From NCBI RefSeq assembly GCF_000737325.1, contig NZ_CP011125.1, positions 682,001-746,000 of the forward strand: a stretch of 64,000 bases of DNA. Reading direction: 5' to 3'. The notes under the pieces are model-generated. The model was not told the origin of the DNA and ran no database searches. It saw only the letters and a list, made by a program, of their open reading frames with translations. The translations under genes and the position numbers were made by a program. The DNA comes from Sandaracinus amylolyticus. GTDB lineage: Bacteria; Myxococcota_A; Polyangia; Polyangiales; Sandaracinaceae. Positions 1-64,000 of this stretch are shown one piece after another (within the stretch, counting starts at the first letter, position 1; the number at the start of each line of letters is the position of its first letter).

Positions 1-2
1 TG

Positions 3-818
3 GCGAGCACGGACGACGACGACTTCGTCTACGCCGTGTCGCGATGGACGGCTCAGACGGGGATGGATATCGCGCCCAGTGAGGTGGCGACGGTCAGAGT
101 CGAAGTGGATCCCGCCTGGGGCGCTGCTCGGCCGTTCCCGAATGGATTTGTGGCGATCAACGCCGATGAGACTGCGCTTCTCTTCGGATACACGGTGTTC
201 GTGAGTCCCGAATCCGTTCCCGGGGAGATCTTCCGCGTCACGATCGGTTCCGGTGAGACCACGGCATTCACCGCCCCCGGGAACTTCGATGCAGCGTGGA
301 TCGACGACGCCGATTTCGTCGTGAGCGGCCTCGGACTTGGCACCGTGGCTGATGGGCACGGACTCTACGCGTACGACGCATCTGAAGACGAAACGGCGCA
401 TGTCGCCACGAATCTCGGCGTGTACAGCGGCGCGGTGGGGTTGACGGCGGACTACGCGATTGCGGGAGGATCCGCGGCGGACTTCTCCTCGCAGGTGTTC
501 TCGGTTTCCCGGTCTGCCTTCGACGGTGCCTTCGCGAGCGGCACACCGATCGACATGATGCTCACGGGCAGTCGCGTGGCCGCCGGTGGAATGACGATCC
601 CGTCGGCATTCTCCATCTCGGCCGACGGTCGGCAGCTCACCGCGGCTGAGTATATGGGCCCGATCCGCGTGTGGTCCGTCAGCCAGGACTCGGGCTCTCT
701 CACTCTTTCGCCTCAACCGAATCTCGCGTCGGGCACTTTCACCACCGCCTTCGCTGCCGGCGACGGCCGGGTGATGCTACGGCACTCTGACGGCCTTCTG
801 CTCGTCGCCGAGAGGTAG
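3..818 (+). CDS. Beta-propeller-like hypothetical protein, 5' truncated by window edge
   Basis: The frame is open from the left edge of the window, so the true start lies upstream; the GTG at 36 is only the first internal candidate. The visible ~270 residues alternate short hydrophobic strands with Gly/Asp turns and contain repeated phrases such as FSISADGRQL and IRVWSV. These resemble WD40/YVTN-type beta-propeller blades. There is one Trp-rich blade-like unit near the C-terminus and no catalytic motif. It may be a secreted or surface protein, but the N-terminus that would show a signal peptide is missing. It converges on the immunity gene downstream. Function unknown; propeller fold is an inference from pattern only. 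Confidence 0.6.
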   Translation, partial: ASTDDDDFVYAVSRWTAQTGMDIAPSEVATVRVEVDPAWGAARPFPNGFVAINADETALLFGYTVFVSPESVPGEIFRVTIGSGETTAFTAPGNFDAAWIDDADFVVSGLGLGTVADGHGLYAYDASEDETAHVATNLGVYSGAVGLTADYAIAGGSAADFSSQVFSVSRSAFDGAFASGTPIDMMLTGSRVAAGGMTIPSAFSISADGRQLTAAEYMGPIRVWSVSQDSGSLTLSPQPNLASGTFTTAFAAGDGRVMLRHSDGLLLVAER

Positions 819-877
819 AGCCGTTCTGCCTGAATGAGCACGACTGAGCGCGAGCTCCGTTGAAGCGCTCTCAACGA

Positions 878-931
878 GCCCTGGCCCCGAGACAGGGCGA
901 CGTCGCCGGCGCTCCTAGCGCCGGCGGCGTC
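878..931. terminator. Two hairpins between convergent genes
   Basis: The 300-bp gap between the converging genes ending at 818 and 1120 holds two inverted repeats. One has 6-bp arms (878-883 with 893-898). The other is a strong stem of 14 pairs with one G-T wobble (899-912 with 918-931) and a 5-nt loop. Neither is followed by a clear T run, so a bidirectional or Rho-assisted terminator is the likely role. No gene is evident in the rest of the gap. Confidence 0.5.
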
Positions 932-1119
932 GCGTGAGTGGAGCATCTCGCCGTGCGATACCGGTCGCGCGGACTAGCAGCTTGAAGGGAGAGCTCTCAA
1001 AGGTCGAACTGACGACTGCCGCTTATGCGCGAAAGCACGGGTGCTTCTTGTATGTGCTGGTGATCCGAACTCAACGGCACGGCTCAATCACGCTGGTCGG
1101 CCGACTGGACCATGCGCTC

Positions 1120-2058
1120 CTACGAGACTCTCGCCACAGACCACCGCGACCCGCTGACGACGTCACGCAGATCGAGGCGAGCCCAGCGATCAGCGAGCTC
1201 TTCACGGAAGAGATCCTCGACGAGGGCCTCGCGCACTGCAGTCTCCATTTCCGCGCGCGCGAGTGCGCGACGCGGCATGATATCGACTTGTACGATCCCG
1301 TTGCGCTCGCTCCAATTGCCGATTTCGAGCACGGCTTCACCGGAGTCGAGCACGCATACTTCGATTCTCTCCGCGCCATCGCTTTCGACCCTGATCGCGC
1401 CCACATAGGACGGACGATCAGGAGCCAATCCGTGAACGGCTGCTACGCGCCGAACTCGGGCTACCCAATCGAGCTCGTCGGGTTTGGATGCAAGGTCCAG
1501 ATAGTGGAGCCAGTATTCGCGCCGGAGAGGGGCCTGCTGGTCCGCGTCGGTGTTCCAGGGGAGCTGCCCCGTGAGGGCTACCGTCGCACGCATGGGGAGA
1601 TCCCACGCCTCCGGGTCGAGGTCTTCGTCTCGCGAGGGACCATCGAGAGTCCCCTTCGGACGTGGACGTAGGGCGCGAATCGCGCTGGCGGCAACCTGCA
1701 CCGCGAATTGCTGCGCGTCTCCTCTGCCCGCCCAGTCCATTGCGAGGACCTGAAGTCGGTCCGCATGCGCAAGAGCGTCTGTCGCGGCGAACCTACGATC
1801 GCCGACATTGAGAAGAATGAGGACCGCATCGTGTACGGCCTGCAGTGGCTCGGAATCAGTAAATATCGAAGGTCGGCGGAGGAACATGTCGAGCGAATCG
1901 ACAGCAACGCAGAGACGAAATTGGGTGAGCGCATCGACACCGGCGCTCGCACTGATGCGCCGTTCGACGTCGCCTCGGTCGGCCAGATCAAGGTGCCCCG
2001 AGCGACTCCCTTGAACAAGAGCTACGAACCTTTGGACGAACTCGCGCAGATCAGCCAT
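1120..2058 (-). CDS. Putative immunity protein for the adjacent Rhs toxin
   Basis: A 312-residue acidic, mostly helical protein without a signal peptide or transmembrane segment, so cytoplasmic. Its start lies 21 nt after the stop of the Rhs gene on the same strand, the standard position of the cognate immunity gene in polymorphic toxin loci. A cytoplasmic location would suit a toxin acting on nucleic acid or nucleotides. I recognise no named immunity family. The opposite strand is also open over much of this length, but this frame was chosen because of operon spacing and balanced composition. Role inferred from position; an unrelated hypothetical is possible. Confidence 0.65.
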   Translation of the reverse strand: MADLREFVQRFVALVQGSRSGHLDLADRGDVERRISASAGVDALTQFRLCVAVDSLDMFLRRPSIFTDSEPLQAVHDAVLILLNVGDRRFAATDALAHADRLQVLAMDWAGRGDAQQFAVQVAASAIRALRPRPKGTLDGPSRDEDLDPEAWDLPMRATVALTGQLPWNTDADQQAPLRREYWLHYLDLASKPDELDWVARVRRVAAVHGLAPDRPSYVGAIRVESDGAERIEVCVLDSGEAVLEIGNWSERNGIVQVDIMPRRALARAEMETAVREALVEDLFREELADRWARLDLRDVVSGSRWSVARVS

Positions 2059-2079
2059 CGCTCACTCCAGAGTCCGAGT

Positions 2080-5000
2080 TCAGTATGGGTCACTCGCAGA
2101 GCTCGCCCCACGGTACACACTGCCATCCGGACGATACTCCGTTACTGAGCCGTCGGGGTGGAACACTCTCGTCATGTTCGGATCAGTTACCACGAGGTCG
2201 CGTCCCTGGGCAGCTGCTTCAACGCGGAAATAGTTGCGGCAGTCGCGACACATCGGTAGACCCACGCCAACAGCTTCCCCGGGATGTGCCACCGCGTGCT
2301 GCTTCTCGCAGTGGACCGAGGCGGCACTCCCAGGTCCGTTGAAATCATTCGCTCCCCCGTCCTGGAGCTCGTGCCCGATCTCGTCGCTGCGCGCCATCAT
2401 CTCATCCGAGCTTCGCGATGCATATCCCGGGTATCGCTCGGCATCGTCACCGATCTCGCCGCTCCGCGTGTACGGTCGATCCGAGCCCTCTACCGCAGCC
2501 ACGCATCGCTCGCTGTCGGACTCGCGTTGCGCACGGATGCGCGCTTGCTCGTCAGCGGCAGCGGCTGCAGCTCGACGGCTCGTTTCGATCTCGGCCCGAG
2601 TCGAGGGCGGGGTATCGCTCGGCGGCGGAGCCCAGCGGCTCGGGTGCTCTCTTGGGCTTGAGGTGGGGTCGACGTTCCGAACCCATCTTCCCGCCGAGGT
2701 GTCGTAGCCCCAGCGGTTCGGGTACCGACGCGCACCGCTCGGCAACGGCACGCCTGCGGCGCGCGCCTCCTCCGTTGTCAGCACGCCGATCGGACGCCGA
2801 TCCGTGCGAGGTTCATGCGCGCGACTCGCGGCTACGTCGCTCGCAACCGAGCGGGGTACTGCTTCGCGATCCGGGTGCCCCTGCGACCCCTCTTGTGCGG
2901 GGTGGTTGTGCTCGTTATGAAGCCCGAGGACGTCGACGGAGACCAGCGGGTTCGCGGGATAGGCGTAGAGATTGACGCCGCCCGCGCACCCAATCGGATC
3001 GCTCTCGAGATACCTTCCGAGCCAGGGGTCGTAATAGCGGAATCGGTTGTAGTGGAGGCCGGTGTCGCTGTCGTAGTAGTGCCCCGGCCAGCGAAGGTTA
3101 TACTCGAGCACCGACGCCGGATTGACGACGACGTGTCCATACGGATCGACACGATCTGCCCACCAGACGATCTCTCCGCGCTCATCCTCGATATGCAGCG
3201 GCATTCCCACCTGGTCGGAGAACACCGAGTAGGACCGTCCAGAGCTCGACTCTGCATCTGCCGACGCGTAGTCGACGAATCCGATGGGCACGAGTGAGCG
3301 CGCGCCGGCGTAGACATAAATTCGCAGCTGCCCCGAGGGAAAAGTCTCCGCTGCGACACGATCTCCGTCCCACCAAAAGAGCTTGAGGCGGTCGCCGCGC
3401 CCGGCGGTGATGCGGCGCCCGAGACCATCGTACGTCGCAGTCCACGGCTCGCCCGCATCGTCCTCGATCCGAACGATCTGGTCGAAGCCGTCGCGGAAAT
3501 AGCGAGTCTCCGCGGCATTGCTCCGCCGCACCACAATGTGGTCGCGATGATCGTACTCGAACTGCTCGTCAGCCGCGCTGACGAGGCGGTTCGCGCGACC
3601 GATCTGCACGAGAGGCAGCCCAGGCTTCGAAAGGAGGTTGCCAGCGGCATCGTGGCGATAGGAGTGCGGCACTCCGTCTTCGCCGATCTCAGCAATGAGC
3701 CGATGCGCAGCGTCGACCTCGAAATGGCGCCTGCCGCGAATGCTGTCCCAGGCGGTTCGAAGGTCACCTTCGTCGCTGTAGTCGAGGCGGGCTGCCCACG
3801 ACACGAGTGAACCGTCGTCGGCGCGCTTCCACAAGAGGCGCCCGAGAAGACGACCATCGGGATCGTACTGCTGGATCTCGCGCGCGCCGTTGCCGTGGTC
3901 GATTTGGACGGTACCGGGCCCGACCGGCTCCATCGTCCAGGTCCGCCCCGTCGGCGCGATGATGCTAACCAGGTCGTTGTGGCCGCGCTCGTAGCGAGTC
4001 GTGAAGCGACCGACGACAGTGACACGCAGGTCCTCGCCGTCGTACCAGTGACGTACCTCGCGGTCGTCGCAGCGGTCGCGCAGGCGCCGACGTAACGCAT
4101 CCCACGACTTCCAGACTTTGTGGGTGTGCGTGTCCGCCCGCGTGACGTTCCCGTTCTCGTCGTAGTCGAGATCGATGACCTCGCCGTCACGCAGCTCGTA
4201 TCGGCCCACGAGGCCGTTCTCGTGCGGAGTGACGCGCATCAGCACGACGCCATTCGCGTCGCGCTTCGCGGTCATCCGGTCGCCGAGGTCGTAGTCGTAC
4301 TCTTCGCGGATGCGACCGTCGCGATGTACGCGAACGACGCGGTCTTTCGAGTCGTAGTCATAGGCGGAGACCGTTCCGAGCGGGTCGACGATCTCTGTGA
4401 TGTGCTCGTGCGGGTTGTGCGAATACCTCGTGGTCGCTCCGAGCGGGTCGATCTGCGCGCCGACGAGATTCCAAGAGCGAATCTGCTTCCGGTGCTCCCG
4501 GCCGTCGCGATCGCGATAGAGGACGACGTTCCCGGCACGGTCGTACTGCCACTCCTGCACGCGGCCATGCGCATCGACCTCGCGGATAGGGCGGCCGTAC
4601 GCATCGACCTCGCGCACGGGTTCGCGCGCAGCGCGCGGAGCCCGGAAGACGCTCGCCGCCAGGTCAAGCAGCGGGTCGGGGATCCTGTGCGACGCGGCGC
4701 CCGCGTCTGTATCGAGGCAGGGCGCGAGCTCGCCGAGCACTCGCTCGCGCGAACTTGTCGGCAGGTCCCGCACGAACGGGTCCGGCAAGCCCGGCTGATC
4801 CACCTGCGGCGGGTAGAGATTCCCGAACCGATCCATCCGGGCGTAGTGCGCGTCGTCCTCGTCGTAGAGGAGCTTCATCTCGCGGCCGCCCGAATCGATC
4901 TCGGCGACCACGCGTCCGTCGGCGTCGCGGATGCGCTTCAGCACGCCGCCGTACGGGTCGACGATCTTCGTGATGACGCCGTCGTCATCGTAGTGGACGA

Positions 5001-6807
5001 TGCGAGCCGAGCCGTCGTGGAGCTCGTAGCGGGTCTGGCGGGGCTTGCTGTAATCGAACTTTGACCACCACAGGTTGTCCTCGCCTGACGCGAACACGCA
5101 CCGACCCTGTAGGTCGTACTGATAGCGGTACCGAAATCCGTTACGGTCCGTCGCCTCGGTGATGCGGTGGGCGATGTCGTACGAGAAGTGCTCCCGCGAG
5201 CCGCGAGCGTCTTCGGTCGTCGTGAGGCGCCCGCGAAGGTCGTAGCCGTACGCGATCAGTCTCTTCGGGATCTGCGTCTCGAGCCCACCGCGGACCTCGA
5301 CGAGATGGTGGTGTTGGTCGTAGTGAAGCGTGTAACGCGCTCGAGGCGCTACGGGAGTGCGGAGCGAAGTCTCGCGGACTTCGACCAGGCGCCCGACGCT
5401 GTCGTGGATCAGCTCAATGCGAGCCTTCTCGCGGAGCACGCTGACGGGGTGTGTCGAGACCGCGTCGGGCGTGTTGCGCACGAACTCGTAGGTGCCGAGC
5501 CTCCGATGCGAGACGGTGAACCGCGTCGGGCTAAGCTGTCGAAGCACGTACCCGGCTGCGCGAACCAAAGTCTGGCCGTGCCGGATGCGCGGAAACTCGA
5601 TGCGGTCTCCATCGAACGTTTCGAACACCGCTCGGTGCAGTCGGACGCGAAGCGTGTTCTCGAGGCAATGCTTCCAGCCCCATCCGAGCACGCTGTGCTC
5701 GCGCGACTTGGCACTCGAGGTGTGGCGAGACCAAACGAAGCCGCCGTGTGCCGACGCGAAGTCGCGATGCGTGTTGAAGTTCGCACCAGTGACGAGGCTG
5801 ACCGGCTCGCCGCCGTCACCGCGACGGCCGTTCGCGTCGCACGACTGCGTTGGGCGCCGCACTCGTCCGGCCGCGGCTCGCATCGCGCGGCGGAGCGCGG
5901 AGTAGAGAGCACCCTGCGCGAGCGCACCCAGGTTCGGAATTGGCGGACCGCCCGCGAGCACTGTCGTCGGCGGACCGAGCAGCACGCCGACTCCTGGAGG
6001 GCCCGCGGGGTCGGCACCACGTAACATGCTGATGGCGAGAGCCGCCGAATCGAGTGCTGCCTGCGCCGCCTGTGCGATCGCGGCACCGGTGTTGCCGGCC
6101 GAAGCCTGAGCGGCAGCGCCCGCTGCTGACACGACGGCGCCGGCAATGCCCGCTGCCATCTGCAGCGCCTTGGAGCCTGCCGGCATCGGGTTGCAGTGAG
6201 CGGTGATGTCCATCCCGAGTCGCGCGACTCGCGAGCCACCGAAGAAGACACCGGAAGCGCCGGTCATGATCTCGAACGGCGGCGCCATCGACCCGCACGT
6301 GAGGCCGAGACCGATGTCACCCGCGCGAAGTGCCGGGACCCCATTGACGAGCACCGACGCCGAGCCCGCAAGAAAGGCAACGCCGAAGCTCGGCAGCGGA
6401 AACACACCCGCAGGAGTGGTGCTCGGCGGATGCGCATGCGTATGGGGCGTGCCCATGTGCATCGTCGTGCCGATCACTGCGACCGGCTGAGCAGGGAACA
6501 ACGCACCGAATCCCGTCTCGTCGAGGATCGTCTGGATCACCTCTGCCGAGAGCGTGTCGATGAACATCGCCGGGGCGTTGATGATCCCGAGGACTCCGCC
6601 GGCCCACTGGGCGACATAACCCGCTCCGCCCTGCTCAGCTGGCGGCGCGGATGTGAAGGCGTCCGGGAGGCTCGTCACCGTCTCGAACACGGCAGCCACA
6701 CGCGCCTGTCGCGTGCTCTCCGAGATCGGCTGGGGGTCGATGATCGGGAGCCGGACGCGGTCTCGGGGCGGACGGAGGCGAGGGGAATCGGGAGGATCGC
6801 CCGGCAT
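2080..6807 (-). CDS. PAAR-Rhs polymorphic toxin with putative deaminase-fold C-terminus
   Basis: About 1575 residues. The N-terminal ~330 residues hold two hydrophobic Gly/Ala-rich stretches around a PAAR-like segment (residues ~110-215, with NGVPALRAGD and MDITAHCNP), which would cap a VgrG spike. Residues ~340-1250 are YD/Rhs repeats forming the toxin-encapsulating shell. The Rhs core signature (LGRYLESDPIG, then NLYAYPANPL) ends with DVLGL near 1296. The remaining ~280 residues are the variable toxin. They contain H-C-E near 1500 and C-R-D-C near 1521-1524, matching the zinc-binding HxE...CxxC pattern of the cytidine-deaminase-like superfamily. The ATG at 6807 overlaps the TPR gene stop (TGATG); a GTG at 6810 is possible. 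Deaminase activity and target are inferences. Confidence 0.9.
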   Translation of the reverse strand: MPGDPPDSPRLRPPRDRVRLPIIDPQPISESTRQARVAAVFETVTSLPDAFTSAPPAEQGGAGYVAQWAGGVLGIINAPAMFIDTLSAEVIQTILDETGFGALFPAQPVAVIGTTMHMGTPHTHAHPPSTTPAGVFPLPSFGVAFLAGSASVLVNGVPALRAGDIGLGLTCGSMAPPFEIMTGASGVFFGGSRVARLGMDITAHCNPMPAGSKALQMAAGIAGAVVSAAGAAAQASAGNTGAAIAQAAQAALDSAALAISMLRGADPAGPPGVGVLLGPPTTVLAGGPPIPNLGALAQGALYSALRRAMRAAAGRVRRPTQSCDANGRRGDGGEPVSLVTGANFNTHRDFASAHGGFVWSRHTSSAKSREHSVLGWGWKHCLENTLRVRLHRAVFETFDGDRIEFPRIRHGQTLVRAAGYVLRQLSPTRFTVSHRRLGTYEFVRNTPDAVSTHPVSVLREKARIELIHDSVGRLVEVRETSLRTPVAPRARYTLHYDQHHHLVEVRGGLETQIPKRLIAYGYDLRGRLTTTEDARGSREHFSYDIAHRITEATDRNGFRYRYQYDLQGRCVFASGEDNLWWSKFDYSKPRQTRYELHDGSARIVHYDDDGVITKIVDPYGGVLKRIRDADGRVVAEIDSGGREMKLLYDEDDAHYARMDRFGNLYPPQVDQPGLPDPFVRDLPTSSRERVLGELAPCLDTDAGAASHRIPDPLLDLAASVFRAPRAAREPVREVDAYGRPIREVDAHGRVQEWQYDRAGNVVLYRDRDGREHRKQIRSWNLVGAQIDPLGATTRYSHNPHEHITEIVDPLGTVSAYDYDSKDRVVRVHRDGRIREEYDYDLGDRMTAKRDANGVVLMRVTPHENGLVGRYELRDGEVIDLDYDENGNVTRADTHTHKVWKSWDALRRRLRDRCDDREVRHWYDGEDLRVTVVGRFTTRYERGHNDLVSIIAPTGRTWTMEPVGPGTVQIDHGNGAREIQQYDPDGRLLGRLLWKRADDGSLVSWAARLDYSDEGDLRTAWDSIRGRRHFEVDAAHRLIAEIGEDGVPHSYRHDAAGNLLSKPGLPLVQIGRANRLVSAADEQFEYDHRDHIVVRRSNAAETRYFRDGFDQIVRIEDDAGEPWTATYDGLGRRITAGRGDRLKLFWWDGDRVAAETFPSGQLRIYVYAGARSLVPIGFVDYASADAESSSGRSYSVFSDQVGMPLHIEDERGEIVWWADRVDPYGHVVVNPASVLEYNLRWPGHYYDSDTGLHYNRFRYYDPWLGRYLESDPIGCAGGVNLYAYPANPLVSVDVLGLHNEHNHPAQEGSQGHPDREAVPRSVASDVAASRAHEPRTDRRPIGVLTTEEARAAGVPLPSGARRYPNRWGYDTSAGRWVRNVDPTSSPREHPSRWAPPPSDTPPSTRAEIETSRRAAAAAADEQARIRAQRESDSERCVAAVEGSDRPYTRSGEIGDDAERYPGYASRSSDEMMARSDEIGHELQDGGANDFNGPGSAASVHCEKQHAVAHPGEAVGVGLPMCRDCRNYFRVEAAAQGRDLVVTDPNMTRVFHPDGSVTEYRPDGSVYRGASSASDPY

Positions 6808-8129
6808 CACGCCCTCGCGGTTCTCTGCAAGCCCGCGAGCTTGCGTGCGGCGGCGTCCGCGGCGGTGCGCATGCGCGCGTCCGAGTACAGCCGGTGCAGC
6901 CGCTCGAGCGCCGAGCGCTGGCGCGGGACGTCCTGCGCGGCCTCGGCGATCTGCTCCGCCTGAGTCCAGGTCTCAGCAGCCTCGCGGAAGAGCGAGAGCG
7001 CGAGCTCGCTGTCGCCGCGCGCCTCGAGCGCCTGTGCGGCAGCGGAGGCGTTCAGGCACCTCGCAGCCGTGCGGCTCGCAGTGTCGAAGTACGAGCGCGC
7101 GTCGCCGTGCTGGCCGAGCATCGCACTGGTCGCGCCTGCTGCCAGCAGCAGGTTCAGCATGATCGGCGGGGCGTTGGGGTGCATCGGCGATGGCCCCTTA
7201 TCGTCGGCGCCCGTCGTCGGTTGCGCCTGACGCATGAAGGCGGGCGGCTTGGCCTTCATCGCGAGCGCGAGTCCCTGCTGGTATCGCTCGAGGGCCCGAT
7301 CGGGCAGCCCGGCCATCCGGAAGCAGTCGCCGACGCCGTTGAGGCAGAGCGCCTGCATGAGCGGCGTGTCCGCGGCGCCGTAGTACTCGTACAGCTGGAT
7401 GAACTTCGCGATCGCTTCGTCGAAGCGGCGGTAGGACATGTCGATCATGGCGAGTTGCAGCGTCGCCTGCATGCGCTCAGCGAGCGGAACTGCAGGGTCG
7501 ACGGCCTCGGCAGCCATGCCCGCGCACAGCGCGTCGGTGCTGAAGTCGAGGTCGTACGAGAGCACGCCCTGCGCGCGCAGGTTCGTCAGGGCCTGCGTGA
7601 GCGGACGCGCCCGTCGATCATCGCGCACGATGACGCGCGCGTGCTCCATCCACGGTTCTCGCTCGCCGAGCTGAGCGAAGCTCCCGACGAACCGGTAGTA
7701 CGCGTCCGCGTTGTGGATCGCCGTCGGCAATAGCGAGAACACCACGCGGAATTCAGCGGGGTCGGCAAGCCACTGCGTGAAGTGCTCGATCGCGATCAAC
7801 ACGCGTTCGCGGGGAGACGTCGACTCAGCGCTCATGCGCTCGGGGAACTGTTCCAGAGCCTCGATCGACTTCTTCGCACGCTCCTCGTTCGCCAGCTCGA
7901 AGTGGACGCGAAGCGTCTCGCACATGCCGAGCGTCCACGAACGTTCGTCTACAAACGGAGCGGCGTACGAGAAGTGGATGTCGCCGACCGCGGCGCCGCG
8001 GATCTGCTCCTGCGTCTTCAGCGCGAAAGCTACGTCGTTGTCGGTGCATCCGAGGACGAGCATCACGTCATCGGGCTGCTCGATGAACTCTTCGAGAACC
8101 TCGCGCAGGTCTTGAAGCGCTGTTCGCAT
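6807..8129 (-). CDS. TPR protein, likely VgrG-Rhs adaptor/chaperone
   Basis: A 440-residue cytoplasmic protein. The first ~190 residues form a domain I do not recognise. From ~220 onward there are tetratricopeptide-like helix pairs: runs such as LCLNGVGDCFRMAGLPDRAL and GDSELALSLFREAAETW, with the small residue spacing of TPRs. It sits 9 nt after the VgrG stop and its own stop overlaps the Rhs start, so it is translated between spike and cargo. T6SS cargo with PAAR/Rhs domains usually needs a dedicated loading factor (EagR, DUF4123 or similar); none of these is present here, and a TPR adaptor is a plausible substitute. Functional role inferred from position. Confidence 0.75.
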   Translation of the reverse strand: MRTALQDLREVLEEFIEQPDDVMLVLGCTDNDVAFALKTQEQIRGAAVGDIHFSYAAPFVDERSWTLGMCETLRVHFELANEERAKKSIEALEQFPERMSAESTSPRERVLIAIEHFTQWLADPAEFRVVFSLLPTAIHNADAYYRFVGSFAQLGEREPWMEHARVIVRDDRRARPLTQALTNLRAQGVLSYDLDFSTDALCAGMAAEAVDPAVPLAERMQATLQLAMIDMSYRRFDEAIAKFIQLYEYYGAADTPLMQALCLNGVGDCFRMAGLPDRALERYQQGLALAMKAKPPAFMRQAQPTTGADDKGPSPMHPNAPPIMLNLLLAAGATSAMLGQHGDARSYFDTASRTAARCLNASAAAQALEARGDSELALSLFREAAETWTQAEQIAEAAQDVPRQRSALERLHRLYSDARMRTAADAAARKLAGLQRTARA

Positions 8130-8138
8130 CGCCGCTCC

Positions 8139-11084
8139 TCAGTTCAACTTGATGAGGCCGCCGGTGACGTTGACCGCCGCGCTGCCGCTGATGTCGACCT
8201 GCAGGCCGGTGACTTCGGCGCCGGCCGTGGCGCACTTCACCGTGGTCGAGGCTGCGGTGACGGTAGCTTCGGTCCCGCCGCTCAGCGTCGCGCCCGTCTG
8301 TCCATCGACCCGCGCGTTCGCGCCCGAGAGGGTGGCGTCGGAGTTGAGCTGCACCTGCGCGTTGCCGCGGGATTTCAGGAGTGCGTCGCCGTTCAGCAAG
8401 ACCTGCGCGCCCTGTCCGGTGAGCTGCGCATCCGCACGCAACGTGAGATCGCCGCCGCTGTTCGCGTTGAGCTGTGCATCTCCCGTCAGACGTAGAATCG
8501 AGCTCTCCTTCGACGCGAGCTCGGTCAACTCCGGCGCGAGGTCCAGGTGTGCGCCGTCCGCCTGCACGAGCGTGATGCGCGTCGGCTCGATGAGGAGATA
8601 CGAATCCCCCACCCGGAGCCTGATGCTGGTGACTGCGGAGATCTCGATCGTTTGGCCGACGTCGACGACGTAGTGGCCATCGGTGATCTTCAGCTCGGCG
8701 CCGGAGATGCTCTGTCCGCTCCCCTTCTCCGAGCCGGTGATCGTCGTCTTCGAGCTCCCGTTGATCGAGATGGTCTCGTGCTTCTCGACGTGGTGGGTGC
8801 GGGATCCGCTGACGGCATTCGACTGGTCGCCATCGACCGTGTTCGACTGGTTGTGCTTCACCTGGGTCGAGTGATCGTTCTCGACGACTTCGTTGAAGTC
8901 CTTCGACGCGTGGATGAAAATCTCCTCGGCATTCTTCTGATCGTCGAAGCGGAGCTCGTTGTACTTCTCGCCATCGGCCGGGGAGGTCTTCGTCTTGATC
9001 GTCGTGCGCGTCCAGTCGCGCTCGGTGCGGTACGGCGGCGGGTTTGCCGTCGAGTACAGCGAGCCGACGATCACCGGACGGTCGATGTCGCCGCCGATGA
9101 AGTCGACCACTACCTCGTCGCCGATGCGGGGAAACGAGAGCATGCCGCGGTTCGCGCCAGCCCACGCCTGCATCACGCGGATGAAACACGAGCTGTTCTC
9201 GTCTCCGACCCCAAGGCGATCCCAGGGGAACTGCACCTTCACGCGGCCGTAGTCGTCCGAGAAGATCTCGTGGTTGTCGGGGCCGACGACCCTGGCAGTG
9301 AGCACACCCGAGACGACCGGCTTCGGAGTTCGGCGGTCAGGCCGATACTGCACGTCGGCCGGAATGCAGGTGAACGAGTTCTCGTACTCTGCGGTCGCCT
9401 GCCCGTCGGACGGATCTCCGAGCATGTCGTGCATCTCGGCGGAGAACCCTCGGTGCGTCACGCTGACGAGCAGATACTCGCCATCGAGGTGGATCCGCGG
9501 ATGACGGCTGAGCTCGAAGAGATGTCCTGGCGCGAACGCCATCACGACGCCGAGGCCGTGCGCGACGTTCTCGTCACGCTTGAGGAGCTGGTGCCGAACG
9601 CGCGCGATCTCCTTGATGTCGTTCTTCATGTAGACGGAGTCGCGGTAGTCGAAGAACGACGTCTGTCGGTCGTGCTCGTAGACTTCACGGTCGCGCGCGA
9701 GCTCATCCTCGCTGCGCTCCTCCGTATGAATTCCGACGTCGCTGATGATCTGCTGAGTCCAGTCGTACTCGCCGACGTACGCGCTGGTGCTGGTCATCTT
9801 CTTGCCGAGCTGGAACTCGTAGACCGGCTCTGCGGTTCGAATCTCATTTCGCTGTGAGACGAACGGAATCACCGTCTCGTCACCGAACGTCTTCGCGCGC
9901 GCGAACTTGACGTTGATGTCGACGAAGGTGATGCACTCCTTCTTCGTTGCCGCGTTGTGCACGAAGAAGTAGCCGATCCCTTCTTCCTCGCAGAGGCGAT
10001 GGATGAAGTCGAGGTCGCTCTCCTGGTACTGAGTGCAGTACTCACGCGGCGCGTAGTCGGTCCTCAGTCGGCCGAGGTCGATCTCGCGTTCCGAGTCCTC
10101 GCCGCTCAGGTGCCGGTCGTATGCGGCGAGCGCGTTCTCGAGCACCTGCTCGATGATCTCGACGACAGTGACGTTCTGAAAGATCCGGCTGTCCTTGCGA
10201 TACGACAGCGCTCTGATTGCGGGGACGACCTCGATGTGGACGACGAGTGCGCGATCCGTCGAGTAGCCGTGGACGATGCGATGAACGATCCCGCAGAAAG
10301 CGCGCTCGAGGTTCTCTCCGCGCGTCAGCTTCAGGCAGCAGTCGTGTCCGAGCAGCTGGCGCGGGTCGAGATCGAGGTTCTCGGTGACGAGCTCGATGTT
10401 CGCGACGTACGGGCGTCCGAGGTCCTCGGTGATGTTCATCCGACGGACGAGCCAGCCCGCGTCGTCGACGGCATCGCACTCGAACGCGAAGCGAACGTGA
10501 CCGCGGTCGTCGGTGATCTCGGAGATGACGTCGCGAACGCCCTCGAGGAACGCCTCCGAGTCGGCGTCGACGATCTCGGCATTCGACGCGTCGGGCGCGG
10601 CACCCGCCGCCGCAGAAGAGGCCGTGGGCGCAGGCGTGCCGCTCCCACCGGTCATACCGGCGACCTGTGACGCAGCGCCGGCCGCCTGTTGTGCCGCGCC
10701 GGTCACCTCCTGCGCGGTCGCGTCCGCGCCAGTGACGTCGGCGATCTCCGAACCGAGTCCGGCCGCGCTGCCGACCGCGCCGAGCGCATCCTGAGCGTCG
10801 CCTCCTTGAGCGACACCAGCGAGCTGCGATCCCAGCTCCCCGGCTCCGCTCGCGACACCTAGCGCCTGCGCGGCCTCGTCGCTTCCGGCCGTGCTGGCGA
10901 TCTGCGACCCGAGCTCTGCCGCGCCACCGGCGACGTCCAGTGCACCGTCCGCGCTCAAACCCGCCTGGGCCATGCCGGCGACCTGCGAAGCCACGCCCAC
11001 CGCGCCGGCCGCGACGCCCAGCCCCTGTGCGACGCCCTGACCATCTCCGCTGGTGTTGCCCGAATCCCTGATGTCGTCGCTCAT
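8139..11084 (-). CDS. vgrG: VgrG, type VI secretion spike protein, with Ala/Gly-rich N-terminal extension
   Basis: Start chosen at the ATG at 11084, preceded by GGAGAGGG; longer starts upstream lack a ribosome site. The protein has 981 residues. Residues ~14-155 are an unusual low-complexity region built from repeats of the type ELGSQIA/ELGSQLA/GLGSEIA separated by ~25 residues. The VgrG/gp27-like domain starts near 175 (YVANIELVTENLDLDPRQLLG), followed by the gp5-like OB domain (VKVQFPWDRLG) and a C-terminal beta-helix of short strands such as DATLSGANARVDG. It punctures target cells carrying the Rhs protein encoded two genes downstream. No T6SS sheath, baseplate or ATPase genes are in the window, so this is an orphan spike locus. 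Confidence 0.93.
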   Translation of the reverse strand: MSDDIRDSGNTSGDGQGVAQGLGVAAGAVGVASQVAGMAQAGLSADGALDVAGGAAELGSQIASTAGSDEAAQALGVASGAGELGSQLAGVAQGGDAQDALGAVGSAAGLGSEIADVTGADATAQEVTGAAQQAAGAASQVAGMTGGSGTPAPTASSAAAGAAPDASNAEIVDADSEAFLEGVRDVISEITDDRGHVRFAFECDAVDDAGWLVRRMNITEDLGRPYVANIELVTENLDLDPRQLLGHDCCLKLTRGENLERAFCGIVHRIVHGYSTDRALVVHIEVVPAIRALSYRKDSRIFQNVTVVEIIEQVLENALAAYDRHLSGEDSEREIDLGRLRTDYAPREYCTQYQESDLDFIHRLCEEEGIGYFFVHNAATKKECITFVDINVKFARAKTFGDETVIPFVSQRNEIRTAEPVYEFQLGKKMTSTSAYVGEYDWTQQIISDVGIHTEERSEDELARDREVYEHDRQTSFFDYRDSVYMKNDIKEIARVRHQLLKRDENVAHGLGVVMAFAPGHLFELSRHPRIHLDGEYLLVSVTHRGFSAEMHDMLGDPSDGQATAEYENSFTCIPADVQYRPDRRTPKPVVSGVLTARVVGPDNHEIFSDDYGRVKVQFPWDRLGVGDENSSCFIRVMQAWAGANRGMLSFPRIGDEVVVDFIGGDIDRPVIVGSLYSTANPPPYRTERDWTRTTIKTKTSPADGEKYNELRFDDQKNAEEIFIHASKDFNEVVENDHSTQVKHNQSNTVDGDQSNAVSGSRTHHVEKHETISINGSSKTTITGSEKGSGQSISGAELKITDGHYVVDVGQTIEISAVTSIRLRVGDSYLLIEPTRITLVQADGAHLDLAPELTELASKESSILRLTGDAQLNANSGGDLTLRADAQLTGQGAQVLLNGDALLKSRGNAQVQLNSDATLSGANARVDGQTGATLSGGTEATVTAASTTVKCATAGAEVTGLQVDISGSAAVNVTGGLIKLN

Positions 11085-11319
11085 GACCCTCTCCGACTCG
11101 CGCAAGCGCATGCGCGCATCGGCTCCGGCTGCGCGCCGTTGCGTCGCCGTCAGCGCTCGCTCGCGGACGGGCTCCCTCGGCATGCGAACGCCTCTTCATC
11201 GGAGCGTCATGCGCGCCGTTGCTGCGCGCCGTTGAGGCACGGGCGTTGAACGATTCTCCGCGCAGCACGCAACGCCCGCGCGCGCGCCCCGATACGCCGG
11301 GCGACGACGAGGTGCCCCT

Positions 11320-11910
11320 GTGGAGACAGCTACGAGGTCCAAGGCGCAGGTACGCGTTCCTGAGCTCGACGGCGCTGTTCGCTTGCTCGAGCGAGAACTG
11401 CGACGCCGCCTACTTCCCACCTGGAACGGCGCTGGCTTCTACACCGCGCGGATCGAGCGCACAGCCGCGCGGCAAGCGAAGTGCGCTCTCGGGCTCTTCT
11501 CGCCAGATCGTCGCCAGTGCATCGACCCTCGCGCTCATGCGCCGCTCGTCGAGATCACTACGGCGCTCTCGGAGATCTGCGAGGCGCGGGGGATGGCGCT
11601 CGCTGCGTTCGTACTGGAGCTGGCCGCCGATCGCACATGCGTTCTTCGGGTCGTCGAAGACAACGGCTCTTTCGTTCGTCCGAGCTCACCCGGACTTCTG
11701 CGGTACGCACAAGCAAAGCTCCTCGCGTGTCAGACGGCCGCCGAAGCCGCGCGTCCGTTCGGCCGCGTCGACGTGTGGTCCCAAGCTGACGAGACCCGAG
11801 GTCCAGCCGTTCGGCGTGCTCGCACCCGTCACGCGGCACGGAGCGAGCGCCCGGAGGGTCGGCATCAACCCGCTGCGCGAGCGCGAGACGTGCACTGGCT
11901 TCCGAACTGA
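11320..11910 (+). CDS. Hypothetical protein at head of effector operon
   Basis: A 196-residue protein with a GTG start (11320) divergent from vgrG across a 235-bp intergenic region that should hold both promoters. The first ~145 residues have normal composition (helix ERELRRRLLPTWNG, strand region AAFVLELAADRTCVLRVVED). The last ~45 are Arg/Ala-rich and read like a less constrained tail, which may reflect a frameshift or simply a disordered end. I recognise no family. Placement ahead of peptidoglycan-binding and effector-like genes suggests a role in the same secretion cargo cluster. Confidence 0.55.
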   Translation: METATRSKAQVRVPELDGAVRLLERELRRRLLPTWNGAGFYTARIERTAARQAKCALGLFSPDRRQCIDPRAHAPLVEITTALSEICEARGMALAAFVLELAADRTCVLRVVEDNGSFVRPSSPGLLRYAQAKLLACQTAAEAARPFGRVDVWSQADETRGPAVRRARTRHAARSERPEGRHQPAARARDVHWLPN

Positions 11911-11952
11911 CGACGCAATTCGATCCGCACGCGAGCCGATAGGTACGAGCGA

Positions 11953-12546
11953 ATGTGGTACCCCGCGTACGAGTTCCGCTACTGCGCCTACGAGTACATC
12001 GTCGGCGAGAGCTTCCAGTTGTTGGAGCTCGAGCGCCGCCAGCGCGTTGATACCGGTGCCCCGCGCTACGAGCGCGTCGACCGGTACGAGGCCCAGCGTG
12101 TGCTCGAGACCGCCGCGCATCGCCTGCGTGACGAGCTTCGACATCTCGTCGGCACCACGACGCACTACACGACCGTCACGAGGTACAGCGACCTAGACGT
12201 GCTGCGGATCGTACTGGGCGAGGTCGGCTCGATCGCTGGGCGCATCGCACTCCTGCGGCGGCTTCACCCGCGTCTCGTTGCCGTCGCGACGCCGAAAGCG
12301 CGTCTGCGTGAGGTCGAACCGGAGCCGGAGCCCGAGCCGCTCTGGCTGGAGCTCGAGTTGTTAGACGAGGCGGGCGAGCCCATCGCGGACGCCCGGTACG
12401 AGGTCGAGCTGCCGGGAGGCGACGTGCGCAGTGGGTCGCTCGATAGCAGTGGACGCGCGCGCATCGAGGGACTCAGCAGCCGACGCGACGGCATCGTGCG
12501 ATTTCCGGATCTCGAGACGGAGTACTCAGTCGGTCCCGAACGCTGA
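11953..12546 (+). CDS. Hypothetical protein with beta-sandwich-like C-terminus
   Basis: A 197-residue protein. The N-terminal half is rich in Tyr and Arg (WYPAYEFRYCAYEYIVGE), followed by charged helices. A short EPEPEPEP linker leads into residues ~127-190 with strands and turns (WLELELLDEAGEPIADARYEVELPGG), the pattern of carboxypeptidase-regulatory-like or SpaA-like beta domains. The same segment type appears in the next gene (FRVRALGPDGQALVNEEYELRPD), so the two share a domain. It lies 18 nt upstream of that gene. In T6SS loci such domains accompany cargo and adaptor proteins. Exact role unknown. Confidence 0.7.
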   Translation: MWYPAYEFRYCAYEYIVGESFQLLELERRQRVDTGAPRYERVDRYEAQRVLETAAHRLRDELRHLVGTTTHYTTVTRYSDLDVLRIVLGEVGSIAGRIALLRRLHPRLVAVATPKARLREVEPEPEPEPLWLELELLDEAGEPIADARYEVELPGGDVRSGSLDSSGRARIEGLSSRRDGIVRFPDLETEYSVGPER

Positions 12547-12564
12547 GCTCCGCGAGGACGCAAG

Positions 12565-13206
12565 ATGCCGAAATACACCGTCCAGGCAAATGAGACCCTG
12601 CTCGATATCGCGGTTCGCGAGTTGGGGAGCACCGATGTGCGCCCGATTCTCCGCGACGAACGCAATCGAGGAATCTTCGCCACTGGTCGCACCGAGCACA
12701 TCCTCAACCCAGGCGACGAGCTCTGGCTACCTGATGAGCGCCCTGCCGAAACGTCGGGCGTGACCGTCAGCGCAGGGCAGCGGAACGTGCTCGTTGCGCG
12801 GCGCCGGACTCGCCCGTTTCGCGTGCGCGCGCTCGGGCCTGACGGACAGGCGCTGGTCAACGAAGAGTACGAGCTTCGACCCGATCAAGGACCCACGGTG
12901 CAAGGCGTCACCGACCGTCGTGGATTGATCATCGCGCAGCTCGTCGTCAAAGCGCGGTCGGTCACGCTCGCGATCGCGTCGCGCGAGTACCGCGTTGCGA
13001 TCGGCAGTATCGATCCCGCCCACACCACGGCGGGCATCCAGGCTCGTCTGAGGAACCTGGGCTTTTTGTTTGGTTCGTTGACCACAAATCACGCGTCGGC
13101 AGTGCAGGAGGCGCTTCGCGTCTTCCAGGCAACCCATGGACTCCGGCCGACGGGCATCGGTGACTCCGCGACGATCGCGCGACTCGTCGCAGCGCACGGG
13201 GACTAA
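12565..13206 (+). CDS. LysM-like / peptidoglycan-binding protein of the effector operon
   Basis: A 213-residue protein with three modules. Residues 1-55 resemble LysM (YTVQANETLLDIAVRELG ending ILNPGDELWLP). Residues ~70-135 form a beta domain shared with the upstream gene. Residues ~148-210 resemble PG_binding_1 (IQARLRNLGF, then VFQATHGLRPTG). There is no signal peptide, so the protein reaches peptidoglycan only if exported by another route, consistent with T6SS cargo or a spike accessory. It ends 2 nt before the next gene, indicating translational coupling with the candidate lysozyme-like effector. Confidence 0.8.
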   Translation: MPKYTVQANETLLDIAVRELGSTDVRPILRDERNRGIFATGRTEHILNPGDELWLPDERPAETSGVTVSAGQRNVLVARRRTRPFRVRALGPDGQALVNEEYELRPDQGPTVQGVTDRRGLIIAQLVVKARSVTLAIASREYRVAIGSIDPAHTTAGIQARLRNLGFLFGSLTTNHASAVQEALRVFQATHGLRPTGIGDSATIARLVAAHGD

Positions 13207-13208
13207 AG

Positions 13209-14972
13209 ATGGCGGACACGCTGGAGGAGCTGACTCACGAGCTCGTGGAAGCGGAGCGCGAGCTGCACATGCTCGAACCTCTCCGCGACGAGGCAACGGA
13301 TGCGTACGAGCGCGCGCAGAGGCGCGTCGACGATGCGTACGCGGCGTTCTCCGCGGCCGTTCGAGATGAACAACCTCCGGGGCACATCCCCACGCACGAC
13401 GACGAGTTCCAACTCGTCTTCAGCGAGCGCTGGCCGGTCGACGACTTCTCGAGCCCCGAGGACGATGGCGAGCGGCACCTGTCGGGTGATGGCGGAACGA
13501 TCGTGGTCGAACCCGAGCGGAGCCCACTTCCGGGTGGCGCAGGTTCGGAGCAGCCCGGCGCCGACGTAGCAGGCACTGCGGACACTGCTGCAGCTGCAGC
13601 GACGGGAACGCTCCCTGCGGCCTGGGTCGTTCCGGAAATTCATGCATCTCCGAACGCGCCGTCGCCCACCGAGCCCGAGATCACGACGCCTATCGTTCTC
13701 GTGACGTACTCGCCCCCTGCACCCCCGGGTGCGAACGAATGGAGACGCCGCGGGCCGCCGCGCCGTGGCGAGACGCTGCAGGGGTTTCCGATTCAATCCG
13801 ACGGTGGGGCGCCGTACGTACAGCTTGGGTCGCGGCAATACAAGATCACGCGAAGCAGAGGCGGGACGTGGGGCCTGCAGTACACCAGCGATTCTGGTGA
13901 AGCAGCGCTTGCGCGCGAAATCGAGCGCTGGGTGGGCATCTACCTTGCCCGTGGGCAGCTTTACCGAGCAGTCGCCGCCAGGGCATTCACGGTTGCGGCG
14001 GGCCACGAGGGCTGCGTATCGGCGATCAATACGTACGACGATCAGTTCCTTACGATCGGGGCGGGATTCGCCGGTGGACGGATGCAGTCGATGCTTCGGC
14101 GGATCGGGCAGCGGAGCCCGACCGCGGCGGCATTTCGGGAGATTCGCCCGTACTTCAACGAACGTTGCGAGTTCGTCGCGAACGATGCGAACAAGCGCAC
14201 CATTCGATTCGACGTCGTGGCGATCGACAAGATCGTTCAGATCGCCGAGTCTCCGCAGGGTGCGCGTGAGCTCGGTCGCTGTGAAGTCGAAGAGTGGGTT
14301 GAGGGCAGCGCACTGCCCGAGCGGCCGAACGATGTCGTTGCGAACGAGGCGGCCCGAAGCGTACGTCCGGAGGTGCTCGGGATCGCGGCGTACTGCAAAC
14401 ACGGGCGAAGCGGGTTCACGCCGAACCCTCCTGCTGATCTGCTCACCGCGCGGCGCATTGGCGGTGAGGATCCGACCCGACAAGTTGCGGTGATCGTCAA
14501 GCTGCACCTGCAGCGGATCGCCGATTGTCGCGTAGAGCCAGGAGAAGACGTCCCGCCGGCCGCACCCGCTGCGCGTCCCGTTCCCGACGGAGAGACCGAC
14601 CGACAGCGGCGCGCCCGCCAGCAAGCGGATCGTCGCGCGAGCGCTGCTCACACGCAGAGAGTTCGGACGTTCGAGGCCGATATCGAGCGAGAACGTGGGC
14701 TTTACCAGAGTCAGCCGGGACCGGCCCTCACGCGCCGGATGCCGAACAAGTTCACTCGTTTCGAATCGGCAATGCGAGAGGCCGGCTTCAGAGGCTTCAC
14801 GTTCAATGCAGCGAGCGTGCAGGATATCATTCCTGGGGTGCGCCACCCGCCGCGCGAAACCGAAAGGCTCCTCGAGACTTGGGCCCCGCCTCGCGATTCA
14901 GCCCCCGATGACGGTCAGGTGTATGTCGAGTACAATTCGCACTTCTACTGCTTCGGCCCGCGCATCTCGTAG
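13209..14972 (+). CDS. Candidate T4-lysozyme-like cell-wall effector
   Basis: A 587-residue protein without a signal peptide. Residues 1-50 form a charged coiled coil and ~50-180 are Pro/Ala/Glu-rich and probably disordered. Residues ~255-480 look folded and contain HEGCVSAINTYDD then TIGAGF. The spacing E267 - D277/D278 - T282 and the TIGAG motif resemble the T4 lysozyme (GH24) triad, where E, D and T are 9 and 15 residues apart. The C-terminal ~120 residues after a basic linker end in a Tyr-rich strand region. It is coupled to the LysM gene upstream and overlaps the lipoprotein gene downstream. I infer a peptidoglycan-degrading T6SS effector; another lysozyme-superfamily enzyme, or a non-enzyme, remains possible. 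Confidence 0.7.
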   Translation: MADTLEELTHELVEAERELHMLEPLRDEATDAYERAQRRVDDAYAAFSAAVRDEQPPGHIPTHDDEFQLVFSERWPVDDFSSPEDDGERHLSGDGGTIVVEPERSPLPGGAGSEQPGADVAGTADTAAAAATGTLPAAWVVPEIHASPNAPSPTEPEITTPIVLVTYSPPAPPGANEWRRRGPPRRGETLQGFPIQSDGGAPYVQLGSRQYKITRSRGGTWGLQYTSDSGEAALAREIERWVGIYLARGQLYRAVAARAFTVAAGHEGCVSAINTYDDQFLTIGAGFAGGRMQSMLRRIGQRSPTAAAFREIRPYFNERCEFVANDANKRTIRFDVVAIDKIVQIAESPQGARELGRCEVEEWVEGSALPERPNDVVANEAARSVRPEVLGIAAYCKHGRSGFTPNPPADLLTARRIGGEDPTRQVAVIVKLHLQRIADCRVEPGEDVPPAAPAARPVPDGETDRQRRARQQADRRASAAHTQRVRTFEADIERERGLYQSQPGPALTRRMPNKFTRFESAMREAGFRGFTFNAASVQDIIPGVRHPPRETERLLETWAPPRDSAPDDGQVYVEYNSHFYCFGPRIS

Positions 14973-16242
14973 CGTCGTCGTTCTGCTGCTGATCGCATCG
15001 CATATGGGCTGCGGCGACTCCGCGCAGCCACCCGGGCACGAACAACCACCGACCGGCGGCCAGCGCGACCTGGACGAGCGCCCGTCTGCCGTCGCCGAGC
15101 CGGCTCCGGGGCGCCTGCCGGCCACCACGGACGTCCAGCCGCCGACTGCGCTCCAGGTTCCCGGTGACGAGGGCGCTCCGACGCCGGCACACCAGGTCTC
15201 GGCCTCGGACGGTCTGCGTCGATGTGAAACGCTCCTGAGACAGAACCGGCGTGTCGCCGCATACGAGTGCTTTCAGAACGCGTCTTATCCGCCCGCTGGC
15301 GAATTCGACGACGGGCGTGCCGCCTGCGGTGCTGGCTGGGGCCTGTTCCGGCTCGGGTATTTGACCGAGGCTGACATGCACCTCCGCGGTGGATTGGCTG
15401 CCGCGACTCGTGCGCGCGAGATCCGCGGCGAGGAAACGTTCGACGTCGTGCGTGCGGCTTGCCTGTACAACCTGGGCCGCGTCTCGGAGGCGAGAGGAGA
15501 TCGCGAACGCGCCGAAGTGTACTACCGCCAGTCGATTCAGCTTCGACCGAACGACGCCGTCCAAGCGCGGCTGGTCGCCTTGCCTGACTCTGGGCGCGCG
15601 GGGGAGTTTCTGGAAACCTGTGCCAGTACCGCCGGGGTTGGAGCGCCGATCGGCGGGGAGGACGAGCTCTGTCGCAGACGGCTGTTGCGCACGATTGGAG
15701 GGTGGTACTCGGATGGCTTGTCGTACTGCGCGTTCGACCAGGACGATGACACGAATGCGACGCGGCTGAACGAGGAGTACGAGGCCGACGTTCTCTCGAT
15801 GCACTCGACTTATCGGCAATATGACGAAGATGTGCTCGTGATTCGCGGGCGCGACAGTGTGTACGACCTTGCGTCCCTGGCCATCGCCTCTCCCAACAGC
15901 ATGGAGTTCGGCGTGCGCGGGCGTGCACGAAGTCTCGCTGTCCGCACGAGCGCGCAACGGATCCCGGAGATCGTCGCGACGGCGGAGCATCTCGACTACG
16001 ACGACACACCCATCGAGGACCCGATTCGGCTCGCAGACTGCGGCGGTGCAGAGCCGTGCAGCACACTCGCGCCACCCGGCTATCGACCGCACCACTTCGA
16101 ACGGCGACGCACTAGCCACGTCGTGTGTCGACCGGTTGACGAAGAGTTGTGGTGGTGCGGAACTTTCATTCAGGACACTCCGCCGACTGCCGGGGCGATC
16201 GACGAGCGATATCGTTCACGCGGGTGCGCTGCGGAGCCTTGA
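14923..16242 (+). CDS. Lipoprotein with TPR-like helices, possible periplasmic immunity protein
   Basis: About 439 residues. Start chosen at ATG 14923, giving the leader RSVVVLLLIASHMGC with Cys30 as a likely lipidation site. The lipobox is not canonical because His precedes Met-Gly-Cys. An ATG at 14908 in the same frame is possible. After a Pro/Gln-rich linker, residues ~95-210 show TPR-like helix pairs (GRVSEARGDRERAEVYYRQSI), and the C-terminal ~200 residues hold several Cys residues. The start lies inside the preceding candidate lysozyme gene in another frame, so the two are translationally linked. A surface or periplasmic lipoprotein directly after a cell-wall effector fits an immunity role; this is inference. 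Confidence 0.7.
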   Translation: MSSTIRTSTASARASRSVVVLLLIASHMGCGDSAQPPGHEQPPTGGQRDLDERPSAVAEPAPGRLPATTDVQPPTALQVPGDEGAPTPAHQVSASDGLRRCETLLRQNRRVAAYECFQNASYPPAGEFDDGRAACGAGWGLFRLGYLTEADMHLRGGLAAATRAREIRGEETFDVVRAACLYNLGRVSEARGDRERAEVYYRQSIQLRPNDAVQARLVALPDSGRAGEFLETCASTAGVGAPIGGEDELCRRRLLRTIGGWYSDGLSYCAFDQDDDTNATRLNEEYEADVLSMHSTYRQYDEDVLVIRGRDSVYDLASLAIASPNSMEFGVRGRARSLAVRTSAQRIPEIVATAEHLDYDDTPIEDPIRLADCGGAEPCSTLAPPGYRPHHFERRRTSHVVCRPVDEELWWCGTFIQDTPPTAGAIDERYRSRGCAAEP

Positions 16243-16273
16243 ACTGACCGGAGGCTAGCTCTGGTTCTTGCAG

Positions 16274-16405
16274 ATGGTTTCGATTTTCGAGAACGAGCGT
16301 GGGTTCGTCGACGAGAACGGATACCGAGTGTTCTTGGAGCTCGTACAGGCCAAGGCGGTGAACTTCACGGATCCGAAGCGCCGATCGAGCGTGACGGCGT
16401 ACTGA
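16274..16405 (+). CDS. Small 43-residue ORF, possibly a remnant
   Basis: ATG at 16274 opens a 43-codon frame with plausible composition (MVSIFENERGFVDENGYRVF) ending at TGA 16403-16405. It lacks a good ribosome site and is opened by a TAG at 16256. It could be a small gene or the tail fragment of a lost gene between the lipoprotein and the TPR gene. Low confidence. Confidence 0.25.
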   Translation: MVSIFENERGFVDENGYRVFLELVQAKAVNFTDPKRRSSVTAY

Positions 16406-16426
16406 CGCCGCTGGGAGTGCCCTCCG

Positions 16427-17182
16427 ATGCTTCGAAAGCGACCGGTCATTCAGACGCTACAGGCACCTGTGGATGTCTCGGCAGCAACACGGGAGCGGGT
16501 CGAGCGAATTGTCACTGCCGCACGGCAGGAAATCGAGCTCGCAAACCATGACGGGGCGTTCCGATCGCTCGTCCGAGCACGAGATGACGCCGAGCACCGC
16601 GGAGCGGCGCGCGAGTCGATCGCACTGTCGATCGCGTTCGCGCATCTGCTCCTCGAGGAATCGGAGCTCGACGCGGCGCGCATCGAAGCCTTGTCCGCGG
16701 CGCTGCTCGCGCGGCGAGTCCGTGCCTTCGGCCTCGAAGCGCAGGCGCGGGTTGCGCTCGGCGCGGCGCACTTCGCCAACCACGATCCGGAAGCAGCGAT
16801 CGCGTCGTTAGTCGCGGCCGGCGAGATCGCATTGCGGTCCGAGATGTCGTCCTGCGCCATCGACGCGTTCCGTTGTGCTGCGCAGGTTCTCGCGTGGCTT
16901 GGGCGCGACGAGGACGCGCTCGACGCGCTGCTGAGCGCGCTCGCCCTCGCGGACCACACGCTGCCGGACGGCGGCAAGCCCGACCTCAGCGCCGCCGTCG
17001 AGGCGACCGTTGCGCTTTGCTTGTTGCACGGCCTCGAGGCCCAGGCCGAGTCGCTGGTGTCGCTGCTGGTCGAACTGCAGCAAGGAGCCGCGAGCCGCGT
17101 GCCGCAGTCGGGTGTGTTCGAGGCCGGCGCGCGTCCGACTCCCTCGCCGTGGAGCCCGACACCCTGGCCCACCCAGCTCTAA
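16427..17182 (+). CDS. Helical-repeat (TPR-like) protein
   Basis: A 251-residue protein, almost entirely helical and Ala/Leu-rich, with helix pairs of TPR length (LEAQARVALGAAHFANHDPEA; AAQVLAWLGRDEDALDALL). No signal peptide or transmembrane helix. The last ~25 residues are Pro-rich and probably unstructured. It is the last gene of the plus-strand cluster and its stop overlaps by 4 nt the stop of the convergent kinase gene. TPR proteins in T6SS cargo loci often act as adaptors; no specific partner can be named. Confidence 0.7.
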   Translation: MLRKRPVIQTLQAPVDVSAATRERVERIVTAARQEIELANHDGAFRSLVRARDDAEHRGAARESIALSIAFAHLLLEESELDAARIEALSAALLARRVRAFGLEAQARVALGAAHFANHDPEAAIASLVAAGEIALRSEMSSCAIDAFRCAAQVLAWLGRDEDALDALLSALALADHTLPDGGKPDLSAAVEATVALCLLHGLEAQAESLVSLLVELQQGAASRVPQSGVFEAGARPTPSPWSPTPWPTQL

Positions 17183-18147
17183 GGCGACGCGCGATGCGGC
17201 GGATCCGGACGCGTGAGCTCGCCTTCGGTCGGGATGGCCACGGGCGGCTTGGAAGCACGGACGCGGCGGGCGAGATCGCGGGCCGCGACGGCGGAGACCT
17301 GCATCGCGCCAAGTGCGTCGAGCACATCATCGGCGGTCGCGGTGCGCGCATGACGCTCCGTCGCGAGCAGGCCGTCAACGAGCGCAACGACGGGCTCAGG
17401 AAGATGCGGCGCGACCTCGCGGAGGTCGTGTCGACGCCCCTCGACGGTGTTGCGGAAAGTCGCGAGGTCGCTCAGTCCGTCGAACGGCCGCACGCCGCCT
17501 GAGAAGAGCTCGAAGAGAACGACGCCGAGCGCGAAGAGATCGGCGCGCCGGTCTTCGTGCATCCCGAGTGCCTGCTCGGGCGCCGTGTACGAAACCTTCC
17601 CTCGCGCGCCGCCGCTTTCGGTGCGCTCAGCCGCGTCGATCTTCGCGATGCCGAAGTCCGCGAGCTTCACCGCGCCGTCGTAGCTGATCAGTACGTTCGA
17701 CGGGCTCACGTCACGGTGCACGACGCGTGCTGGCGCGCCGTCCACGTGACGGAGCTCGTGTGCGTACGCGAGCGCCTTGCTAAGCTCCGCCGCGATGTAG
17801 AGAACCACGTCAACCGGGAGCGGCTCGCCGCTGGCGCGCATGCGATGAACGACAACGTCGAGGTCCACGCCGTCGACGAGCTCGAGCGCTTGCCACCACG
17901 TTCCAGCGTGGCAGCCGAAGTCATACAGCGAGACGACGTTCGGGTGCCGCAGGAGCGCCGCGAGCCGCGCCTCGTCCTGGAAGCGGCGAACGTACTGCGG
18001 GTCCTTTGCACGCGTCGCGAGCACACGTTTCAGACACACGCGTTGGACGAAGCCGGCGCGTCCGGAACGCTCCGCAACGAAAGTCTCGGCCATTCCACCT
18101 CGACCGAGTCGCGCGAGAAGTCGGAAGGGGCCGAAGGGCTCGTGCAT
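17179..18147 (-). CDS. Hanks-type Ser/Thr protein kinase
   Basis: Start set at ATG 18147 (MHEPFGPFRLLARLGRGGMAE); the open frame extends further upstream but without kinase sequence. All catalytic elements are present in 322 residues: Gly-rich loop LGRGGM, Lys in VCLKRV, HRDVSPSN catalytic loop, DFG, and the APEQ substrate loop. There is no transmembrane segment or sensory domain after the kinase fold, so it is a soluble kinase with a short basic/Pro-rich tail. It is 82 nt downstream of the CBASS effector gene on the same strand and convergent with the effector operon. It could belong to either. Kinases of this type are abundant in myxobacteria. Confidence 0.9.
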   Translation of the reverse strand: MHEPFGPFRLLARLGRGGMAETFVAERSGRAGFVQRVCLKRVLATRAKDPQYVRRFQDEARLAALLRHPNVVSLYDFGCHAGTWWQALELVDGVDLDVVVHRMRASGEPLPVDVVLYIAAELSKALAYAHELRHVDGAPARVVHRDVSPSNVLISYDGAVKLADFGIAKIDAAERTESGGARGKVSYTAPEQALGMHEDRRADLFALGVVLFELFSGGVRPFDGLSDLATFRNTVEGRRHDLREVAPHLPEPVVALVDGLLATERHARTATADDVLDALGAMQVSAVAARDLARRVRASKPPVAIPTEGELTRPDPPHRASP

Positions 18148-18229
18148 GACGCGAATCCTCGTGGGTCGTCTGTATGAACGACGGCGGAAGCTGCCTGGCG
18201 AACTGGTGCTCGCACCGCGGCAGGGTCCA

Positions 18230-19393
18230 TCAACCCAAATGCCGGGGCTGCGCGGCCGCATCAGGATCGTCGGTCATTAGCAGGCGCCACGAGTAGGGCC
18301 GCACACCTCCACGCCGGTAGTTGTAAGCGTAGACGCCGGGATGAACGGTATTTCGCACCTGACGACCAAGGGCGAATGACAGGCACATGGGTGTCGCCGC
18401 GAAGAGATGTACACGGCTGATGGAGTCAACGCGAGCGATGCGCTCCAGCGCCTCCCTGAACGTGCTCGAGTACGCTTCGATCTGCGTTCTACTCCGGACG
18501 ATGTCGAGTGCGGGCGCATCCACAGCGAGCCTCACGATGGGCATTTCGCCGACCGAGGAGACGATCTGGTGTGTCGTGACCGGGTAGCTTACGCCCACCG
18601 AGATCGCGACGTCACGCGTGTCGCCGAGATCGTCCGGTTGATGAACTTTCAGATCCGGGAACGGCGTCGTGGACTCCCCAAGCCACCGCCATACGTTTCC
18701 GTCGCGCTCTCGTTCGGCGTAGTGCACAGACATGCGTGTGCCGAGGAGGTGGCCCATGTGAATTGCTAAGGGGACGTGGGCAATGCCGTAGTACGCGAGT
18801 TCGACGTCAGGCACGCTCTCGAGATGCCCCCAAAGGGCGTTCCTCGCTCGCAGGTGCTCCACGACGACGGCACGCAGATCGACAGCGTTTTCACGCGCGC
18901 ACGGCGCGCGAACGTCAGCCACGACCTCGTGAACGTGGCGGAACAGAAGCGGCATCGAGCGCGCGAGAGAGCGATCGGGGATGAGCTCCATCGACCGGTG
19001 CAGGAGTGTGACGAACGCTGGCATCGCGTCGCGCTTCTTGGCGAGCTCGACCGCTTCGCGGGCACGCTTCTCCGCTTCGGATTTCCACTCGCGGAGCACG
19101 TCTGCACTGAACGGTGAGCTGTCCGCGTCCACGATTTCGTGGCAAGCGCAGCACAGCCAGATCCCGTTCGTCGCCGCACGGCGCTGCTCCGGCGTCAGCG
19201 TTTCGTCGTAGCGGGGCCCTCCCTTCGCTGCAGAGGTGATGTGACCCGCCTCCCCGACGCTGACGGACTTTGACGGGTCGGAGTGCGGTCCCGCGGTGAT
19301 CCGGCCACAACCCGGCTTCGAGCACACCGACGCGACTCGGCGCTCGAGCTGGCGCTTCACGTCGGGCGTGAAGTCGTCCCTGTTGCGGCCCAT
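18230..19393 (-). CDS. cap5: CBASS effector: HNH nuclease fused to SAVED domain (Cap5-like)
   Basis: A 387-residue protein. Residues ~20-95 form a beta-beta-alpha-metal HNH domain: Cys24/Cys29, then H51 in AGHITS, N76 in TNGIWL, and C81/C82/C84-H85. Residues ~130-380 match the SAVED domain that senses cyclic oligonucleotides (AISVGVSYPVTTHQIVSS, and the C-terminal HLFAATPMCLSFALGRQ). Family members degrade DNA when bound to a second messenger made by the CD-NTase. The ATG at 19393 shares its A with the TAA stop of the CD-NTase, proving co-translation. Length agrees with Cap5 (~390 residues). Confidence 0.93.
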   Translation of the reverse strand: MGRNRDDFTPDVKRQLERRVASVCSKPGCGRITAGPHSDPSKSVSVGEAGHITSAAKGGPRYDETLTPEQRRAATNGIWLCCACHEIVDADSSPFSADVLREWKSEAEKRAREAVELAKKRDAMPAFVTLLHRSMELIPDRSLARSMPLLFRHVHEVVADVRAPCARENAVDLRAVVVEHLRARNALWGHLESVPDVELAYYGIAHVPLAIHMGHLLGTRMSVHYAERERDGNVWRWLGESTTPFPDLKVHQPDDLGDTRDVAISVGVSYPVTTHQIVSSVGEMPIVRLAVDAPALDIVRSRTQIEAYSSTFREALERIARVDSISRVHLFAATPMCLSFALGRQVRNTVHPGVYAYNYRRGGVRPYSWRLLMTDDPDAAAQPRHLG

Positions 19394-20673
19394 TAGGCGA
19401 CGCGCACTTTGCGGTTGGCTGTCGCGATCACCCGTCCGTTCCGCACGATCTCGCAGCGCATCGTATGGTCGCCGCGGAAGCGAGTATGACGCCAGGTGAC
19501 GAGGTCGCGGCCTTCTCGAGTGTGACCTAGGTCGGCGGCAGCTTCGGCCTCGTCGCCTTCGTTCTTCACCGTCCAGCGGACGACGTCGTCGCGCTTGAGC
19601 TCGTGCGCGACCTCGAAGCGGAGCCACATTCCTTTTGGGAGCGGCGGCTGCGATGACCGGTACGAAGCCTCTCGAAGAGGTCCGTTCTCGTGTTGGGCCA
19701 CGCGGATCGTGAGGTTCACCGCGGTGGTCGCATCGGTCTTCGTGTCCTGCTCGGTGACGAAGAAGTCGTGCCGAAAGACAGAGTTCCACGCCGTTCGCGC
19801 GGTCGCCTCATCGCAATTGCGATCGTCGAGCACGTCGAGTTTGGGCAGGAGATCGTCCAGGCGCTTCTGCAACCGACGCACCTGTGCCTCGGTCTGCGGT
19901 TTCCCTGTGAGCTCCTGGGCCGCGTCGACGGGGCTGAAGACGCGCTGGTTCTTCACGAGCCGATCGCGTAGCGCGATCAACGTCTTTCGCAGGGAGACGT
20001 CGTCCCGCGACGGGTCGTGCTGGTACACCTCCGTGACGAGGGTCGTCGCAATCATGCCGCCCGGTAGGCTCCATGATCGACGCGACGCGCAGAATCGCTT
20101 CACGAACCGGACGATTCGGCGGAGCTGCCCCCGTTCGACATCGATTAGCCAGAACGGACTGAGCGCGTTCACCCGGTCGGTGAACCACTGGGTCACCTCC
20201 GAGGGATCGCGGGCAGTCCAGTCCGCACCGGCGTGCTCCAATCCCTTCGCGGTGCGCCGGTAGACGGCGAGATCCACGTGGTGGCCCTCCGCATACCACA
20301 CAGTGACAGCGTTCGTACGGGCCTCGGGATCACGAAGAAATGTCGCGCCGGACTGGAGCAGTGCCTCGGCGACTCGCTTTCGTGAATCCAATGCCGAGGC
20401 TGGGAGCACGGACTCGTCGAAGATCACTCCGGTGTCGATGTCGTAGTCATCGTCCGGATGCTGGTTGAGCGTGTGCATCGCATAGCTGCCCTGGTCGAGA
20501 TGACTCTCGAAGGTCGCTTTCGACGCGCCGCGAATGGGACCCAGCTTCTCCAGGCCACTTTTCAGCCGGTCGAGGTTGGTGTCGCGCAGCTTCGCCAGCC
20601 TCGCGCGGCCATCTCGACCGAGCCGCAGCTTCTCGTTGTAGAACCGGTTCAGGAGCTTGCTTGCGTCGTACAT
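19393..20673 (-). CDS. cdnTase: CD-NTase (cGAS/DncV-like) second-messenger synthase of CBASS
   Basis: A 426-residue protein starting at ATG 20673 behind GAGAGG. The nucleotidyltransferase active site is complete: GSYAMHT (62-68), D78-x-D80 in DYDIDTG, and third carboxylate D134 in HHVDLAVY. Residues ~180-320 are the helical SMODS-type core. Residues ~345-426 resemble the AGS-C ligand-sensor-like domain often appended to such enzymes (WTVKNEGDEAEAAADLGHTREG). On phage infection such enzymes make cyclic di- or trinucleotides that activate the neighbouring HNH-SAVED effector. No Cap2/Cap3 or HORMA/TRIP13 genes accompany it, so it is a minimal type I-like CBASS. It lies 115 nt after the Res-like gene on the same strand. 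Confidence 0.93.
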   Translation of the reverse strand: MYDASKLLNRFYNEKLRLGRDGRARLAKLRDTNLDRLKSGLEKLGPIRGASKATFESHLDQGSYAMHTLNQHPDDDYDIDTGVIFDESVLPASALDSRKRVAEALLQSGATFLRDPEARTNAVTVWYAEGHHVDLAVYRRTAKGLEHAGADWTARDPSEVTQWFTDRVNALSPFWLIDVERGQLRRIVRFVKRFCASRRSWSLPGGMIATTLVTEVYQHDPSRDDVSLRKTLIALRDRLVKNQRVFSPVDAAQELTGKPQTEAQVRRLQKRLDDLLPKLDVLDDRNCDEATARTAWNSVFRHDFFVTEQDTKTDATTAVNLTIRVAQHENGPLREASYRSSQPPLPKGMWLRFEVAHELKRDDVVRWTVKNEGDEAEAAADLGHTREGRDLVTWRHTRFRGDHTMRCEIVRNGRVIATANRKVRVA

Positions 20674-20788
20674 CGTCGTCGCCTCTCGCGAGTGTTCGAC
20701 GGAACCATGCCGCGGGACTGACAGCACAAGACGATCCCGACACGTCGATACGCGTACCAAGGTGATCCCGGCGCGGAACTCGGCGGGT

Positions 20789-23700
20789 CTAGTGACTCGC
20801 TCTCAGATACTCGATCGTCTCCCACATCACGCGACAGTCGACCTCGTTGTAACGCTCGACCTCGCGTGCGAGATCGATATCGCGCAGCGCGCACCCACGC
20901 TCTCGCGCCTCGCGCTGTGCCGACCACGCCGCGACCATCGCGCCGAGCCCGTCCGTCGGTCCGTCGGACCACGACGTCTTGACGAGGCCGTGCGTGTGCA
21001 GCGCCTTCGCGATCGCTTTGAGGCCGAATCCGAGCGCACCGCGCACCACCACCGGCTCGGCCTTTATCACGCGGTTCAGGAAGTCGAACCACTCGGGCAC
21101 CGGCCACTCGGCGCTCGGGTGCCGACGGCGCGCGGAATTGTACGCGGTCTCGAGGTTCGACACTTCGGCGGGCGACCAGTGGAAGACGCGTGGTGCGCCC
21201 TTCGTGCCACGGCGGGCCTGGACCGCGCGCATGTGGTCAAACCACGCGGTCAGCACGCGTGCCTCGCTCTCCGCGTCGAGCGCGTCTGCGGTGAAGCAGC
21301 GGAACACCCAGTCACCGTTCTCGATGTGACCGCACCCGACCATGAAGATCAGCGGCTGGCCGCCGCGCTCGGGGAGCTTCTCGAAATCGTCGTCGAGATC
21401 ACTGATAGTCTCGAAGTCGACGAAGAACTCGAGCTCACTCGGGCGACGCCACTCGCCCTCCGCGACCTGAACCCTTGCGGGTCGAACCGGAGGTCCCGAC
21501 GCATCGCGGTTGACCTCGAGCAGAGCGTCGAAGACAGGCTTGGTCTTCGGGCCCTTGAGCCCGACATCTTCGGCCGTGAGGCGCTTGTCGTCCCACGCGC
21601 GGATCTTCTTCTCGATCGCCGCCGCGCGGCGGTCGACGCCGACCTGCCAGAGCAGCGTGAGATCCTTCGTCTCGCTCGCAATCCTCCGCTTCGCGCCGTG
21701 CCACGGCGCGTCGAGCGTGTTCTTCATGTTGGGTCGCAGGGCGTCGTCAGAGATGAGCGGCAGCACGCTCCACTCGGAGCCGCGATCACGCACCTTGCGC
21801 ACCCACTGCACGGCGGCTTCGACCTCGTCGGCGAGGCTCCGCCCCTTCGCGAGCCGGCCGTCCTGCGGGACCCACGCCAGACGGTCCATGCACGAGCGCC
21901 CGCGCGCCTTGCCCTGTTCCCAGCCCCGGCCGAGCAAGAACGACGAGGGCGGCAGGAAGCCCTGAGCGCGTCCGAGCGCGCGATTGTAGAGGAAGAGCTG
22001 CGCCTTGTAGGCGCGGGCCGAGCCCTCGTTGCCGAGCTCGCCGGACTCGAGCAGGTGCAGCGTCGTGAACTTCGCGTCGACGACCCGGTAGTGCCAGGGC
22101 CGCTCTCCGAGCCCGGGAGCCCTCACGCTCGCGACGCTCGGCGCGTCGGGCCGCGTCGCATCGAACCACCCGGCGTCGAGCTCGAGCGCGTCGGGGAAAA
22201 GGCGCTCGAGCACGTCGCTGCGGACGAGCAGGTCGGGCGCGCCGTAGGTGCGGGTCTCGAGATCGTGGAGCACGGCCTCGTGAATCACCTCCACGCCATC
22301 TCGCATCGCCGCGAGTGTCTCCTCGGCCTTGCGCGGATCGGCAGTGTGTTCGGGACTCCTGGAGATGCGCACCACGTTCGCGCGCTGCGAGATCAGGCGC
22401 ACCACCGCCTGCTCGAACTCGCGGCTCTTGGTCATTACGAAGCGCGTGAAGTCGGTTCGCGGATCGAAACCCGGCCTCGCGTCGTCACGCTCGAAGCCCT
22501 TCTCCACGCCGTAGAGATCGAGCCAGTCGAGCAGCGGATCCGCGAGCATCCAGCTCCGGGTCCGAGTCGCGGCGACCCAGTCCTCCCAGCCAGTGCGGTT
22601 CGCGTCGGTCCGCGCCGGCCGAGCGGTCTCGGCGTACGCGATCCGCAGCTCGTCATCGGCTTCCAGCGTTCGCGCCGGCGCGGGCTCCACGAGCTCGAAG
22701 CGGGACGGCTGCGCGATCCCCCGGAGCAGCGCCGGGATCGCGGACGCGTCCTCGAGCACTTCATAGCGCCAGCGGCCGAACCCGCCGTGGTGGTTGATCG
22801 CCTTTACCCAGCGCTGAGCCGCGCTCTCCTTCGTCTTCGCGTCCTCGTTCCGCCAGCCCTTGGTCTCGAGGATGACCGTGACCTCGCCGCCGTCGTCGGC
22901 GCGTACGCGCACCAAGAAGTCGGGCAGGTACGAGCGCGAGACCATCTCGTCGCCGCTCGCGCGGATCTCGTACGGGATCACGAAGCCGAGCCGGTCGTTC
23001 TTCACGTACGAGACGACGACGTCCGCCAGGTCTGCGTGCTCCAGGTAGAGCATCGCCTGACCTTCAAGCCCGCTGTCGACGACGAGGTGCGAGACGTGGC
23101 TCCGGGTCGTCGGATGCGCGGTCTTCGTGGTGCGGAACTGCACATCCTCGGTCGAGCCAATCGGTCGGTGTCGTTCGATGCGCGGCAACAGAGGCGTCTC
23201 GCCGAGATCGTCGTCGGGCTCGATCGCGTCGAGGATCCGCGTGCGCACCTTCTCGGCGTATTTCTCGAGCGCGACCTCCTCGCGGCGCGCCCCGCCGATC
23301 GCGACGAGGCGTTTGTCGAACACGTCCTCGACGATCGTGAGCACCTGCGGGAAGAGGACCTGCGCCTGACCGGGTGACCACGTGCTCTCGCCATCTCCGG
23401 CGTGCGCACGGGTCATCTGCCGCACGATGTCGGCGGCGATGCGGAACGCGGTCTTCTGCAGGCGATGCTCTTCGTGGAACGGAAGACGGGTGAACGTCTC
23501 CAGCTCCTCCATCACTCCCACGAACTTCCGGCCGCCCTCGGTGGGCAGGCTGGGCGCGACCTGGGTCAGTGTCGTCTCGACACTCGGCTCGATCGTGAGC
23601 GATGGGATGCTCTCCACGTCGCAGCGCACGCGCTGCTTCACGTCGAGCACGTAACCCTCGACGCGCGGGAACTCGATGGCCAGGTGCTTCCGCGCCGGGT

Positions 23701-25663
23701 CCGCCTGCACCAGCGTCGAGGGTTGAGGCGGCTTGGGCGGACGGGTGCCGGTGCCCTGCACCGGGATGACCTCGAACGGCACGCCGAAGATGTCGGCGTA
23801 CTCCGGCTCGAGCATCCCGTCGTCGTTCACCTCGTAGCTCATGCGGCGCAGCGCGCGCCCGACAACCTGCTCGCAGAGAAGCTGCGACGAGAACGCGCGG
23901 AGGCCGAGGATCTGCGTGACGTTCTGCGCGTCCCAGCCCTCGGTGAGCATCCCGACGCTCACGACGCACCGGACGTGCTTGCCGGGCGGCTCGGCGAGCT
24001 GCGCGCGCGCCTCGTCGGGCAGGTTCTGCACCGAGGCCGGCAGCACGCTGCCCTCCCACTGCGCCTTGCCGACCGTGGCGACCTTCAGGCGCAGGAGCTG
24101 CTCCTGCACTTTCTTGCTCGCCCCGCCGGTCTCGGACTCCGCTTCCTTCAGCACCGACGTGTCGATCTGGAACGACACGTCACCCGCGAGCTCGCCGAGG
24201 ACGTAGCCGGCCCGCACGTGCTCGGCGATCACCTGCGCGATCTTCGTGTTCGCCGCGACGACGATCATCGCGGGCGGCACCGGCTGCCCCGACGCGCGGA
24301 ACTCCGCCAGCGTCTCCTGCCACTTGCCGGCGAGCATCGACAGCGCGCCCTGCGCTTCCCGCCACACCGCGTCCGGGCTCGGCGCCGCTCGCGCTCCGCC
24401 GCGCTCCGCGGGGCTGAGCTTTTCGAGCACGGTGCGCCAGAGGTGGAAGTACTGCGGATCGGGCTTGCCTGAGTCGTCGCGCACCGGGATGCGCGGCACC
24501 TTCGTGATTCCGCTCTCGATCGCGTCGACGAGCGAGAAGTCGCTCACGATCCACGGCAGCGGCTCGCCCTCGGGGCGACCCGAGCCCTTGAGCGCGAAGG
24601 GTGTCGCCGAGAGGTCGATGCAGAGCTTGATGCCGGGCTGCTTCGGGCCCTTGCCGAGCACCTTGTTGATGCGGTCGAGCCCGCCGACCCAGACCGTCGC
24701 CTCCTCGGCCTCGTCCTTCGCCTCGTCGCGCTCGTCGCGCGAGAGCCCCTCGAGCTCGGTCTGCTGGTCCTCGATCGGCTTCGCGGGGCGCCACGCGTGG
24801 TGCGCCTCGTCGTTGAGCACGAGGATCTGCTGGGCGCCGCGCAGCTTCTTCAGCACGCGCCGCACGAACGCGGCGTCGCTCTCCACGCCGCGCTGCACGA
24901 CGCCGCGTTTGCCCTCGTCGGAGCGCACGAGGAACTCGTGCCAGTTCGAGATCTGTACCTTGCCGCGCGCGAGCAGCTCGCGATAGCCGCGGGGCACGAG
25001 GTCGAAGCGCTCGTAGTAGCTGCCGGCGACGTTGGGATCGAGGACCCCGAGCCGGTCCTTCACCGTGAGGTTCGGCGCGACGACGAGGATCGCGTCGGTG
25101 AAGCGCCCGTCGGTCTTGTTGGTGAGCCTGTTCAGGATCGACCACGCGGCGAGCATCGCCATCACGGTCGTCTTGCCCGACCCGGTCGCCATCTTCGTGC
25201 AGTACCGAGTGAGCGGCAGGTAGCCCTTCGCGACGCTCTCGGGATCGACCGGGACGTCGGGCTCGATGCGGATGCCCTGGCGATCCGCCTCCGATGCCTC
25301 GACCAGGTAAATGATCGTCTCAGCGGCCTCGCGCTGGCAGAAGAAGATCGGGCGCCGGGCGGGGTCGTTCCAGTGGTCGAGGAGGTCGCGAGTGGTGCGG
25401 CTGACGTTGGGGTAGTTGCGCGCGCGCCACTCCTTCACTCGCGCTCGGATGTCGTTGACCGTGTGGAGCAGGATCTGCTGCTGCTGCGCGTGCGCGACGT
25501 CGCCCGCGCGCTCGGTTCGCGCGAGCCCGGTGTAGCCCGCGGGGCGCCGCCCCTCTCCCACGCGCGCGCTGGGCCCGGAGAAGTCCCAGTAGCGCGTGGG
25601 CTCGTGGAAGGGGCTGTTCAGGATCGGGTTGTCGACCGCATTGCGCGGCAGCTCGTGACTCAC
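20789..25663 (-). CDS. Res-like SF2 helicase with three nuclease-like modules
   Basis: A 1624-residue protein. The helicase has Walker A MATGSGKTT (158-166), DEAHHAW (285-291), SAT (352-354) and motif VI VGRALRR (601-607). Next comes a type III Res nuclease: PDF at ~914 and ETK at 933-935. A second PD-(D/E)XK follows: PDLL at ~1143 and VVDAKF at ~1194-1199, with YKAQLFLYNRAL. The last ~215 residues resemble the YprB/RNase_H_2 exonuclease-like domain: VDFETIS (1415-1421) and YNEVDCRV (1605-1612). The last two modules together look like a TM0106-type RecB family protein fused onto Res. The gene starts 7 nt after the methyltransferase stop, so they act as a pair. Domain fusion is seen; activities are inferred. 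Confidence 0.9.
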   Translation of the reverse strand: MSHELPRNAVDNPILNSPFHEPTRYWDFSGPSARVGEGRRPAGYTGLARTERAGDVAHAQQQQILLHTVNDIRARVKEWRARNYPNVSRTTRDLLDHWNDPARRPIFFCQREAAETIIYLVEASEADRQGIRIEPDVPVDPESVAKGYLPLTRYCTKMATGSGKTTVMAMLAAWSILNRLTNKTDGRFTDAILVVAPNLTVKDRLGVLDPNVAGSYYERFDLVPRGYRELLARGKVQISNWHEFLVRSDEGKRGVVQRGVESDAAFVRRVLKKLRGAQQILVLNDEAHHAWRPAKPIEDQQTELEGLSRDERDEAKDEAEEATVWVGGLDRINKVLGKGPKQPGIKLCIDLSATPFALKGSGRPEGEPLPWIVSDFSLVDAIESGITKVPRIPVRDDSGKPDPQYFHLWRTVLEKLSPAERGGARAAPSPDAVWREAQGALSMLAGKWQETLAEFRASGQPVPPAMIVVAANTKIAQVIAEHVRAGYVLGELAGDVSFQIDTSVLKEAESETGGASKKVQEQLLRLKVATVGKAQWEGSVLPASVQNLPDEARAQLAEPPGKHVRCVVSVGMLTEGWDAQNVTQILGLRAFSSQLLCEQVVGRALRRMSYEVNDDGMLEPEYADIFGVPFEVIPVQGTGTRPPKPPQPSTLVQADPARKHLAIEFPRVEGYVLDVKQRVRCDVESIPSLTIEPSVETTLTQVAPSLPTEGGRKFVGVMEELETFTRLPFHEEHRLQKTAFRIAADIVRQMTRAHAGDGESTWSPGQAQVLFPQVLTIVEDVFDKRLVAIGGARREEVALEKYAEKVRTRILDAIEPDDDLGETPLLPRIERHRPIGSTEDVQFRTTKTAHPTTRSHVSHLVVDSGLEGQAMLYLEHADLADVVVSYVKNDRLGFVIPYEIRASGDEMVSRSYLPDFLVRVRADDGGEVTVILETKGWRNEDAKTKESAAQRWVKAINHHGGFGRWRYEVLEDASAIPALLRGIAQPSRFELVEPAPARTLEADDELRIAYAETARPARTDANRTGWEDWVAATRTRSWMLADPLLDWLDLYGVEKGFERDDARPGFDPRTDFTRFVMTKSREFEQAVVRLISQRANVVRISRSPEHTADPRKAEETLAAMRDGVEVIHEAVLHDLETRTYGAPDLLVRSDVLERLFPDALELDAGWFDATRPDAPSVASVRAPGLGERPWHYRVVDAKFTTLHLLESGELGNEGSARAYKAQLFLYNRALGRAQGFLPPSSFLLGRGWEQGKARGRSCMDRLAWVPQDGRLAKGRSLADEVEAAVQWVRKVRDRGSEWSVLPLISDDALRPNMKNTLDAPWHGAKRRIASETKDLTLLWQVGVDRRAAAIEKKIRAWDDKRLTAEDVGLKGPKTKPVFDALLEVNRDASGPPVRPARVQVAEGEWRRPSELEFFVDFETISDLDDDFEKLPERGGQPLIFMVGCGHIENGDWVFRCFTADALDAESEARVLTAWFDHMRAVQARRGTKGAPRVFHWSPAEVSNLETAYNSARRRHPSAEWPVPEWFDFLNRVIKAEPVVVRGALGFGLKAIAKALHTHGLVKTSWSDGPTDGLGAMVAAWSAQREARERGCALRDIDLAREVERYNEVDCRVMWETIEYLRASH

Positions 25664-25670
25664 GGGCGCC

Positions 25671-28556
25671 TCACTTCTTCAGCGCGCGGCGCGCGTCGAC
25701 GATCTTGATGACCTCGTTGCCGCGATCGTCGATGACCTTGACCGCGACCTTGTGCCCCGGCTTGAAAGGCAGAGACCGCGTGGTGCGGAGCTGGGCGAAC
25801 TTGTCCTCGTCGATCGCGCCCTTGAGTGCCTTCTGGAGCTTCTCCCAGGCGTTCGCGCCGCCGCCGGGGAAGAGCGCCTGCGAAACGCAGAAGCTCTTCC
25901 CGTCGTAGTCGTGGTCGACCAAGATCGCCGCCGCGCCGTCGCCCTTCGCGCTCGAGGTGAAGCCGGTGGTCGGGTCGTAGAGGTCGATGCCGACCAGTTC
26001 GACCGACACCAGCGAGCCGCCGTTCTCGGGGTGCACCCGCACGTCGGGTGCGCCGAAGACGGCGAAGAGCTGATCGGTCTTTCGCTTCTTGAGCAGGTCG
26101 CCGACCAGGATGTCGGGCGCGGCGTGGGCGAACATGACCTCGCGCCCCGGTACGCCCGCGTCGATCATCTTGCGAGCCTCGGGGTCGCACGCGAATCCCG
26201 CGAACACCAGGACGTCGGCGCCGCGGGTCTCGGCAATCGCGCCGAGCACCTGCGTCGGCGTGACCGGTCCGTGCCGGGGTCCGAACGAGATCGCGAAGGT
26301 GCGGGGATCGCCTTCGGCGTCCGAGCCGCCCTCGGCGTGGAACCACTCGTAGTTGCCCTTGACCGTGCGGAGCGCGGGGAACCGGATGCGCTTGTTTCCC
26401 GGCAGCACGATGCCGGTCTGGCGCAGCAGCTCGACCATCGTCGACAGGTAGTCGGTGACCGCATCCGAGAAGTGCCCCGGCACCGCCGCGGACTTGGACA
26501 CCGGCCCGCCGGCGTCGCGCTGCGTGTCCTCCATCGACGGCAGCGGGATCGCCTCGACCGTGAACGGCCCCGAGACGCGCACCCGTTTCTTGTCCTCGAA
26601 GGGCTGGTCGTAGAGCGTCTCCTGCTCCGCGCTCTCGCGGATGACCCGATCGATCTCCTCCTTGGTCTTGCAGGCATCGATCTTCGGATTCTGCGCGATC
26701 GACTTGAGCGTGATGTGAGGGACGGTCTTGTACTTGAATCCGTCGCGCACTCGATTCGAGCGGAGCTCGTAGTAGGGGAACTTCGCTGTGATGAGCCGCT
26801 GTCGAGCGAGCGAGAGCGCGACGCGGGACGTGTCGCAGGTAATCCAGCGACGTCCCCACTGCTCGGCCACGTAGGCAGTGGTCCCGGAGCCGCAGGTCGG
26901 GTCGAGGACTAGATCACCAGGGTCGGTGGTCATCAGGATGCAGCGCGCGATCGCCTTCGTACCAGTCTGGACGACGTAGAGCTTCGCGTCACCGAAACCA
27001 CTTCCCCGAGTGTCGTCCCAGATGTCGTTCCGCGGCTTGAACGGGAAGTCGTCAAGATAACGAATGAACGTCAGCGTGTTCCCCACAGGCAGCAAGCGGC
27101 CAGCCCTCTGGAGGCGGTCCAATCCTGCCTTGTCGGATCGAAAAGTACCGGCTCCTGGAGTGAAGCGCTTCCCGTCGAGGTAGTACTCGCGAAGGTCATT
27201 TCCCGAAGCAGGCCGCTGATTGGTCAGCGGGTTGGGCCGATACGCACGCGCACGTGGAGGCAGGGCATCGGTGCCGTCGGCCTCTCGGTCGGTCATTCGG
27301 CGTCGCGTACCGTCCGCGAGCTCAACGAATCGAAGGTTGTCATCGTCTACAACCGATCGAGGCTCGAAGACCGGACGGTATTTGACTTTGCCCCTGTCGC
27401 GGGCGAACCAGAGTAGAACGTCGTAAGTGTTATCGAGCAGCTGCCCGCCCTTTCCAGTGGTCTTGCGGAAGACGACTTGGCTGACGAAGTTCTCTGCGCC
27501 GAACACTTCGTCTAGTACGAACCGCACACGATGTACGTTCTCATCGCTAATCTGAACGAAAAGACTGCCCGCTTCGTTGAGCAGGTCCTTGGCGACGAGG
27601 AAGCGATCACGGAGATAGCTGAGATAGCTATGAATCCCGAGCTCCCAAGTGTCGCGATACGCCTGGACCTGCTCGGGCTCGCGGGTGAGACTCGCGTCGT
27701 CGCCGTCCTTCACGTCTCTCCGTGAAATCGACGGCTGAAAGTTCGAGTTGAACTTCACGCCATACGGCGGGTCCATGAAAATGCACTGGACCTGACCGGC
27801 CATGTTCTCGCGCTCGAGCAGCGAGTTGATCACCAGCAGCGAGTCGCCGAGGATCATCCGGTTCGACCAGCCGACCTCGTGCCCGTAGAAGTCGATCTCC
27901 TTCGACGACGGGAGCTCGGGCTTCGCGAACAGGTTGAGCTGACTCTCCTCCTGCTCCTCGCGCTTCACCGCCCGGAGGATCGCCTGGGTCGAGACGCGCT
28001 CGTGAATGTGCAGGCTGACGGTGTCGATCTCGAACTTGGCGTGCTCCTCCTTGCCGGCCCAGACGAGCTGCGGATCGAGGTGGGGGTCGTACGCGTATTC
28101 CTTCTTCCGCTTGGCGGGTAGGCGCTCGAACTCCACCAGGCCAGCGGGCGGGTTGTTCTTGCGCTTCTCGTCGTGCCGGTACTCGCCGACTTCGCCCTCG
28201 AGAGAGGTCTGGTTGCCGCCCGCGCGCTTCTTCTTCGTCGCCATCCCGCTCTCGTCCCTCTCGCCACCACGTCCCGCGTCGCTGCTCTCGATGGTGAGCT
28301 TGCCGATCAGGCGATCGACGAGGATGCCCTTTTCGCGCCCCCGCTCGTCGAGGCCCAACGCCCGACACAGATCTTTCAGCCTGTCGCGTGGCAACTCGAC
28401 GAGCTCGACCGCAAGGTCCACGCGACGTGCCCTCGCGATGCCGTCCACTAGGCGATCCCGCACGCGGCGGTCGGACACCTCGATGCCGTGCGCGTCCACG
28501 ATCCGCAGCAGCTCGTCTCGTGCGAGCTGGGACAGCACGTCGCGCTTGCTCACCAT
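25671..28556 (-). CDS. SAP-containing beta-class DNA methyltransferase (type III Mod-like)
   Basis: Start set at ATG 28556; the frame is open further upstream but reads as Arg/Ser-rich noise. Of 961 residues, ~1-85 hold two tandem SAP-like helix-extended-loop-helix units (LARDELLRIVDAHGIEVSD; LPRDRLKDLCRALGLD) expected to bind DNA. Motif IV DPPYG at 262-266 precedes motif I LDPTCGSGTT at 551-560, the order of beta-class N6-adenine methyltransferases. Residues ~600-961 form a long C-terminal part, probably target recognition and Res docking. It protects host DNA from the Res-like partner 7 nt downstream. Upstream lies the PD-(D/E)XK-TOPRIM gene 52 nt away. Confidence 0.9.
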   Translation of the reverse strand: MVSKRDVLSQLARDELLRIVDAHGIEVSDRRVRDRLVDGIARARRVDLAVELVELPRDRLKDLCRALGLDERGREKGILVDRLIGKLTIESSDAGRGGERDESGMATKKKRAGGNQTSLEGEVGEYRHDEKRKNNPPAGLVEFERLPAKRKKEYAYDPHLDPQLVWAGKEEHAKFEIDTVSLHIHERVSTQAILRAVKREEQEESQLNLFAKPELPSSKEIDFYGHEVGWSNRMILGDSLLVINSLLERENMAGQVQCIFMDPPYGVKFNSNFQPSISRRDVKDGDDASLTREPEQVQAYRDTWELGIHSYLSYLRDRFLVAKDLLNEAGSLFVQISDENVHRVRFVLDEVFGAENFVSQVVFRKTTGKGGQLLDNTYDVLLWFARDRGKVKYRPVFEPRSVVDDDNLRFVELADGTRRRMTDREADGTDALPPRARAYRPNPLTNQRPASGNDLREYYLDGKRFTPGAGTFRSDKAGLDRLQRAGRLLPVGNTLTFIRYLDDFPFKPRNDIWDDTRGSGFGDAKLYVVQTGTKAIARCILMTTDPGDLVLDPTCGSGTTAYVAEQWGRRWITCDTSRVALSLARQRLITAKFPYYELRSNRVRDGFKYKTVPHITLKSIAQNPKIDACKTKEEIDRVIRESAEQETLYDQPFEDKKRVRVSGPFTVEAIPLPSMEDTQRDAGGPVSKSAAVPGHFSDAVTDYLSTMVELLRQTGIVLPGNKRIRFPALRTVKGNYEWFHAEGGSDAEGDPRTFAISFGPRHGPVTPTQVLGAIAETRGADVLVFAGFACDPEARKMIDAGVPGREVMFAHAAPDILVGDLLKKRKTDQLFAVFGAPDVRVHPENGGSLVSVELVGIDLYDPTTGFTSSAKGDGAAAILVDHDYDGKSFCVSQALFPGGGANAWEKLQKALKGAIDEDKFAQLRTTRSLPFKPGHKVAVKVIDDRGNEVIKIVDARRALKK

Positions 28557-28608
28557 GCGGCGAGAATGCCGTAGGGACGACCGACTGCGAAAGCGTGAAC
28601 GTCTCACC

Positions 28609-29811
28609 TCAGGGGTGACGCACCGCCCCGGAAGGACCGACATGGCTGGCGACGAACGCGAACAGCGCCTCGAGCTGCGGGTCCTGCGCGATCTTCTCGA
28701 TGGTCGAGGGCGACAACCTCGAGAAAAACTGGCCGCGCCCGGTTCCACCAAGCCGGTGTTCGAGCACGCGCCGAGGCCTATCGGTCGCGAGCTCCTCCTC
28801 GTTCGAATCAAGCGGCGGTTCACCAGGAAAAGCCAGCGCGAACGCGTCCGGTCGAAGAACGAGGGCCTCGAGCTCCGGTGCGAGCACCACGACGAGCGAC
28901 ATGTCGTCGCCGGCTGCGAGCTGCAGTGCGTCCTCTGCCTCGGCCTTCTGGAGGGCGATACCCTCCGCCTCACGCGTGTCCGCGTCGAACATCAGCACAA
29001 CGGCCGTTCTGCCGACGGCCGCCAACGATCGCGCAAGCGCCTGCGCCGCCTCTTTGCCGCGTGCGGGTACGACGCGATAAGCGGAACGATCGAACCGAGT
29101 ATCGAGCAATTTCGTCAGCAGCACGCGGTCGTTCTCCCCCTCGACGATCACGATCACGCGTGCGCCACTGACTACATCGACCGGTGGGCCGGGCTCCAGC
29201 GGGTCGGGCGACACCGACGCGAGCTCGTGAGAACCCACGAAGAAGTCCGGCAGTCCGTGCTCTATCGCCACCCGCAGCTTCATCTCGAGCGCTCTGGCGA
29301 AGCCGTTCTCCGCGCTGAGCGCCCAGCTGATGTCCTCCGCGTTCCACAGAAGAATCGGGTGCTCGATCATGAAATGCGCGGCGACTCGGGCCGACGCCGT
29401 GAAGCCCCGCTTGCTGAAGACGGATCCGATGCAGAAGCGAGGGCGCCGCAGCAGCTGATTCCTGAGCTTTGACAGCGACTCCGAGTTCTGTGGGGTCGTT
29501 CGATCCTTCGCCTCGCAGATGCAGCGGATCTCCCCGACGCGCACCATCCCGTCGATCTGCTCGAGCTCGAGATTGTTGCGAGGTCCACGGAGTGCCGAAG
29601 TACTCCCGAGACGGACCGAGTAGGGATACGTGACCTGCGCTCCGTCTAACTCGAATGCTCGCAGAACAAGGTGCTCGAGGGCCTTGCCTTTCGCCCAAGC
29701 AGTCTCCTTGCCTGCGAGAATGTCGCTCCATAATGCCTGGAGCTCGGGACGCTGCATGCCCCTGGCAGCCTTCGCCAGCTTGCTCGCGGTGGATTGCTCT
29801 TGCGACGACAT
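28609..29811 (-). CDS. PD-(D/E)XK nuclease - TOPRIM fusion protein
   Basis: A 400-residue protein with two recognisable halves. The N-terminal ~190 residues match a restriction-endonuclease-like fold: helix E46 (GKALEHLVLRAF), D87 in EQIDG, and E100-A-K102 in ICEAKD. This is the full D-ExK catalytic set, similar to Mrr-type nucleases. Residues ~216-330 match TOPRIM: VIVEGENDR with E224, and LMFDAD with D276/D278, preceded by VVPARGKEAA as in OLD-family TOPRIMs. The C-terminal ~70 residues are unassigned. It sits inside the defence operon between the HEPN-like and methyltransferase genes. I know of no named defence protein with this exact pairing. Metal-dependent DNA cleavage is inferred from both folds. 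Confidence 0.8.
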   Translation of the reverse strand: MSSQEQSTASKLAKAARGMQRPELQALWSDILAGKETAWAKGKALEHLVLRAFELDGAQVTYPYSVRLGSTSALRGPRNNLELEQIDGMVRVGEIRCICEAKDRTTPQNSESLSKLRNQLLRRPRFCIGSVFSKRGFTASARVAAHFMIEHPILLWNAEDISWALSAENGFARALEMKLRVAIEHGLPDFFVGSHELASVSPDPLEPGPPVDVVSGARVIVIVEGENDRVLLTKLLDTRFDRSAYRVVPARGKEAAQALARSLAAVGRTAVVLMFDADTREAEGIALQKAEAEDALQLAAGDDMSLVVVLAPELEALVLRPDAFALAFPGEPPLDSNEEELATDRPRRVLEHRLGGTGRGQFFSRLSPSTIEKIAQDPQLEALFAFVASHVGPSGAVRHP

Positions 29812-29823
29812 CGAGAGGCTCCG

Positions 29824-30267
29824 TTAAGTTCGTGGCACGTGAGGGCGTAGCCAATCCAACACAGTTCGCATCACTCGTTTCGCGACGACGTCATCGACGC
29901 GATCTGGCTGATGAGCCGCCTCATTGCGGAGATCGACGAGCCGTTGCAGTCGCGAGGTTGTCTTCACGCGGCCATCGATGGCTATCGCCCGAACGAGTGG
30001 CTCGGACGAATCGTGAGCCCCAGCCGCGATCAGCACGCGAAGGTACGAGCCCGCACCCTTCGTGACCCCCGCTCGAGCGAGCTCCCGTTCGAGCGTTGTG
30101 CCCGTCGCGCGACAGGCTAGGGATGCGGCGACGCGGAGCAGGCGTTCGAGCTCCGTACCAGCGAGATTGTAACCGCCAACGCGCGTGGTCCGCGGCGCAT
30201 CAGCCCTCGCGACCTCACGCTCGAGGCGCTCGATCAGCGCTCTCGCTGCCGTGTCCAGCTCGCTCAT
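29824..30267 (-). CDS. HEPN-like small protein (RX4H motif)
   Basis: A 147-residue all-helical protein. Its C-terminal segment has VDLRNEAAHQPD, where R114 and H119 match the RX4-6H catalytic motif of HEPN ribonucleases, followed by a final amphipathic helix. The start overlaps the stop of the SAP-kinase gene (4 nt), and it ends 12 nt before the PD-(D/E)XK-TOPRIM gene, so it is embedded in the operon. HEPN proteins in defence loci often act as toxins or sensors held in check by a partner. Here the partner could be the overlapping kinase. RNase activity is inferred from the motif alone; an inactive structural HEPN is possible. Confidence 0.65.
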   Translation of the reverse strand: MSELDTAARALIERLEREVARADAPRTTRVGGYNLAGTELERLLRVAASLACRATGTTLERELARAGVTKGAGSYLRVLIAAGAHDSSEPLVRAIAIDGRVKTTSRLQRLVDLRNEAAHQPDRVDDVVAKRVMRTVLDWLRPHVPRT

Positions 30268-31658
30268 CGCCCTGCCTCCAGCGCGTCGATGAATGCGCCG
30301 CAGGCTGGAAACCGTTGGCGCGGGTCCGTGTGGAGTGCGCGATATACCGCATCACGCTGTGAGCTCGAGAGCATATCAGCGTATCCCGGACTGCGAATCC
30401 ACGCGTCGACTCCGTGCAGAATCGCGCACAGGACGCGCGCGAGGCTGAACTGGTCGGATGCGGAGACGAGCCTTCCCGTACGCACCTCCGGGGCGCTGAA
30501 ATGATCGCTCTGGCCGAGGATCGACGTCGCGTGACGAGTCTCGCCTGCTGAGTGCCGGACGAGGGTCGCCGAAATCCCTAGGTCCGCGAGTCGCACGCGC
30601 CCACGGTCATCGATGAGGATGTTCCCTGCGCTGACGTCGCCGTGGACTCGTTCGTGCTCATGCATAGCGTCGAGCCCCGTGGCTGCCTGTCGCATGATCG
30701 CTAGCGCATCGCGCCAGAGCGCCTGCCGCGTCGCGTAGCGCTTCGCGAGCGACTCGCCTCCGTGCTCCATCAGAACGAACGCGCCGAACGTTTCGTCGTG
30801 CTCGTCGTGGAGGTAGCGACACACGTTGCGGTGCGTGATCTCGAGCCCTGCCGCGAACTCGCGGCGCAGAATGTCCACGCATTCAGGGTACGGGAATTTC
30901 GCCACCAGCAATCGCGCAGCGTCGGAGCGCTCATCGCGGACTTCGAACGTGGTCGCCATGCCACCGCGGCCTAGCTCCCTCGTGATGCGGTACCGCCGCG
31001 CAACCAGGACGCCCGCTTTGAGAACCAGCGGGTCCGTCGCGCGCGTCTGGCTTCCATTTGGCGTCGTACCCGACGTTCGCAAGGCTCGCGGCACGGCGGT
31101 GCTCGTTCCGTTTGGAGCGGCCGCATGATTCGCGGAGCTGTCGAGGTCCTCGTTCTCAGCGCGCTGGTGCGTGCCGAGGTCGTCGACCAGCTCGTCCCAC
31201 ACGTTCGAGATCAGCGTGTTTCCGTGCATCCCCTCGATCGCATCGAGAACGTCATCCGCTTCGACGAGGAGGATCTCGGCGTAACGCGCCAACAGGCTGC
31301 GATCCTCGCGAACGTCGGCGACGGAGTAATCACCGATCGCCTCCATTCGACGGCGTAGCCTCGTGCGGTCGAAGCGGACGCACTGCGCGAGCTCTTCTCG
31401 GACCTCATCCCAGCTCTTCCGCCGGGAGCCACCCAGCTCCTCGATGAGCGAGTTCCAGTCCGACGTTCCCCAGGGGCCTTGCGCCGACACGAGCTCGCTG
31501 AGGTCCCGTTGCACTCGAGCTGCGATGCGCGACGCGAGCTTGGCCTTCGTGCCGGATGTCGGTAGGTCGTAGTAGTCCGCGAACGTCCTGAGCTCCACGA
31601 GCGAGAGCTGATCGAGGATCATCCGCACCGCGCTCTTCCGGGGCATCACCCCGATCAT
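30264..31658 (-). CDS. Ser/Thr kinase with N-terminal SAP domain
   Basis: A 464-residue protein (ATG at 31658; a second in-frame ATG at 31646 gives MPRKS). Residues ~9-45 form a SAP-like DNA-binding unit (LSLVELRTFADYYDLPTSGTK). Residues ~60-165 are helical and unassigned, then a Ser/Thr-rich linker. The kinase domain spans ~220-460: Gly loop LGRGGMA, K254, catalytic loop HGDVSAGN (HGD instead of HRD; D341 and N346 kept), DLG with D359, and SAPE. Catalysis therefore looks possible. It heads the minus-strand operon and starts ~50 bp from the divergent helicase gene. The same type of SAP unit occurs in the operon methyltransferase, suggesting both gather on the same DNA. Confidence 0.85.
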   Translation of the reverse strand: MIGVMPRKSAVRMILDQLSLVELRTFADYYDLPTSGTKAKLASRIAARVQRDLSELVSAQGPWGTSDWNSLIEELGGSRRKSWDEVREELAQCVRFDRTRLRRRMEAIGDYSVADVREDRSLLARYAEILLVEADDVLDAIEGMHGNTLISNVWDELVDDLGTHQRAENEDLDSSANHAAAPNGTSTAVPRALRTSGTTPNGSQTRATDPLVLKAGVLVARRYRITRELGRGGMATTFEVRDERSDAARLLVAKFPYPECVDILRREFAAGLEITHRNVCRYLHDEHDETFGAFVLMEHGGESLAKRYATRQALWRDALAIMRQAATGLDAMHEHERVHGDVSAGNILIDDRGRVRLADLGISATLVRHSAGETRHATSILGQSDHFSAPEVRTGRLVSASDQFSLARVLCAILHGVDAWIRSPGYADMLSSSQRDAVYRALHTDPRQRFPACGAFIDALEAGR

Positions 31659-31710
31659 ACCGATCTCGCCCAGCTTGCGTCAGCGGTCGGCGTTCGCCGA
31701 TGCTCTTCGC

Positions 31711-34700
31711 ATGGCGATGCACATCAGCGCCCGAGTGGCGTGGCATGACGATGGGTGGAACGGTCACATCTGTCGCAACCCGGCCGGGAACACGTTCTGC
31801 GTCGGGAGCCGGTCGTACCCTGGTGAGTCGATCGCCGAAGAGCGCGACCTAGAGTGGGAGACTGCGAACGCCGGGCGTCCATGCGAGAGCGTCGACGCGA
31901 TGCCACCGTGCAGCTGGAGCATCAACGCTTTCGGCAAGAAGCGCCTGCGCGCATACGCAGACGCCCCGGACTTCTTTGCGTCGGGCACGCCACGTCGAGA
32001 ATGGGATGTTCCTGCGTCTACGGTGTGCCTGTGGCCGTATGAGGAGATGTACGGCCAGGAGCTTCGTGACGGGAAACGGTACGACCACGCCAAGAGGCTC
32101 GCCCGTGCGCGGGAGTACTTCGCCCAGATCGAGCCACAACGGAGTTTGGTCTTCTACTACGCCAACTACAGCAACCCATTCAGTGAGGACGAAGCGCCGC
32201 GATACGTGGTGGTCGGGATTTCACGGGTGAGGGAGATCGGGCCCGAGCTCTTCTACGAGGGTGCCGCTGAGAAGGACAAAGAGCGTTACGGCGGAGCGTT
32301 CGTGTGGTCTCGGAACGTGACCTCAGCTTATCCGGACGAAGGACTGCGTCTTCCGTACCACCGGTATCGTCGCGACCGAGAAGCGCTCGACCGTTTCGTC
32401 GTCGTGCCCGACAATCCGAGGCTCTGTAAATACGGTACCCGCGCGTTCAGCGATGACGACGCGCTCGGACTCGTAGAGCAGCTCCTGGCTGCCGTCCGCG
32501 AGCTTCGAGCGATGGGCGATGACAGCGAAGACTGGCGCGTCCGCGAGGATTGGCTGCACGCCATTTCCGGGGAGCTGTGGCGCGACCGTGGCTTGTATCC
32601 TGGGCTTCCTGCAGTCCTCGAGTTTCTCGGCGCGGCACCTGCAATCGAGCCACTGCGTGCGTTACCTGCCGCGAAACACTCCACCTTCGCCGAGGGCGTG
32701 TTCGCCGCGCTGGAAGTCGGGCGCGGGGGCAAGCCATTCGGGCTCGACGAGGCGACGCTCAAGCGCGCGAGCCGGCGATTTCGACTCCTGGACGATGGCG
32801 CTCGATCCGTCGCCCAGCGCATCTTGCCGCGCCTGCAGATCACGCGCGATCACGTCGACCGAATCGTAGGCGAGAACCGTGAGGAGCATGGGCTCCCCGA
32901 GAACCTCGACCACATCGCGCAGGACCCGTACGTGCTTTGTGAGCGCTTCATCGGAGACGATCCCGATGACAGGATCACGTGGGCCACGGTCGACCGCGCG
33001 GTGTTGCCGTCGCCGGACCTCGGCGGGGCGCCGCTCTCCGACGTCGGTCCCGACGATGCGCGACGCTTTCGCGCGCTTCTCGCGGACGCACTCAGGCGCA
33101 ACACGTCCGACACGTTCGTGCCGGTCGACCATCTGATCTCCCAGGTGAACGACCGCCTCGCGAAGCTTCCGGCGTGGAAGAGTCACGCATTCAGCTCGCG
33201 CTACCTCGAAGTCGATCGCGAAGTGATAGCTGCTTCGCTGGTCCAGCGAGAGATCGAGGGTGCGAAGTACGTCTACCTCGAGAGTGCCTGGCGAGACGAG
33301 CGAGCGATCGAAGACTACTTTAGGTTCTTCGCCGGCGGTCCGGACGTGCCGCTGCGCCGGCCTGTCACCGAGGCGCACTGGCGCAATTGGCTGCATCGGT
33401 CCGACAGCGTGCTGGCGGGGCTCGAGGGGGACGATTACCGCACCGCGATCGACGGACAGATCGCTTTGTGTCAGCGCCTGTTCCGACGGCCCCTCGCGTG
33501 CATCGCCGGCGCCGCCGGAACGGGCAAGACGACTGTCGTTCGTGCGATCGTAGACGCGGTTCGCCTCGCTCACGGCGACGGCTCTCCCGTTCTCGCCCTT
33601 GCGCCGACGGGGAAGGCCGCCGATCGACTGCGTGAGGTACTCGGCACGCGCTCTGGAGTGCGCACAGAAACCGTGCACGCGTTTCTCGCACGGAATGGAT
33701 GGCTGCGCGACAACATGACTGTGCGCCCTCAAGGGCGCACACCGGACACGAGCTGCGAGACCGTCATCATCGACGAGTGCTCGATGCTGGACCTGGAGGT
33801 GCTCGCAACGACGCTCCGAGCGCTCGACCGGAACGCAGTACGTCGAATGATTCTCGTCGGAGATCCCAACCAGCTGCCCCCGATCGGACGCGGCCGTTCG
33901 TTCGCCGACATCGTCGAGTGGCTCACGGCCGAGCATCCGGACTGCATCGAGACGCTACAGCAGAACCTGAGGCAACTCGAGGGACGAGCGACCGGGCGCG
34001 GAACGGGGATTGTCGACCTTGCGCAGGCCTTCATGGGGGCGACCCTCGCCGCTGTAAAGGACGAGTCGAGCGGTATTGCGACCGAGGAGATGCTCCGCCG
34101 CGTCCAATTGGGAGGCGACGTCGACGCCGACCTGCGGGTGATCTACTACGACGACCCGCAGTCACTCGCGTCACTTCTGCTCGCGCGGATCGACGCTGAC
34201 CTGACTGAGCTATGGCCCGACGGCGCTGATCCTCCGACCTACAAGCTCTGGCAAAAAGGCTTCGAGCAGGGTCCGCAGGCTTGGCAGATCCTGACTCCTA
34301 CGCGCGGTGAGATGCACGGGATCGAGGCGCTCAATCGCGAGTGTCAAGCACACGTCACATCGGGTATACGAGATCGAGCTGGTGCACTCGATGGAATCAA
34401 GCTCTTCGATAAGGTCATCCAGATCAGAAACCGCACGAGGTCACGGCCGCTCTACGCGTGGGACCAGACGCAGAGATGCGTCGTCGCGACAGAAGTGTTC
34501 AACGGCGAGATCGGCCTGGCCTCGATACACTCGTTCGACTCCGAAGAGTGGAAAAAGAGGTTCTTCCGGCTGAAGCGGATTCAGGTCTCGTTCGCGCGCA
34601 AACCTCACCTTCGCGTCTCGTACGGTGAGGACACCGGAAAGACTCCCGATGGTCGATGGGCTCCGCGCGAGAAGGTCGAGGACAACCTGGAGCTCGGGTA

Positions 34701-35313
34701 CGCGATTTCGGTCCACAAGAGTCAAGGAAGCGAATTCGAACGAACGTATGTCGTGGTGCCGGGCGCGAGCGGCTCGCTCATGTCACGGGAGCTGTTCTAC
34801 ACCGCGCTGACGCGAGCGCGACGCCACTGCACGTTGTTCGTCGAACGTGACATCGGTCCGCTCTTGTCGATGCGTCGAAGAGAGCGATCCGCGCTGGCCA
34901 CGATTCGTTCCTCGCTGTTCACCTTCCGCGCGGTGCCGGATGCGCTTGCGCGAATGAAGGACTGGTATGCGGAGGGGAAGGTTCACCACACGCTCGCGGG
35001 CGCAATCGTCCGGTCGAAGTCCGAGGTGATTATCGCCAACTTGCTCTTCGATCGGCAGATTCCGTTCGACTACGAAGTGCCCGCTTTCGCGAGCGACGGG
35101 ACGTTCTTTCTCCCCGACTTCACGATCACCTGGAGAGGCGAGAAGTACTTCTGGGAGCACCTCGGAATGCTCCACCGGGCTGAATATCGCGCGAAGTGGG
35201 AGGCCAAGAGGGCGTGGTACGCGAAGCACCACCCGGACAGGCTCGTGACGACCGAAGAGGGGCCGGACCTCTCGACGCAGGCGGCAGCTCTCATCGAGAG
35301 GCACTTTCGCTGA
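31711..35313 (+). CDS. RecD2-like SF1 helicase with C-terminal PD-(D/E)XK-like domain
   Basis: About 1200 residues; ATG 31711 preferred over an upstream TTG at 31675. Residues ~1-110 form an N-terminal domain with RVAWHDDGWNG and several Cys (CRNPAGNTFC, CLWPYEEM), seen in some large defence-linked ATPases but unnamed to me. The helicase has Walker A GAAGTGKTT (600-608), IIDECSML, GDPNQLPP, and the UvrD-like C-terminal HKSQGSEF and YTALTRAR motifs of RecD/TraI types. The last ~110 residues resemble a PD-(D/E)XK fold (SKSEVIIANLL, LPDFTI, YFWEHLGM). It is transcribed divergently from the SAP-kinase operon through a very short shared promoter region, so co-regulation is likely. Confidence 0.85.
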   Translation: MAMHISARVAWHDDGWNGHICRNPAGNTFCVGSRSYPGESIAEERDLEWETANAGRPCESVDAMPPCSWSINAFGKKRLRAYADAPDFFASGTPRREWDVPASTVCLWPYEEMYGQELRDGKRYDHAKRLARAREYFAQIEPQRSLVFYYANYSNPFSEDEAPRYVVVGISRVREIGPELFYEGAAEKDKERYGGAFVWSRNVTSAYPDEGLRLPYHRYRRDREALDRFVVVPDNPRLCKYGTRAFSDDDALGLVEQLLAAVRELRAMGDDSEDWRVREDWLHAISGELWRDRGLYPGLPAVLEFLGAAPAIEPLRALPAAKHSTFAEGVFAALEVGRGGKPFGLDEATLKRASRRFRLLDDGARSVAQRILPRLQITRDHVDRIVGENREEHGLPENLDHIAQDPYVLCERFIGDDPDDRITWATVDRAVLPSPDLGGAPLSDVGPDDARRFRALLADALRRNTSDTFVPVDHLISQVNDRLAKLPAWKSHAFSSRYLEVDREVIAASLVQREIEGAKYVYLESAWRDERAIEDYFRFFAGGPDVPLRRPVTEAHWRNWLHRSDSVLAGLEGDDYRTAIDGQIALCQRLFRRPLACIAGAAGTGKTTVVRAIVDAVRLAHGDGSPVLALAPTGKAADRLREVLGTRSGVRTETVHAFLARNGWLRDNMTVRPQGRTPDTSCETVIIDECSMLDLEVLATTLRALDRNAVRRMILVGDPNQLPPIGRGRSFADIVEWLTAEHPDCIETLQQNLRQLEGRATGRGTGIVDLAQAFMGATLAAVKDESSGIATEEMLRRVQLGGDVDADLRVIYYDDPQSLASLLLARIDADLTELWPDGADPPTYKLWQKGFEQGPQAWQILTPTRGEMHGIEALNRECQAHVTSGIRDRAGALDGIKLFDKVIQIRNRTRSRPLYAWDQTQRCVVATEVFNGEIGLASIHSFDSEEWKKRFFRLKRIQVSFARKPHLRVSYGEDTGKTPDGRWAPREKVEDNLELGYAISVHKSQGSEFERTYVVVPGASGSLMSRELFYTALTRARRHCTLFVERDIGPLLSMRRRERSALATIRSSLFTFRAVPDALARMKDWYAEGKVHHTLAGAIVRSKSEVIIANLLFDRQIPFDYEVPAFASDGTFFLPDFTITWRGEKYFWEHLGMLHRAEYRAKWEAKRAWYAKHHPDRLVTTEEGPDLSTQAAALIERHFR

Positions 35314-35657
35314 CAGCAGCGATACGTGCGCGTGCTGCCACACTGGCCCGAAGACCGGTATCTGGAGCTCGCCCCGAAGCGCATCGAGCCGCGCGAGCGC
35401 GGCCCGACGCGGTCGAGGAGCGGGGTGCGTGGTCGAGCCACGCGAGCGCGGCTCCCCGCGTCGGGCCCGCGCGCCGTCACATATGACAGACGGGGGTTCT
35501 GCGGCATGCGAGCCCATCCGCGATGGCTCGATTGCCGGTGCGAGGTTTCACTGGACGACGGTGTTCTACAGCAACGCGGGCAGGCACTGACGTCGTGGCG
35601 CTACTGGACAATAAGCTGATTGGAGTCCTAGCGGCGCCATTCGACACGTTCTCGGCG
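35314..35657. other. Gene-free spacer between helicase and IS element
   Basis: This 344-bp stretch carries only short frames of poor composition on both strands. I see no RNA gene or clear terminator. It may be remnant DNA that received the IS21 insertion. Confidence 0.4.
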
Positions 35658-35662
35658 AGAGC
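35658..35662. repeat. IS21 target-site duplication, left copy (AGAGC)
   Basis: The 5-bp sequence AGAGC directly abuts the left IS end at 35663 and recurs directly after the right end. A 5-bp duplication is within the IS21 family range. Confidence 0.85.
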
Positions 35663-35716
35663 TGTCAAGCGACAGGAAGATCTGACCCCGTTACGACACT
35701 AAAACTGACCCCCGTC
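35663..35716 (+). repeat. IS21 left terminal inverted repeat
   Basis: The 54 bp start TGTCAAGCGACAG and contain the inner unit TAAAACTGACCCCCGTC. They pair with the right end in inverse orientation with mismatches mainly at bases 4-6 and 14-20. Confidence 0.85.
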
Positions 35717-35724
35717 ACCAGCGG

Positions 35725-36510
35725 TCATCGGTTCACTTGGTCGTGGTCGGTCCGCCGAGCAGACCGGCCTTGCGCTTCTGCTTGAGCCGGAAGCTCTCGC
35801 CCGTGATCACGAGCGTGTGTGTGCAGCAGGCGATCGAGGATCGCGGCGGCGAGCACGTCATCGCCGAAGACGTGGCCCCACAGCGTGACCGCCTGGTTCG
35901 TCGTGATGAGCATGCTTCCGCGCTCGTAGCGCCTGGCGACGAGCTGGAAGAACAGATGCGCGCTGCGACGCTCGAAGGGCAGGTAGCCGAGCTCATCGAT
36001 GATGAGGAGCTTCGGCTTCGCGTAGAAGGTCAGGCGCTCTGCGAGCTGCCCCTCCGACTCGGCCTTCGCGAGCGCGGCGAGGAGCGCGGTCGCGCTGACG
36101 AAGAGCACGGAGTTGCCGGCTTCGACGCACGCACGACCGAGCGCGATCGCGAGGTGCGTCTTGCCGACGCCGGGCGGGCCGAAGAGCAGGACGTTCTCGC
36201 CGCCGCTGATGAAGCGTCCGGTGGCGAGCTCGCGCACGAGCTTCTGGTCGACCGACGGCTGGAAGCGGAAGTCGAACTCGTCGAGCGTCTTCTGCGCGGG
36301 GAAGTGCGCGATCTGGATCCCCATCGCGATGCGCTTGCGCTGCTTCGAGCTCACTTCGCCGGCGAGCACGCGATCGAGGAAGTCGAGGTAGGTCAGACTC
36401 TCTCGCGCCGCCTCCGAGAGGTACGCATCGAGGCGCTCGACGACGTGTCCGAGGTGCAGCTTCGTGAGCGTCTCCACGACGCGTGCGTGCGTGAGCTCGA
36501 CGCCGTTCAC
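35725..36510 (-). CDS. istB: IstB-like ATPase of IS21 element
   Basis: 261 residues if started at the GTG at 36510, which overlaps the istA stop as GTGA, the usual coupling in IS21; an ATG at 36531 is also possible. Walker A GPPGVGKTH and Walker B LLIIDELGYLPF are intact, as in DnaC-like IstB proteins. IstB forms an ATP-dependent oligomer that selects target DNA and activates the IstA transposase. It ends ~60 bp inside the left end of the element. Confidence 0.95.
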   Translation of the reverse strand: MNGVELTHARVVETLTKLHLGHVVERLDAYLSEAARESLTYLDFLDRVLAGEVSSKQRKRIAMGIQIAHFPAQKTLDEFDFRFQPSVDQKLVRELATGRFISGGENVLLFGPPGVGKTHLAIALGRACVEAGNSVLFVSATALLAALAKAESEGQLAERLTFYAKPKLLIIDELGYLPFERRSAHLFFQLVARRYERGSMLITTNQAVTLWGHVFGDDVLAAAILDRLLHTHARDHGRELPAQAEAQGRSARRTDHDQVNR

Positions 36511-37799
36511 GACGCCACTTCCTCGATGCACGCGGCGTAGCTCTCGAGGCTCCGGCCGAAGGTCTCGACGTTGGCAGGTGGCGGTGCCGCGTCGGGCTCG
36601 CGCGTCGTGCTCGAGGCGGCGCGGATCAGGCCGTCGAAGTGCGCCGGGTCGCGCACGATCGTGTGCGGTGCTCGCGAGCGTCGGTGCGTCGCGACGAGCT
36701 CCGCGCCGCGATAGATACGCACGTGCTCATCGCCCACGTGGACCTGCACGCGCTCGCGAACGAGTCGATGCGGGACCGAGTAGCGCACGGTGTCGACGTC
36801 GACGAAGCAGTCGTTCGCGACGCGACGCTCGAGGCGCTGATGACGCGACGGGATGGGCCGAGCGGGAAGAGGTCGGAGGCACTCGGCCTCATCGCGAGCG
36901 AATCGCTGGGACGGCTTCTCGTGGGTCGTTCCGTGCACGCGCTCGTCCGCCTCGCGCATCCACTCCGCAAGGTGCTGCTCGAGCGCAGCGAAGCTCGTGA
37001 ACGAGCGACCGGCGATGGCGTTGCGCTTGACGTACTTCACGCCGCTCTCGGTCTTGCCCTTGGTGCGAGCGCGGTACGGCGCGCAGGCCACCGCCTGAAC
37101 GTCCCAGTCACGACAGAACGCCGCGAACTCGGGATGCAGCTCGACGACGCCTTCGTCGCGGCGCAGCACCAGCGGGCGCGCGTTGTCGATCAGCAGCTTC
37201 ATCGGCACTCCGCCGAAGTGCTGGAACGCGGAGGCGACCCCCTCGCGCCAGTCGTCGCCGCGCTCCGCGAGGAACGCGCGCACGAAGATGCGCCGCGAGT
37301 AGCTGAGCACGCAGACCAGCAGGTGGACGACGGCCTCGACGCCCGCGATGAGCACGCGCTTCTGGCCGAAGTCGATCTGCATCTGGTGCCCCGGGCTCGT
37401 CTCGTAGCGGACCGTCGCGAGCTCCTCCGCGCGCTGCCTCGAGCGCTCGTCAGCGACCGCGCGCTGCACCGTGCGAACACTCGCCACGAGGCCGCGCCTT
37501 TGCAGCTCGCGCGTCACCACGACGGCATTGCCCGCCGCCATCGTCGCGAAGAGCTGCCGTGCTTCGGCTCGACCATCCTCGTCGAGCACGCGGGCGCCAG
37601 GTCGCACCTGCACCTCCGCCGCCGCGCCGCCGCGCAGGTACCGGCGCACCGTGTTGCGCGCCACGCCGAGCTCTTGCGCGATGCGCTTGGCTCCCCAGCC
37701 GAGCTCGCCGAGCCCGCGAATCTGCCGGACCACCTCCGGCTCCACCATCTCGACCTCCTCCGCTGCACGCGGAGGGGCCATCGTCTCGCCCGTCGACAT
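36507..37799 (-). CDS. istA: IstA transposase of IS21 element
   Basis: 430 residues from ATG 37799, behind GAGGAGG at good spacing. An N-terminal helix-turn-helix (IRGLGELGWGAKRIAQELG) is followed by a DDE integrase core: first Asp in QIDFG, second in LLIDNARP, and Glu in KGKTESGVKYVK. The frame is uninterrupted, so the transposase is probably active. It is followed by overlapping istB. Confidence 0.95.
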   Translation of the reverse strand: MSTGETMAPPRAAEEVEMVEPEVVRQIRGLGELGWGAKRIAQELGVARNTVRRYLRGGAAAEVQVRPGARVLDEDGRAEARQLFATMAAGNAVVVTRELQRRGLVASVRTVQRAVADERSRQRAEELATVRYETSPGHQMQIDFGQKRVLIAGVEAVVHLLVCVLSYSRRIFVRAFLAERGDDWREGVASAFQHFGGVPMKLLIDNARPLVLRRDEGVVELHPEFAAFCRDWDVQAVACAPYRARTKGKTESGVKYVKRNAIAGRSFTSFAALEQHLAEWMREADERVHGTTHEKPSQRFARDEAECLRPLPARPIPSRHQRLERRVANDCFVDVDTVRYSVPHRLVRERVQVHVGDEHVRIYRGAELVATHRRSRAPHTIVRDPAHFDGLIRAASSTTREPDAAPPPANVETFGRSLESYAACIEEVAS

Positions 37800-37822
37800 C
37801 TCAGCCTCCTCGTCAGGCCGAC

Positions 37823-37875
37823 GACGGGGGTCAGTTTTACTGTCGCGAGGGGGTCATTATTGCTGTCGCCCTACA
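37823..37875 (-). repeat. IS21 right terminal inverted repeat
   Basis: Read on the minus strand it begins TGTAGGGCGACAG and contains the unit TAAAACTGACCCCCGTC, matching the left end over about 53 bp. Confidence 0.85.
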
Positions 37876-37880
37876 AGAGC
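37876..37880. repeat. IS21 target-site duplication, right copy (AGAGC)
   Basis: AGAGC immediately follows the right IS end and matches the copy at 35658-35662. Confidence 0.85.
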
Positions 37881-38055
37881 AGCCGCCGCGCCCGTGACGA
37901 CCGCGGGCGTTCTCCAGAGCCGCGCGAGGACTGAACACGTCGGGGGGACGATCCCTATTCGGCGGATGCAGCGGTGCAGTCCTCGCTTTCGACCTGCAGG
38001 CGTGCTCCGGATGCGGCGTTGCCCTCGTTGCTGGCGGGCACTGGAGCTCGCGCCG

Positions 38056-38976
38056 TCAGTCCGTCGGAAGCCCTGCGTCGTGACAGAGTGCCGTATAGAT
38101 GGAGCAAGTAGCCGCGAACACGGCGTCCAGTTCATCGGATTGTCTCGCGGCCGTCTTGATGATGCCCTTCCAAAGCTGATCTCCGTCGTAAAGCTTGAAG
38201 CGGAGGCAGAAGAAACCTGCGTCGTCTTCTGCTCCAAGTTCCAGCTTGCACCGATCAGGACGTCCTGTGACGCGTTCGCGCGTCCCGATGCGAAGCACGA
38301 GCGGCGCAACAACGTCGTGCACCGCGAAAGACTCCAGCACTTTCACGGCCGCAGCCGTCGGACGATGCCCGGTATCTTCCCACACGACGAGCCGGCCGCT
38401 CGGTGGGTTTGCTGTCCTCCGCTCGCGAACCCGAGCTAGTGCGCACGGGTCCAGCGCCCATGTCGGCACCGACGGAGCAGCGCCTGAGATCCTGATCACA
38501 GCAAGTCGGGCACTCACGCCGAGGTGCACGACCTCGAGAGCGCGCGCGCCTTGAGGGACGCAGCTGGCGCATGGCTCAACTGCATACACGCCACGAAGTT
38601 CCAAACTCGGATCGGCTAGCGCCGCACCCAGCACGTCGAGCGTGGAAATCCAAAGGTCGTCATCTGCGTACGCCGGGGCCTCTCGGCTCAAGACTGGTTT
38701 GACCGAAATGGACTCCTCGCGCCCGCAATAGTCGAGCTCTCGAACAGCGCCTCGCCGGGCAAGAAGACTCATGGCGAGCCGCACCGCGTCCCAAATCCGC
38801 GCGCGGTTTGCTGCCGGGGTGTGGACACGAGCCGCCGCCTCGCGCGGCACAACGAGCACAATGTGGCGGTTGGCGTAGACAAATTCCTTGAGGTCAGCGA
38901 CGCGGGCATAGAAGTCGCGTTCATCATCGCCCGAGGCGAACACTACTGCAGAGGGCTCGATGAGCACTGACGTCAT
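38056..38976 (-). CDS. Unknown partner of the AAA ATPase
   Basis: A 306-residue soluble protein that I do not recognise. Its start overlaps the ATPase stop by 4 nt, so it is co-translated and most likely a physical partner or effector. The first ~70 residues alternate strand and helix (TSVLIEPSAVVFASGDDERDF; HIVLVVPREAAARV), perhaps a PIN- or TIR-like alpha/beta fold, but no catalytic set is visible. A CASC motif lies mid-protein and an acidic EDDAGFF region lies near the end. Paired AAA-ATPase/second-gene units with overlapping frames are common in phage defence (Gabija, Septu, PARIS, AbiE-like). This gene has no HNH or helicase motif. Confidence 0.75.
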   Translation of the reverse strand: MTSVLIEPSAVVFASGDDERDFYARVADLKEFVYANRHIVLVVPREAAARVHTPAANRARIWDAVRLAMSLLARRGAVRELDYCGREESISVKPVLSREAPAYADDDLWISTLDVLGAALADPSLELRGVYAVEPCASCVPQGARALEVVHLGVSARLAVIRISGAAPSVPTWALDPCALARVRERRTANPPSGRLVVWEDTGHRPTAAAVKVLESFAVHDVVAPLVLRIGTRERVTGRPDRCKLELGAEDDAGFFCLRFKLYDGDQLWKGIIKTAARQSDELDAVFAATCSIYTALCHDAGLPTD

Positions 38977-40775
38977 CGCCTCCTCCGTGTCCGCAGTCGC
39001 AGCATCTCAGCGAGAACTGTATCCGCTTCGTCGAAGAACCCAGGCGGCCAATCCGTCAGAACGCCGTCACGATCGATTTCGACACGAACGACGCTCGTCC
39101 CGCTCGTCTCGGTCGGCGCAAACGACAGCATTGCGAGGCCGTTCGAAGGATCGACCCACCCGCGGGCGACGTCCAGCCGGAGCCCGTTGATAATATGGTC
39201 GGAGTGGGTCTCGATGACGATCTGTCGCCCGGATGCTGCGCACGCATTGAAGAACGTCGCCATCCGCGTCTGCGCGGATGGATGTAGATGGAGCTCTGGT
39301 TGCTCAAGCAGAATGGTCGAATCTCTCGGCACCGCCAGGCAGAGCGCGAGGATCGGGAGCACTTGCGAAAGTCCGGTGCCGACGTGGGGTAGGTCCGAAA
39401 CGCTTCCGCCGAAACCCGTGACACGCACGCCTCGGCCATACTTCCCAGCGTCCACTACCTCGATGTCGCGAGCGACACCGATCCACGATGCCCATGCCGA
39501 TATGGCCGTAATGAGAGGGACGTCCTCCGATTGCCATGCCGAGCCGGGCTGAGGAGGCATCGGGCGCGCGTCCGATGAGCTCCCATGGGCCGCGAGGAAG
39601 TTCACGACGGCCTCTCCCCTTGCGCCGACGCCTTCTGCTGGAACGGCGAATGAGTATAGCTGCTTGGGTGCCTCCCGAACCGGACCGAGATGAACCACCC
39701 GTTTTGCGAAGAACTCTTGAACGCCCCATAGCGGGACACTTCCGTGACTCTGAATGTACGTCGGTGCGTCGCTTGCGCGTTGAGCGATCGCCTCCGCGAT
39801 GAGTTGGCGGAGGCGCGCTCCCCCCTCGAGGCTCGCGAGTGCGGCGATGGCCGGAGCCAACCACGCGTGAGTCGCGTTCTCGCGGAAAAGGTCCGCCCGC
39901 TGCAGGTCTGCGGTCACGCTTTCAATCGTCGCAAACCGCTGAGTCACTGCCGCGACAAGCCGTGTCCGCAAATCGGTAGGGGCCAAGTCAGGGTCGAGCA
40001 GCTGTCGCCAGAACGTTGCTGCCCACTCGAGAATTTCGCCGTCATCGAGGCGTGCGAGGTGTCGCGCCAGAGCTTCACGGTCAACGAGTGAGCCTGCATC
40101 CGCGGCGGCCGCCGGGGGAGCGACCACGCGAAGGATCGCCCCGCATTCTTCGAGAATCCGACGGCGCGTCCCGACGATAGCCATCAGATGCTTGTCCGGG
40201 GACCACGCGTCTTGAACGCTGAGCCCTTGCAGGGCGACGAGGTCGGTTCCCCCGCTGCCCACCACGACGTACGGCGCTTGGGTCATGCCCGGCACGCCCG
40301 GCGCTTCGGGACTGGGTGAGGCCGCGCGGCGCTTCACCACGAAACGCTCAGGCACTCTGCCGCGGGTCGCCACCGAGATCGTGAGCTCGGACAGGGGGAG
40401 GGTGAGTGAGTGCTCGGGAGCAGCGAACGTCGTACGCAAGACGAAGCCGTTCAGAAGACCTCGCGTGTACGGGACGTCGTCCCTGTATCCAGTCCCGCTC
40501 CCGACCTCGACGCTGATTGCCACAGACTCGGCCCTACCGGTGGCATCGCTCGTGACCACATCCTCCGCTCGACCGACCTGGATCTCGTCTCCGTTGAGAA
40601 TCAGCCCCGGACCACCGCTGCTCGTGCCGAATGATTGTCGAAGCAGACGTAGCACCTGGAAAACGCTGCTCTTTCCAGCGCTGTTCGCACCGGCAAGAAC
40701 CGTTACCGGTGCGAGATCCAATGTGGTCTCGTTTCTGAAGCATTTGTACCCGGCGATGACGAGACGTTGAAGCAT
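38973..40775 (-). CDS. OLD-like AAA ATPase with DUF3696-type C-terminus
   Basis: About 600 residues from ATG 40775 (MLQRLVIAGYKCFRN). ABC/SMC-type ATPase signatures are present: Walker A AGANSAGKSS (residues 28-37), signature-like region GTGLSQVLPIL, Walker B LLEQPELHLHPSAQ, and His switch ETHSDHI. The C-terminal DGVLTDWPPGFFDE matches the DUF3696 family tail. There is no TOPRIM after the ATPase, so any nuclease or effector activity should come from the overlapping downstream gene. Such ATPases commonly sense DNA ends or phage proteins in defence modules. It lies 400 bp downstream of the reverse transcriptase gene, separated from it by a decayed gene. Confidence 0.88.
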   Translation of the reverse strand: MLQRLVIAGYKCFRNETTLDLAPVTVLAGANSAGKSSVFQVLRLLRQSFGTSSGGPGLILNGDEIQVGRAEDVVTSDATGRAESVAISVEVGSGTGYRDDVPYTRGLLNGFVLRTTFAAPEHSLTLPLSELTISVATRGRVPERFVVKRRAASPSPEAPGVPGMTQAPYVVVGSGGTDLVALQGLSVQDAWSPDKHLMAIVGTRRRILEECGAILRVVAPPAAAADAGSLVDREALARHLARLDDGEILEWAATFWRQLLDPDLAPTDLRTRLVAAVTQRFATIESVTADLQRADLFRENATHAWLAPAIAALASLEGGARLRQLIAEAIAQRASDAPTYIQSHGSVPLWGVQEFFAKRVVHLGPVREAPKQLYSFAVPAEGVGARGEAVVNFLAAHGSSSDARPMPPQPGSAWQSEDVPLITAISAWASWIGVARDIEVVDAGKYGRGVRVTGFGGSVSDLPHVGTGLSQVLPILALCLAVPRDSTILLEQPELHLHPSAQTRMATFFNACAASGRQIVIETHSDHIINGLRLDVARGWVDPSNGLAMLSFAPTETSGTSVVRVEIDRDGVLTDWPPGFFDEADTVLAEMLRLRTRRRR

Positions 40776-40891
40776 GCGGAAACCCCTGCGCGGCGTTCTA
40801 AGCCCGTATCCTCGCACGAGGTTGCTCGCGCGGGAATACGAGTGGACGCGCGACTAGAGCCGCGGCTCCGAGACGGAGCGCGAGTTCTCGT

Positions 40892-41030
40892 TCAGCTGCC
40901 CGGGTTCGGTATGCCGAGCAGGTGAGTGATCGCTTCATTCGCGACGCGCGCCGACTCCACGTCGCCGTGCGCCGCCGCGTCGGCCCATCGCGGCGCTCAG
41001 CACGGCGAGCATCGGTGCACGCGGCGACGC
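40892..41030 (-). pseudogene. Frameshifted remnant of a small helical protein gene
   Basis: The 401 bp between the ATPase start and the reverse transcriptase stop contain no intact gene. On the minus strand, codons for ASPRAPMLAVLSAAM continue after a 1-nt frameshift near 40985 into RWADAAAHGDVESARVANEAITHLL and a stop at 40892. The joined product matches the small ORF at 43196-43396 (ASPRSRMIASLGMSM, then VEAVAVGDLEAARVAHAAIGHLL). It is therefore a broken paralogue. The rest of the interval shows nothing recognisable. Confidence 0.55.
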
Positions 41031-41176
41031 GCTCGCGAATCGGGGCGAGGTGGCAAGGAAGCGGGACCACGCGTCGTGAAGCGAGACGTCCTGATCGCGA
41101 ATCTGCCAGGAATCCGACGGATCGGACCCGTTCGCGACGGGATGCTGCGATTCAGAATCTGTGTACGCGCCGCTAG

Positions 41177-42778
41177 CTAGGGCTGCTGCCGAGCTCGCTT
41201 GACGATCGCTTCCAGCGCGGAGTCCTGTTTCGCCACGCTGACGACGGCATTCGGCCACTTATGGTCCGGTTCACTGAGCGCAGCGGCTTCGATTACACTC
41301 GGCTTGAAAGCAGGCGGCGCGACCCTCCAAAACTTCTGCCACGCGGCCAACGAAAGCGCACCCGACGTGGCAGCGAAGCGAAGCGCCTCGACTCTCGCCA
41401 CCCACGAAATGTCCTCCTCGCCCATGACTGATTCGGCGAGGCGGTGTGTCGCTGCCCCGGCGTTCGCTCCGACGTGCGAGGCGACGCGCAAGACCCACGC
41501 GAGCTCGAGCGCCGTCCGGAAGAGGTCCTCTTTTGAATAGGTGTCGACTGCCGCCGCTACAGCTTCCGGGTGAGCTCGCGCGGAGTGCAGCAAATACCGA
41601 CACACGATCTCGGTTTTGTCGGGATAGCGCAGGAGGAGCTTTGCCGCGTGCGGGATTGCTGCATCTGACTGAGCTGCGGTCATGATTCGCAGGGATTCGA
41701 CCAGCGTTTGGTGGACTAGGCCCTCGTCAATCGGCACCGGCGCCACGACGAGCTCCGCGAACAATTCTTCCGCGACGTCGACGTCCGTCGGCTGGAGTCG
41801 ATCAGCCAGCGCGGTGATGGCCTCTTCTGCGGTCATCGTGTGGTGGTACCAAATCGCCCAAGGGAGCTCGTCGAGGCCCGCCGCTTCGAGCTCCGCCTGC
41901 AGCCTGTCGTGGTCAGCAAGAAGCGCCTGCCTACGCCTTGCGGCTATCGCAGATCGCACGGACTCGCGACGAGCCGCTAACGCGGCGGCCTCCGCTTCAT
42001 ACGTTGCGCGGGTCACAATCCGCGTCTTGCTGCTATTGAGGACGAGGTGCTCGCGTCGAAGCGCATCCTCGATGATCGATAGACACTCTCGTGCTTGGGA
42101 GTAGCTCCTGCACGCAACGCGAATGTCGTCCCCGTTCCGTGCGTACCGCATCGCGGCACCCGCGGCAGCTGCGTCGACTGGTGTCAGGTACGCGCTTGCG
42201 AGAGGATCTGACGCGTCGAGCCCTTGCGGCAGGCCACGCGGCGCGCCCATAACCGCGGTGAGCAAGGATGCGAGGGCACTCGCGACATCTTTGCGACCGG
42301 TGAGCTCCGCGAGCCTATCGCGAAGAATCACGTGATCCACCGACTGATAGAATGCCGTTATGTCCGCCTCGACGATGTGCGTTGTAAGGCCGTCAAGGAG
42401 CGGATACGACGTGAACTCCTTCCATCGTTTCTCGCTCCTCGCGCCGCGTGGCCACCAGACACTCTCGTTGAGCCGTTGCTCGATGCGATCTCGTAGTAGC
42501 TCCACCGTGGCATCGAAAACGACCCTGTCGTCGAGGGTCAGAACGGCGGCGGGGCGGGTCGTGAACCCGCGCTTCGGGACCGGAACGAAGTACGCGCGTG
42601 ATGGTGAGAACGTGCCGCCCTCGAGGCGCGCGAGTAGCCCATCGGAGAAGCGTCTCCCGAGAGAGCCCGCGACGCTGTCCTCCGGCCGAGGCGGAATCAG
42701 GTCGTTGGAGCGCGTCGCTCGAACGGCCGCGGCGTTGAGATCGAGTTGCGTGGCAAATCGACTGAACGTGTTAACCAA
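41177..42778 (-). CDS. Reverse transcriptase, Abi/UG (DRT)-like, with helical C-terminal domain
   Basis: 533 residues from a TTG directly after an in-frame TGA, so the N-terminus is probably complete but the start codon is weak. RT motifs: R-x-FVPVPKRG (motif 1 region, ~60-70), motif A D139-ITAFY, motif B GLPQGLDASDPLASAYL (~182-198), motif C NGDD at 215-218, and LVLNSSKTRI (motif D/E region). Motif C normally reads YxDD. The two Asp are kept but the Tyr-x is replaced by Asn-Gly. Residues ~290-533 form a helical-repeat domain and there is no maturase, endonuclease or retron-type tail. This architecture fits abortive-infection or defence-associated RTs rather than group II introns. I see no retron msr-msd-like RNA nearby. 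Confidence 0.82.
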   Translation of the reverse strand: MVNTFSRFATQLDLNAAAVRATRSNDLIPPRPEDSVAGSLGRRFSDGLLARLEGGTFSPSRAYFVPVPKRGFTTRPAAVLTLDDRVVFDATVELLRDRIEQRLNESVWWPRGARSEKRWKEFTSYPLLDGLTTHIVEADITAFYQSVDHVILRDRLAELTGRKDVASALASLLTAVMGAPRGLPQGLDASDPLASAYLTPVDAAAAGAAMRYARNGDDIRVACRSYSQARECLSIIEDALRREHLVLNSSKTRIVTRATYEAEAAALAARRESVRSAIAARRRQALLADHDRLQAELEAAGLDELPWAIWYHHTMTAEEAITALADRLQPTDVDVAEELFAELVVAPVPIDEGLVHQTLVESLRIMTAAQSDAAIPHAAKLLLRYPDKTEIVCRYLLHSARAHPEAVAAAVDTYSKEDLFRTALELAWVLRVASHVGANAGAATHRLAESVMGEEDISWVARVEALRFAATSGALSLAAWQKFWRVAPPAFKPSVIEAAALSEPDHKWPNAVVSVAKQDSALEAIVKRARQQP

Positions 42779-43195
42779 TCAGCTGCCGGTCGGTTGTGTT
42801 GCGCCTCTTGGGAAGTGTACCTCGGATCGTGAGGCGGGTGGAGCAGGTCGCGGGTGCGGCGCGTGATCGTCGTGCCAACGCGCCGATCGTGTCCCGCGGG
42901 CCTCCGACGCCCAAGGTCAGACGATGCAGCTCAGATTTCCTGGACCAGCCGCTCGCGGCCGGACCGCAGCGGGCACTGGTCTCCGCGGAACGATCGTGCG
43001 TTTCAGTCGCCGCGAGGGGAAGGGCCTCACGTCCAGTGACAGCCCGGCCGGGGTCCCGAATGATCAATCGAGACCGCGACGCCGGCTTCGCGCATCGCGT
43101 CCTCAAGCGGCGGTGTTCGGCGGCGCGCAGCGACGGAGGCCCACCGCCGCGAGCGTAGGCAGCCGCGCGCTGGCGAAGTGTCGTCGCCAAACGCG

Positions 43196-43450
43196 TCACC
43201 GTTCCGTCCGCGTCGGGGTGCTGGGCCGCCAGCCGGCGAGCTCGACGATCTCCGCTCCGGCAATCGCAGGTGCCGACGGGGTCAGCAGATGCCCGATCGC
43301 AGCGTGAGCGACGCGGGCCGCCTCGAGGTCACCGACGGCCACCGCCTCCACCATAGACATGCCCAGCGAGGCGATCATCCGGCTACGCGGCGACGCGCCG
43401 CCCAGGTGGGACGACGCGGGGCTGAGCTGGGACGAGCCGTCGTGACCCGT
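43196..43450 (-). pseudogene. Small helical protein gene, start unclear, probably decayed
   Basis: On the minus strand a frame ending at 43196 encodes ASPRSRMIASLGMSM and VEAVAVGDLEAARVAHAAIGHLL plus a ~30-residue tail. The frame stays open back into the tRNA remnant, but no good start codon is visible upstream of the conserved part; the first ATG is at 43378. It is paralogous to the broken copy at 40892-41030. Its stop overlaps a GTG (43199) that opens another frame (TRLATTLRQRAAAYAR) which loses coherence after ~30 codons. Between 42779 and 43195 only such fragments remain. I read the whole 42.8-43.5 kb stretch as degraded island-end DNA. Confidence 0.45.
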
Positions 43451-43513
43451 CCCATCCGCCCCTCGAATCCCGTGCGAATCCGACGGTTCGGGCGTGCCCG
43501 CGCAGGCCGAGCC

Positions 43514-43558
<45 letters not shown>

Positions 43559-43576
43559 GACGACGTAGTGGAAACG

Positions 43577-43602
43577 AGGCCGACCATTAGGTCGGCCTTT
43601 TC
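43577..43602 (+). terminator. Rho-independent terminator, originally of tRNA-Phe
   Basis: A perfect 9-bp stem AGGCCGACC / GGTCGGCCT with loop ATTA is followed by TTTT. It starts about 20 bp after the tRNA-Phe 3' end, as expected for the original tRNA transcription unit, and marks the chromosomal side of the island junction. It can also stop the converging gene ending at 43664. Confidence 0.85.
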
Positions 43603-43663
43603 CATTTCCGTCCATTCGCTCTCCCGTCCATTCGATCGCGCGTCGGAAGGCGCGCGTTCGCGA

Positions 43664-44200
43664 TCAGCTCGCGCTCAGCAGGAGCCGATGCGCTTTGGCC
43701 CCGCTCACGAGCTCGCGTGCTGCGTGCTGGAGCCCGCGCAGCCCCGGGTCCGCCGCGTCGTGTCCGAAGTAGCAGCCTTCGAGCGGACCGAGGAAACCGG
43801 CGCCCCGCCACTCGGCCCAAGGCGGGATCACCTTCCAGAACGAGCGATTCGGACCATCCGCGACGACGGCGAACCGCGGGCACTCGATCCCGAGATCCTC
43901 GCCGAAGGGCAGCGAGATCGACGAGCCACCGATGCGCGCGCGCAGGTCGCGCACGCTCTCGATGATCGGTGCCGCCTCCGCGTCGGGCAGCCAGCGTCGC
44001 CGCACCTCGTCCGCGTCGCGCGCGACTTCGTAGACGCGCTGCTCGCCGGTCCGTCGGTCGAGCACCAGCTCGCGCAATCGGCTCGTGAACCCTTCTGCGA
44101 CGAGCCACTCGATCGCCGCGATCGCCGCGGGGACGCGCGCGGCGTCATCGTCGAGGTGCCAGAAGTAGCCCTGCGCTCCGAGCTCGACCGTGAGGCCCAT
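43664..44200 (-). CDS. Hypothetical protein
   Basis: A 178-residue soluble protein (MGLTVELGAQGYFWHLDDDAA). Strands and short helices are mixed. Arg/Glu-rich mid-section and a Gly/Trp-rich segment (IPPWAEWRGAGFLGPLEGCYFG) give no family assignment. It is the first intact chromosomal gene right of the island junction and has the GCG-rich codon usage typical of the rest of the right-hand region. It is 64 nt downstream of the zinc-ribbon membrane protein gene on the same strand. Confidence 0.7.
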   Translation of the reverse strand: MGLTVELGAQGYFWHLDDDAARVPAAIAAIEWLVAEGFTSRLRELVLDRRTGEQRVYEVARDADEVRRRWLPDAEAAPIIESVRDLRARIGGSSISLPFGEDLGIECPRFAVVADGPNRSFWKVIPPWAEWRGAGFLGPLEGCYFGHDAADPGLRGLQHAARELVSGAKAHRLLLSAS

Positions 44201-44264
44201 GCTTCATGTTGGGAGCGCGCATGCGCGCTCGTCTCGTGAGCCGCGCCGAAAGTCGTCGCTCCGC

Positions 44265-44771
44265 TCACGTCGGCGACGGCGCGCTCGGGCCCACGGCTGC
44301 GCGGCGCGCGGCTTCCTGGCGATCCGCTTCGTCCGCTTCTTCCTTCGTGTGGTACGGCACCTCGCGCCGGCAGTGCGGGCACCGCAGCGGGCGTCGCGAG
44401 AGCGCGATGAACGGCCCGAGCAGCGCGATCAGCAGGCCCGCCGCGATCAGCGCGAAGATCCCGAACGGGTCGACGAACACCACCGCGATCACCGCGATGA
44501 AGCCCAACAGCGCGATCGCCGGAAGCACGTAGCCCCACCAGCGCGCGGGGCCCACGGCCATCACGTACTCCTTGTCGTGGCGGCAGTAGCGCTTCTCGCG
44601 ACGCACGAACGTTCCCTGCTCGTGCTGGATCCACAAGAGCTCCTGCTTCCGGCGCGCGAGGTCTTCCGTCGTCACGATCCCTCTCTTCCGAGTGATCGTC
44701 GCGTTCAAAACGGGTTCCACCTGCGCGCGCGTCGCGAGGCGCTCCACGTGCCACGTCGCGCGAGGCTCCAC
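44265..44771 (-). CDS. Membrane protein with C-terminal zinc-ribbon motif
   Basis: 168 residues from a GTG start. Residues ~75-125 hold two transmembrane helices (GYVLPAIALLGFIAVIAVVF; FALIAAGLLIALLG). A CPHC motif follows in LRCPHCRREVPYHTK. An upstream Cys/His pair (RYCRHDKEY) may complete a zinc site. The tail is Ala/Arg-rich. Likely a small inner-membrane protein with cytoplasmic zinc ribbon; no specific function known. Confidence 0.75.
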   Translation of the reverse strand: MEPRATWHVERLATRAQVEPVLNATITRKRGIVTTEDLARRKQELLWIQHEQGTFVRREKRYCRHDKEYVMAVGPARWWGYVLPAIALLGFIAVIAVVFVDPFGIFALIAAGLLIALLGPFIALSRRPLRCPHCRREVPYHTKEEADEADRQEAARRAAVGPSAPSPT

Positions 44772-44786
44772 GCCACGCGCTCGCGC

Positions 44787-44999
44787 TCACGCGATCGCGG
44801 GATCTCCACTGCGCAGTGGGCGCGTCGCGATCTCGAGCACCGCGTTCACCTCGCGCTCGCCGATGATGCGCACGAGCCCCGGCGCGCGCTCCCGCAACAC
44901 GCGCTCGAGGCGTGTGCGATCGTAGAAAGGCGCGAAATCCTCGGCCATCTCGACGAGGCGACGACGCGCCGCGATACGGCGTGCGAGCGTTCGCTTCAT
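44787..44999 (-). CDS. Small hypothetical protein
   Basis: 70 residues from ATG 44999, basic and helical at the N-terminus (MKRTLARRIAARRRLVEMAED) with an amphipathic C-terminal helix (REVNAVLEIATR). It ends 15 nt before the membrane zinc-ribbon gene, so they probably share a transcript. No family recognised. Confidence 0.5.
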   Translation of the reverse strand: MKRTLARRIAARRRLVEMAEDFAPFYDRTRLERVLRERAPGLVRIIGEREVNAVLEIATRPLRSGDPAIA

Positions 45000-45069
45000 G
45001 CGGTGGACGACATCACGACGCTCGATGCGCTGCAACGGAGGGCGCGTGAGTGGACTCGCGCAGCGACGA

Positions 45070-45357
45070 TCACCCGGGGGCCTCCGCGCATGCTTCGAAC
45101 GCGTCGGCGCACTCGAGGCTGCAGAAGAGACCGAACGTCGTGCCGTCGACCTCGACGACGCGCCACGACGGCTGCGCGAGCACGAGCGCGCGGCCGCAGC
45201 GACGACAACCACGGAGCTGCGCCTCGGCGGCGCGCGCCTTCGCGGCCACCGAGCTCGACCACCAGCCCGTGCGCTCGAGCGCCTTCGCCGCGCGCGCACA
45301 CGCGTCGGCGAGCGCGCGGGCGAGCGGCGTGAGCGTGGGTTCGGCGCAGTCCGTCAT
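45070..45357 (-). CDS. Small zinc-ribbon (TRASH/MYM-like) protein
   Basis: 95 residues from ATG 45357. The N-terminal half is helical (LARALADACARAAKALERTGWW). The C-terminal half has CRRC and, 29 residues on, CSLEC followed by an aromatic/acidic tail (ADAFEACAE), the arrangement of small treble-clef metal-binding domains. Possibly a metal sensor or chaperone. Divergent from mobA across ~250 bp that should contain both promoters. Confidence 0.65.
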   Translation of the reverse strand: MTDCAEPTLTPLARALADACARAAKALERTGWWSSSVAAKARAAEAQLRGCRRCGRALVLAQPSWRVVEVDGTTFGLFCSLECADAFEACAEAPG

Positions 45358-45611
45358 GACGTGAGTGAGTCGCGGCGAACGGTGCCGCAGCTCCCGATCT
45401 CCGAGTGCGATGCCCGTGCCGGCCGACACGCACCGAGAGCTCGGGCGTGCGCAGGGCAGCGCCGTGGCGACGGGCCGCACGTGTGTCGATCGTTCCGCGG
45501 CAAGGTCGCGTGCCGTCCGGGTTCGCACCGCTGCAACGCGGAGCACCGCTGGCTTGCGTGGACGCGAAACCTCGCGCGCCCGGCGCGTTCGCGTCAGCAT
45601 CCGAGCCGACG

Positions 45612-46565
45612 ATGACGCTGCACCCGATCGTGCTGGTGGGCGGACGCAGCGCCCGGTTCGGTCGCGACAAGCTGCGCGAGCCGCTCGAGGGAGGGTGGCT
45701 CGTCGACCGCGCGATCACCGCGCTGCGCGATGCGACCGGGCGCGCGGTGACGCTCGTCGGCGCGTGCGATCCCGAGGTCGCGGCGCGCGGTGACGCGCAG
45801 CTCGACGACGCGCACGAAGGGCATGGACCGGCAGGTGGTGTGCTCACCGCGCTCGAGCGGCTGGGCGACGTCGTCGTGCTGCCGGGGGACCTGCCGCGGG
45901 TGCGCGCAGCGACGCTCGTGCCGGTGATCGCGGCGGCGGAGCGCGCGCCCGGTGCGCTCGTGGTGCGCGCGCGACGAGAGCCGCTGGTCGCGGTGTACCG
46001 TCGCGCGCTCGCGCCGTGCATCGCCGCGCGGATCGCGGAGGGGCGGCGCTCGCTGCACGACGTCGCGCGCTTCGACGAGCTGATCGAGGTGGACGCTCGC
46101 GAGGAGGAGCTCGTCAACGCGAACACGCCCGAGGTGCTCGAGGTGCCTGCGCACGTGTGGCCCTTCGAGGGCATCGACGTGCGCCTCGAGCTCGTCCCGC
46201 TCGCCGCGCGGCGCGCGCTCGATCGCGCCGGCGCGCACCTGTCGCTCGAGGCGTGGCGCGCCCTCGCGCTCGACGTGCGCCGCGCGATGGTGGTCGAGGG
46301 CGCGCGAGAGATCGTCGCGATCGACGCGGTGCGCGCGCTCCTCGCCGGCGTGACGACGCGCGACATCGACGTCGTGCCCGAGCTCGATGCGTCACGGCCG
46401 CCGATCGCGCTGCGCGACGCGCTCGGCCCGGAGCTCGACGCGCGGTGGCCGGCGCTGCGCGCGCTCGAGCGGTTCGCGCTCGTGCACGGGATGAAGAGCG
46501 CGGCGCGGCGTGGAGATCCTTCGCGGCTCGACGAAGTCGCGCGCGCCGTGCTCGGCGAGCGATGA
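45612..46565 (+). CDS. mobA: MobA-like molybdenum cofactor guanylyltransferase with nitrate-reductase-associated-like extension
   Basis: 317 residues from ATG 45612. Residues 1-195 match MobA: nucleotide loop LVGGRSARFGRDK (7-19), LPGDLP near 93 and NANTPEV near 173. MobA attaches GMP to molybdopterin to make the cofactor of nitrate reductases and DMSO-reductase-family enzymes. Normal MobA proteins end near 200 residues. Here ~120 more follow (VPLAARRALDRAGAHLSLEAWRAL), resembling the nitrate reductase-associated protein family. The next gene, a CRP/FNR regulator, follows after 39 nt. The extension assignment is by pattern, so less certain than MobA. Confidence 0.85.
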   Translation: MTLHPIVLVGGRSARFGRDKLREPLEGGWLVDRAITALRDATGRAVTLVGACDPEVAARGDAQLDDAHEGHGPAGGVLTALERLGDVVVLPGDLPRVRAATLVPVIAAAERAPGALVVRARREPLVAVYRRALAPCIAARIAEGRRSLHDVARFDELIEVDAREEELVNANTPEVLEVPAHVWPFEGIDVRLELVPLAARRALDRAGAHLSLEAWRALALDVRRAMVVEGAREIVAIDAVRALLAGVTTRDIDVVPELDASRPPIALRDALGPELDARWPALRALERFALVHGMKSAARRGDPSRLDEVARAVLGER

Positions 46566-46604
46566 TGCGCGACGCGCGTTTTGCTGGTCGCCGGCCGAGG
46601 CCCC

Positions 46605-47357
46605 ATGGATCGCACCGAGGTCCACGTGCAGCGTGAATCGCTCCTCCGGACGCTCTCCACGTCGCGGCTCTTCCGCACGCTCGATCCCGCGCTCCTCGCA
46701 GCGCTGGTGCCGCACGCGAGCGTGCATCGACTGCAGCAGGGCGAGTCGTTGTGGCGGCGCGGCACGCCCGCGGAGCACTTCCACGTCGTGCTGCGCGGGG
46801 TGCTCGAGCTGCAGCGCGCGCCGGGCACCGAGTCGACGCTGATCGCGCTCTTCGGGCCGGGCGAGAGCCCCGCGATCCCGGTCACGCTCGAGCGTCGGGC
46901 GTTCATCGCCGACGCGTACGCCGCGACTCCGTCGGTCGAGGTGCTGCGCGTCTCCGCGGCGCCGATCCTCGAGCTCGTGCAGACCGACGTGCGCCTCGCG
47001 CTCGCGATCAACCGCGCGCTGCTCGAGCACTGCGCGCTGCTCCACGCGAAGATCGACGTGCTCGCGTCGGGCACGGTCCTGCGGCGCGTCGCCGCGTTCA
47101 TGCTCGATCTCGCGGAGCGCTTCGGCGACGAGGGGATCGACGGCAAGACGTACGTCCCGCTGGCGCTCTCGCGCGCGCACGTCGCGACCTACGTCGGCGC
47201 GCGCGTCGAGACGGTGATCCGCATCTTCTCGCAGTGGCACAAGGACGGGCTCGTCGCGACGACGAAGGACGGGTTCGTGATCCGCTCGACGGACGAGCTC
47301 CGCGCGCTGCGAGGCGCGGGGGGCGCCGACGAGGAGGACGGAACCGTCTCGTCCTGA
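46605..47357 (+). CDS. CRP/FNR-family transcriptional regulator
   Basis: 250 residues from ATG 46605. A cyclic-nucleotide-binding beta-roll (residues ~20-130, LQQGESLWRRGTPAEHFHVVLRG) is followed by a long dimerisation helix and a winged helix-turn-helix whose recognition region is SRAHVATYVGARVETVIRIFSQW, with the E-x-x-x-R pattern of FNR-type readers. It lacks the N-terminal Cys cluster of FNR, so it does not bind an Fe-S cluster that way; it may sense NO, redox or a nucleotide. Position after mobA suggests control of respiratory molybdoenzymes. Confidence 0.85.
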   Translation: MDRTEVHVQRESLLRTLSTSRLFRTLDPALLAALVPHASVHRLQQGESLWRRGTPAEHFHVVLRGVLELQRAPGTESTLIALFGPGESPAIPVTLERRAFIADAYAATPSVEVLRVSAAPILELVQTDVRLALAINRALLEHCALLHAKIDVLASGTVLRRVAAFMLDLAERFGDEGIDGKTYVPLALSRAHVATYVGARVETVIRIFSQWHKDGLVATTKDGFVIRSTDELRALRGAGGADEEDGTVSS

Positions 47358-47463
47358 GCACGCTCGCGCGCGAGCGCGCTGCTCGACGAGATCGAGTCGG
47401 AAGGAGCACCAGGGCCCACGATGAGCGTTGCGCGTGCCGCGACGCGCGGGCGAGCATCGCGCG

Positions 47464-48771
47464 ATGCGATGGTCGGCGTGCGCGATCCTCTCGGCGTGGC
47501 TCGTGGTGATCGGATGCGACGAGGCGAGCCCACGAGAGGGCGACGCGGGACGCGATGCGGCGCAAGGGAGCGTCGACGCGGCGCGGCCAGGTGACGACGC
47601 GTCCGCGGTGATCGACGCGGCGAGCGATGCGCCGCCGAGCGGGGTGTCCGGGCGCGTCACGTACGATCGGCGCCCGTTCGCGCGCACCGGCCTCGGTGCC
47701 GCGATCGCGTCGTCGGCGCCGGGCGTGATCGTCGTGCTGCTCGACGGCGAGCGCGAGGTCGCGCGCACCACGACCGACGAGGACGGCGCCTACGCGTTCG
47801 ACGCGCAGGGCGACGGAGTGCGCGTCCTCGCGTCGAGCGGCGATCCCGAGAGCGCCGTGACCGACTTCGACGGTGCGACCTACGCGTTCCGCGGTCCCGC
47901 GGGGGACCTGCACGTCGGCGAGACCGACTTCGCCGGCGCGCTCGCGATCGCGCACACGATGCGCGAAGGCCTCGAGTACGCGCGCGTCGCGTTCGAGCGC
48001 GACGAGCCCTTCCCGCCGCTCGAGACGCACTGGGAGCGAGGCCGCACCACGCCGGGCGGCACGTCGTACGCGAGCGGCGACGAGCTGTGGATCCTCGGCG
48101 GCCCCGACGACACCGACGAGTTCGACGAGCCGGTGCTGCTGCACGAGCTCGGGCACTTCCTCCAGCACGTGATCCCGTTCAGCCGGATCGTCGGCGGCGA
48201 TCCCCACGCCGGTGCCGACACCGATCCTCGGCTCGCGTGGAACGAGGGCTGGCCTTCGTTCTTCGCGTCGGCGGTGCGCGGCGATCCGTTCTACGGCGAC
48301 ACCGTAGGCGGCGAGATCTCGCTCGCGCTCGATCTCGGCGCGCTCCCGCGCAGCGGTGACTTCGTCGCGAACGCGGGCGCGCCGATGTCGCAGCCGCTCT
48401 CGGAGTGGATCATCGCGAGCTCGCTGTGGCGGCTCTACGTGGCGTCGGCGGACGTCGATCAGCAGCGCGCGCGATCGTTCGGCGTGCTCACCCGCTGGCT
48501 CGCCGAGGGCGCGAGCGACCGCGCGGCGGACGGTCCCGAGCTCGTCGACTTCCTGGACGGGTATCTGTGCACCCACGCGGGCGCGGACCGCGCGGTGATC
48601 GAGAGCTACGTCGTCGCGGATCGCAGCTTCCCGTACGACCTCGCGCCGCCCTGCGAGAAGCCGGGACGGCCGCGCGCCGTGGTGATGCGCGACCCCGCGC
48701 CGGTGTGGCTGCCCGGGCACCGCATCGTCGACGTGCGTGGTCGCGTGCTGCGCGAGATCGTGATCCGCTGA
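47464..48771 (+). CDS. Lipoprotein zinc metallopeptidase-like protein
   Basis: 435 residues from ATG 47464. The leader WSACAILSAWLVVIGC ends in a lipobox Cys. A Ser/Ala/Asp-rich linker precedes a short beta domain (VSGRVTYDRRPF...TTDEDGAYAFDAQG, carboxypeptidase-regulatory-like). The catalytic part has HELGHFLQH and NEGWPSFF about 30 residues later, matching HExxH with a downstream Glu, as in gluzincins. It is probably anchored in the outer membrane. Tandem hairpins follow its stop. Confidence 0.82.
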   Translation: MRWSACAILSAWLVVIGCDEASPREGDAGRDAAQGSVDAARPGDDASAVIDAASDAPPSGVSGRVTYDRRPFARTGLGAAIASSAPGVIVVLLDGEREVARTTTDEDGAYAFDAQGDGVRVLASSGDPESAVTDFDGATYAFRGPAGDLHVGETDFAGALAIAHTMREGLEYARVAFERDEPFPPLETHWERGRTTPGGTSYASGDELWILGGPDDTDEFDEPVLLHELGHFLQHVIPFSRIVGGDPHAGADTDPRLAWNEGWPSFFASAVRGDPFYGDTVGGEISLALDLGALPRSGDFVANAGAPMSQPLSEWIIASSLWRLYVASADVDQQRARSFGVLTRWLAEGASDRAADGPELVDFLDGYLCTHAGADRAVIESYVVADRSFPYDLAPPCEKPGRPRAVVMRDPAPVWLPGHRIVDVRGRVLREIVIR

Positions 48772-48778
48772 TCGGAGC

Positions 48779-48830
48779 GCGATGCGTCGCGCGCATCGCT
48801 CGACGCGGGGCGATGCGTCGCGCGCATCGC
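48779..48830. repeat. Tandem hairpin repeat between convergent genes
   Basis: A 21-bp unit with arms GCGATGCG and CGCATCGC occurs twice (48779-48799 and 48810-48830), identical, with a 10-bp spacer. Each copy can form an 8-bp stem with a 5-nt loop. They lie exactly between the stops of the metallopeptidase and HtrA genes, so they likely act as a bidirectional terminator, similar to REP elements. Confidence 0.75.
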
Positions 48831-48833
48831 GCG

Positions 48834-50270
48834 TCAGCTGCGCTCGCCGAGCACCGTGTAGAACGCGTGGTCTCCGCGCACCACGCGCAGCAGCGCGGTT
48901 CCGTCGGAGAGCGCGCGGCCGAGATCCTCGACCGTGCGCACGGTCCGGCGATCCGCGTCGACGATCACGTCGCCGGGGCGCAGGCCGGCGTGGTACGCGG
49001 GGCCTGCTTCGCGCACGCCGCCGACGATCGCGCCGTCGCGGCCCTCGTAGCCGACCTGCTCGGCGAGCTCGGGCGTGAGCGCGAGCAGCTCGATGCCGAG
49101 ATCGCGGCTCCGCGGACGCGCTCGCGTGCGTGTGGCGGAAGGGCGCTCCTCGTCCTCCTCCGCGGCGCGCGCGATCGCGCGCAGCGCGATGCGCTGCTCC
49201 TGTCCGCGGCGGAGCACGCCGAGCGTGATGTCGTCGTCGATCGGATGGCGCAGCAGGTGGCGCGTGAGATCGACGCTGCGCTCGACCGGCGCTCCGTCGA
49301 CCGCGACGATCACGTCGCCGAGCTCCACGCCGGCGCGCGCCGCGGGGCTCTCCGCGTCGAGCGCGTTGACGATCGCGCCGCCGCGATCCTCGGGCGCGCC
49401 GAGCGCGCTCGCGAGCTCGGGCGTGAGGTCCTGGTGCTCGACGCCGATCCACGGCCGGCGGATCCGCCCGTGCTCGAGCAGCTGCTGCGCGACGTCCCGC
49501 GCGAGATCGGCCGAGACCGCGAAGCTCACGCCGGGCGCGGGGCGCAGCACGATCGTCGTGACGCCGACCACCGCGCCGTCGAGGTCGACGAGCGGACCGC
49601 CCGAGCTGCCGGGATGGATCACCGCGTCGGTCTGCACGTAGTCCTCGAGCTCGCTCATGCCGAGCCCACTGCGCCCGAGCGCGCTCACGACGCCGGTCGT
49701 CACCGTCGCGTCGAAGCCGTAGGGCGAGCCCACCGCGACCACCCAGTCGCCGACCTGGTGCTCGCGCATGTCGGCGAAGCGCAGCGGCTCGAGCCCGCGC
49801 GCCGGAACGCGGATCACCGCGAGGTCGGTGGCGCGATCAGTGCCGACGATGCGCGCCGGAAGCACGCGTCCATCGGCGAGGCGCACGCGGATGCGCGCTG
49901 CGCGCGAGACGACGTGGCGGTTGGTGAGGATCGCGCCGTCCTCGGAGATCACGAAGCCCGACGCGCCCGCGGCGATGACGGTGTCGGGCGGGAGATCCTG
50001 GAGCATCCAGCGCAGCAGCGGCGAGATGTCCTCCTCGGAGAGCACCGCGTCGACGCGGATCGACACGACCGAGGGCGCGACGCGCGCCGCGACCGCCGCG
50101 AAGGCGCTGCCGACGCGCTGCGCGTCGGCGATCGTCGCGCTGCGCTCGGACGGCTGCGCGAGCGTGCGCGAGGAGCTCGGCGGCGCGAACGCGGAAGCAG
50201 TGAGGCCGAGCGCCACGCCGCAGACGACGATGGCGATGCGCCGCGATGCGATCTCCCGGACGACGTTCAT
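48834..50270 (-). CDS. HtrA/DegP-family serine protease with two PDZ domains
   Basis: 478 residues from ATG 50270. An N-terminal hydrophobic leader (IAIVVCGVALGLTASAFA) directs it to the periplasm. The trypsin-like domain has H119 in TNRHVV, D149 in ATDL and S223 in PGSSGGP; the usual GNSGG is GSSGG here, but the nucleophile is kept. Two PDZ domains follow (WIGVEHQDL..., LGIELLALTPE...) separated by a charged linker. Protein quality control of misfolded envelope proteins is the family role. It is divergent from the alpha/beta hydrolase gene over an 84-bp region. Confidence 0.93.
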   Translation of the reverse strand: MNVVREIASRRIAIVVCGVALGLTASAFAPPSSSRTLAQPSERSATIADAQRVGSAFAAVAARVAPSVVSIRVDAVLSEEDISPLLRWMLQDLPPDTVIAAGASGFVISEDGAILTNRHVVSRAARIRVRLADGRVLPARIVGTDRATDLAVIRVPARGLEPLRFADMREHQVGDWVVAVGSPYGFDATVTTGVVSALGRSGLGMSELEDYVQTDAVIHPGSSGGPLVDLDGAVVGVTTIVLRPAPGVSFAVSADLARDVAQQLLEHGRIRRPWIGVEHQDLTPELASALGAPEDRGGAIVNALDAESPAARAGVELGDVIVAVDGAPVERSVDLTRHLLRHPIDDDITLGVLRRGQEQRIALRAIARAAEEDEERPSATRTRARPRSRDLGIELLALTPELAEQVGYEGRDGAIVGGVREAGPAYHAGLRPGDVIVDADRRTVRTVEDLGRALSDGTALLRVVRGDHAFYTVLGERS

Positions 50271-50354
50271 GTCGAGGAGGTCATCCCGGGCAGCGCCGGA
50301 CCAACTCGCGCGCGAGCGCGCGGTCGCGATATCGCGTCGAGCGGAGGTCGTGCG

Positions 50355-51176
50355 ATGGAGAGCGTCGTGGCGGAGGACGGGACGCGGGTGTCCTACGAGC
50401 GCGCGGGCACCGGGCCGCCGCTCGTGCTGGTGCACGGCGGGTTCAGCGATCACGAGACGAACTGGACGTACGTCGCGCCGCGGCTGCGCGATCGCTTCAC
50501 GGTGGTCGCGATCGCGCGTCGGGGGCGTGGCGAGACTCCGGGCGATTCCGGGCACCTGGTGCAGGACGAAGGCGCGGACGTGGTCGCGGTGGTGCGCGCG
50601 CTCGGCGCGCCGGTGTTCCTGCTCGGTCACTCGTTCGGCGCGCTGTGCGCGCTCGAGGCGGCGATGCGCGCGCCCGAGCTCGTCGCGAAGCTGGTCCTCT
50701 ACGAGCCGCCCCGGCCGAGCATGATCGACGACGATCTGCTCGCGCGCCTCGAGACGCTCGGCGCCGCGAAGGCGTGGGACGCGGTCGCGGAGACGTTCTT
50801 GCGCGAAGCGATCCGGGTGAAGCCGGACGAGCTGCGCGCGCTGCGAAGCTCGCCCGACTGGGCGGCGTGGACGAGCGATGCCGGAGCGTCGCTGAGCGAC
50901 CTGCGCGCGATGCACCGCTACACGTTCGCGCCGGAGCGAGCGCGCGCGCTCGCGATGCCGACGCTGCTGCTCTACGGGACCGAGAGCGTGCGTGCGCGCT
51001 ACATGACCGACGCGCTGGCGGACACGGTGCGCGACGCGCGCGTCGTCGCGCTCGGAGGGCAGGCGCACGAAGGGATGACCACCGCGCCGCATCTCTTCGC
51101 CGAGGTCGTCGAGCGCTTCTTGCTGGAGGACCGGCCGCGACGGACGGCGCGCGCCGCGCGCGAGGCGCGCGCCTGA
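50355..51176 (+). CDS. Alpha/beta-hydrolase fold protein
   Basis: 273 residues from ATG 50355. Oxyanion motif LVHGGFSDH, nucleophile elbow GHSFGA, and GQAHEG near the end with the catalytic His; the acid is probably Asp in the YGTES...ADTV region. No signal peptide, so cytoplasmic. The substrate cannot be deduced; relatives include esterases and haloalkane-type hydrolases. The C-terminus is an Arg/Ala-rich tail. Confidence 0.88.
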   Translation: MESVVAEDGTRVSYERAGTGPPLVLVHGGFSDHETNWTYVAPRLRDRFTVVAIARRGRGETPGDSGHLVQDEGADVVAVVRALGAPVFLLGHSFGALCALEAAMRAPELVAKLVLYEPPRPSMIDDDLLARLETLGAAKAWDAVAETFLREAIRVKPDELRALRSSPDWAAWTSDAGASLSDLRAMHRYTFAPERARALAMPTLLLYGTESVRARYMTDALADTVRDARVVALGGQAHEGMTTAPHLFAEVVERFLLEDRPRRTARAAREARA

Positions 51177-51201
51177 GCGCGCCGCGCTTAATTGCGCGTG
51201 C

Positions 51202-51516
51202 ATGGAGCGATCGAAGCTGTGGACGCTCGACGGTCTGCTCGAGGCGCGCGCCGCCGCGGCTGCGCTCCTCGAGCAGCTCGGGCTGGAGGGGTTCGTCTTC
51301 GAGATCGAGCCGCGCGTCGACACCGAGGACGTCGTGGTGCTGGTCGAGTGGGTCCGCGGCGGGCCCGAGGGCACGTGGACGTCGACGCGCGTGGTCGTCG
51401 ACGGCGAGCTGCTGCTTCGCAGTCGGAACGACGACGCGAGCCGCGATCGTCTGCTCGCGCAGCTCCGCGCGCGGATCCACGGCGAGGGCTCGCCGAGCCG
51501 CGACGCGCACGCGTGA
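51202..51516 (+). CDS. Small hypothetical protein
   Basis: 104 residues, acidic, with an N-terminal helix (LLEARAAAAALLEQLGLEG) and then three or four strands (FVFEIEPRV, VVVLVEWVRG, TRVVVDGELLLRS). It starts 25 nt after the hydrolase stop and is probably cotranscribed with it. No motif or family recognised. Confidence 0.6.
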   Translation: MERSKLWTLDGLLEARAAAAALLEQLGLEGFVFEIEPRVDTEDVVVLVEWVRGGPEGTWTSTRVVVDGELLLRSRNDDASRDRLLAQLRARIHGEGSPSRDAHA

Positions 51517-51575
51517 GCACGGACGTCCGAACGGACGCGTTGGGGCGCAGGCGCACGGCGCGTAGGTGCTCCGAT

Positions 51576-52226
51576 GTGACCGTGCGGACGGGCTGGCACG
51601 TCGTGCTCTTCGCGATCGCGGCCGTCGCGCTCGCGTTGCCGCTCTTCGTGCAGGCCCCGAGCGCGCCCGCGCAGGAGCGCGCGCTTCCGCCACGAGCGGC
51701 GCACCACTTCGACCCGTCGATCCGCGTGCGCGACGCGCTGGTGCGCGGTGATCTCGCGCGTGCGCGACGTGCGGCGCGCGAGCTCGCGCGCGCGGAGCCG
51801 AGCGCGCCGCTGCGGAGCTTGTGGCTCGACGTGATGCACGGCGCCGCGCGCGAGGTGGCGTCGGCGCGGGACCTCGGCGCGGCGGCGCACGCGTTGGGCA
51901 CCGTCGCGAGGACGTGCGGAGAGTGTCATCGCGAGATGGGTGCGCGCGCGCGCACGTCCGACGCGCCGGGCGCTGCGAGCGACGCGACGGTGTCGCCGCG
52001 CCACCACGCGTGGGCGAGCGATCGCCTGTGGGAGGGCCTCGTGATGTCCGATGCCGAGCGATACGCCGCGGGCGCGGCCGCGTTGCTCGCGAGCACTCCG
52101 GAGATCGCGAACGACGTCGTCCGCGAGCGCGCGAGAGACGCACGACGTGCGCGCGACGACGCGATGCGCGCTCGCGCGTACGGCGCGCTGCTCGGCACCT
52201 GCGCCGAGTGCCATCGCGCGCGCTGA
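51576..52226 (+). CDS. Dihaem c-type cytochrome, exported
   Basis: About 216 residues from GTG 51576. An N-terminal signal/anchor helix (WHVVLFAIAAVALALPLFVQA) leads to a helical domain with CGECH near residue 115 and CAECH at the extreme C-terminus. Two CxxCH sites imply two covalent haems, and His residues between them (PRHHAW) could be distal ligands. This arrangement resembles cytochrome c'/c-556-like dihaem proteins. Its partner oxidoreductase is not evident next to it. Convergent with the ATC-hydrolase-like gene, with abutting stops. Confidence 0.82.
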   Translation: MTVRTGWHVVLFAIAAVALALPLFVQAPSAPAQERALPPRAAHHFDPSIRVRDALVRGDLARARRAARELARAEPSAPLRSLWLDVMHGAAREVASARDLGAAAHALGTVARTCGECHREMGARARTSDAPGAASDATVSPRHHAWASDRLWEGLVMSDAERYAAGAAALLASTPEIANDVVRERARDARRARDDAMRARAYGALLGTCAECHRAR

Positions 52227-52916
52227 TCAACGCGTGATCGGGAGCTTCACGCGCACGCGCGTCTCGGCGCCGCGCTGGAAACGGAAGTCGCAGCGCGAGC
52301 CGCCCTGGGCGATCGTCTCGGTGCGGGTGAGGCCCCAGCCGAACACCTCGCTCCCGGGCACGTCGGCGAGGCAGATGTACGGCGCGAACTCCGCGGCGCC
52401 GTTCGCGATCGCGAGCTCGCGGATCGCGCAGCGCTTGTAGTCGACGCCGTACTCGAACGTGCCCGGCTCGCCTTCGACGAAGTCGAACACCCAGCCGCCG
52501 ACCGGGGCCTCGTGCGAGCGCTTCGCGATCCATCGCGAGAGCGCCTTCATCGGCCACACGAAGAGCCCGTTGGCCGCCATGCTGCGCTCCATGCCGCGCA
52601 TGCCCGCGAAGCGCGCGCGTGTCGCCGCTTCGCACACGTCCCACGCGCGTGCCGCGTCGTAGCCGCGCGGGACGAGCGCGAGGTACGTCGCGACGTAGAT
52701 CGCACCGCCGATCGTGAACGCGCGCATGTGCGGCGCGGTCCAGCCCGCGTCCGGGATCGAGTCGAGCATCGCGTCGAGGCGCTGCGCGGCGTCGTCGCAG
52801 ATCGCCTCCGCGGCCTCGCGTCCCTCGCGCTGCGCGATCGCCTCGACCAGCGAGGGTCGCCACCGCGCGAGCTCGCCCATCACCGTCCCTCGGATCGCCC
52901 GCATCGTCGTGGTCAC
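52227..52916 (-). CDS. ATC-hydrolase-like protein (L-2-amino-thiazoline-4-carboxylic acid hydrolase family)
   Basis: 229 residues; in-frame ATGs at 52904 and 52880 are alternative starts. The C-terminal part has YICLADVPGSEVFGWGLTRTETIAQGG then CDFRF, the conserved signature of the ATC hydrolase domain family, with Cys residues in AICDD and YKRCAIRE. The named enzyme opens the thiazoline ring in L-cysteine formation, but most family members have unknown substrates. It is monocistronic here. Confidence 0.78.
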   Translation of the reverse strand: MTTTMRAIRGTVMGELARWRPSLVEAIAQREGREAAEAICDDAAQRLDAMLDSIPDAGWTAPHMRAFTIGGAIYVATYLALVPRGYDAARAWDVCEAATRARFAGMRGMERSMAANGLFVWPMKALSRWIAKRSHEAPVGGWVFDFVEGEPGTFEYGVDYKRCAIRELAIANGAAEFAPYICLADVPGSEVFGWGLTRTETIAQGGSRCDFRFQRGAETRVRVKLPITR

Positions 52917-53005
52917 GGGCCGAAGGCTGCGGTCGTCGGCGCGCGGCGTCGAGCCCCCGCCGCATCGTTCAAGTCGGCGGCGCCCCGAGCGGGCATCCTG
53001 GTCGG

Positions 53006-54220
53006 ATGGGCTCGATGAACGATCCGATCACGCTGCGCTCCGGGCTCGTGCTCGCGCATCGCCTGGCGAAGGCCGCGACCAGCGAGGGGCTCGCGCGGCG
53101 CGGCGATCCCACGCCCGAGCTCGAGCACCTGTACGACACCTGGTCGCGCGGGGGTGCCGCGCTGATCGTCACCGGCAACACGACGATCAGCCGCCGCCAC
53201 CGCGAGCGCATGGGCAACGTCGTGCTCGACGCGCGCACCGATCGCGCCGCGCTCGCGCGTCTCGCGGCGGCGGCGAAGCGCGCGGGCAACGCGGCGCTCG
53301 TGCAGCTCTGCCATCCGGGGCGCCAGACGAGCCGCTTCGTCGCCAACGATCCCGTCGCGCCGAGCGCGGGCCCTGCGGTCGCGATGCTCGGTGCGTTCGC
53401 GCGCCCGCGCGCGCTGCGGGAGGAGGAGATCGCGGCGATCCGCGACGCGTTCGTCACGGGCGCGGAGATGGCGCGCGACGCGGGCTTCGACGGCGTGCAG
53501 CTCCACGCCGCGCATGGGTTCCTGCTGAGCCAGTTCCTCTCGGCGCGCATCAACCGCCGCGAGGACGCGTGGGGCGGCACCATCGAGGGTCGCGCGCGGC
53601 TGCTGATCGAGCTGGTCGAGCGCACGCGCGCGGCGTGCGGGGCGCGCTTCACGATCGCGGTGAAGCTCGATGCGCCCGACCCCGAGCGCGGCCATCTCAC
53701 GCACGCGGACGCCCTCGCGGTGATCGCGCTGCTCGAGCGCGCGGGCATCGACCTGCTCGAGATCTCCGGCGGCGACGTCGAGCGCGCCAGGATGCTCGGG
53801 CTCGGCGACGGCGACGACACACCGCGCGAAGGCTACTTCGCCGACGTCGCGCAGGCGGCGAAGCGCGTGACCGGCGCTGCGGTGATGGCGACCGGCGGAT
53901 GGCGATCACGCGCCGCGATCGACGCCGCGATCGCGCGCGGCGCGATCGATCTCGCGGGCATGGCGCGCCCGCTCTGCGTCGAGCCCGATCTGCCCCGGCG
54001 CCTCCTGCGCGGCGAGGCCGATCGCGCCGCGCTCCACGAGCGCCCGAAGGCCCCCGGTGATCTCGCGGCGGCGGGCGAGACCGGCTACTTCGCGTGGCGC
54101 CTCGGCGCGCTCGCGCGCGGCACGCAGCCTCGACACGACATCTCGCCGATCCACGCCGCGCTCGACTACGTCGCGACCGACGCGGTGCTCGGCGCGCGCC
54201 GCGCGCTCTTCGGCGAGTAG
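53006..54220 (+). CDS. NADH:flavin oxidoreductase (old yellow enzyme family)
   Basis: 404 residues from ATG 53006 (53015 possible). TIM-barrel FMN enzyme with the family patterns: LCHPGRQTS, GFDGVQLHAAHGFLLSQFLS (substrate His pair), NRREDAWGG, and the phosphate-binding C-terminal region VMATGGWRS and DLAGMARPL. It reduces enones or related compounds with NAD(P)H. No Cys-rich Fe-S domain, so it is the short form. Converges with the NtrC-like gene (stops 4 nt apart). Confidence 0.92.
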   Translation: MGSMNDPITLRSGLVLAHRLAKAATSEGLARRGDPTPELEHLYDTWSRGGAALIVTGNTTISRRHRERMGNVVLDARTDRAALARLAAAAKRAGNAALVQLCHPGRQTSRFVANDPVAPSAGPAVAMLGAFARPRALREEEIAAIRDAFVTGAEMARDAGFDGVQLHAAHGFLLSQFLSARINRREDAWGGTIEGRARLLIELVERTRAACGARFTIAVKLDAPDPERGHLTHADALAVIALLERAGIDLLEISGGDVERARMLGLGDGDDTPREGYFADVAQAAKRVTGAAVMATGGWRSRAAIDAAIARGAIDLAGMARPLCVEPDLPRRLLRGEADRAALHERPKAPGDLAAAGETGYFAWRLGALARGTQPRHDISPIHAALDYVATDAVLGARRALFGE

Positions 54221-54224
54221 CGCG

Positions 54225-55604
54225 TCAGGTGTCGTCGTCGTCCTCGTCGTCGCGATCGCTCGGACGACGGAGGCCGTACTTGCGCATCTTGTCGATCAGC
54301 GTCGCGCGGCTCGTGCGCAGCGCCTGGGCGGCGCGCACCTGGTTGCCGTGCGCTTCTTCGAGCGCGCGCACGATCAGGCCGCGCTCGAACGCCTGCACCT
54401 GCTCGCGCAGGGAGAGACCCGCGCCCTCGGTCTCGCTCTCGCGCGGCTCGGGCGCGGGGCGCGCGTCCTCGAGGCGATCGAGGTCGATCTCGCCGCCGTC
54501 GCTCAAGCCGACGAGGCGCGCGATCGCGTTCTCGAGCTCGCGCACGTTGCCCGGCCAGTCACGGCGCGCGAGCTCCGCGACGAGGCGCTCCGAGAGCCGC
54601 ACGTCGCCGATCCCGAAGCGCTCGCCGTAGCGCGCGCAGAGCTCGCGCGCGAGCGCGGGGATGTCCTCGCGACGCTCGCGCAGCGGAGGTACGCGCAGCA
54701 CCACGACCGCGAGCCGGAAGTAGAGATCCGAGCGGAAGCGCCCGCTGCTCGCGTCCGCTTCGAGATCGCGGTTGGTGCACGCGACCACGCGCGCGTCGAC
54801 GCGATCGGTGCGTCCCGCGCCGACCGGCTGGATCTCGCCGTTCTGCAGCGCGCGCAGGAGCTTCGCCTGGATCGCGAGGGGCAGCTCGCCGACCTCGTCG
54901 AGGACGAGCGTCCCGCCGTCGGCGCGCGCGAAGAACCCCGAGCGCTGCGCGCTCGCGCCGGTGAACGCGCCCTTCGCGTGCCCGAAGAGCTCCGCCTCCG
55001 CGAGCTCGCCCGGCAGCGCCGCGCAGTTGAAGCGCACCAGCGATCCGTTCGCGCGCGGGCTCTGCGCGTGGAGCAACGACGCGATCACTTCCTTGCCGGT
55101 GCCGCTCTCGCCGGTGACGAGCACCGTGATGTCGCGCCGCGCGATCCGCTCGACGTCGGCGAGCAGGCGCCGCATCGACGCGCTCTCCGCGATCACGCGC
55201 TTGCCCACGCTGCGCTCGATGCGCCCGCGCCGCTCCTCGCGACGCAGCAGCGACGCTTCGACCGCGCGATCGATCACGCGAGCGAGCTCGTCGGGCTCGA
55301 ACGGCTTGTGCAGGTAGTCGTACGCGCCGCGTTGGATCGCGTGCACCGCGAGGCGCTCCGAGCCGTGCGCGGTGACCATCACCACCGGGATCGACGCGTC
55401 GCGCTGGCGGATGCGCTCGAGCAGCTCGAGGCCGTCCATCTCGGGCATCGCGTAGTCGACGATCACCGTGTCGACGCGATCGAGCGAGGCGAGCGCCTCG
55501 TGACCGCCCGGCGCGAGCACTGCTTCGTGACCGTGCTCGCGAAGGAGCTCGGCGAGCGCGAAGCGCATCGCGGCTTCGTCGTCGACGACGAGGACTCGTC
55601 CCAT
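54225..55604 (-). CDS. NtrC-family sigma-54-dependent response regulator
   Basis: 459 residues from ATG 55604. Receiver domain with phosphoacceptor D50 (VIVDYAMPEMDG); AAA+ domain with Walker A GESGTGKE, GAFTGA loop that contacts sigma-54, and Walker B GGTLVLDEVGEL; C-terminal Fis-type helix-turn-helix (HGNQVRAAQALRTSRATLIDKM). It ends with an acidic tail. It follows the histidine kinase by 35 nt and must be its partner. Confidence 0.95.
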   Translation of the reverse strand: MGRVLVVDDEAAMRFALAELLREHGHEAVLAPGGHEALASLDRVDTVIVDYAMPEMDGLELLERIRQRDASIPVVMVTAHGSERLAVHAIQRGAYDYLHKPFEPDELARVIDRAVEASLLRREERRGRIERSVGKRVIAESASMRRLLADVERIARRDITVLVTGESGTGKEVIASLLHAQSPRANGSLVRFNCAALPGELAEAELFGHAKGAFTGASAQRSGFFARADGGTLVLDEVGELPLAIQAKLLRALQNGEIQPVGAGRTDRVDARVVACTNRDLEADASSGRFRSDLYFRLAVVVLRVPPLRERREDIPALARELCARYGERFGIGDVRLSERLVAELARRDWPGNVRELENAIARLVGLSDGGEIDLDRLEDARPAPEPRESETEGAGLSLREQVQAFERGLIVRALEEAHGNQVRAAQALRTSRATLIDKMRKYGLRRPSDRDDEDDDDT

Positions 55605-55639
55605 GCGATGGCGGACTCTGGGGAGCGTGGCGTGCCCAG

Positions 55640-56956
55640 TCAAACGTTCCCCTCGATCGAGCTCGCGCCGTTGCTCACTGCGTGGCGCGGCAGGACGACG
55701 TGCACCGTCGTGCCGAGGCCCTCCTGGCTGTCGATCGAGAGCCGACCGCCGTGCTGCATCACGACCGTGCGCGCGAGCACCACGCCGAGGCCCGTGCCGC
55801 CCTCGCGCGTCGTGAAGAACGCCGTGCCCACGCGCGGCAGCAGGTGCGCGGGGATGCCTCGTCCTTCGTCGCGCACCTCGACGCTCGCGTGATCGTCGTC
55901 GCAGCCGAGATCGATCGAGACCACGCCGCCGCGCTCGCTGGCCTGCACCGCGTTCGAGACGAGGTTGGTCAGCGCCTCGCGGATGCGGCGGCGATCGCCG
56001 CGCATCGTCGTGCCGGAGTCGGCGCTGGCGCGCACCTCGACGCCGGCGCGCTCGGCGGTCTCGCGGAACGAGCTCGCGACCTCGCCGATCACGGTCGAGA
56101 GATCGTAGGGCGCGATCTCGAGCGCCTCGACCGGCTTCGCGAGCACGAGGTAGTCGTTGACGATCTCCTGCATGCGGCGCGCTTCGCCGATCACCGTCGC
56201 GAGGCGCTCGCGCGACGCGTCGTCCTTCGCGTGCCGGTGCTCGATGTCGGCGAGCACGCGGATCGCGGCGATCGGCGTCTTCAGCTCGTGGCCGACCTTC
56301 GCGGCGACGGCCTCGAACGTGCGCGATCGCTCGAGCGCTTCGTGGAGCAGATCGCCGCGCAGCTTCTGCATCTCGGAGTCGACGAAGCGATCGGCGATCT
56401 CCATGCGCTCGACGAGCGTGCCGACGACCGAGAGCGCGACGACCATCGTGCCGCCGGTGAGCAGCATGTCGTAAGGCGCGGGGAGCGCGGGCCCGCGCAC
56501 TTCCTCGGGCAAGAACGTCATGACCGCGATCACCGCCGCGCCCGCCCACATCCATCGACCACGCCGCTCGCCGTACGCGACGAGCATCAGGAACGGCGCG
56601 CACCCGAACACGAACGCCGGGAACATCGGGCTGCGCACGCCGCCCGTGATCGCGACGATGACGACCGGAGGCAGGACCTTCAGGCTGTGGAACCCGGGGC
56701 TCAAGCAGTCCTCGAGCCGGCGCTCGAGCAACCACGCGCAGAGCCCGACGCAGCCGATCGCGAGGATGCGCGGAAACGGATAGCCGGCCGCGCAGAGCAG
56801 CGCAGCGAGCAGCACGTGGAACGCGACGAGCGTCGCGACCTTTCCGAAGCCCTGGTGCTTCCGCACCGCGCGCATCTTCGCGCGGACGAGCCGGTGCTCG
56901 GGATCGTCGATTCCCCAGCCCGGGAACGAACGGCGTCGCGGATGAAGGAATCCCAT
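55640..56956 (-). CDS. Membrane sensor histidine kinase
   Basis: 438 residues from ATG 56956. About six hydrophobic helices in residues 30-170 form the sensor region without an extracellular domain. Then come the H-box GHELKTPIAAI (phospho-His), N-box TNLVSNAVQA, D/G1 box DEGRGIP, and the F/G2 region FFTTREGGTGLGVVLA. It phosphorylates the NtrC-like regulator encoded 35 nt downstream. Signal unknown. Confidence 0.93.
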   Translation of the reverse strand: MGFLHPRRRSFPGWGIDDPEHRLVRAKMRAVRKHQGFGKVATLVAFHVLLAALLCAAGYPFPRILAIGCVGLCAWLLERRLEDCLSPGFHSLKVLPPVVIVAITGGVRSPMFPAFVFGCAPFLMLVAYGERRGRWMWAGAAVIAVMTFLPEEVRGPALPAPYDMLLTGGTMVVALSVVGTLVERMEIADRFVDSEMQKLRGDLLHEALERSRTFEAVAAKVGHELKTPIAAIRVLADIEHRHAKDDASRERLATVIGEARRMQEIVNDYLVLAKPVEALEIAPYDLSTVIGEVASSFRETAERAGVEVRASADSGTTMRGDRRRIREALTNLVSNAVQASERGGVVSIDLGCDDDHASVEVRDEGRGIPAHLLPRVGTAFFTTREGGTGLGVVLARTVVMQHGGRLSIDSQEGLGTTVHVVLPRHAVSNGASSIEGNV

Positions 56957-56990
56957 CGTGTGTGCAGCGTGAAGGAGAAAGCGGAGCGCG

Positions 56991-57437
56991 TCAGGGGCGC
57001 GGGTCGTCGGTCGCGTCGGTGAAGGTGCGCAGTCGGAGCGCGATCGCGGCGAGCTCGCGCGGGTCGGCGATCTCGTCGAGCGCACGCTCGAGCGTCCGGA
57101 GGCGATCCCGCGCGCGCGCCAGCGCGCGTCCGCCCTGTCGCGTGATCTCGAGCTCGAGGCGCCCGGTCTCGGTGCGTCGCAGCGCGGCGAGCCCGTGCTC
57201 GACCAGATCGTCGACGACGCGCGCTTCGGCGTGGTGCGCGCCGAGCCGCGACGGTCCGTCCGCGTCGAGCCGCGCGAGCAGCGCGACCGCCTCGCTCGTG
57301 AGATCGAGATCGGCGAGGGCGCGCTCGACGAGCGATGCGAAGCGCGTGACCGCGAGCGCGAGCGCCTCGAGCGATGCGCCCGGCGCGAGGGCGAGATAGC
57401 GAGCCACCGGAACGGCGTCGGTGTGTGCGCGCTGCAT
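56991..57437 (-). CDS. MarR-like winged-helix regulator
   Basis: 148 residues. Helical ends flank a winged-helix core (EAVALLARLDADGPSRLGAHHAEARVV...LEITRQGGRALARA), the MarR layout. It is 34 nt upstream of the histidine kinase on the same strand, likely the first gene of the three-gene regulatory operon. Recognition residues are Ala/Arg-rich and no effector-binding site can be predicted. Confidence 0.7.
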   Translation of the reverse strand: MQRAHTDAVPVARYLALAPGASLEALALAVTRFASLVERALADLDLTSEAVALLARLDADGPSRLGAHHAEARVVDDLVEHGLAALRRTETGRLELEITRQGGRALARARDRLRTLERALDEIADPRELAAIALRLRTFTDATDDPRP

Positions 57438-57554
57438 GGCGACGAGCGTCGTCGCGAGATCCGTGCCGCGCCGCGATCGTGGAGAACGCGCCCGTGCGCG
57501 GGAAAAACGTGCCGAGTTTCCGGCACCGTGACCGGGTTTCCAACACGCGCGAGC

Positions 57555-58484
57555 TCAGCTCCGCGGGAGCGCGGCGTCGCGCGAGGACGCGATGTGTCGC
57601 ACCGCGTCGGCGAGCAGCGGAGCCACGCTCACGACGCGCACGTCGAACGGCGCGCTCGGCGGCGGGACGCTGTCGGTCGCGACGAGCCGCTCCACGCCGA
57701 TCGCTGCGAGCTTCGCGATCGAATCGCCGACGCAGAGCGCGTGGGTCGCCGCGATCACCGGCCGGTCGAGCGCGCCGTGCGCGAGCAGCGCCTCGGTCGC
57801 GGTGACGAGCGTGCCGCCGGTCGAGATCATGTCGTCGACGATCACGGGACGTCGGCCGGACACGTCACCCGTCACCTCGCGCGCGATCACGTCGCTGCCC
57901 GACACGCGCGTCTTGTGCACGATCGCGACCGGCAACCTCCAGCGCGCGGCGAGCGCGTCGGCGCGCTTCGACGCGCCGAGATCGGGCGAGACGATCACCG
58001 CCCGCTCGGGGAGCACCTCCTCGAGCACGCTCGCGAGCCGCGGCACCGCGTCGAGGTGCTCCAGCGGGATCGAGAAGAAGCCCTCGATCGGCGCGGAGTG
58101 CAGGTCGATCGCGACCACACGATCGAAGAGCGTGCGCTCGAAGAGCGCGGCCGCGACGCGCGCTGCGAGCGGCTGCCCCGCGCGGGTCCGGCGATCAGCG
58201 CGTGCGTAGCCGAAGTACGAGACGAGCGCGATCACGCGCGCTGCGCCCGCTCGACGCGCGGCATCGGCGACCAGCAGCAGCTCGAGCAGCGTCTCGCCCA
58301 CCGGCGCGATCGTCGGCTGCACGACGAACACGTCGCGCCCGGCCACGTGCTCGCCGAGCTCGACGTGGATCTCGCCATCGGGGAAGCGCGCGATCGTGCA
58401 GCGCGCGGGCGCGACGCCGACCTCGCGCGCGACCTGCTCGCCGAGCGCGCGGTGAGCGGACCCGATCACGACACAGGGCTCCAC
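57555..58484 (-). CDS. prs: Ribose-phosphate pyrophosphokinase (PRPP synthetase)
   Basis: 309 residues. The family's marker segments are present: FPDGEIHVEL, YFGYARADRRTRAGQP (the flexible loop; canonical form has K/R), DLHSAPIEGFF, and the PRPP-binding loop VIVDDMISTGGTL. It makes PRPP from ribose-5-phosphate and ATP for nucleotide, His and Trp synthesis. The ADRRTRAG loop differs from the usual ARQDRK, and the protein is slightly short, so it may be a secondary prs-like paralogue of the phosphoribosyltransferase family. Confidence 0.88.
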   Translation of the reverse strand: MEPCVVIGSAHRALGEQVAREVGVAPARCTIARFPDGEIHVELGEHVAGRDVFVVQPTIAPVGETLLELLLVADAARRAGAARVIALVSYFGYARADRRTRAGQPLAARVAAALFERTLFDRVVAIDLHSAPIEGFFSIPLEHLDAVPRLASVLEEVLPERAVIVSPDLGASKRADALAARWRLPVAIVHKTRVSGSDVIAREVTGDVSGRRPVIVDDMISTGGTLVTATEALLAHGALDRPVIAATHALCVGDSIAKLAAIGVERLVATDSVPPPSAPFDVRVVSVAPLLADAVRHIASSRDAALPRS

Positions 58485-58522
58485 CGATCGCAGCTAGGCA
58501 CGCGGTGCGCAGATCGGAGGGC

Positions 58523-59143
58523 GTGGAGCCTGGACCTCGTTGGTCGCGATGGATGCGCGCGGTGCTCGCGAGCGGCGCGTTCGCGGTGTGGGCCGCGCAC
58601 GTGCTCGTGATGTGGCTCGTCTACCAGGGCTCGGCCTACGAGCTGCTCTGGGCGTGTCACCTCGCGCCCCTGCTGCTCACGCTCGGGATCGCGCTCGGGA
58701 GCGTGTCGCTCACCAGCGTCGCCGCGATCTGGACCACGCTCGGCACGACGATGTGGCTCGGGAACCTGATCGCGCTCGGCCGCGCGCCGGAGCCCACACC
58801 GCTGCTCGTCCACGCGGGCACGCTCGGGCTCGCGCTGCTCGCGGTGCGCACGATCGGATGGGATCCGCGCGCGTGGTGGCGCGCATCGCTCGCCCTGCTC
58901 GCGCTCGCGTGCGTCACCCGGCTCGTCCCCGGCGCCGCGCTCTACAACGTCAACCTCGTGTTCCGGGTGTGGCCCGGGTTCGAGGCCGCGTTCCCGCACC
59001 TCGTGCCCTTCCTCGCGTTCGTCGCGGTGATGATCGTGATCGCGACGTACGTGATCGGGCGCGCGCTCGATCAGCTCGGCGCACGAGGCGAGGTCGCGTC
59101 GCGCTCGTGGTCGCGCTCTCGTCCGAGCAGCCGCACGAGCTGA
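58523..59143 (+). CDS. Integral membrane protein, unknown function
   Basis: About 206 residues from GTG 58523 behind a close GGAGG; ATG 58553 is an alternative. Six or so hydrophobic helices (e.g. GAFAVWAAHVLVMWLVYQG; LVPFLAFVAVMIVIATYVIG) with short loops and no catalytic motif. The C-terminal ~24 codons overlap the convergent CBS gene. Divergent from prs across ~40 bp. Confidence 0.7.
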   Translation: MEPGPRWSRWMRAVLASGAFAVWAAHVLVMWLVYQGSAYELLWACHLAPLLLTLGIALGSVSLTSVAAIWTTLGTTMWLGNLIALGRAPEPTPLLVHAGTLGLALLAVRTIGWDPRAWWRASLALLALACVTRLVPGAALYNVNLVFRVWPGFEAAFPHLVPFLAFVAVMIVIATYVIGRALDQLGARGEVASRSWSRSRPSSRTS

Positions 59144-59541
59144 TCGAGGTGCTCGGTCACGTGCTCGAGGATGTCGTCGACCGCGAAGATCCCCTGCAGC
59201 ACGCCGACACGATCGACGACCGGGACGCGTCGCACGCCGTGGGCGCGCATGCGCGAGAGCGCGTCGAGCAGCGGCTCCTCCTCGCGCGCGATCACCAGGT
59301 GCGCGCTCATCACGTCGCGCACCTCGAGCTGCTCGATCGAGCCCGGCCGCGTCGCGAGCGCGCCGACGACGAGATCACGATCGGTCACCAGGCCGACCGG
59401 CACGCGCGCGCCGTCGCGATCCTCGACCACGACGAGACACCCGACGTGGTGATCGCGCATGCGCCGCGCCGCATCGATCACCCGCTCGCGCGGCTCGACG
59501 ATCGACACCGTGCGATTGCAGAGCTCACCCATCGTCGTCAT
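59071..59541 (-). CDS. CBS-pair domain protein
   Basis: 156 residues consisting of two CBS motifs (residues ~10-70 and ~75-135; GLVTDRDLV and GVRRVPVVDRVGVLQGIFAVDD). Stand-alone CBS pairs bind adenine nucleotides and act as energy or redox sensors. It starts 4 nt after the rtcB stop, so it is cotranscribed. It may modulate the RNA-repair operon, but no direct evidence exists. Confidence 0.9.
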   Translation of the reverse strand: MTTMGELCNRTVSIVEPRERVIDAARRMRDHHVGCLVVVEDRDGARVPVGLVTDRDLVVGALATRPGSIEQLEVRDVMSAHLVIAREEEPLLDALSRMRAHGVRRVPVVDRVGVLQGIFAVDDILEHVTEHLDQLVRLLGRERDHERDATSPRAPS

Positions 59542-59545
59542 CGGA

Positions 59546-61006
59546 TCATCCTTTCAGCACGCCGATCGGCTCGAGACGCGCGACCTTCGTCGCGATGCCG
59601 GCGCGCTCGACGACGTCGACCACGCGATCGACGTCCTTGTAGGCGAGCGGCGCTTCCTCCGCGAGCTCCGGGCTCGACGGGCACTTCACGACGATGCCGC
59701 GCGCTTCGAGCTGGTGGCGCAGCACGTGACCCTGGATCGCGCGCCGCGCCGCGCCGCGGCTCATCACGCGACCGGCGCCGTGGCACGCGCTCGAGAACGA
59801 GAGCCCGGCCGACGCGTCGCGACCGACCATCACCAACGACGCGGTGCCCATGCTGCCGGGGATCAGCACCGGCTGACCGATGCCGCGCAGCGCAGGCGCG
59901 AGATCGTCGCTCGAAGGGCCGAGCGCGCGCGTCGCGCCCTTGCGGTGCACGCACAGCTCGCCCTCGGGGTAGCGCTCGATCTTCGCGACGTTGTGCGCGA
60001 CGTCGTAGACGAGGCGCAGCGTCGGATCGCCGAGCGTGTGCAGCATGCGCGCGAAGATCGCGCGCACCGCATGAGTGATCGTCTGACGGTTCGCGAACGC
60101 GAAATTCGCGGCGGCCGCCATCGCCGCGAGGTAGTCGCGCCCTTCGGGCGACGAGAGCGGCGCGCACGCGAGCTGGCGATCGGGGAGCACGATCCCGAGC
60201 GCATCGGAGCGCTCGTCCATGCGGCGCACGAAGTCGGTGCACACCTGGTGACCGAGGCCGCGCGATCCGGTGTGGATCAGCACGGTCACCTGGCCCTCCG
60301 CGATGCCGAGCCGCGTGGCGAGCGCTTCGTCGTGCACGTGCGCGACGCGCTGCACCTCGAGGAAGTGGTTGCCGCCACCGAGCGTGCCGAGCTGGTCGCG
60401 ACCACGCGTGCGCGCGCGCTCCGAGACCAGCGCGGGCTCGGCGCCGGGGAGCATCCCGCCCGACTCGATGTGATCGAGGTCATCGGCGATCCCGGCGTGT
60501 CGCTCGCGAACTAGGTACTGCGCGCCGCCCGCGAGCACGCGATCCATCTCCGCGTCGTCGAGCGCGGTGCGACCTCCGTGGCCGTAGCCCGTCGGGATCG
60601 AGCGCGAGATCTCGTGCATGACCGCGGGGAGCGCGTGCGCGACGTCGGTCGCGCGCAGCGTCGAGACCAGGAGGCGCACGCCGCAGTTCACGTCGAAGCC
60701 GATGCCGCCGGGCGAGATCACTCCGTCGGGCAGCGCCGTCGCTGCGACCCCGCCCACCGGGAACCCATAGCCTTCGTGCACGTCGGGCATCGCGAGCACG
60801 TGGCGCACCACGCCGTGGAGCGTCGCGACGTTCACGAGCTGCTCGAGACATCGGTCGTGCAGCGCCGACTCGATCAGTGCCTCGTCCGCGAAGATGCGGA
60901 CCGGCACTCGCATGTCGCGCCGATAACAGGAGGGCAGCTCCCACGTCACCTCGTCGATGCGCTCGAGCGGTGCGTGCATGTCCACGTGGTGCGTCTGCAT
61001 CTGCAT
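59546..61006 (-). CDS. rtcB: RtcB 3'-phosphate RNA ligase
   Basis: 486 residues from ATG 61006 behind GGAG. The metal and GTP-binding motifs are all visible: DVNCGVRLL (metal Cys), GTLGGGNHFLE, HTGSRGLGHQ, HRKGATRA and PGSMGTAS followed by CHGAGR, which holds the guanylylated His. The enzyme joins 2',3'-cyclic phosphate or 3'-phosphate RNA ends to 5'-OH ends in RNA repair. Archease, its activator, is encoded 17 nt upstream. No sigma-54 RtcR regulator is adjacent, unlike the E. coli rtc operon. Confidence 0.96.
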   Translation of the reverse strand: MQMQTHHVDMHAPLERIDEVTWELPSCYRRDMRVPVRIFADEALIESALHDRCLEQLVNVATLHGVVRHVLAMPDVHEGYGFPVGGVAATALPDGVISPGGIGFDVNCGVRLLVSTLRATDVAHALPAVMHEISRSIPTGYGHGGRTALDDAEMDRVLAGGAQYLVRERHAGIADDLDHIESGGMLPGAEPALVSERARTRGRDQLGTLGGGNHFLEVQRVAHVHDEALATRLGIAEGQVTVLIHTGSRGLGHQVCTDFVRRMDERSDALGIVLPDRQLACAPLSSPEGRDYLAAMAAAANFAFANRQTITHAVRAIFARMLHTLGDPTLRLVYDVAHNVAKIERYPEGELCVHRKGATRALGPSSDDLAPALRGIGQPVLIPGSMGTASLVMVGRDASAGLSFSSACHGAGRVMSRGAARRAIQGHVLRHQLEARGIVVKCPSSPELAEEAPLAYKDVDRVVDVVERAGIATKVARLEPIGVLKG

Positions 61007-61023
61007 CGGAGATCTCCGTGGGC

Positions 61024-61434
61024 TCACACGTCGAGCACGACCGTCGCGGACACGCCGCAAGGCGCCTCGATGATCGCGAGGTCGTGCAGCGTCGCGGCCT
61101 TCACGTGCAGGCGCGGGCGCACGTCGGGAGGCGCGGCGTGGAGCGTCGCTTCGAGCTCGCGATCGGAGCGCAGCCGCGCCTCGAGCGTCGGGTACACACG
61201 CCCCTCGACCTCGGCGCGGTAGACGAGCTCGTCGAGCAGCGCGACCAAGAGCGCGTCGCGATCGCGCGCGCGCACCGCGATGCGCTCGGCGTGATCGCCG
61301 ACGCGCGGCAGCTCGCCGCACGCGAGCGCTGCGAACGCGCGTCCCGCCTCCGCGAAGAGCTCGTCGATCGTGCTCGCGTCGATGCGGACGCGCACCTCGC
61401 CGACGTGCTCCTCGAACGAATGCGTGGCGCCCAC
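61024..61434 (-). CDS. Archease, RtcB activator
   Basis: 136 residues from a GTG at 61434. Archease hallmarks: FEEHVGEVRVRIDASTIDELFAEA at the N-terminus with acidic metal ligands, LLVALLDELVYRAEVEG in the middle, and VKAATLHDLAI then VVLDV at the C-terminus. Archease binds metal near the RtcB active site and speeds guanylylation, allowing multiple turnovers. Between the radical SAM gene (34 nt) and rtcB (17 nt). Confidence 0.92.
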   Translation of the reverse strand: MGATHSFEEHVGEVRVRIDASTIDELFAEAGRAFAALACGELPRVGDHAERIAVRARDRDALLVALLDELVYRAEVEGRVYPTLEARLRSDRELEATLHAAPPDVRPRLHVKAATLHDLAIIEAPCGVSATVVLDV

Positions 61435-61468
61435 CGGTGCGAGCTAGCCGCGCCCTGCTCGCGCGCAA

Positions 61469-62554
61469 TCACGTCACGAGCGACACGCGACGTCGCTGCA
61501 CGACCTCGCGCGGCGTCGAGTCGAAGCGCCCGGCGAGCACCGCGCCGCACGACGTGCATGCGCCGCGCGCATCGAGCGCGTACTCGCGCACGCGGTACCC
61601 CTCGCGCGCGATCACCCGCGCGCCGCACGACGCGCAGAGCGTCGCCGCGCCCTCTTCGTCGCGCACGTTCCCGGTGTACACGTGGTGCAGCCCGAGCGAC
61701 CTCGCGCGCGCTCGCGCTCGGCGCAGCGTCTCGGGCGGCGTGGGCGGCACGTCCTCCATGCGGAAGTCCGGATGGAACGCGGTGAAGTGCAGCGGCACGT
61801 CGGGCCCGAGCCGATCGAGCACCCACGACGCGAGCTGCTCGATCTCGGCATCGGAGTCGTTGTGCCCCGGGATGAGCAGCGTCGTGAGCTCGAGCCACAC
61901 GCTCGTCTCGCGGTGCAGCCACTCGATCGTCTCGAGCACCGGTGCGCGGCGCGCGGCGCACACGCGCTTGTAGAAGTCCTCGGTGAACGCCTTGAGATCG
62001 ACGTTCGCGGCGTCCATCGCGCGGAAGAACTGCTCGCGCGCCTTCGGATCGACGTAGCCCGCGGTCACCGCGACCGTCGCGAGGCCGAGCTCGCGCGCCG
62101 CATGCGCGCTGTCGATCGCGTACTCCGCCCACGTGACGGGATCGTTGTACGTGAACGCGACGCTGCGGCAGCCGAGCTCGCGCGCGAGCGTCGCGATCTG
62201 CTCGGGCGTCGCGTGCTCGTGCGCGCGTGCCATCTCGCGCGTCTTCGAGATGTCCCAGTTCTGACAGAACTTGCATCCGAGGTTGCAGCCGATCGTGCCG
62301 AACGAGAGCACCGAGGTGCCGGGATGGAAGTGCGAGAGCGGCTTCTTCTCGATGGGATCGACGCAGAGCCCGGAGCCCTGCCCGTAGCTCGTGAGCACGA
62401 TCGCGCCGTCGCGCTCCTGGCGCACGAAGCAGAAGCCGCGCTGTCCCGCGTGCAGCGTGCAGCGCCGCGGACAGCGATCGCAGCGCACGCGCCCGTCCTC
62501 GAGCTTCTCCCACCATCCGCCCGCCACGACTCCGGGCTCGATCCGCGCGCGCAT
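61469..62554 (-). CDS. amrS: Radical SAM enzyme of the AmmeMemoRadiSam type (AmrS-like)
   Basis: 361 residues from ATG 62554. A Cys-rich N-terminus (CDRCPRRCTLHAGQRGFCFVRQ), then radical SAM cluster motif CNLGCKFCQNW (CxxxCxxC), GTIGCN, and a C-terminal part with two CxxC-type zinc knuckles (CASCGARV; CTSCGAVL). These match the pyruvate formate-lyase-activase-like member of the AmmeMemoRadiSam system. Its usual AMMECR1 and Memo partners are not in the window, and the substrate is unknown. First gene of the rtcB operon. Confidence 0.88.
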   Translation of the reverse strand: MRARIEPGVVAGGWWEKLEDGRVRCDRCPRRCTLHAGQRGFCFVRQERDGAIVLTSYGQGSGLCVDPIEKKPLSHFHPGTSVLSFGTIGCNLGCKFCQNWDISKTREMARAHEHATPEQIATLARELGCRSVAFTYNDPVTWAEYAIDSAHAARELGLATVAVTAGYVDPKAREQFFRAMDAANVDLKAFTEDFYKRVCAARRAPVLETIEWLHRETSVWLELTTLLIPGHNDSDAEIEQLASWVLDRLGPDVPLHFTAFHPDFRMEDVPPTPPETLRRARARARSLGLHHVYTGNVRDEEGAATLCASCGARVIAREGYRVREYALDARGACTSCGAVLAGRFDSTPREVVQRRRVSLVT

Positions 62555-62602
62555 CGGACTCGGCGATCTGGGGCTCGTGGCCTCGAGCGCCAGCCCCGCG
62601 CT

Positions 62603-62633
62603 TGACTTCGAGCGCGCTCGAAGTTGCATGCAT
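62603..62633 (+). promoter_or_regulatory. MerR-type promoter with perfect palindrome operator
   Basis: The -35 hexamer TTGACT at 62603 and a -10-like ATGCAT at 62628 are separated by 19 bp, the long spacer used by MerR activators. A perfect 20-bp palindrome ACTTCGAGCGCGCTCGAAGT at 62605-62624 fills the spacer. Transcription should begin near 62640, where an ATG lies, so the MerR mRNA is probably leaderless. The promoter points toward merR and the aldo/keto reductase. Confidence 0.85.
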
Positions 62634-62639
62634 CGGATG

Positions 62640-63041
62640 ATGGACGACGAGCTCGCGCTCACGATCCGCGACGCCGCAGCGCGCACCGGTCTGTCGCCTC
62701 ACACGCTGCGCTACTACGAGCGCATCGGGCTGCTCGGGCGCGTGCCGCGCGCATCGAGCGGACACCGACGCTGCGGCGCGCGCGAGCTCCGGATGATCGA
62801 GTTCCTCCGGAAGCTGCAGGCCACCGGGATGCCCATCCGCGACATGCTCCGCTACGCCGCGCTGGTGCGGCGCGGCGACGAGACGCGCGCCGCGCGACGC
62901 GCGCTGCTCGAGCAGCACGAAGCGCGCGTGCAGGCGCGGCTCGACGAGCTCGAGGGTCACCTCGCGATCATCCGCAAGAAGATCGCGATGTACGGCGAGG
63001 CGCCTGCCATCACGAAGAAGAAGGGAACGAAGACGCGATGA
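62640..63041 (+). CDS. MerR-family transcriptional activator
   Basis: 133 residues from ATG 62640 (62628 and 62637 are in frame, but the promoter argues for 62640). Winged helix-turn-helix at the N-terminus ([26 protein letters not shown]), the hinge region GHRRCGARE, then a coiled-coil dimerisation helix. No C-terminal Cys cluster, so it is not a metal or SoxR-type sensor. Autoregulated through the operator upstream. The stop overlaps the next start by 4 nt. Confidence 0.92.
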
Positions 63042-64000
63042 CGACGACGATGAAGACGCGCACGCTCGGGCGCTCCGGTCTCTCGGTGTCCGCCCTGGGC
63101 CTCGGCTGCATGGGGATGAGCGACTTCTACGCAGGACGCGACGACGCGGAGTCGCGCGCGACGCTCGAGCACGCGCTCGCGCGCGGCGTGACGTTCTTCG
63201 ACACGGCCGACATGTACGGGACCGGCGAGAACGAGAAGCTGCTCGGGCCGTTCGTGCAGAAGCACCGGGACCGTGTGGTGCTCGCGACGAAGTTCGGCAT
63301 CGTGCGCGAGCCGAACGATGCGAGCGTGCGTGGGATCGACGGCTCGCCCGCGTACGTGAAGAAGGCGTGCGACGCGAGCCTGAAGCGGCTCGGGATCGAG
63401 ACGATCGATCTCTACTACCTGCATCGGAAGGACCCGCGGGTGCCGATCGAGGAGACGGTCGGTGCGATGGCGGAGCTGGTGCGCGCGGGGAAGGTGCGGC
63501 ACCTCGGGCTGTCGGAGGTCGGGCCGAAGACGCTGCGCGCTGCGTGCGCGGTGCATCCGATCGCGGCGCTGCAGAGCGAGTACTCGCTCTGGACGCGCGA
63601 GCCGGAGGACGGAACGCTCGCGGCGTGTCGCGAGCTGGGCGTGGGGTTCGTCGCGTACTCGCCGCTCGGTCGTGGGTTCCTCACCGGGCAGATCAAGCGG
63701 TTCGAGGATCTCGCGGCGGACGACTACCGGCGTCACTCGCCGCGGTTCCAGGGCGAGGCGTTCGCGAAGAACCTCGAGCTCGTCGCGCACGTGCAGGCGC
63801 TCGCGGCAAAGAAGGGGTGCACGGCGGCGCAGCTCGCGCTGGCGTGGGTGCTCGCGCAGGGCGAGGACGTCGTGCCGATCCCGGGGACGAAGCGGCGGAA
63901 GTACCTCGACGAGAACCTCGGCGCGCTGGACGTGACGCTGACGCGCGAGGAGCTCGCGGAGATCGAGCGCATCGCGCCGAAGGGGGTGGCGGCCGGGGAG
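63038..64000 (+). CDS. Aldo/keto reductase, 3' truncated by window edge
   Basis: The 321 codons visible start at ATG 63038, overlapping the MerR stop, and run open to the window end. The AKR tetrad is complete: D55 and Y60 in FDTADMYG, K85 in ATKFG, H129 in YLHRKDP. NADPH-binding elements [10 protein letters not shown] and [13 protein letters not shown] are present, as in the AKR13/YakC-like subfamily. It reduces aldehydes or ketones with NADPH. Being controlled by the MerR upstream suggests a detoxification role. Only the last ~10 residues are probably missing. Confidence 0.92.

Follow-up and report, generated by a model that had tools for sequence, protein, structure and literature searches.

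Do the seven genes that follow one another on one strand of this soil bacterium's genome form a single defense system, or are they several modules gathered in one operon? The window analyzed here, a stretch of 64,000 nucleotides (G000:C1:682001-746000) from a genome that is a single contig of 10,327,335 bases, had been read in a first-pass annotation as holding an undescribed five-gene defense operon with CBASS appended. All seven minus-strand reading frames are present within 18230-31658, and recomputing every coordinate and every gap or overlap between neighbors returned the same values as in that annotation (-4, 12, 52, 7, 115 and -1 nt). The domain types it had proposed largely stand as well (SAP-like kinase, HEPN-like protein, nuclease-TOPRIM, Mod, Res and CBASS), with the exception of the extra nuclease modules in Res. 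From g1 to g7 the genes are:

30264..31658, minus strand: g1, Ser/Thr protein kinase with a SAP-like N-terminal unit, 464 aa (Pkinase 5.5e-19; SAP 7e-4, sub-threshold)
29824..30267, minus strand: g2, predicted HEPN-like protein, 147 aa, motif R114-N-x3-H119 (AlphaFold2 model, fold matches, family alignment)
28609..29811, minus strand: g3, Mrr-like PD-(D/E)XK nuclease fused, by homology, to an OLD-like TOPRIM, 400 aa (PF20469 8e-6 and half-by-half homology)
25671..28556, minus strand: g4, type III-like Mod DNA methyltransferase, 961 aa (N6_N4_Mtase 4e-27; PADLOC MTase_III 8e-174)
20789..25663, minus strand: g5, BPTD_3080-family Res, 1624 residues, with a C-terminal extension of about 630 residues (NF046055, residues 10-980)
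19393..20673, minus strand: g6, CBASS CD-NTase, DncV-like, with AGS_C (domain matches)
18230..19393, minus strand: g7, CBASS effector, HNH-SAVED (SAVED 2e-38; PADLOC SAVED_HNH 2e-43)

The core of the operon is of a known kind. Judged by sequence, g4 and g5 are a restriction pair, Mod being type III-like and Res a member of the BPTD_3080 family: the NCBIfam model NF046055 (BPTD_3080 family restriction endonuclease) is matched by residues 10-980 of g5 with 940 bits against a cut-off of 800, the Pfam ResIII domain is matched at 1e-5, g4 adjoins g5 on the same strand across a 7-nt gap, and the PDB relatives of g4 include the EcoP15I Mod subunit. The view that the first five genes match no named system therefore fails for these two, and it holds for the gene set as a whole. 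Relatives of Res occur in 27 of 282 Myxococcota genomes at E<=0.001, the window's own included; 13 other genomes of the 282 match the BPTD_3080 part of g5 at E<1e-40, and 44 plasmid records match the protein. Mod relatives adjoin Res in most loci examined, with the order and strand of the window in many. Our search of the mostly open-access literature returned no paper naming BPTD_3080.

Both members of the pair carry additional terminal sequence. Beyond its BPTD_3080 part, g5 has an extension of about 630 residues (980-1624). Among the 40 plasmid matches listed, none reaches past approximately residue 1020, and the C-terminus found no match in Pfam at E<=1, PHROGs, PDB sequences, plasmids or a scan of viral contigs; searches of the own genome with RNase_H_2 and DUF2779 gave no match inside the window, and a structure model covering the final 240 residues (pLDDT 41) was set aside. 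With no profile or sequence match and a poor model, the extra nuclease modules were not confirmed in this region, and a RecB-like or RNase H-like interpretation (YRVVDAKF; EFFVDFET ... YNEVDCRVMWE) is a reading made by eye. In g4, the first 104 residues are SAP-like, with a sub-threshold SAP match, and are missing in relatives, the conserved part opening with an ATG in frame at 28244; the start of g4 is thus uncertain, and the alternative start would remove the SAP-like N-terminus altogether.

What do other Mod/Res pairs carry? We examined 19 loci, 13 from Myxococcota and 6 from plasmids, with surroundings partly missing for the 4 of the 13 Myxococcota loci that lie on contigs shorter than 6.5 kb. 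Between Mod and Res we found HEC-01A with HEC-01B (413 and 214 bits; L043), a GmrSD_N protein (L048), an AAA_21 (OLD-like) ATPase (L042), a split Dsr1 on the opposite strand (L041) and, in Thermus, DUF3800; beside the pair lie PDC-M38A and a DUF3226 protein in L040 and ZacB and ZacC in Shinella. At one plasmid locus a kinase lies at a distance of about 6 kb. The window fits the same cargo-carrying pattern with different cargo: g2, g3 or the SAP part of g1 was found in none of the 13 Myxococcota and none of the 6 plasmid loci, and g2 found no match in any plasmid record.

One item of this cargo, g3, joins in one protein, judged by its homologs, an Mrr-like nuclease and a TOPRIM protein for which other genomes have separate neighboring genes. 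Its OLD-like TOPRIM (PF20469, 8e-6) scores above the cut-off. Its N-terminal half shares 40% identity with proteins of Leptolyngbya and Rhizobium which themselves match Mrr_cat (7e-9 and 1e-5), and its C-terminal half matches the next gene in those loci (in Rhizobium at E 3e-8, with 37% over 78 aa) as well as, in the myxobacterium G057, a small TOPRIM-like gene (26%, E 3e-4). The two half-genes overlap or adjoin in the Rhizobium, Leptolyngbya and G057 loci, no Mod/Res pair was seen near any of these three, and a scan of viral contigs with g3 gave no match.

The identification of g2 rests on several lines taken together. It has no Pfam match above cut-off, and weak profile matches connect it to several HEPN families (Las1, RiboL-PSP, Swt1 and DUF4145). 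An AlphaFold2 model from a two-sequence input (pLDDT 89.4, pTM 0.86) has HepT chains as its best Foldseek matches, with a probability of 1.00 but an E of 0.05, values that chance can produce for helical bundles, and in VIA it gives Z 9.0 to HepT and 8.9 to AF_0298, for which chance level is likewise possible with helical bundles. The Rx4-6H motif is present as R114-N-x3-H119 and is conserved across the relatives read, with the exception of L110/L116, where the motif histidine is absent. In combination, model fold, RNxxxH motif and weak family matches lead us to predict that g2 is HEPN-like, as the first-pass annotation had proposed.

Together with the kinase g1, whose motifs HGD...N and DLG are intact, g2 forms a separate module that recurs in related bacteria; this is the new part of the locus and worth following. 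A genome of the same family (G285, JAFLCL010000109; L055/L080) has the two genes, again overlapping by 4 nt but with no g3-g5, at identities of 36% for g1 and 41% for g2. Past this second pair, on the opposite strand, lies an MmeI-type methyltransferase. A contig scan with the g1 N-terminus returned L080 only, using two strict peptide patterns that distant relatives may escape.

A HEPN profile built from four sequences and searched against 183 Polyangiales genomes matched in 16 of them, and at 15 of these 16 loci a kinase is adjacent (flanks of <=1.5 kb on each side) or part of the same chain, against an expected share of about 9% (7-10%), for which the first-look candidates of the kinase search were taken as an upper bound on kinase density. 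All four seeds come from loci known to adjoin a kinase, L080 having been found through its kinase, which makes the count circular for those loci; with the seeds and their genus-mates left out, a kinase is found in 7 of 8 clusters (binomial ~6e-7), and with one whole family merged too in 5 of 6 (~5e-5), while the seeds may still tilt the profile towards kinase-linked members. Comparison loci from other queries have a kinase in 2 of 39 cases, both times the matched protein itself. Outside Polyangiales, a phylum-wide search of 377 genomes produced only two weak, probably false profile matches. The HEPN-like matches L114, L128 and L129 lack a kinase, and L128 and L129 look like false matches.

The arrangement of the two partners varies. 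The kinase precedes the HEPN gene with a 4-nt overlap in the window, L101 and L110, the two are fused in L113/L117 and L115/L118, the order is reversed in L102 and L112, and the genes are divergent in L103-L109 and L111. The kinase N-termini differ as well, being SAP-like in the window and L080 and HTH-like in L116, L117 and L118. The literature that we searched, mostly open-access, yielded no description of a bacterial kinase-HEPN pair; protein kinases are named as fusion partners of AbiJ N-terminal domains (PMC3710099). We tentatively raise the possibility, about which we remain doubtful, that the pair is an undescribed bacterial module in which a HEPN RNase is under the control of a Ser/Thr kinase that binds DNA through a SAP or tandem-HTH part, the two being at times fused, as an independent counterpart of the IRE1/RNase L layout, and that it is here loaded on a restriction system so that failure of restriction triggers RNA cleavage.

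Downstream of the restriction pair, g6, a DncV-like CD-NTase with AGS_C, and g7, an HNH-SAVED effector, lie in one operon as a CBASS pair; against the NCBIfam cGAS equivalog g6 scores 96 bits, below the cut-off of 150. The pair looks like an appended unit, in line with the first description of the locus, and may share a transcript with g1-g5. A second kinase at 17179-18261, with a probable start at 18147, resembles an ordinary myxobacterial kinase and was kept out of the gene list. The island also holds a PDC-S68 RecD-like protein, a UG22-type reverse transcriptase and an OLD-like ATPase, and GC content lies mostly at 63-70% over the first 44 kb of the window and at 70-75% past that.

Are the first five genes then one system? 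The recurring units are smaller: g1+g2, g3 and g4+g5 are each seen without the others, and g1-g3 together with Mod/Res were seen once, in the window. The first-pass annotation had named rare co-occurrence of the five homologs elsewhere as grounds against its proposal; no second locus with the set was found in the sampled genomes and plasmids, several of them represented by short contigs, and with no co-occurrence in the Myxococcota or plasmid Mod/Res loci we reject a conserved five-gene system on the sampled data. That kinase, HEPN, nuclease-TOPRIM, Mod and Res nevertheless form an obligate machine comparable to BREX type 2/Pgl or MADS is improbable in our judgment; the tight operon and the existence of kinase-methyltransferase combinations in BREX type 2 and MADS speak for it, whereas the set was not met again and the PglW, MAD6 and MAD4 matches lie far below their cut-offs.

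The locus could also be a neutral stack of complete, unrelated defense modules, each working alone, with short gaps that reflect compact insertion on one strand. The tight spacing and overlaps between g1 and g5 point to a single transcript instead, and the presence of cargo inside the Mod/Res pair of several relatives hints at more than chance piling, but every module is found alone elsewhere, the island is crowded with its RecD-like, reverse transcriptase and OLD-like genes, and GC is about 65% here, against 72-75% in most of the window's right part; we regard such stacking as possible, if rather unlikely. The reading we favor, with some reserve, is that the locus is probably a composite defense operon, in which a Mod/Res core carries two independently inherited modules as backup or guard effectors, with CBASS after it.

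In such a composite operon, g4 would methylate host sites and g5, an ATP-driven SF2-type Res with a PD-(D/E)XK-like domain, would cut unmethylated DNA, while g1+g2 and g3, placed before this core, would serve as the backup or guard effectors. The SAP unit of g1 might sense or bind DNA, g2 would most likely be an RNase controlled through phosphorylation by the DNA-binding kinase, and g1-g3 may act once restriction has been overcome by phage DNA or an anti-restriction protein, by analogy with PrrC beside EcoprrI and PARIS against Ocr. Because the combination was seen once, we infer the coupling of g1-g3 to the restriction pair from operon layout and analogy. Backup effectors of the HEPN and TOPRIM kinds are well established at restriction and BREX loci (PMC3710099, PMC12839542): HEPN RNases in restriction operons and eukaryotic kinase-KEN fusions have been described (PMC3710099), as have backup effectors of both kinds at BREX loci and the response of PARIS to Ocr (PMC12839542).

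The proposed five-gene system thus gives way to two testable ideas. The widespread BPTD_3080 pair seems to be a chassis for varied effector modules (OLD/TOPRIM, SIR2, GmrSD and ZacBC, and here kinase-HEPN and nuclease-TOPRIM), an idea relevant to the ways in which bacteria support restriction against phages able to block it. The kinase-HEPN unit, if it is what we suggest, would extend the known controls of HEPN RNases by protein phosphorylation.

How does the locus compare with known systems? It shares with BPTD_3080 (NF046055) restriction-modification loci the same Mod/Res pair in the order and strand of many relatives, but differs from them in the long C-terminal extension of g5, the SAP-like N-terminus of g4 and the other cargo genes. 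The modeled fold of g2 is like that of HepT, and as in HepT/MntA (HEPN/MNT) a HEPN protein would form a two-gene unit with an enzyme able to modify it; the partner of HepT, however, is an adenylyltransferase, whereas that of g2 is a protein kinase. PrrC-EcoprrI and PARIS (AriA/AriB) likewise tie an RNase or TOPRIM effector to restriction or anti-restriction (PMC3710099, PMC12839542), whereas g1-g5, for which such a coupling is proposed, are without a PrrC- or AriA-type ATPase. By layout only, the single chains of L117 and L118, a Ser/Thr kinase followed by a predicted HEPN-type RNase, resemble IRE1/RNase L (kinase-KEN), but these proteins are bacterial, have SAP or HTH N-termini and are encoded by separate genes in the window. 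Finally, BREX type 2/Pgl and MADS also unite a kinase and a methyltransferase in one defense locus, yet g1 reaches 31 bits against PglW (cut-off 990) and 83 of 460 against MAD6, and g3 reaches 20 of 160 against MAD4, all far below the cut-offs.

The N-terminal unit of g1, the Ser/Thr kinase that begins the operon, consists of SAP plus a W...RRKS(W/F/Y) motif, and weak matches to it lie ahead of other enzymes in L082/L126 (genome G054) and L085/L127 (G102). The enzymes behind these weak matches are a DEAD-type helicase (twice) and a protein of uncertain type (once); the unit may be a targeting tag common to several enzymes.

The C-terminal extension of the Res protein g5 has a match in L051 (G262), where cytosine methyltransferase, HNH-like and Vsr-like genes adjoin an ORF that is probably a relic of that extension:

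L051 9153-9566, 137-aa ORF, 64% identity to g5's last 107 residues

In two loci with relatives of the g1-g2 kinase/HEPN module, a DUF3800-like gene, read by eye, follows the fused gene (in L117 its Pfam match is sub-threshold), and in L118 a GmrSD-like gene lies on the opposite side:

L117 7651-11146, fused HTH-kinase-HEPN gene, then DUF3800-like gene
L118 7043-10989, the same two genes in that order

The island around g1-g7 and its flank hold further genes:

2080-11183, minus strand, Type VI secretion VgrG and RHS-repeat protein (the latter with a weak PAAR match)
31675-35313, plus strand, RecD-like SF1 helicase
35725-37799, minus strand, IS21-type transposase and IstB-like helper
38973-40817, minus strand, OLD/NsnB-like ATPase (236 bits)
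41177-42778, minus strand, reverse transcriptase resembling UG22 (317 bits)

The transposase and helper separate the island's two halves, and the VgrG/RHS-repeat genes beside the island are a possible T6SS effector cluster. The RecD-like gene is divergent from g1 and probably starts at 31711 or 31717; its product scores 1600 bits against PDC-S68, a candidate defence family. The UG22-like reverse transcriptase and the OLD/NsnB-like ATPase are further candidate defence genes, in an island shared with g1-g7.

What the first reader, a model, noticed from the sequence alone, without database searches (positions are those of the whole stretch)
20789..25663. Single protein with helicase and three nuclease-like modules
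The Res-like protein carries DEAH helicase motifs, a type III PDF...ETK module (~914-935), a second PDLL...VVDAKF module (~1143-1199), and a C-terminal VDFET...YNEVDC RNase-H/YprB-like module. The last two together look like a TM0106-type RecB family protein attached to Res. This could let one enzyme cut and then degrade DNA.
Basis: partly seen in the sequence, partly recalled or inferred. Interest (0 to 1): 0.75.

Follow-up and report, generated by a model that had tools for sequence, protein, structure and literature searches.

The report
Restriction helicase-nuclease fused to extra nucleases
A bacterial anti-virus restriction enzyme here carries, on the same protein chain, a second two-part DNA-degrading unit normally found as a separate protein; this is a real and so far unique fusion, and it shows that this enzyme family picks up different extra parts at its tail end.

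Summary
The 1624-residue open frame (20789-25663, minus) is a BPTD_3080-family type III-like Res subunit (residues 10-980; NF046055, 940 bits, cut-off 800) next to its Mod methyltransferase. It is fused to a ~600-residue module (1021-1624) made of a RecB/Cas4-type PD-(D/E)XK nuclease and a YprB-type RNase H-like exonuclease. Profile comparison ties the whole module to TM0106 proteins (E 4e-28 over 479 columns; shuffled controls nil). Eleven sequences share the catalytic residues of both domains, and the fold search puts the first half with Cas4, MGME1 and Dna2. It is not a TM0106 member by cut-off and lacks the cysteine cluster. Elsewhere the module is a free-standing protein, in one case beside an Hhe-like anti-phage helicase. 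No other fusion of it to Res turned up in 80 GTDB loci, 377 Myxococcota genomes or 57 plasmids. The same Res family carries other C-terminal units: TIR, EAD11, S24/LexA-like. Most likely action: Mod-directed cutting of unmethylated DNA, then degradation in cis. A triggered, less specific effector is the main rival. New variant of a known kind; the exchangeable tail slot is the larger lead.

The parts
20789..25663 (-). Whole gene: Res core fused to TM0106-like double-nuclease module, 1624 aa (GTG start as given; frame open to 25678)
22724..25636 (-). Res core, residues 10-980: BPTD_3080-family type III-like SF2 helicase-nuclease
   Evidence: NF046055 940 bits against cut-off 800; ResIII PF04851 over cut-off; about 35-43% identity to GTDB relatives over the same range
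25169..25198 (-). Walker A motif TKMATGSGKT, residues 156-165
   Evidence: K157, T160, G161, G163, K164, T165 invariant in 92 sequences
24800..24811 (-). DEAH box, residues 285-288
22859..22924 (-). First nuclease active site PDF...ETK, residues 914-935
   Evidence: P914, D915, E933 100%, K935 99%; weak RE_endonuc PF19778 and TnsA-like PF08722 hits
22604..22723 (-). Linker / fusion junction, residues 981-1020
   Evidence: most Res relatives end about residue 980; standalone relatives of the module start aligning at residues 1024-1026
20792..22603 (-). TM0106-like module, residues 1021-1624
   Evidence: hhalign to TM0106 proteins E 4e-28; 45-49% identical standalone proteins; alignment A4
21884..22603 (-). 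RecB/Cas4-type PD-(D/E)XK domain, about residues 1021-1260: E1084, D1144, D1196-x-K1198, Q1222xxxY1226
   Evidence: half-module hhalign E 1.3e-18; conservation; fold search Cas4 Z 12.0, MGME1 10.5, Dna2 8.3
20792..21451 (-). RNase H-like (YprB-type, DEDD) exonuclease domain, about residues 1405-1624: D1416, E1418, HW..AE1500, D1527, K1549, Y1605xxxD1609
   Evidence: half-module hhalign E 8e-11; PF13482 RNase_H_2 E 0.029, below cut-off; conservation
25671..28556 (-). Mod partner: N6/N4 DNA methyltransferase, ending 8 bp before res (likely ATG at 28556; frame open to 28973)
   Evidence: PF01555 E 4e-27; PADLOC MTase_III PDLC03632 578 bits; Mod homologue within 3 kb on the same strand in 62 of 80 Res loci

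Best explanation
The gene encodes the restriction subunit of a type III-like restriction-modification system that acquired, by in-frame gene fusion, a free-standing TM0106-like nuclease. Proposed action: Mod methylates the host's sites and, on unmodified invading DNA, positions Res (inferred from type III enzymes). Res hydrolyses ATP and moves or switches along the DNA, and its PD...ETK domain cuts (inferred from the family). The new end or exposed single strand is passed in cis to the C-terminal module, where the Cas4/MGME1/Dna2-like nuclease and the DEDD-type RNase H-like exonuclease resect and degrade it, making the cut irreparable (inferred). Shown here: the domains, the intact catalytic residues, the Mod partner and the fusion. 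Not shown: any activity, strand polarity, or the order of events.
For: Res core far over the curated cut-off, with all helicase and nuclease motifs kept. Mod is adjacent here and in most relatives. The module is homologous to TM0106 over both halves, with clean negative controls. Catalytic residues of both added domains are conserved in 11 sequences from Myxococcota, Acidobacteriota, Chloroflexota and one viral contig. The fold search puts Cas4, MGME1, Dna2, Exo5, lambda-exonuclease and AdnA-type exonucleases on top. TM0106-family matches in Myxococcota lie mostly in frames of 1161-1225 aa, and one such protein that was scanned is fused to an AAA_11/AAA_12 helicase; one standalone module relative sits 78 bp behind an Hhe-like anti-phage helicase. 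So helicase plus this nuclease pair recurs. The locus is a defence island.
Against: Only one fused example exists in the collections searched, so selection for the fused state cannot be shown. No helicase or clear defence gene was recognised beside the Chloroflexota relatives of the module, so its native role may not be defence. Classical Res proteins cut without such a module. The RNase H half was not structurally verified (pLDDT mostly 25-79).
Confidence: 0.55

Rival explanations
1. Triggered effector: the C-terminal slot of this Res family holds an effector that is switched on when Res-Mod engages foreign DNA. Here the effector is a non-specific nuclease that attacks any accessible DNA or RNA, host included, giving abortive infection as a backup when ordinary restriction fails.
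For: Other members of the same Res family carry a TIR domain (L002, PF13676 E 3e-24) or an EAD11 effector-associated domain (L035) at the same place; TIR domains in bacterial defence usually deplete NAD (general knowledge). The tails lie on separate branches of the Res tree.
Against: The attached unit is a DNA end-processing type, which fits cis degradation better; nothing in the sequence shows a switch. The tails are unrelated to each other and may serve different purposes.
Confidence: 0.22
2. Passive fusion: the free-standing nuclease was joined to Res by loss of a stop codon between neighbouring genes and keeps its own separate job (for example DNA repair), with no cooperation.
For: Single occurrence; standalone relatives in Chloroflexota lie among unrelated genes; a GC-rich genome has few chance stops.
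Against: All three nuclease sites and the helicase remain intact although the Res core sits on a long branch, and the gene sits in a dense defence cluster. No Res locus was found with the module as a neighbouring gene, so the expected two-gene precursor has not been seen.
Confidence: 0.15
3. Dead tail: the added domains bind DNA ends or clamp the complex but are catalytically inactive.
For: The cysteine cluster seen in many TM0106 proteins is absent; inactivated nuclease domains are known at the C-termini of other defence helicases (PMC12458937).
Against: All expected metal-binding and catalytic residues are present and conserved across the family.
Confidence: 0.05

Closest known systems
BPTD_3080 family restriction endonuclease (NCBIfam NF046055)
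   Same: Residues 10-980 match end to end above the curated cut-off; same helicase and PD...ExK motifs; same Mod partner
   Different: Members usually end 14 residues after the core (median); this one has 639 more residues with two more nuclease domains
TM0106 family RecB-like putative nuclease (TIGR03491), also found fused to AAA_11/AAA_12 helicases
   Same: Same order of RecB-type and RNase H-like domains, same motifs, alignable over 479 columns; also found joined to a helicase
   Different: Far below the family cut-off, no cysteine cluster, and joined to an SF2 type III Res with its own nuclease instead of an SF1 helicase
EcoP15I/EcoPI type III restriction enzymes
   Different: EcoP15I Res is about 111 kDa and has no further nuclease; mechanism here not tested
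MrfAB/YprAB repair pair
   Same: SF2 helicase associated with, or fused to, a YprB homologue (PMC12458937)
   Different: YprA is a different SF2 helicase family; no Mod partner and, to my knowledge, no RecB-type domain
Bacterial DNA2-like helicase-nuclease Bad
   Same: One polypeptide with a RecB/AddB-like nuclease and a helicase that unwinds and degrades DNA (PMC7430649)
   Different: SF1B motor, Fe-S cluster, not a restriction enzyme

Membership tests
BPTD_3080 family restriction endonuclease (NF046055) | Score over the curated cut-off across the model | tested here: met
   940.4 bits against 800, model positions 1-966 of 970
BPTD_3080 family restriction endonuclease (NF046055) | Intact SF2 helicase motifs and PD...ExK nuclease site | tested here: met
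   92-sequence alignment
Type III restriction-modification system | Adjacent Mod-type DNA-amino methyltransferase | tested here: met
   PF01555 and MTase_III models; adjacency in 62 of 80 loci
Type III restriction-modification system | ATP-dependent cutting near unmethylated, oppositely oriented asymmetric sites | not testable with these tools
   needs biochemistry and methylome data
TM0106 family (TIGR03491) | Score over the curated cut-off | tested here: not met
   16.7 bits against 97.45
TM0106 family (TIGR03491) | Homology over both the RecB-type and RNase H-like halves | tested here: met
   hhalign E 4e-28 over 479 columns; halves alone 1.3e-18 and 8e-11; controls nil
TM0106 family (TIGR03491) | Cysteine cluster CxxC...C after the nuclease core | tested here: not met
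   absent in the window protein and three relatives; pattern present in 6 of 9 TM0106 proteins compared
RecB/Cas4-type PD-(D/E)XK nuclease (second module) | Fold and active-site residues | tested here: met
   Residues conserved; model matches Cas4 Z 12.0, MGME1 10.5, Dna2 8.3 over 164-178 residues. Caveat: mean pLDDT 53 and TM0106 rows in the model's alignment
RNase_H_2 / YprB-type exonuclease (PF13482, third module) | Score over Pfam cut-off | tested here: not met
   14.7 bits against 22; relative L121 16.3 bits
RNase_H_2 / YprB-type exonuclease (PF13482, third module) | Predicted fold | tested here: inconclusive
   this half of the model had pLDDT mostly 25-79 and found no credible match
MrfAB/YprAB | YprA-type helicase with DUF1998 region | not tested
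   from the literature only

The most novel reading that the evidence does not exclude
The BPTD_3080 Res family is a modular sensor platform: the Mod-Res core detects unmodified DNA, and an exchangeable C-terminal slot carries an additional effector (nuclease pair here; TIR, EAD11 or S24/LexA-like peptidase in others), so that classical restriction is wired to secondary responses, including cell-suicide ones.
Probability: 0.3. Interest if true: 0.75.

Novelty: new variant of a known kind. Interest (0 to 1): 0.52.

Why it matters
Restriction enzymes are usually thought to cut once or a few times and leave clean-up to RecBCD-type enzymes. A Res with its own resection unit would be a self-contained cut-and-destroy machine, useful as a tool and informative about how breaks are made irreparable. 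The finding that relatives put a TIR domain, an effector-associated domain or a LexA-like peptidase in the same place raises a testable question: do type III-like restriction enzymes also act as sensors that trigger other immune responses?

Tried and rejected
Pfam, PADLOC and NCBIfam scans alone did not identify the C-terminal module. PDB sequence searches found no relative of it. Phage records held no relative of the protein, and the plasmid collection had relatives of the Res core only, not of the module. The first AlphaFold run with two sequences was useless (pLDDT 36); the second with five reached 53 and was usable for the RecB half only. G176 (L084/L086) was a spurious hit in a frame antisense to another gene. 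The idea that the module is always a helicase partner was weakened: no helicase was recognised in the Chloroflexota neighbourhoods, although gene calling there was crude. A separate internal start for the module was considered: in-frame GTG V991 and ATG M1039 exist, without a convincing ribosome-binding site by eye, so one polypeptide is more likely. The fold search showed no RNase H-fold structure for the third module; with that confidence this is no evidence against it. Literature searches found no description of this fusion or of BPTD_3080-family tails in the open library.

Full report
What is in the sequence. The minus-strand frame 20789-25663 is open for 1624 codons and is the only copy in its complete 10.3-Mb genome. 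Residues 10-980 are a BPTD_3080-family restriction endonuclease (NCBIfam NF046055, 940 bits, cut-off 800, model positions 1-966 of 970), with relatives at about 35-43% identity across many phyla and up to 49% on plasmids. In an alignment of 92 members the Walker A, DEAH, SAT and QxxGR motifs and the nuclease residues P914, D915, E933 and K935 are essentially invariant. The gene directly upstream is the Mod methyltransferase, and a Mod homologue lies within 3 kb on the same strand in 62 of 80 related loci; the rest are cut by contig ends, slightly further away, or lack a detected one.

The extra module. Most family members end near residue 980 (median 14-residue tail). This protein continues for about 640 residues. 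Family libraries give only hints: TIGR03491 (TM0106) at 16.7 bits and PF13482 at 14.7 bits, both under their cut-offs. Relatives settled it. A 553-residue standalone protein in an Acidobacteriota genome aligns to residues 1026-1624 at 45% identity, and a 621-residue one in another genome of that phylum aligns to 1024-1621 at 49%. Further relatives were found in Chloroflexota and Planctomycetota and on one IMG/VR contig. A profile of four sequences matches a profile of nine TM0106 proteins with E 4e-28 over 479 columns; each half matches on its own (1.3e-18 and 8e-11), the window sequence alone gives 1.6e-15, and shuffled, reversed and decoy controls give nothing. In 11 sequences the expected active-site residues are invariant or at least 90% conserved: E1084, D1144, D1196, K1198 and Q1222 for the RecB/Cas4-type site, and D1416, E1418, E1500, D1527, K1549, Y1605 and D1609 for the RNase H-like DEDD site.

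Structure. AlphaFold with two sequences failed. With five sequences (window, one viral-contig relative and three viral-contig TM0106 proteins) mean pLDDT was 53, best in the RecB region. Against solved structures, the top matches of that region are all RecB/Cas4-family exonucleases: Cas4 (Z 12.0, 164 residues), MGME1 (10.5), Dna2 (8.3), Exo5, lambda exonuclease, AdnA. Caveats: low overall confidence, and the alignment contained TM0106 rows. The RNase H half could not be judged structurally.

Is the fusion unique? Neither the C-terminal sequence nor its three-sequence profile found a relative fused to, or lying beside, Res in the 80 best GTDB loci. Of 377 Myxococcota genomes, 13 have the Res family over its cut-off, and only the window's frame exceeds 1250 residues. 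None of 57 plasmid records with a Res match has one covering the C-terminal part. One other Myxococcota genome has a decayed 112-residue remnant of the module at 63% identity beside a Vsr-like gene.

Context. The gene lies in a run of co-directional genes (31658 down to 18230): SAP-protein kinase, small protein, endonuclease-like/TOPRIM protein, Mod, Res-nuclease, a CBASS cyclase and an HNH-SAVED effector. This is a defence island. TM0106-family matches in Myxococcota sit mostly in frames of 1161-1225 residues, and one Chloroflexota example that was scanned has AAA_11/AAA_12 helicase domains. The standalone module relative in G791 starts 78 bp after an Hhe-like anti-phage helicase (NF042953, 1508 bits, below its 2000 cut-off). 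No helicase was recognised beside the Chloroflexota relatives of the module.

An unexpected wider pattern. The same Res family carries other C-terminal units: a TIR domain in Chthoniobacter flavus, among the relatives nearest to the window (PF13676 E 3e-24); an EAD11 domain in a Phaeodactylibacter genome; S24/LexA-like peptidase domains in four Res proteins, three of which are more distant family relatives and three of which pass the S24 cut-off; and an unidentified 170-residue tail in a Bacteroidota-rich clade. In a tree of the Res core the tails lie on different branches, and the sister of the TIR-bearing protein has a short tail, so they look like separate acquisitions. The tree is a quick one with long branches and serves only as a guide.

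Mechanism. Shown: domains, intact sites, Mod partner, in-frame fusion. From knowledge of the families: type III Res works with Mod, hydrolyses ATP and cuts (PMC4005696); Cas4, MGME1 and Dna2 relatives degrade single strands from ends (general knowledge); a helicase plus RecB-type nuclease in one chain unwinds and degrades DNA in Bad (PMC7430649). Inferred: one enzyme cuts unmethylated DNA and degrades the product in cis. The main rival, suggested by the TIR and EAD tails, is that the tail is a triggered effector. No activity could be tested here.

Verdict. This is a new variant of a known kind: a type III-like restriction enzyme with a captured TM0106-like double nuclease. The module is a distant relative of TM0106 proteins, not a member, since the score cut-off and cysteine cluster tests failed.

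Noticed in passing
L002:9944-13834 (+), Chthoniobacter flavus: One of the window Res's nearest relatives carries a C-terminal TIR domain (PF13676 E 3e-24) in one 1297-codon open frame.
   Followed up: partly
L035:1750-5157 (+), Phaeodactylibacter MAG: A Res of the same family ends in an effector-associated domain EAD11 (PF19964 E 4e-8).
   Followed up: partly
L099, L102, L103, L104 (Myxococcota genomes G107, G030, G115, G263): Res proteins with a C-terminal S24/LexA-like peptidase domain (PF00717, three of four over cut-off).
   Followed up: partly
L027, L028, L038, L047, L051, L059, L060: Res proteins of a mostly Bacteroidota clade share an unidentified 170-180-residue C-terminal tail; the two scanned had no Pfam match there.
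   Followed up: partly
L128:4302-11594 (+): Hhe-like DUF4011 anti-phage helicase (NF042953 1508 bits, below cut-off 2000) followed after 78 bp by a standalone relative of the C-terminal double-nuclease module: a candidate two-gene defence system.
   Followed up: partly
L151:4944-6935 (+), IMGVR_UViG_3300003890_000058: Relative of the module (34-37% identity) on a viral contig whose other genes (GlmS-like aminotransferase, Lon-like ATPase with an apparent intein) suggest a giant virus of eukaryotes; origin not tested.
   Followed up: no
window 18230-20760 (-): CBASS pair directly behind the Res gene: DncV-like cyclase with AGS_C and an HNH-SAVED effector.
   Followed up: partly
window 28609-31658 (-): Upstream co-directional genes: SAP-domain protein kinase (PD-T4-6-like), a small protein, and a protein with an EAK-type endonuclease-like N-terminus plus OLD-like TOPRIM domain; may belong to the same defence operon.
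   Followed up: partly
window 36507-42778 (-): Mu/IS21-type transposase, AAA_15/AAA_21 ATPase with DUF3696, and a reverse transcriptase (PF00078): further defence or mobile genes in the same island.
   Followed up: no
window 31675-35313 (+): 1212-aa SF1 helicase (AAA_30, UvrD_C_2) with a C-terminal stretch that looks like a TnsA/Vsr-type nuclease motif (FLPDFTI...).
   Followed up: no
L085:9537-10626 (-), genome G262: Decayed 112-residue remnant of the module (63% identity) beside a Vsr-like endonuclease gene in another Myxococcota genome.
   Followed up: partly
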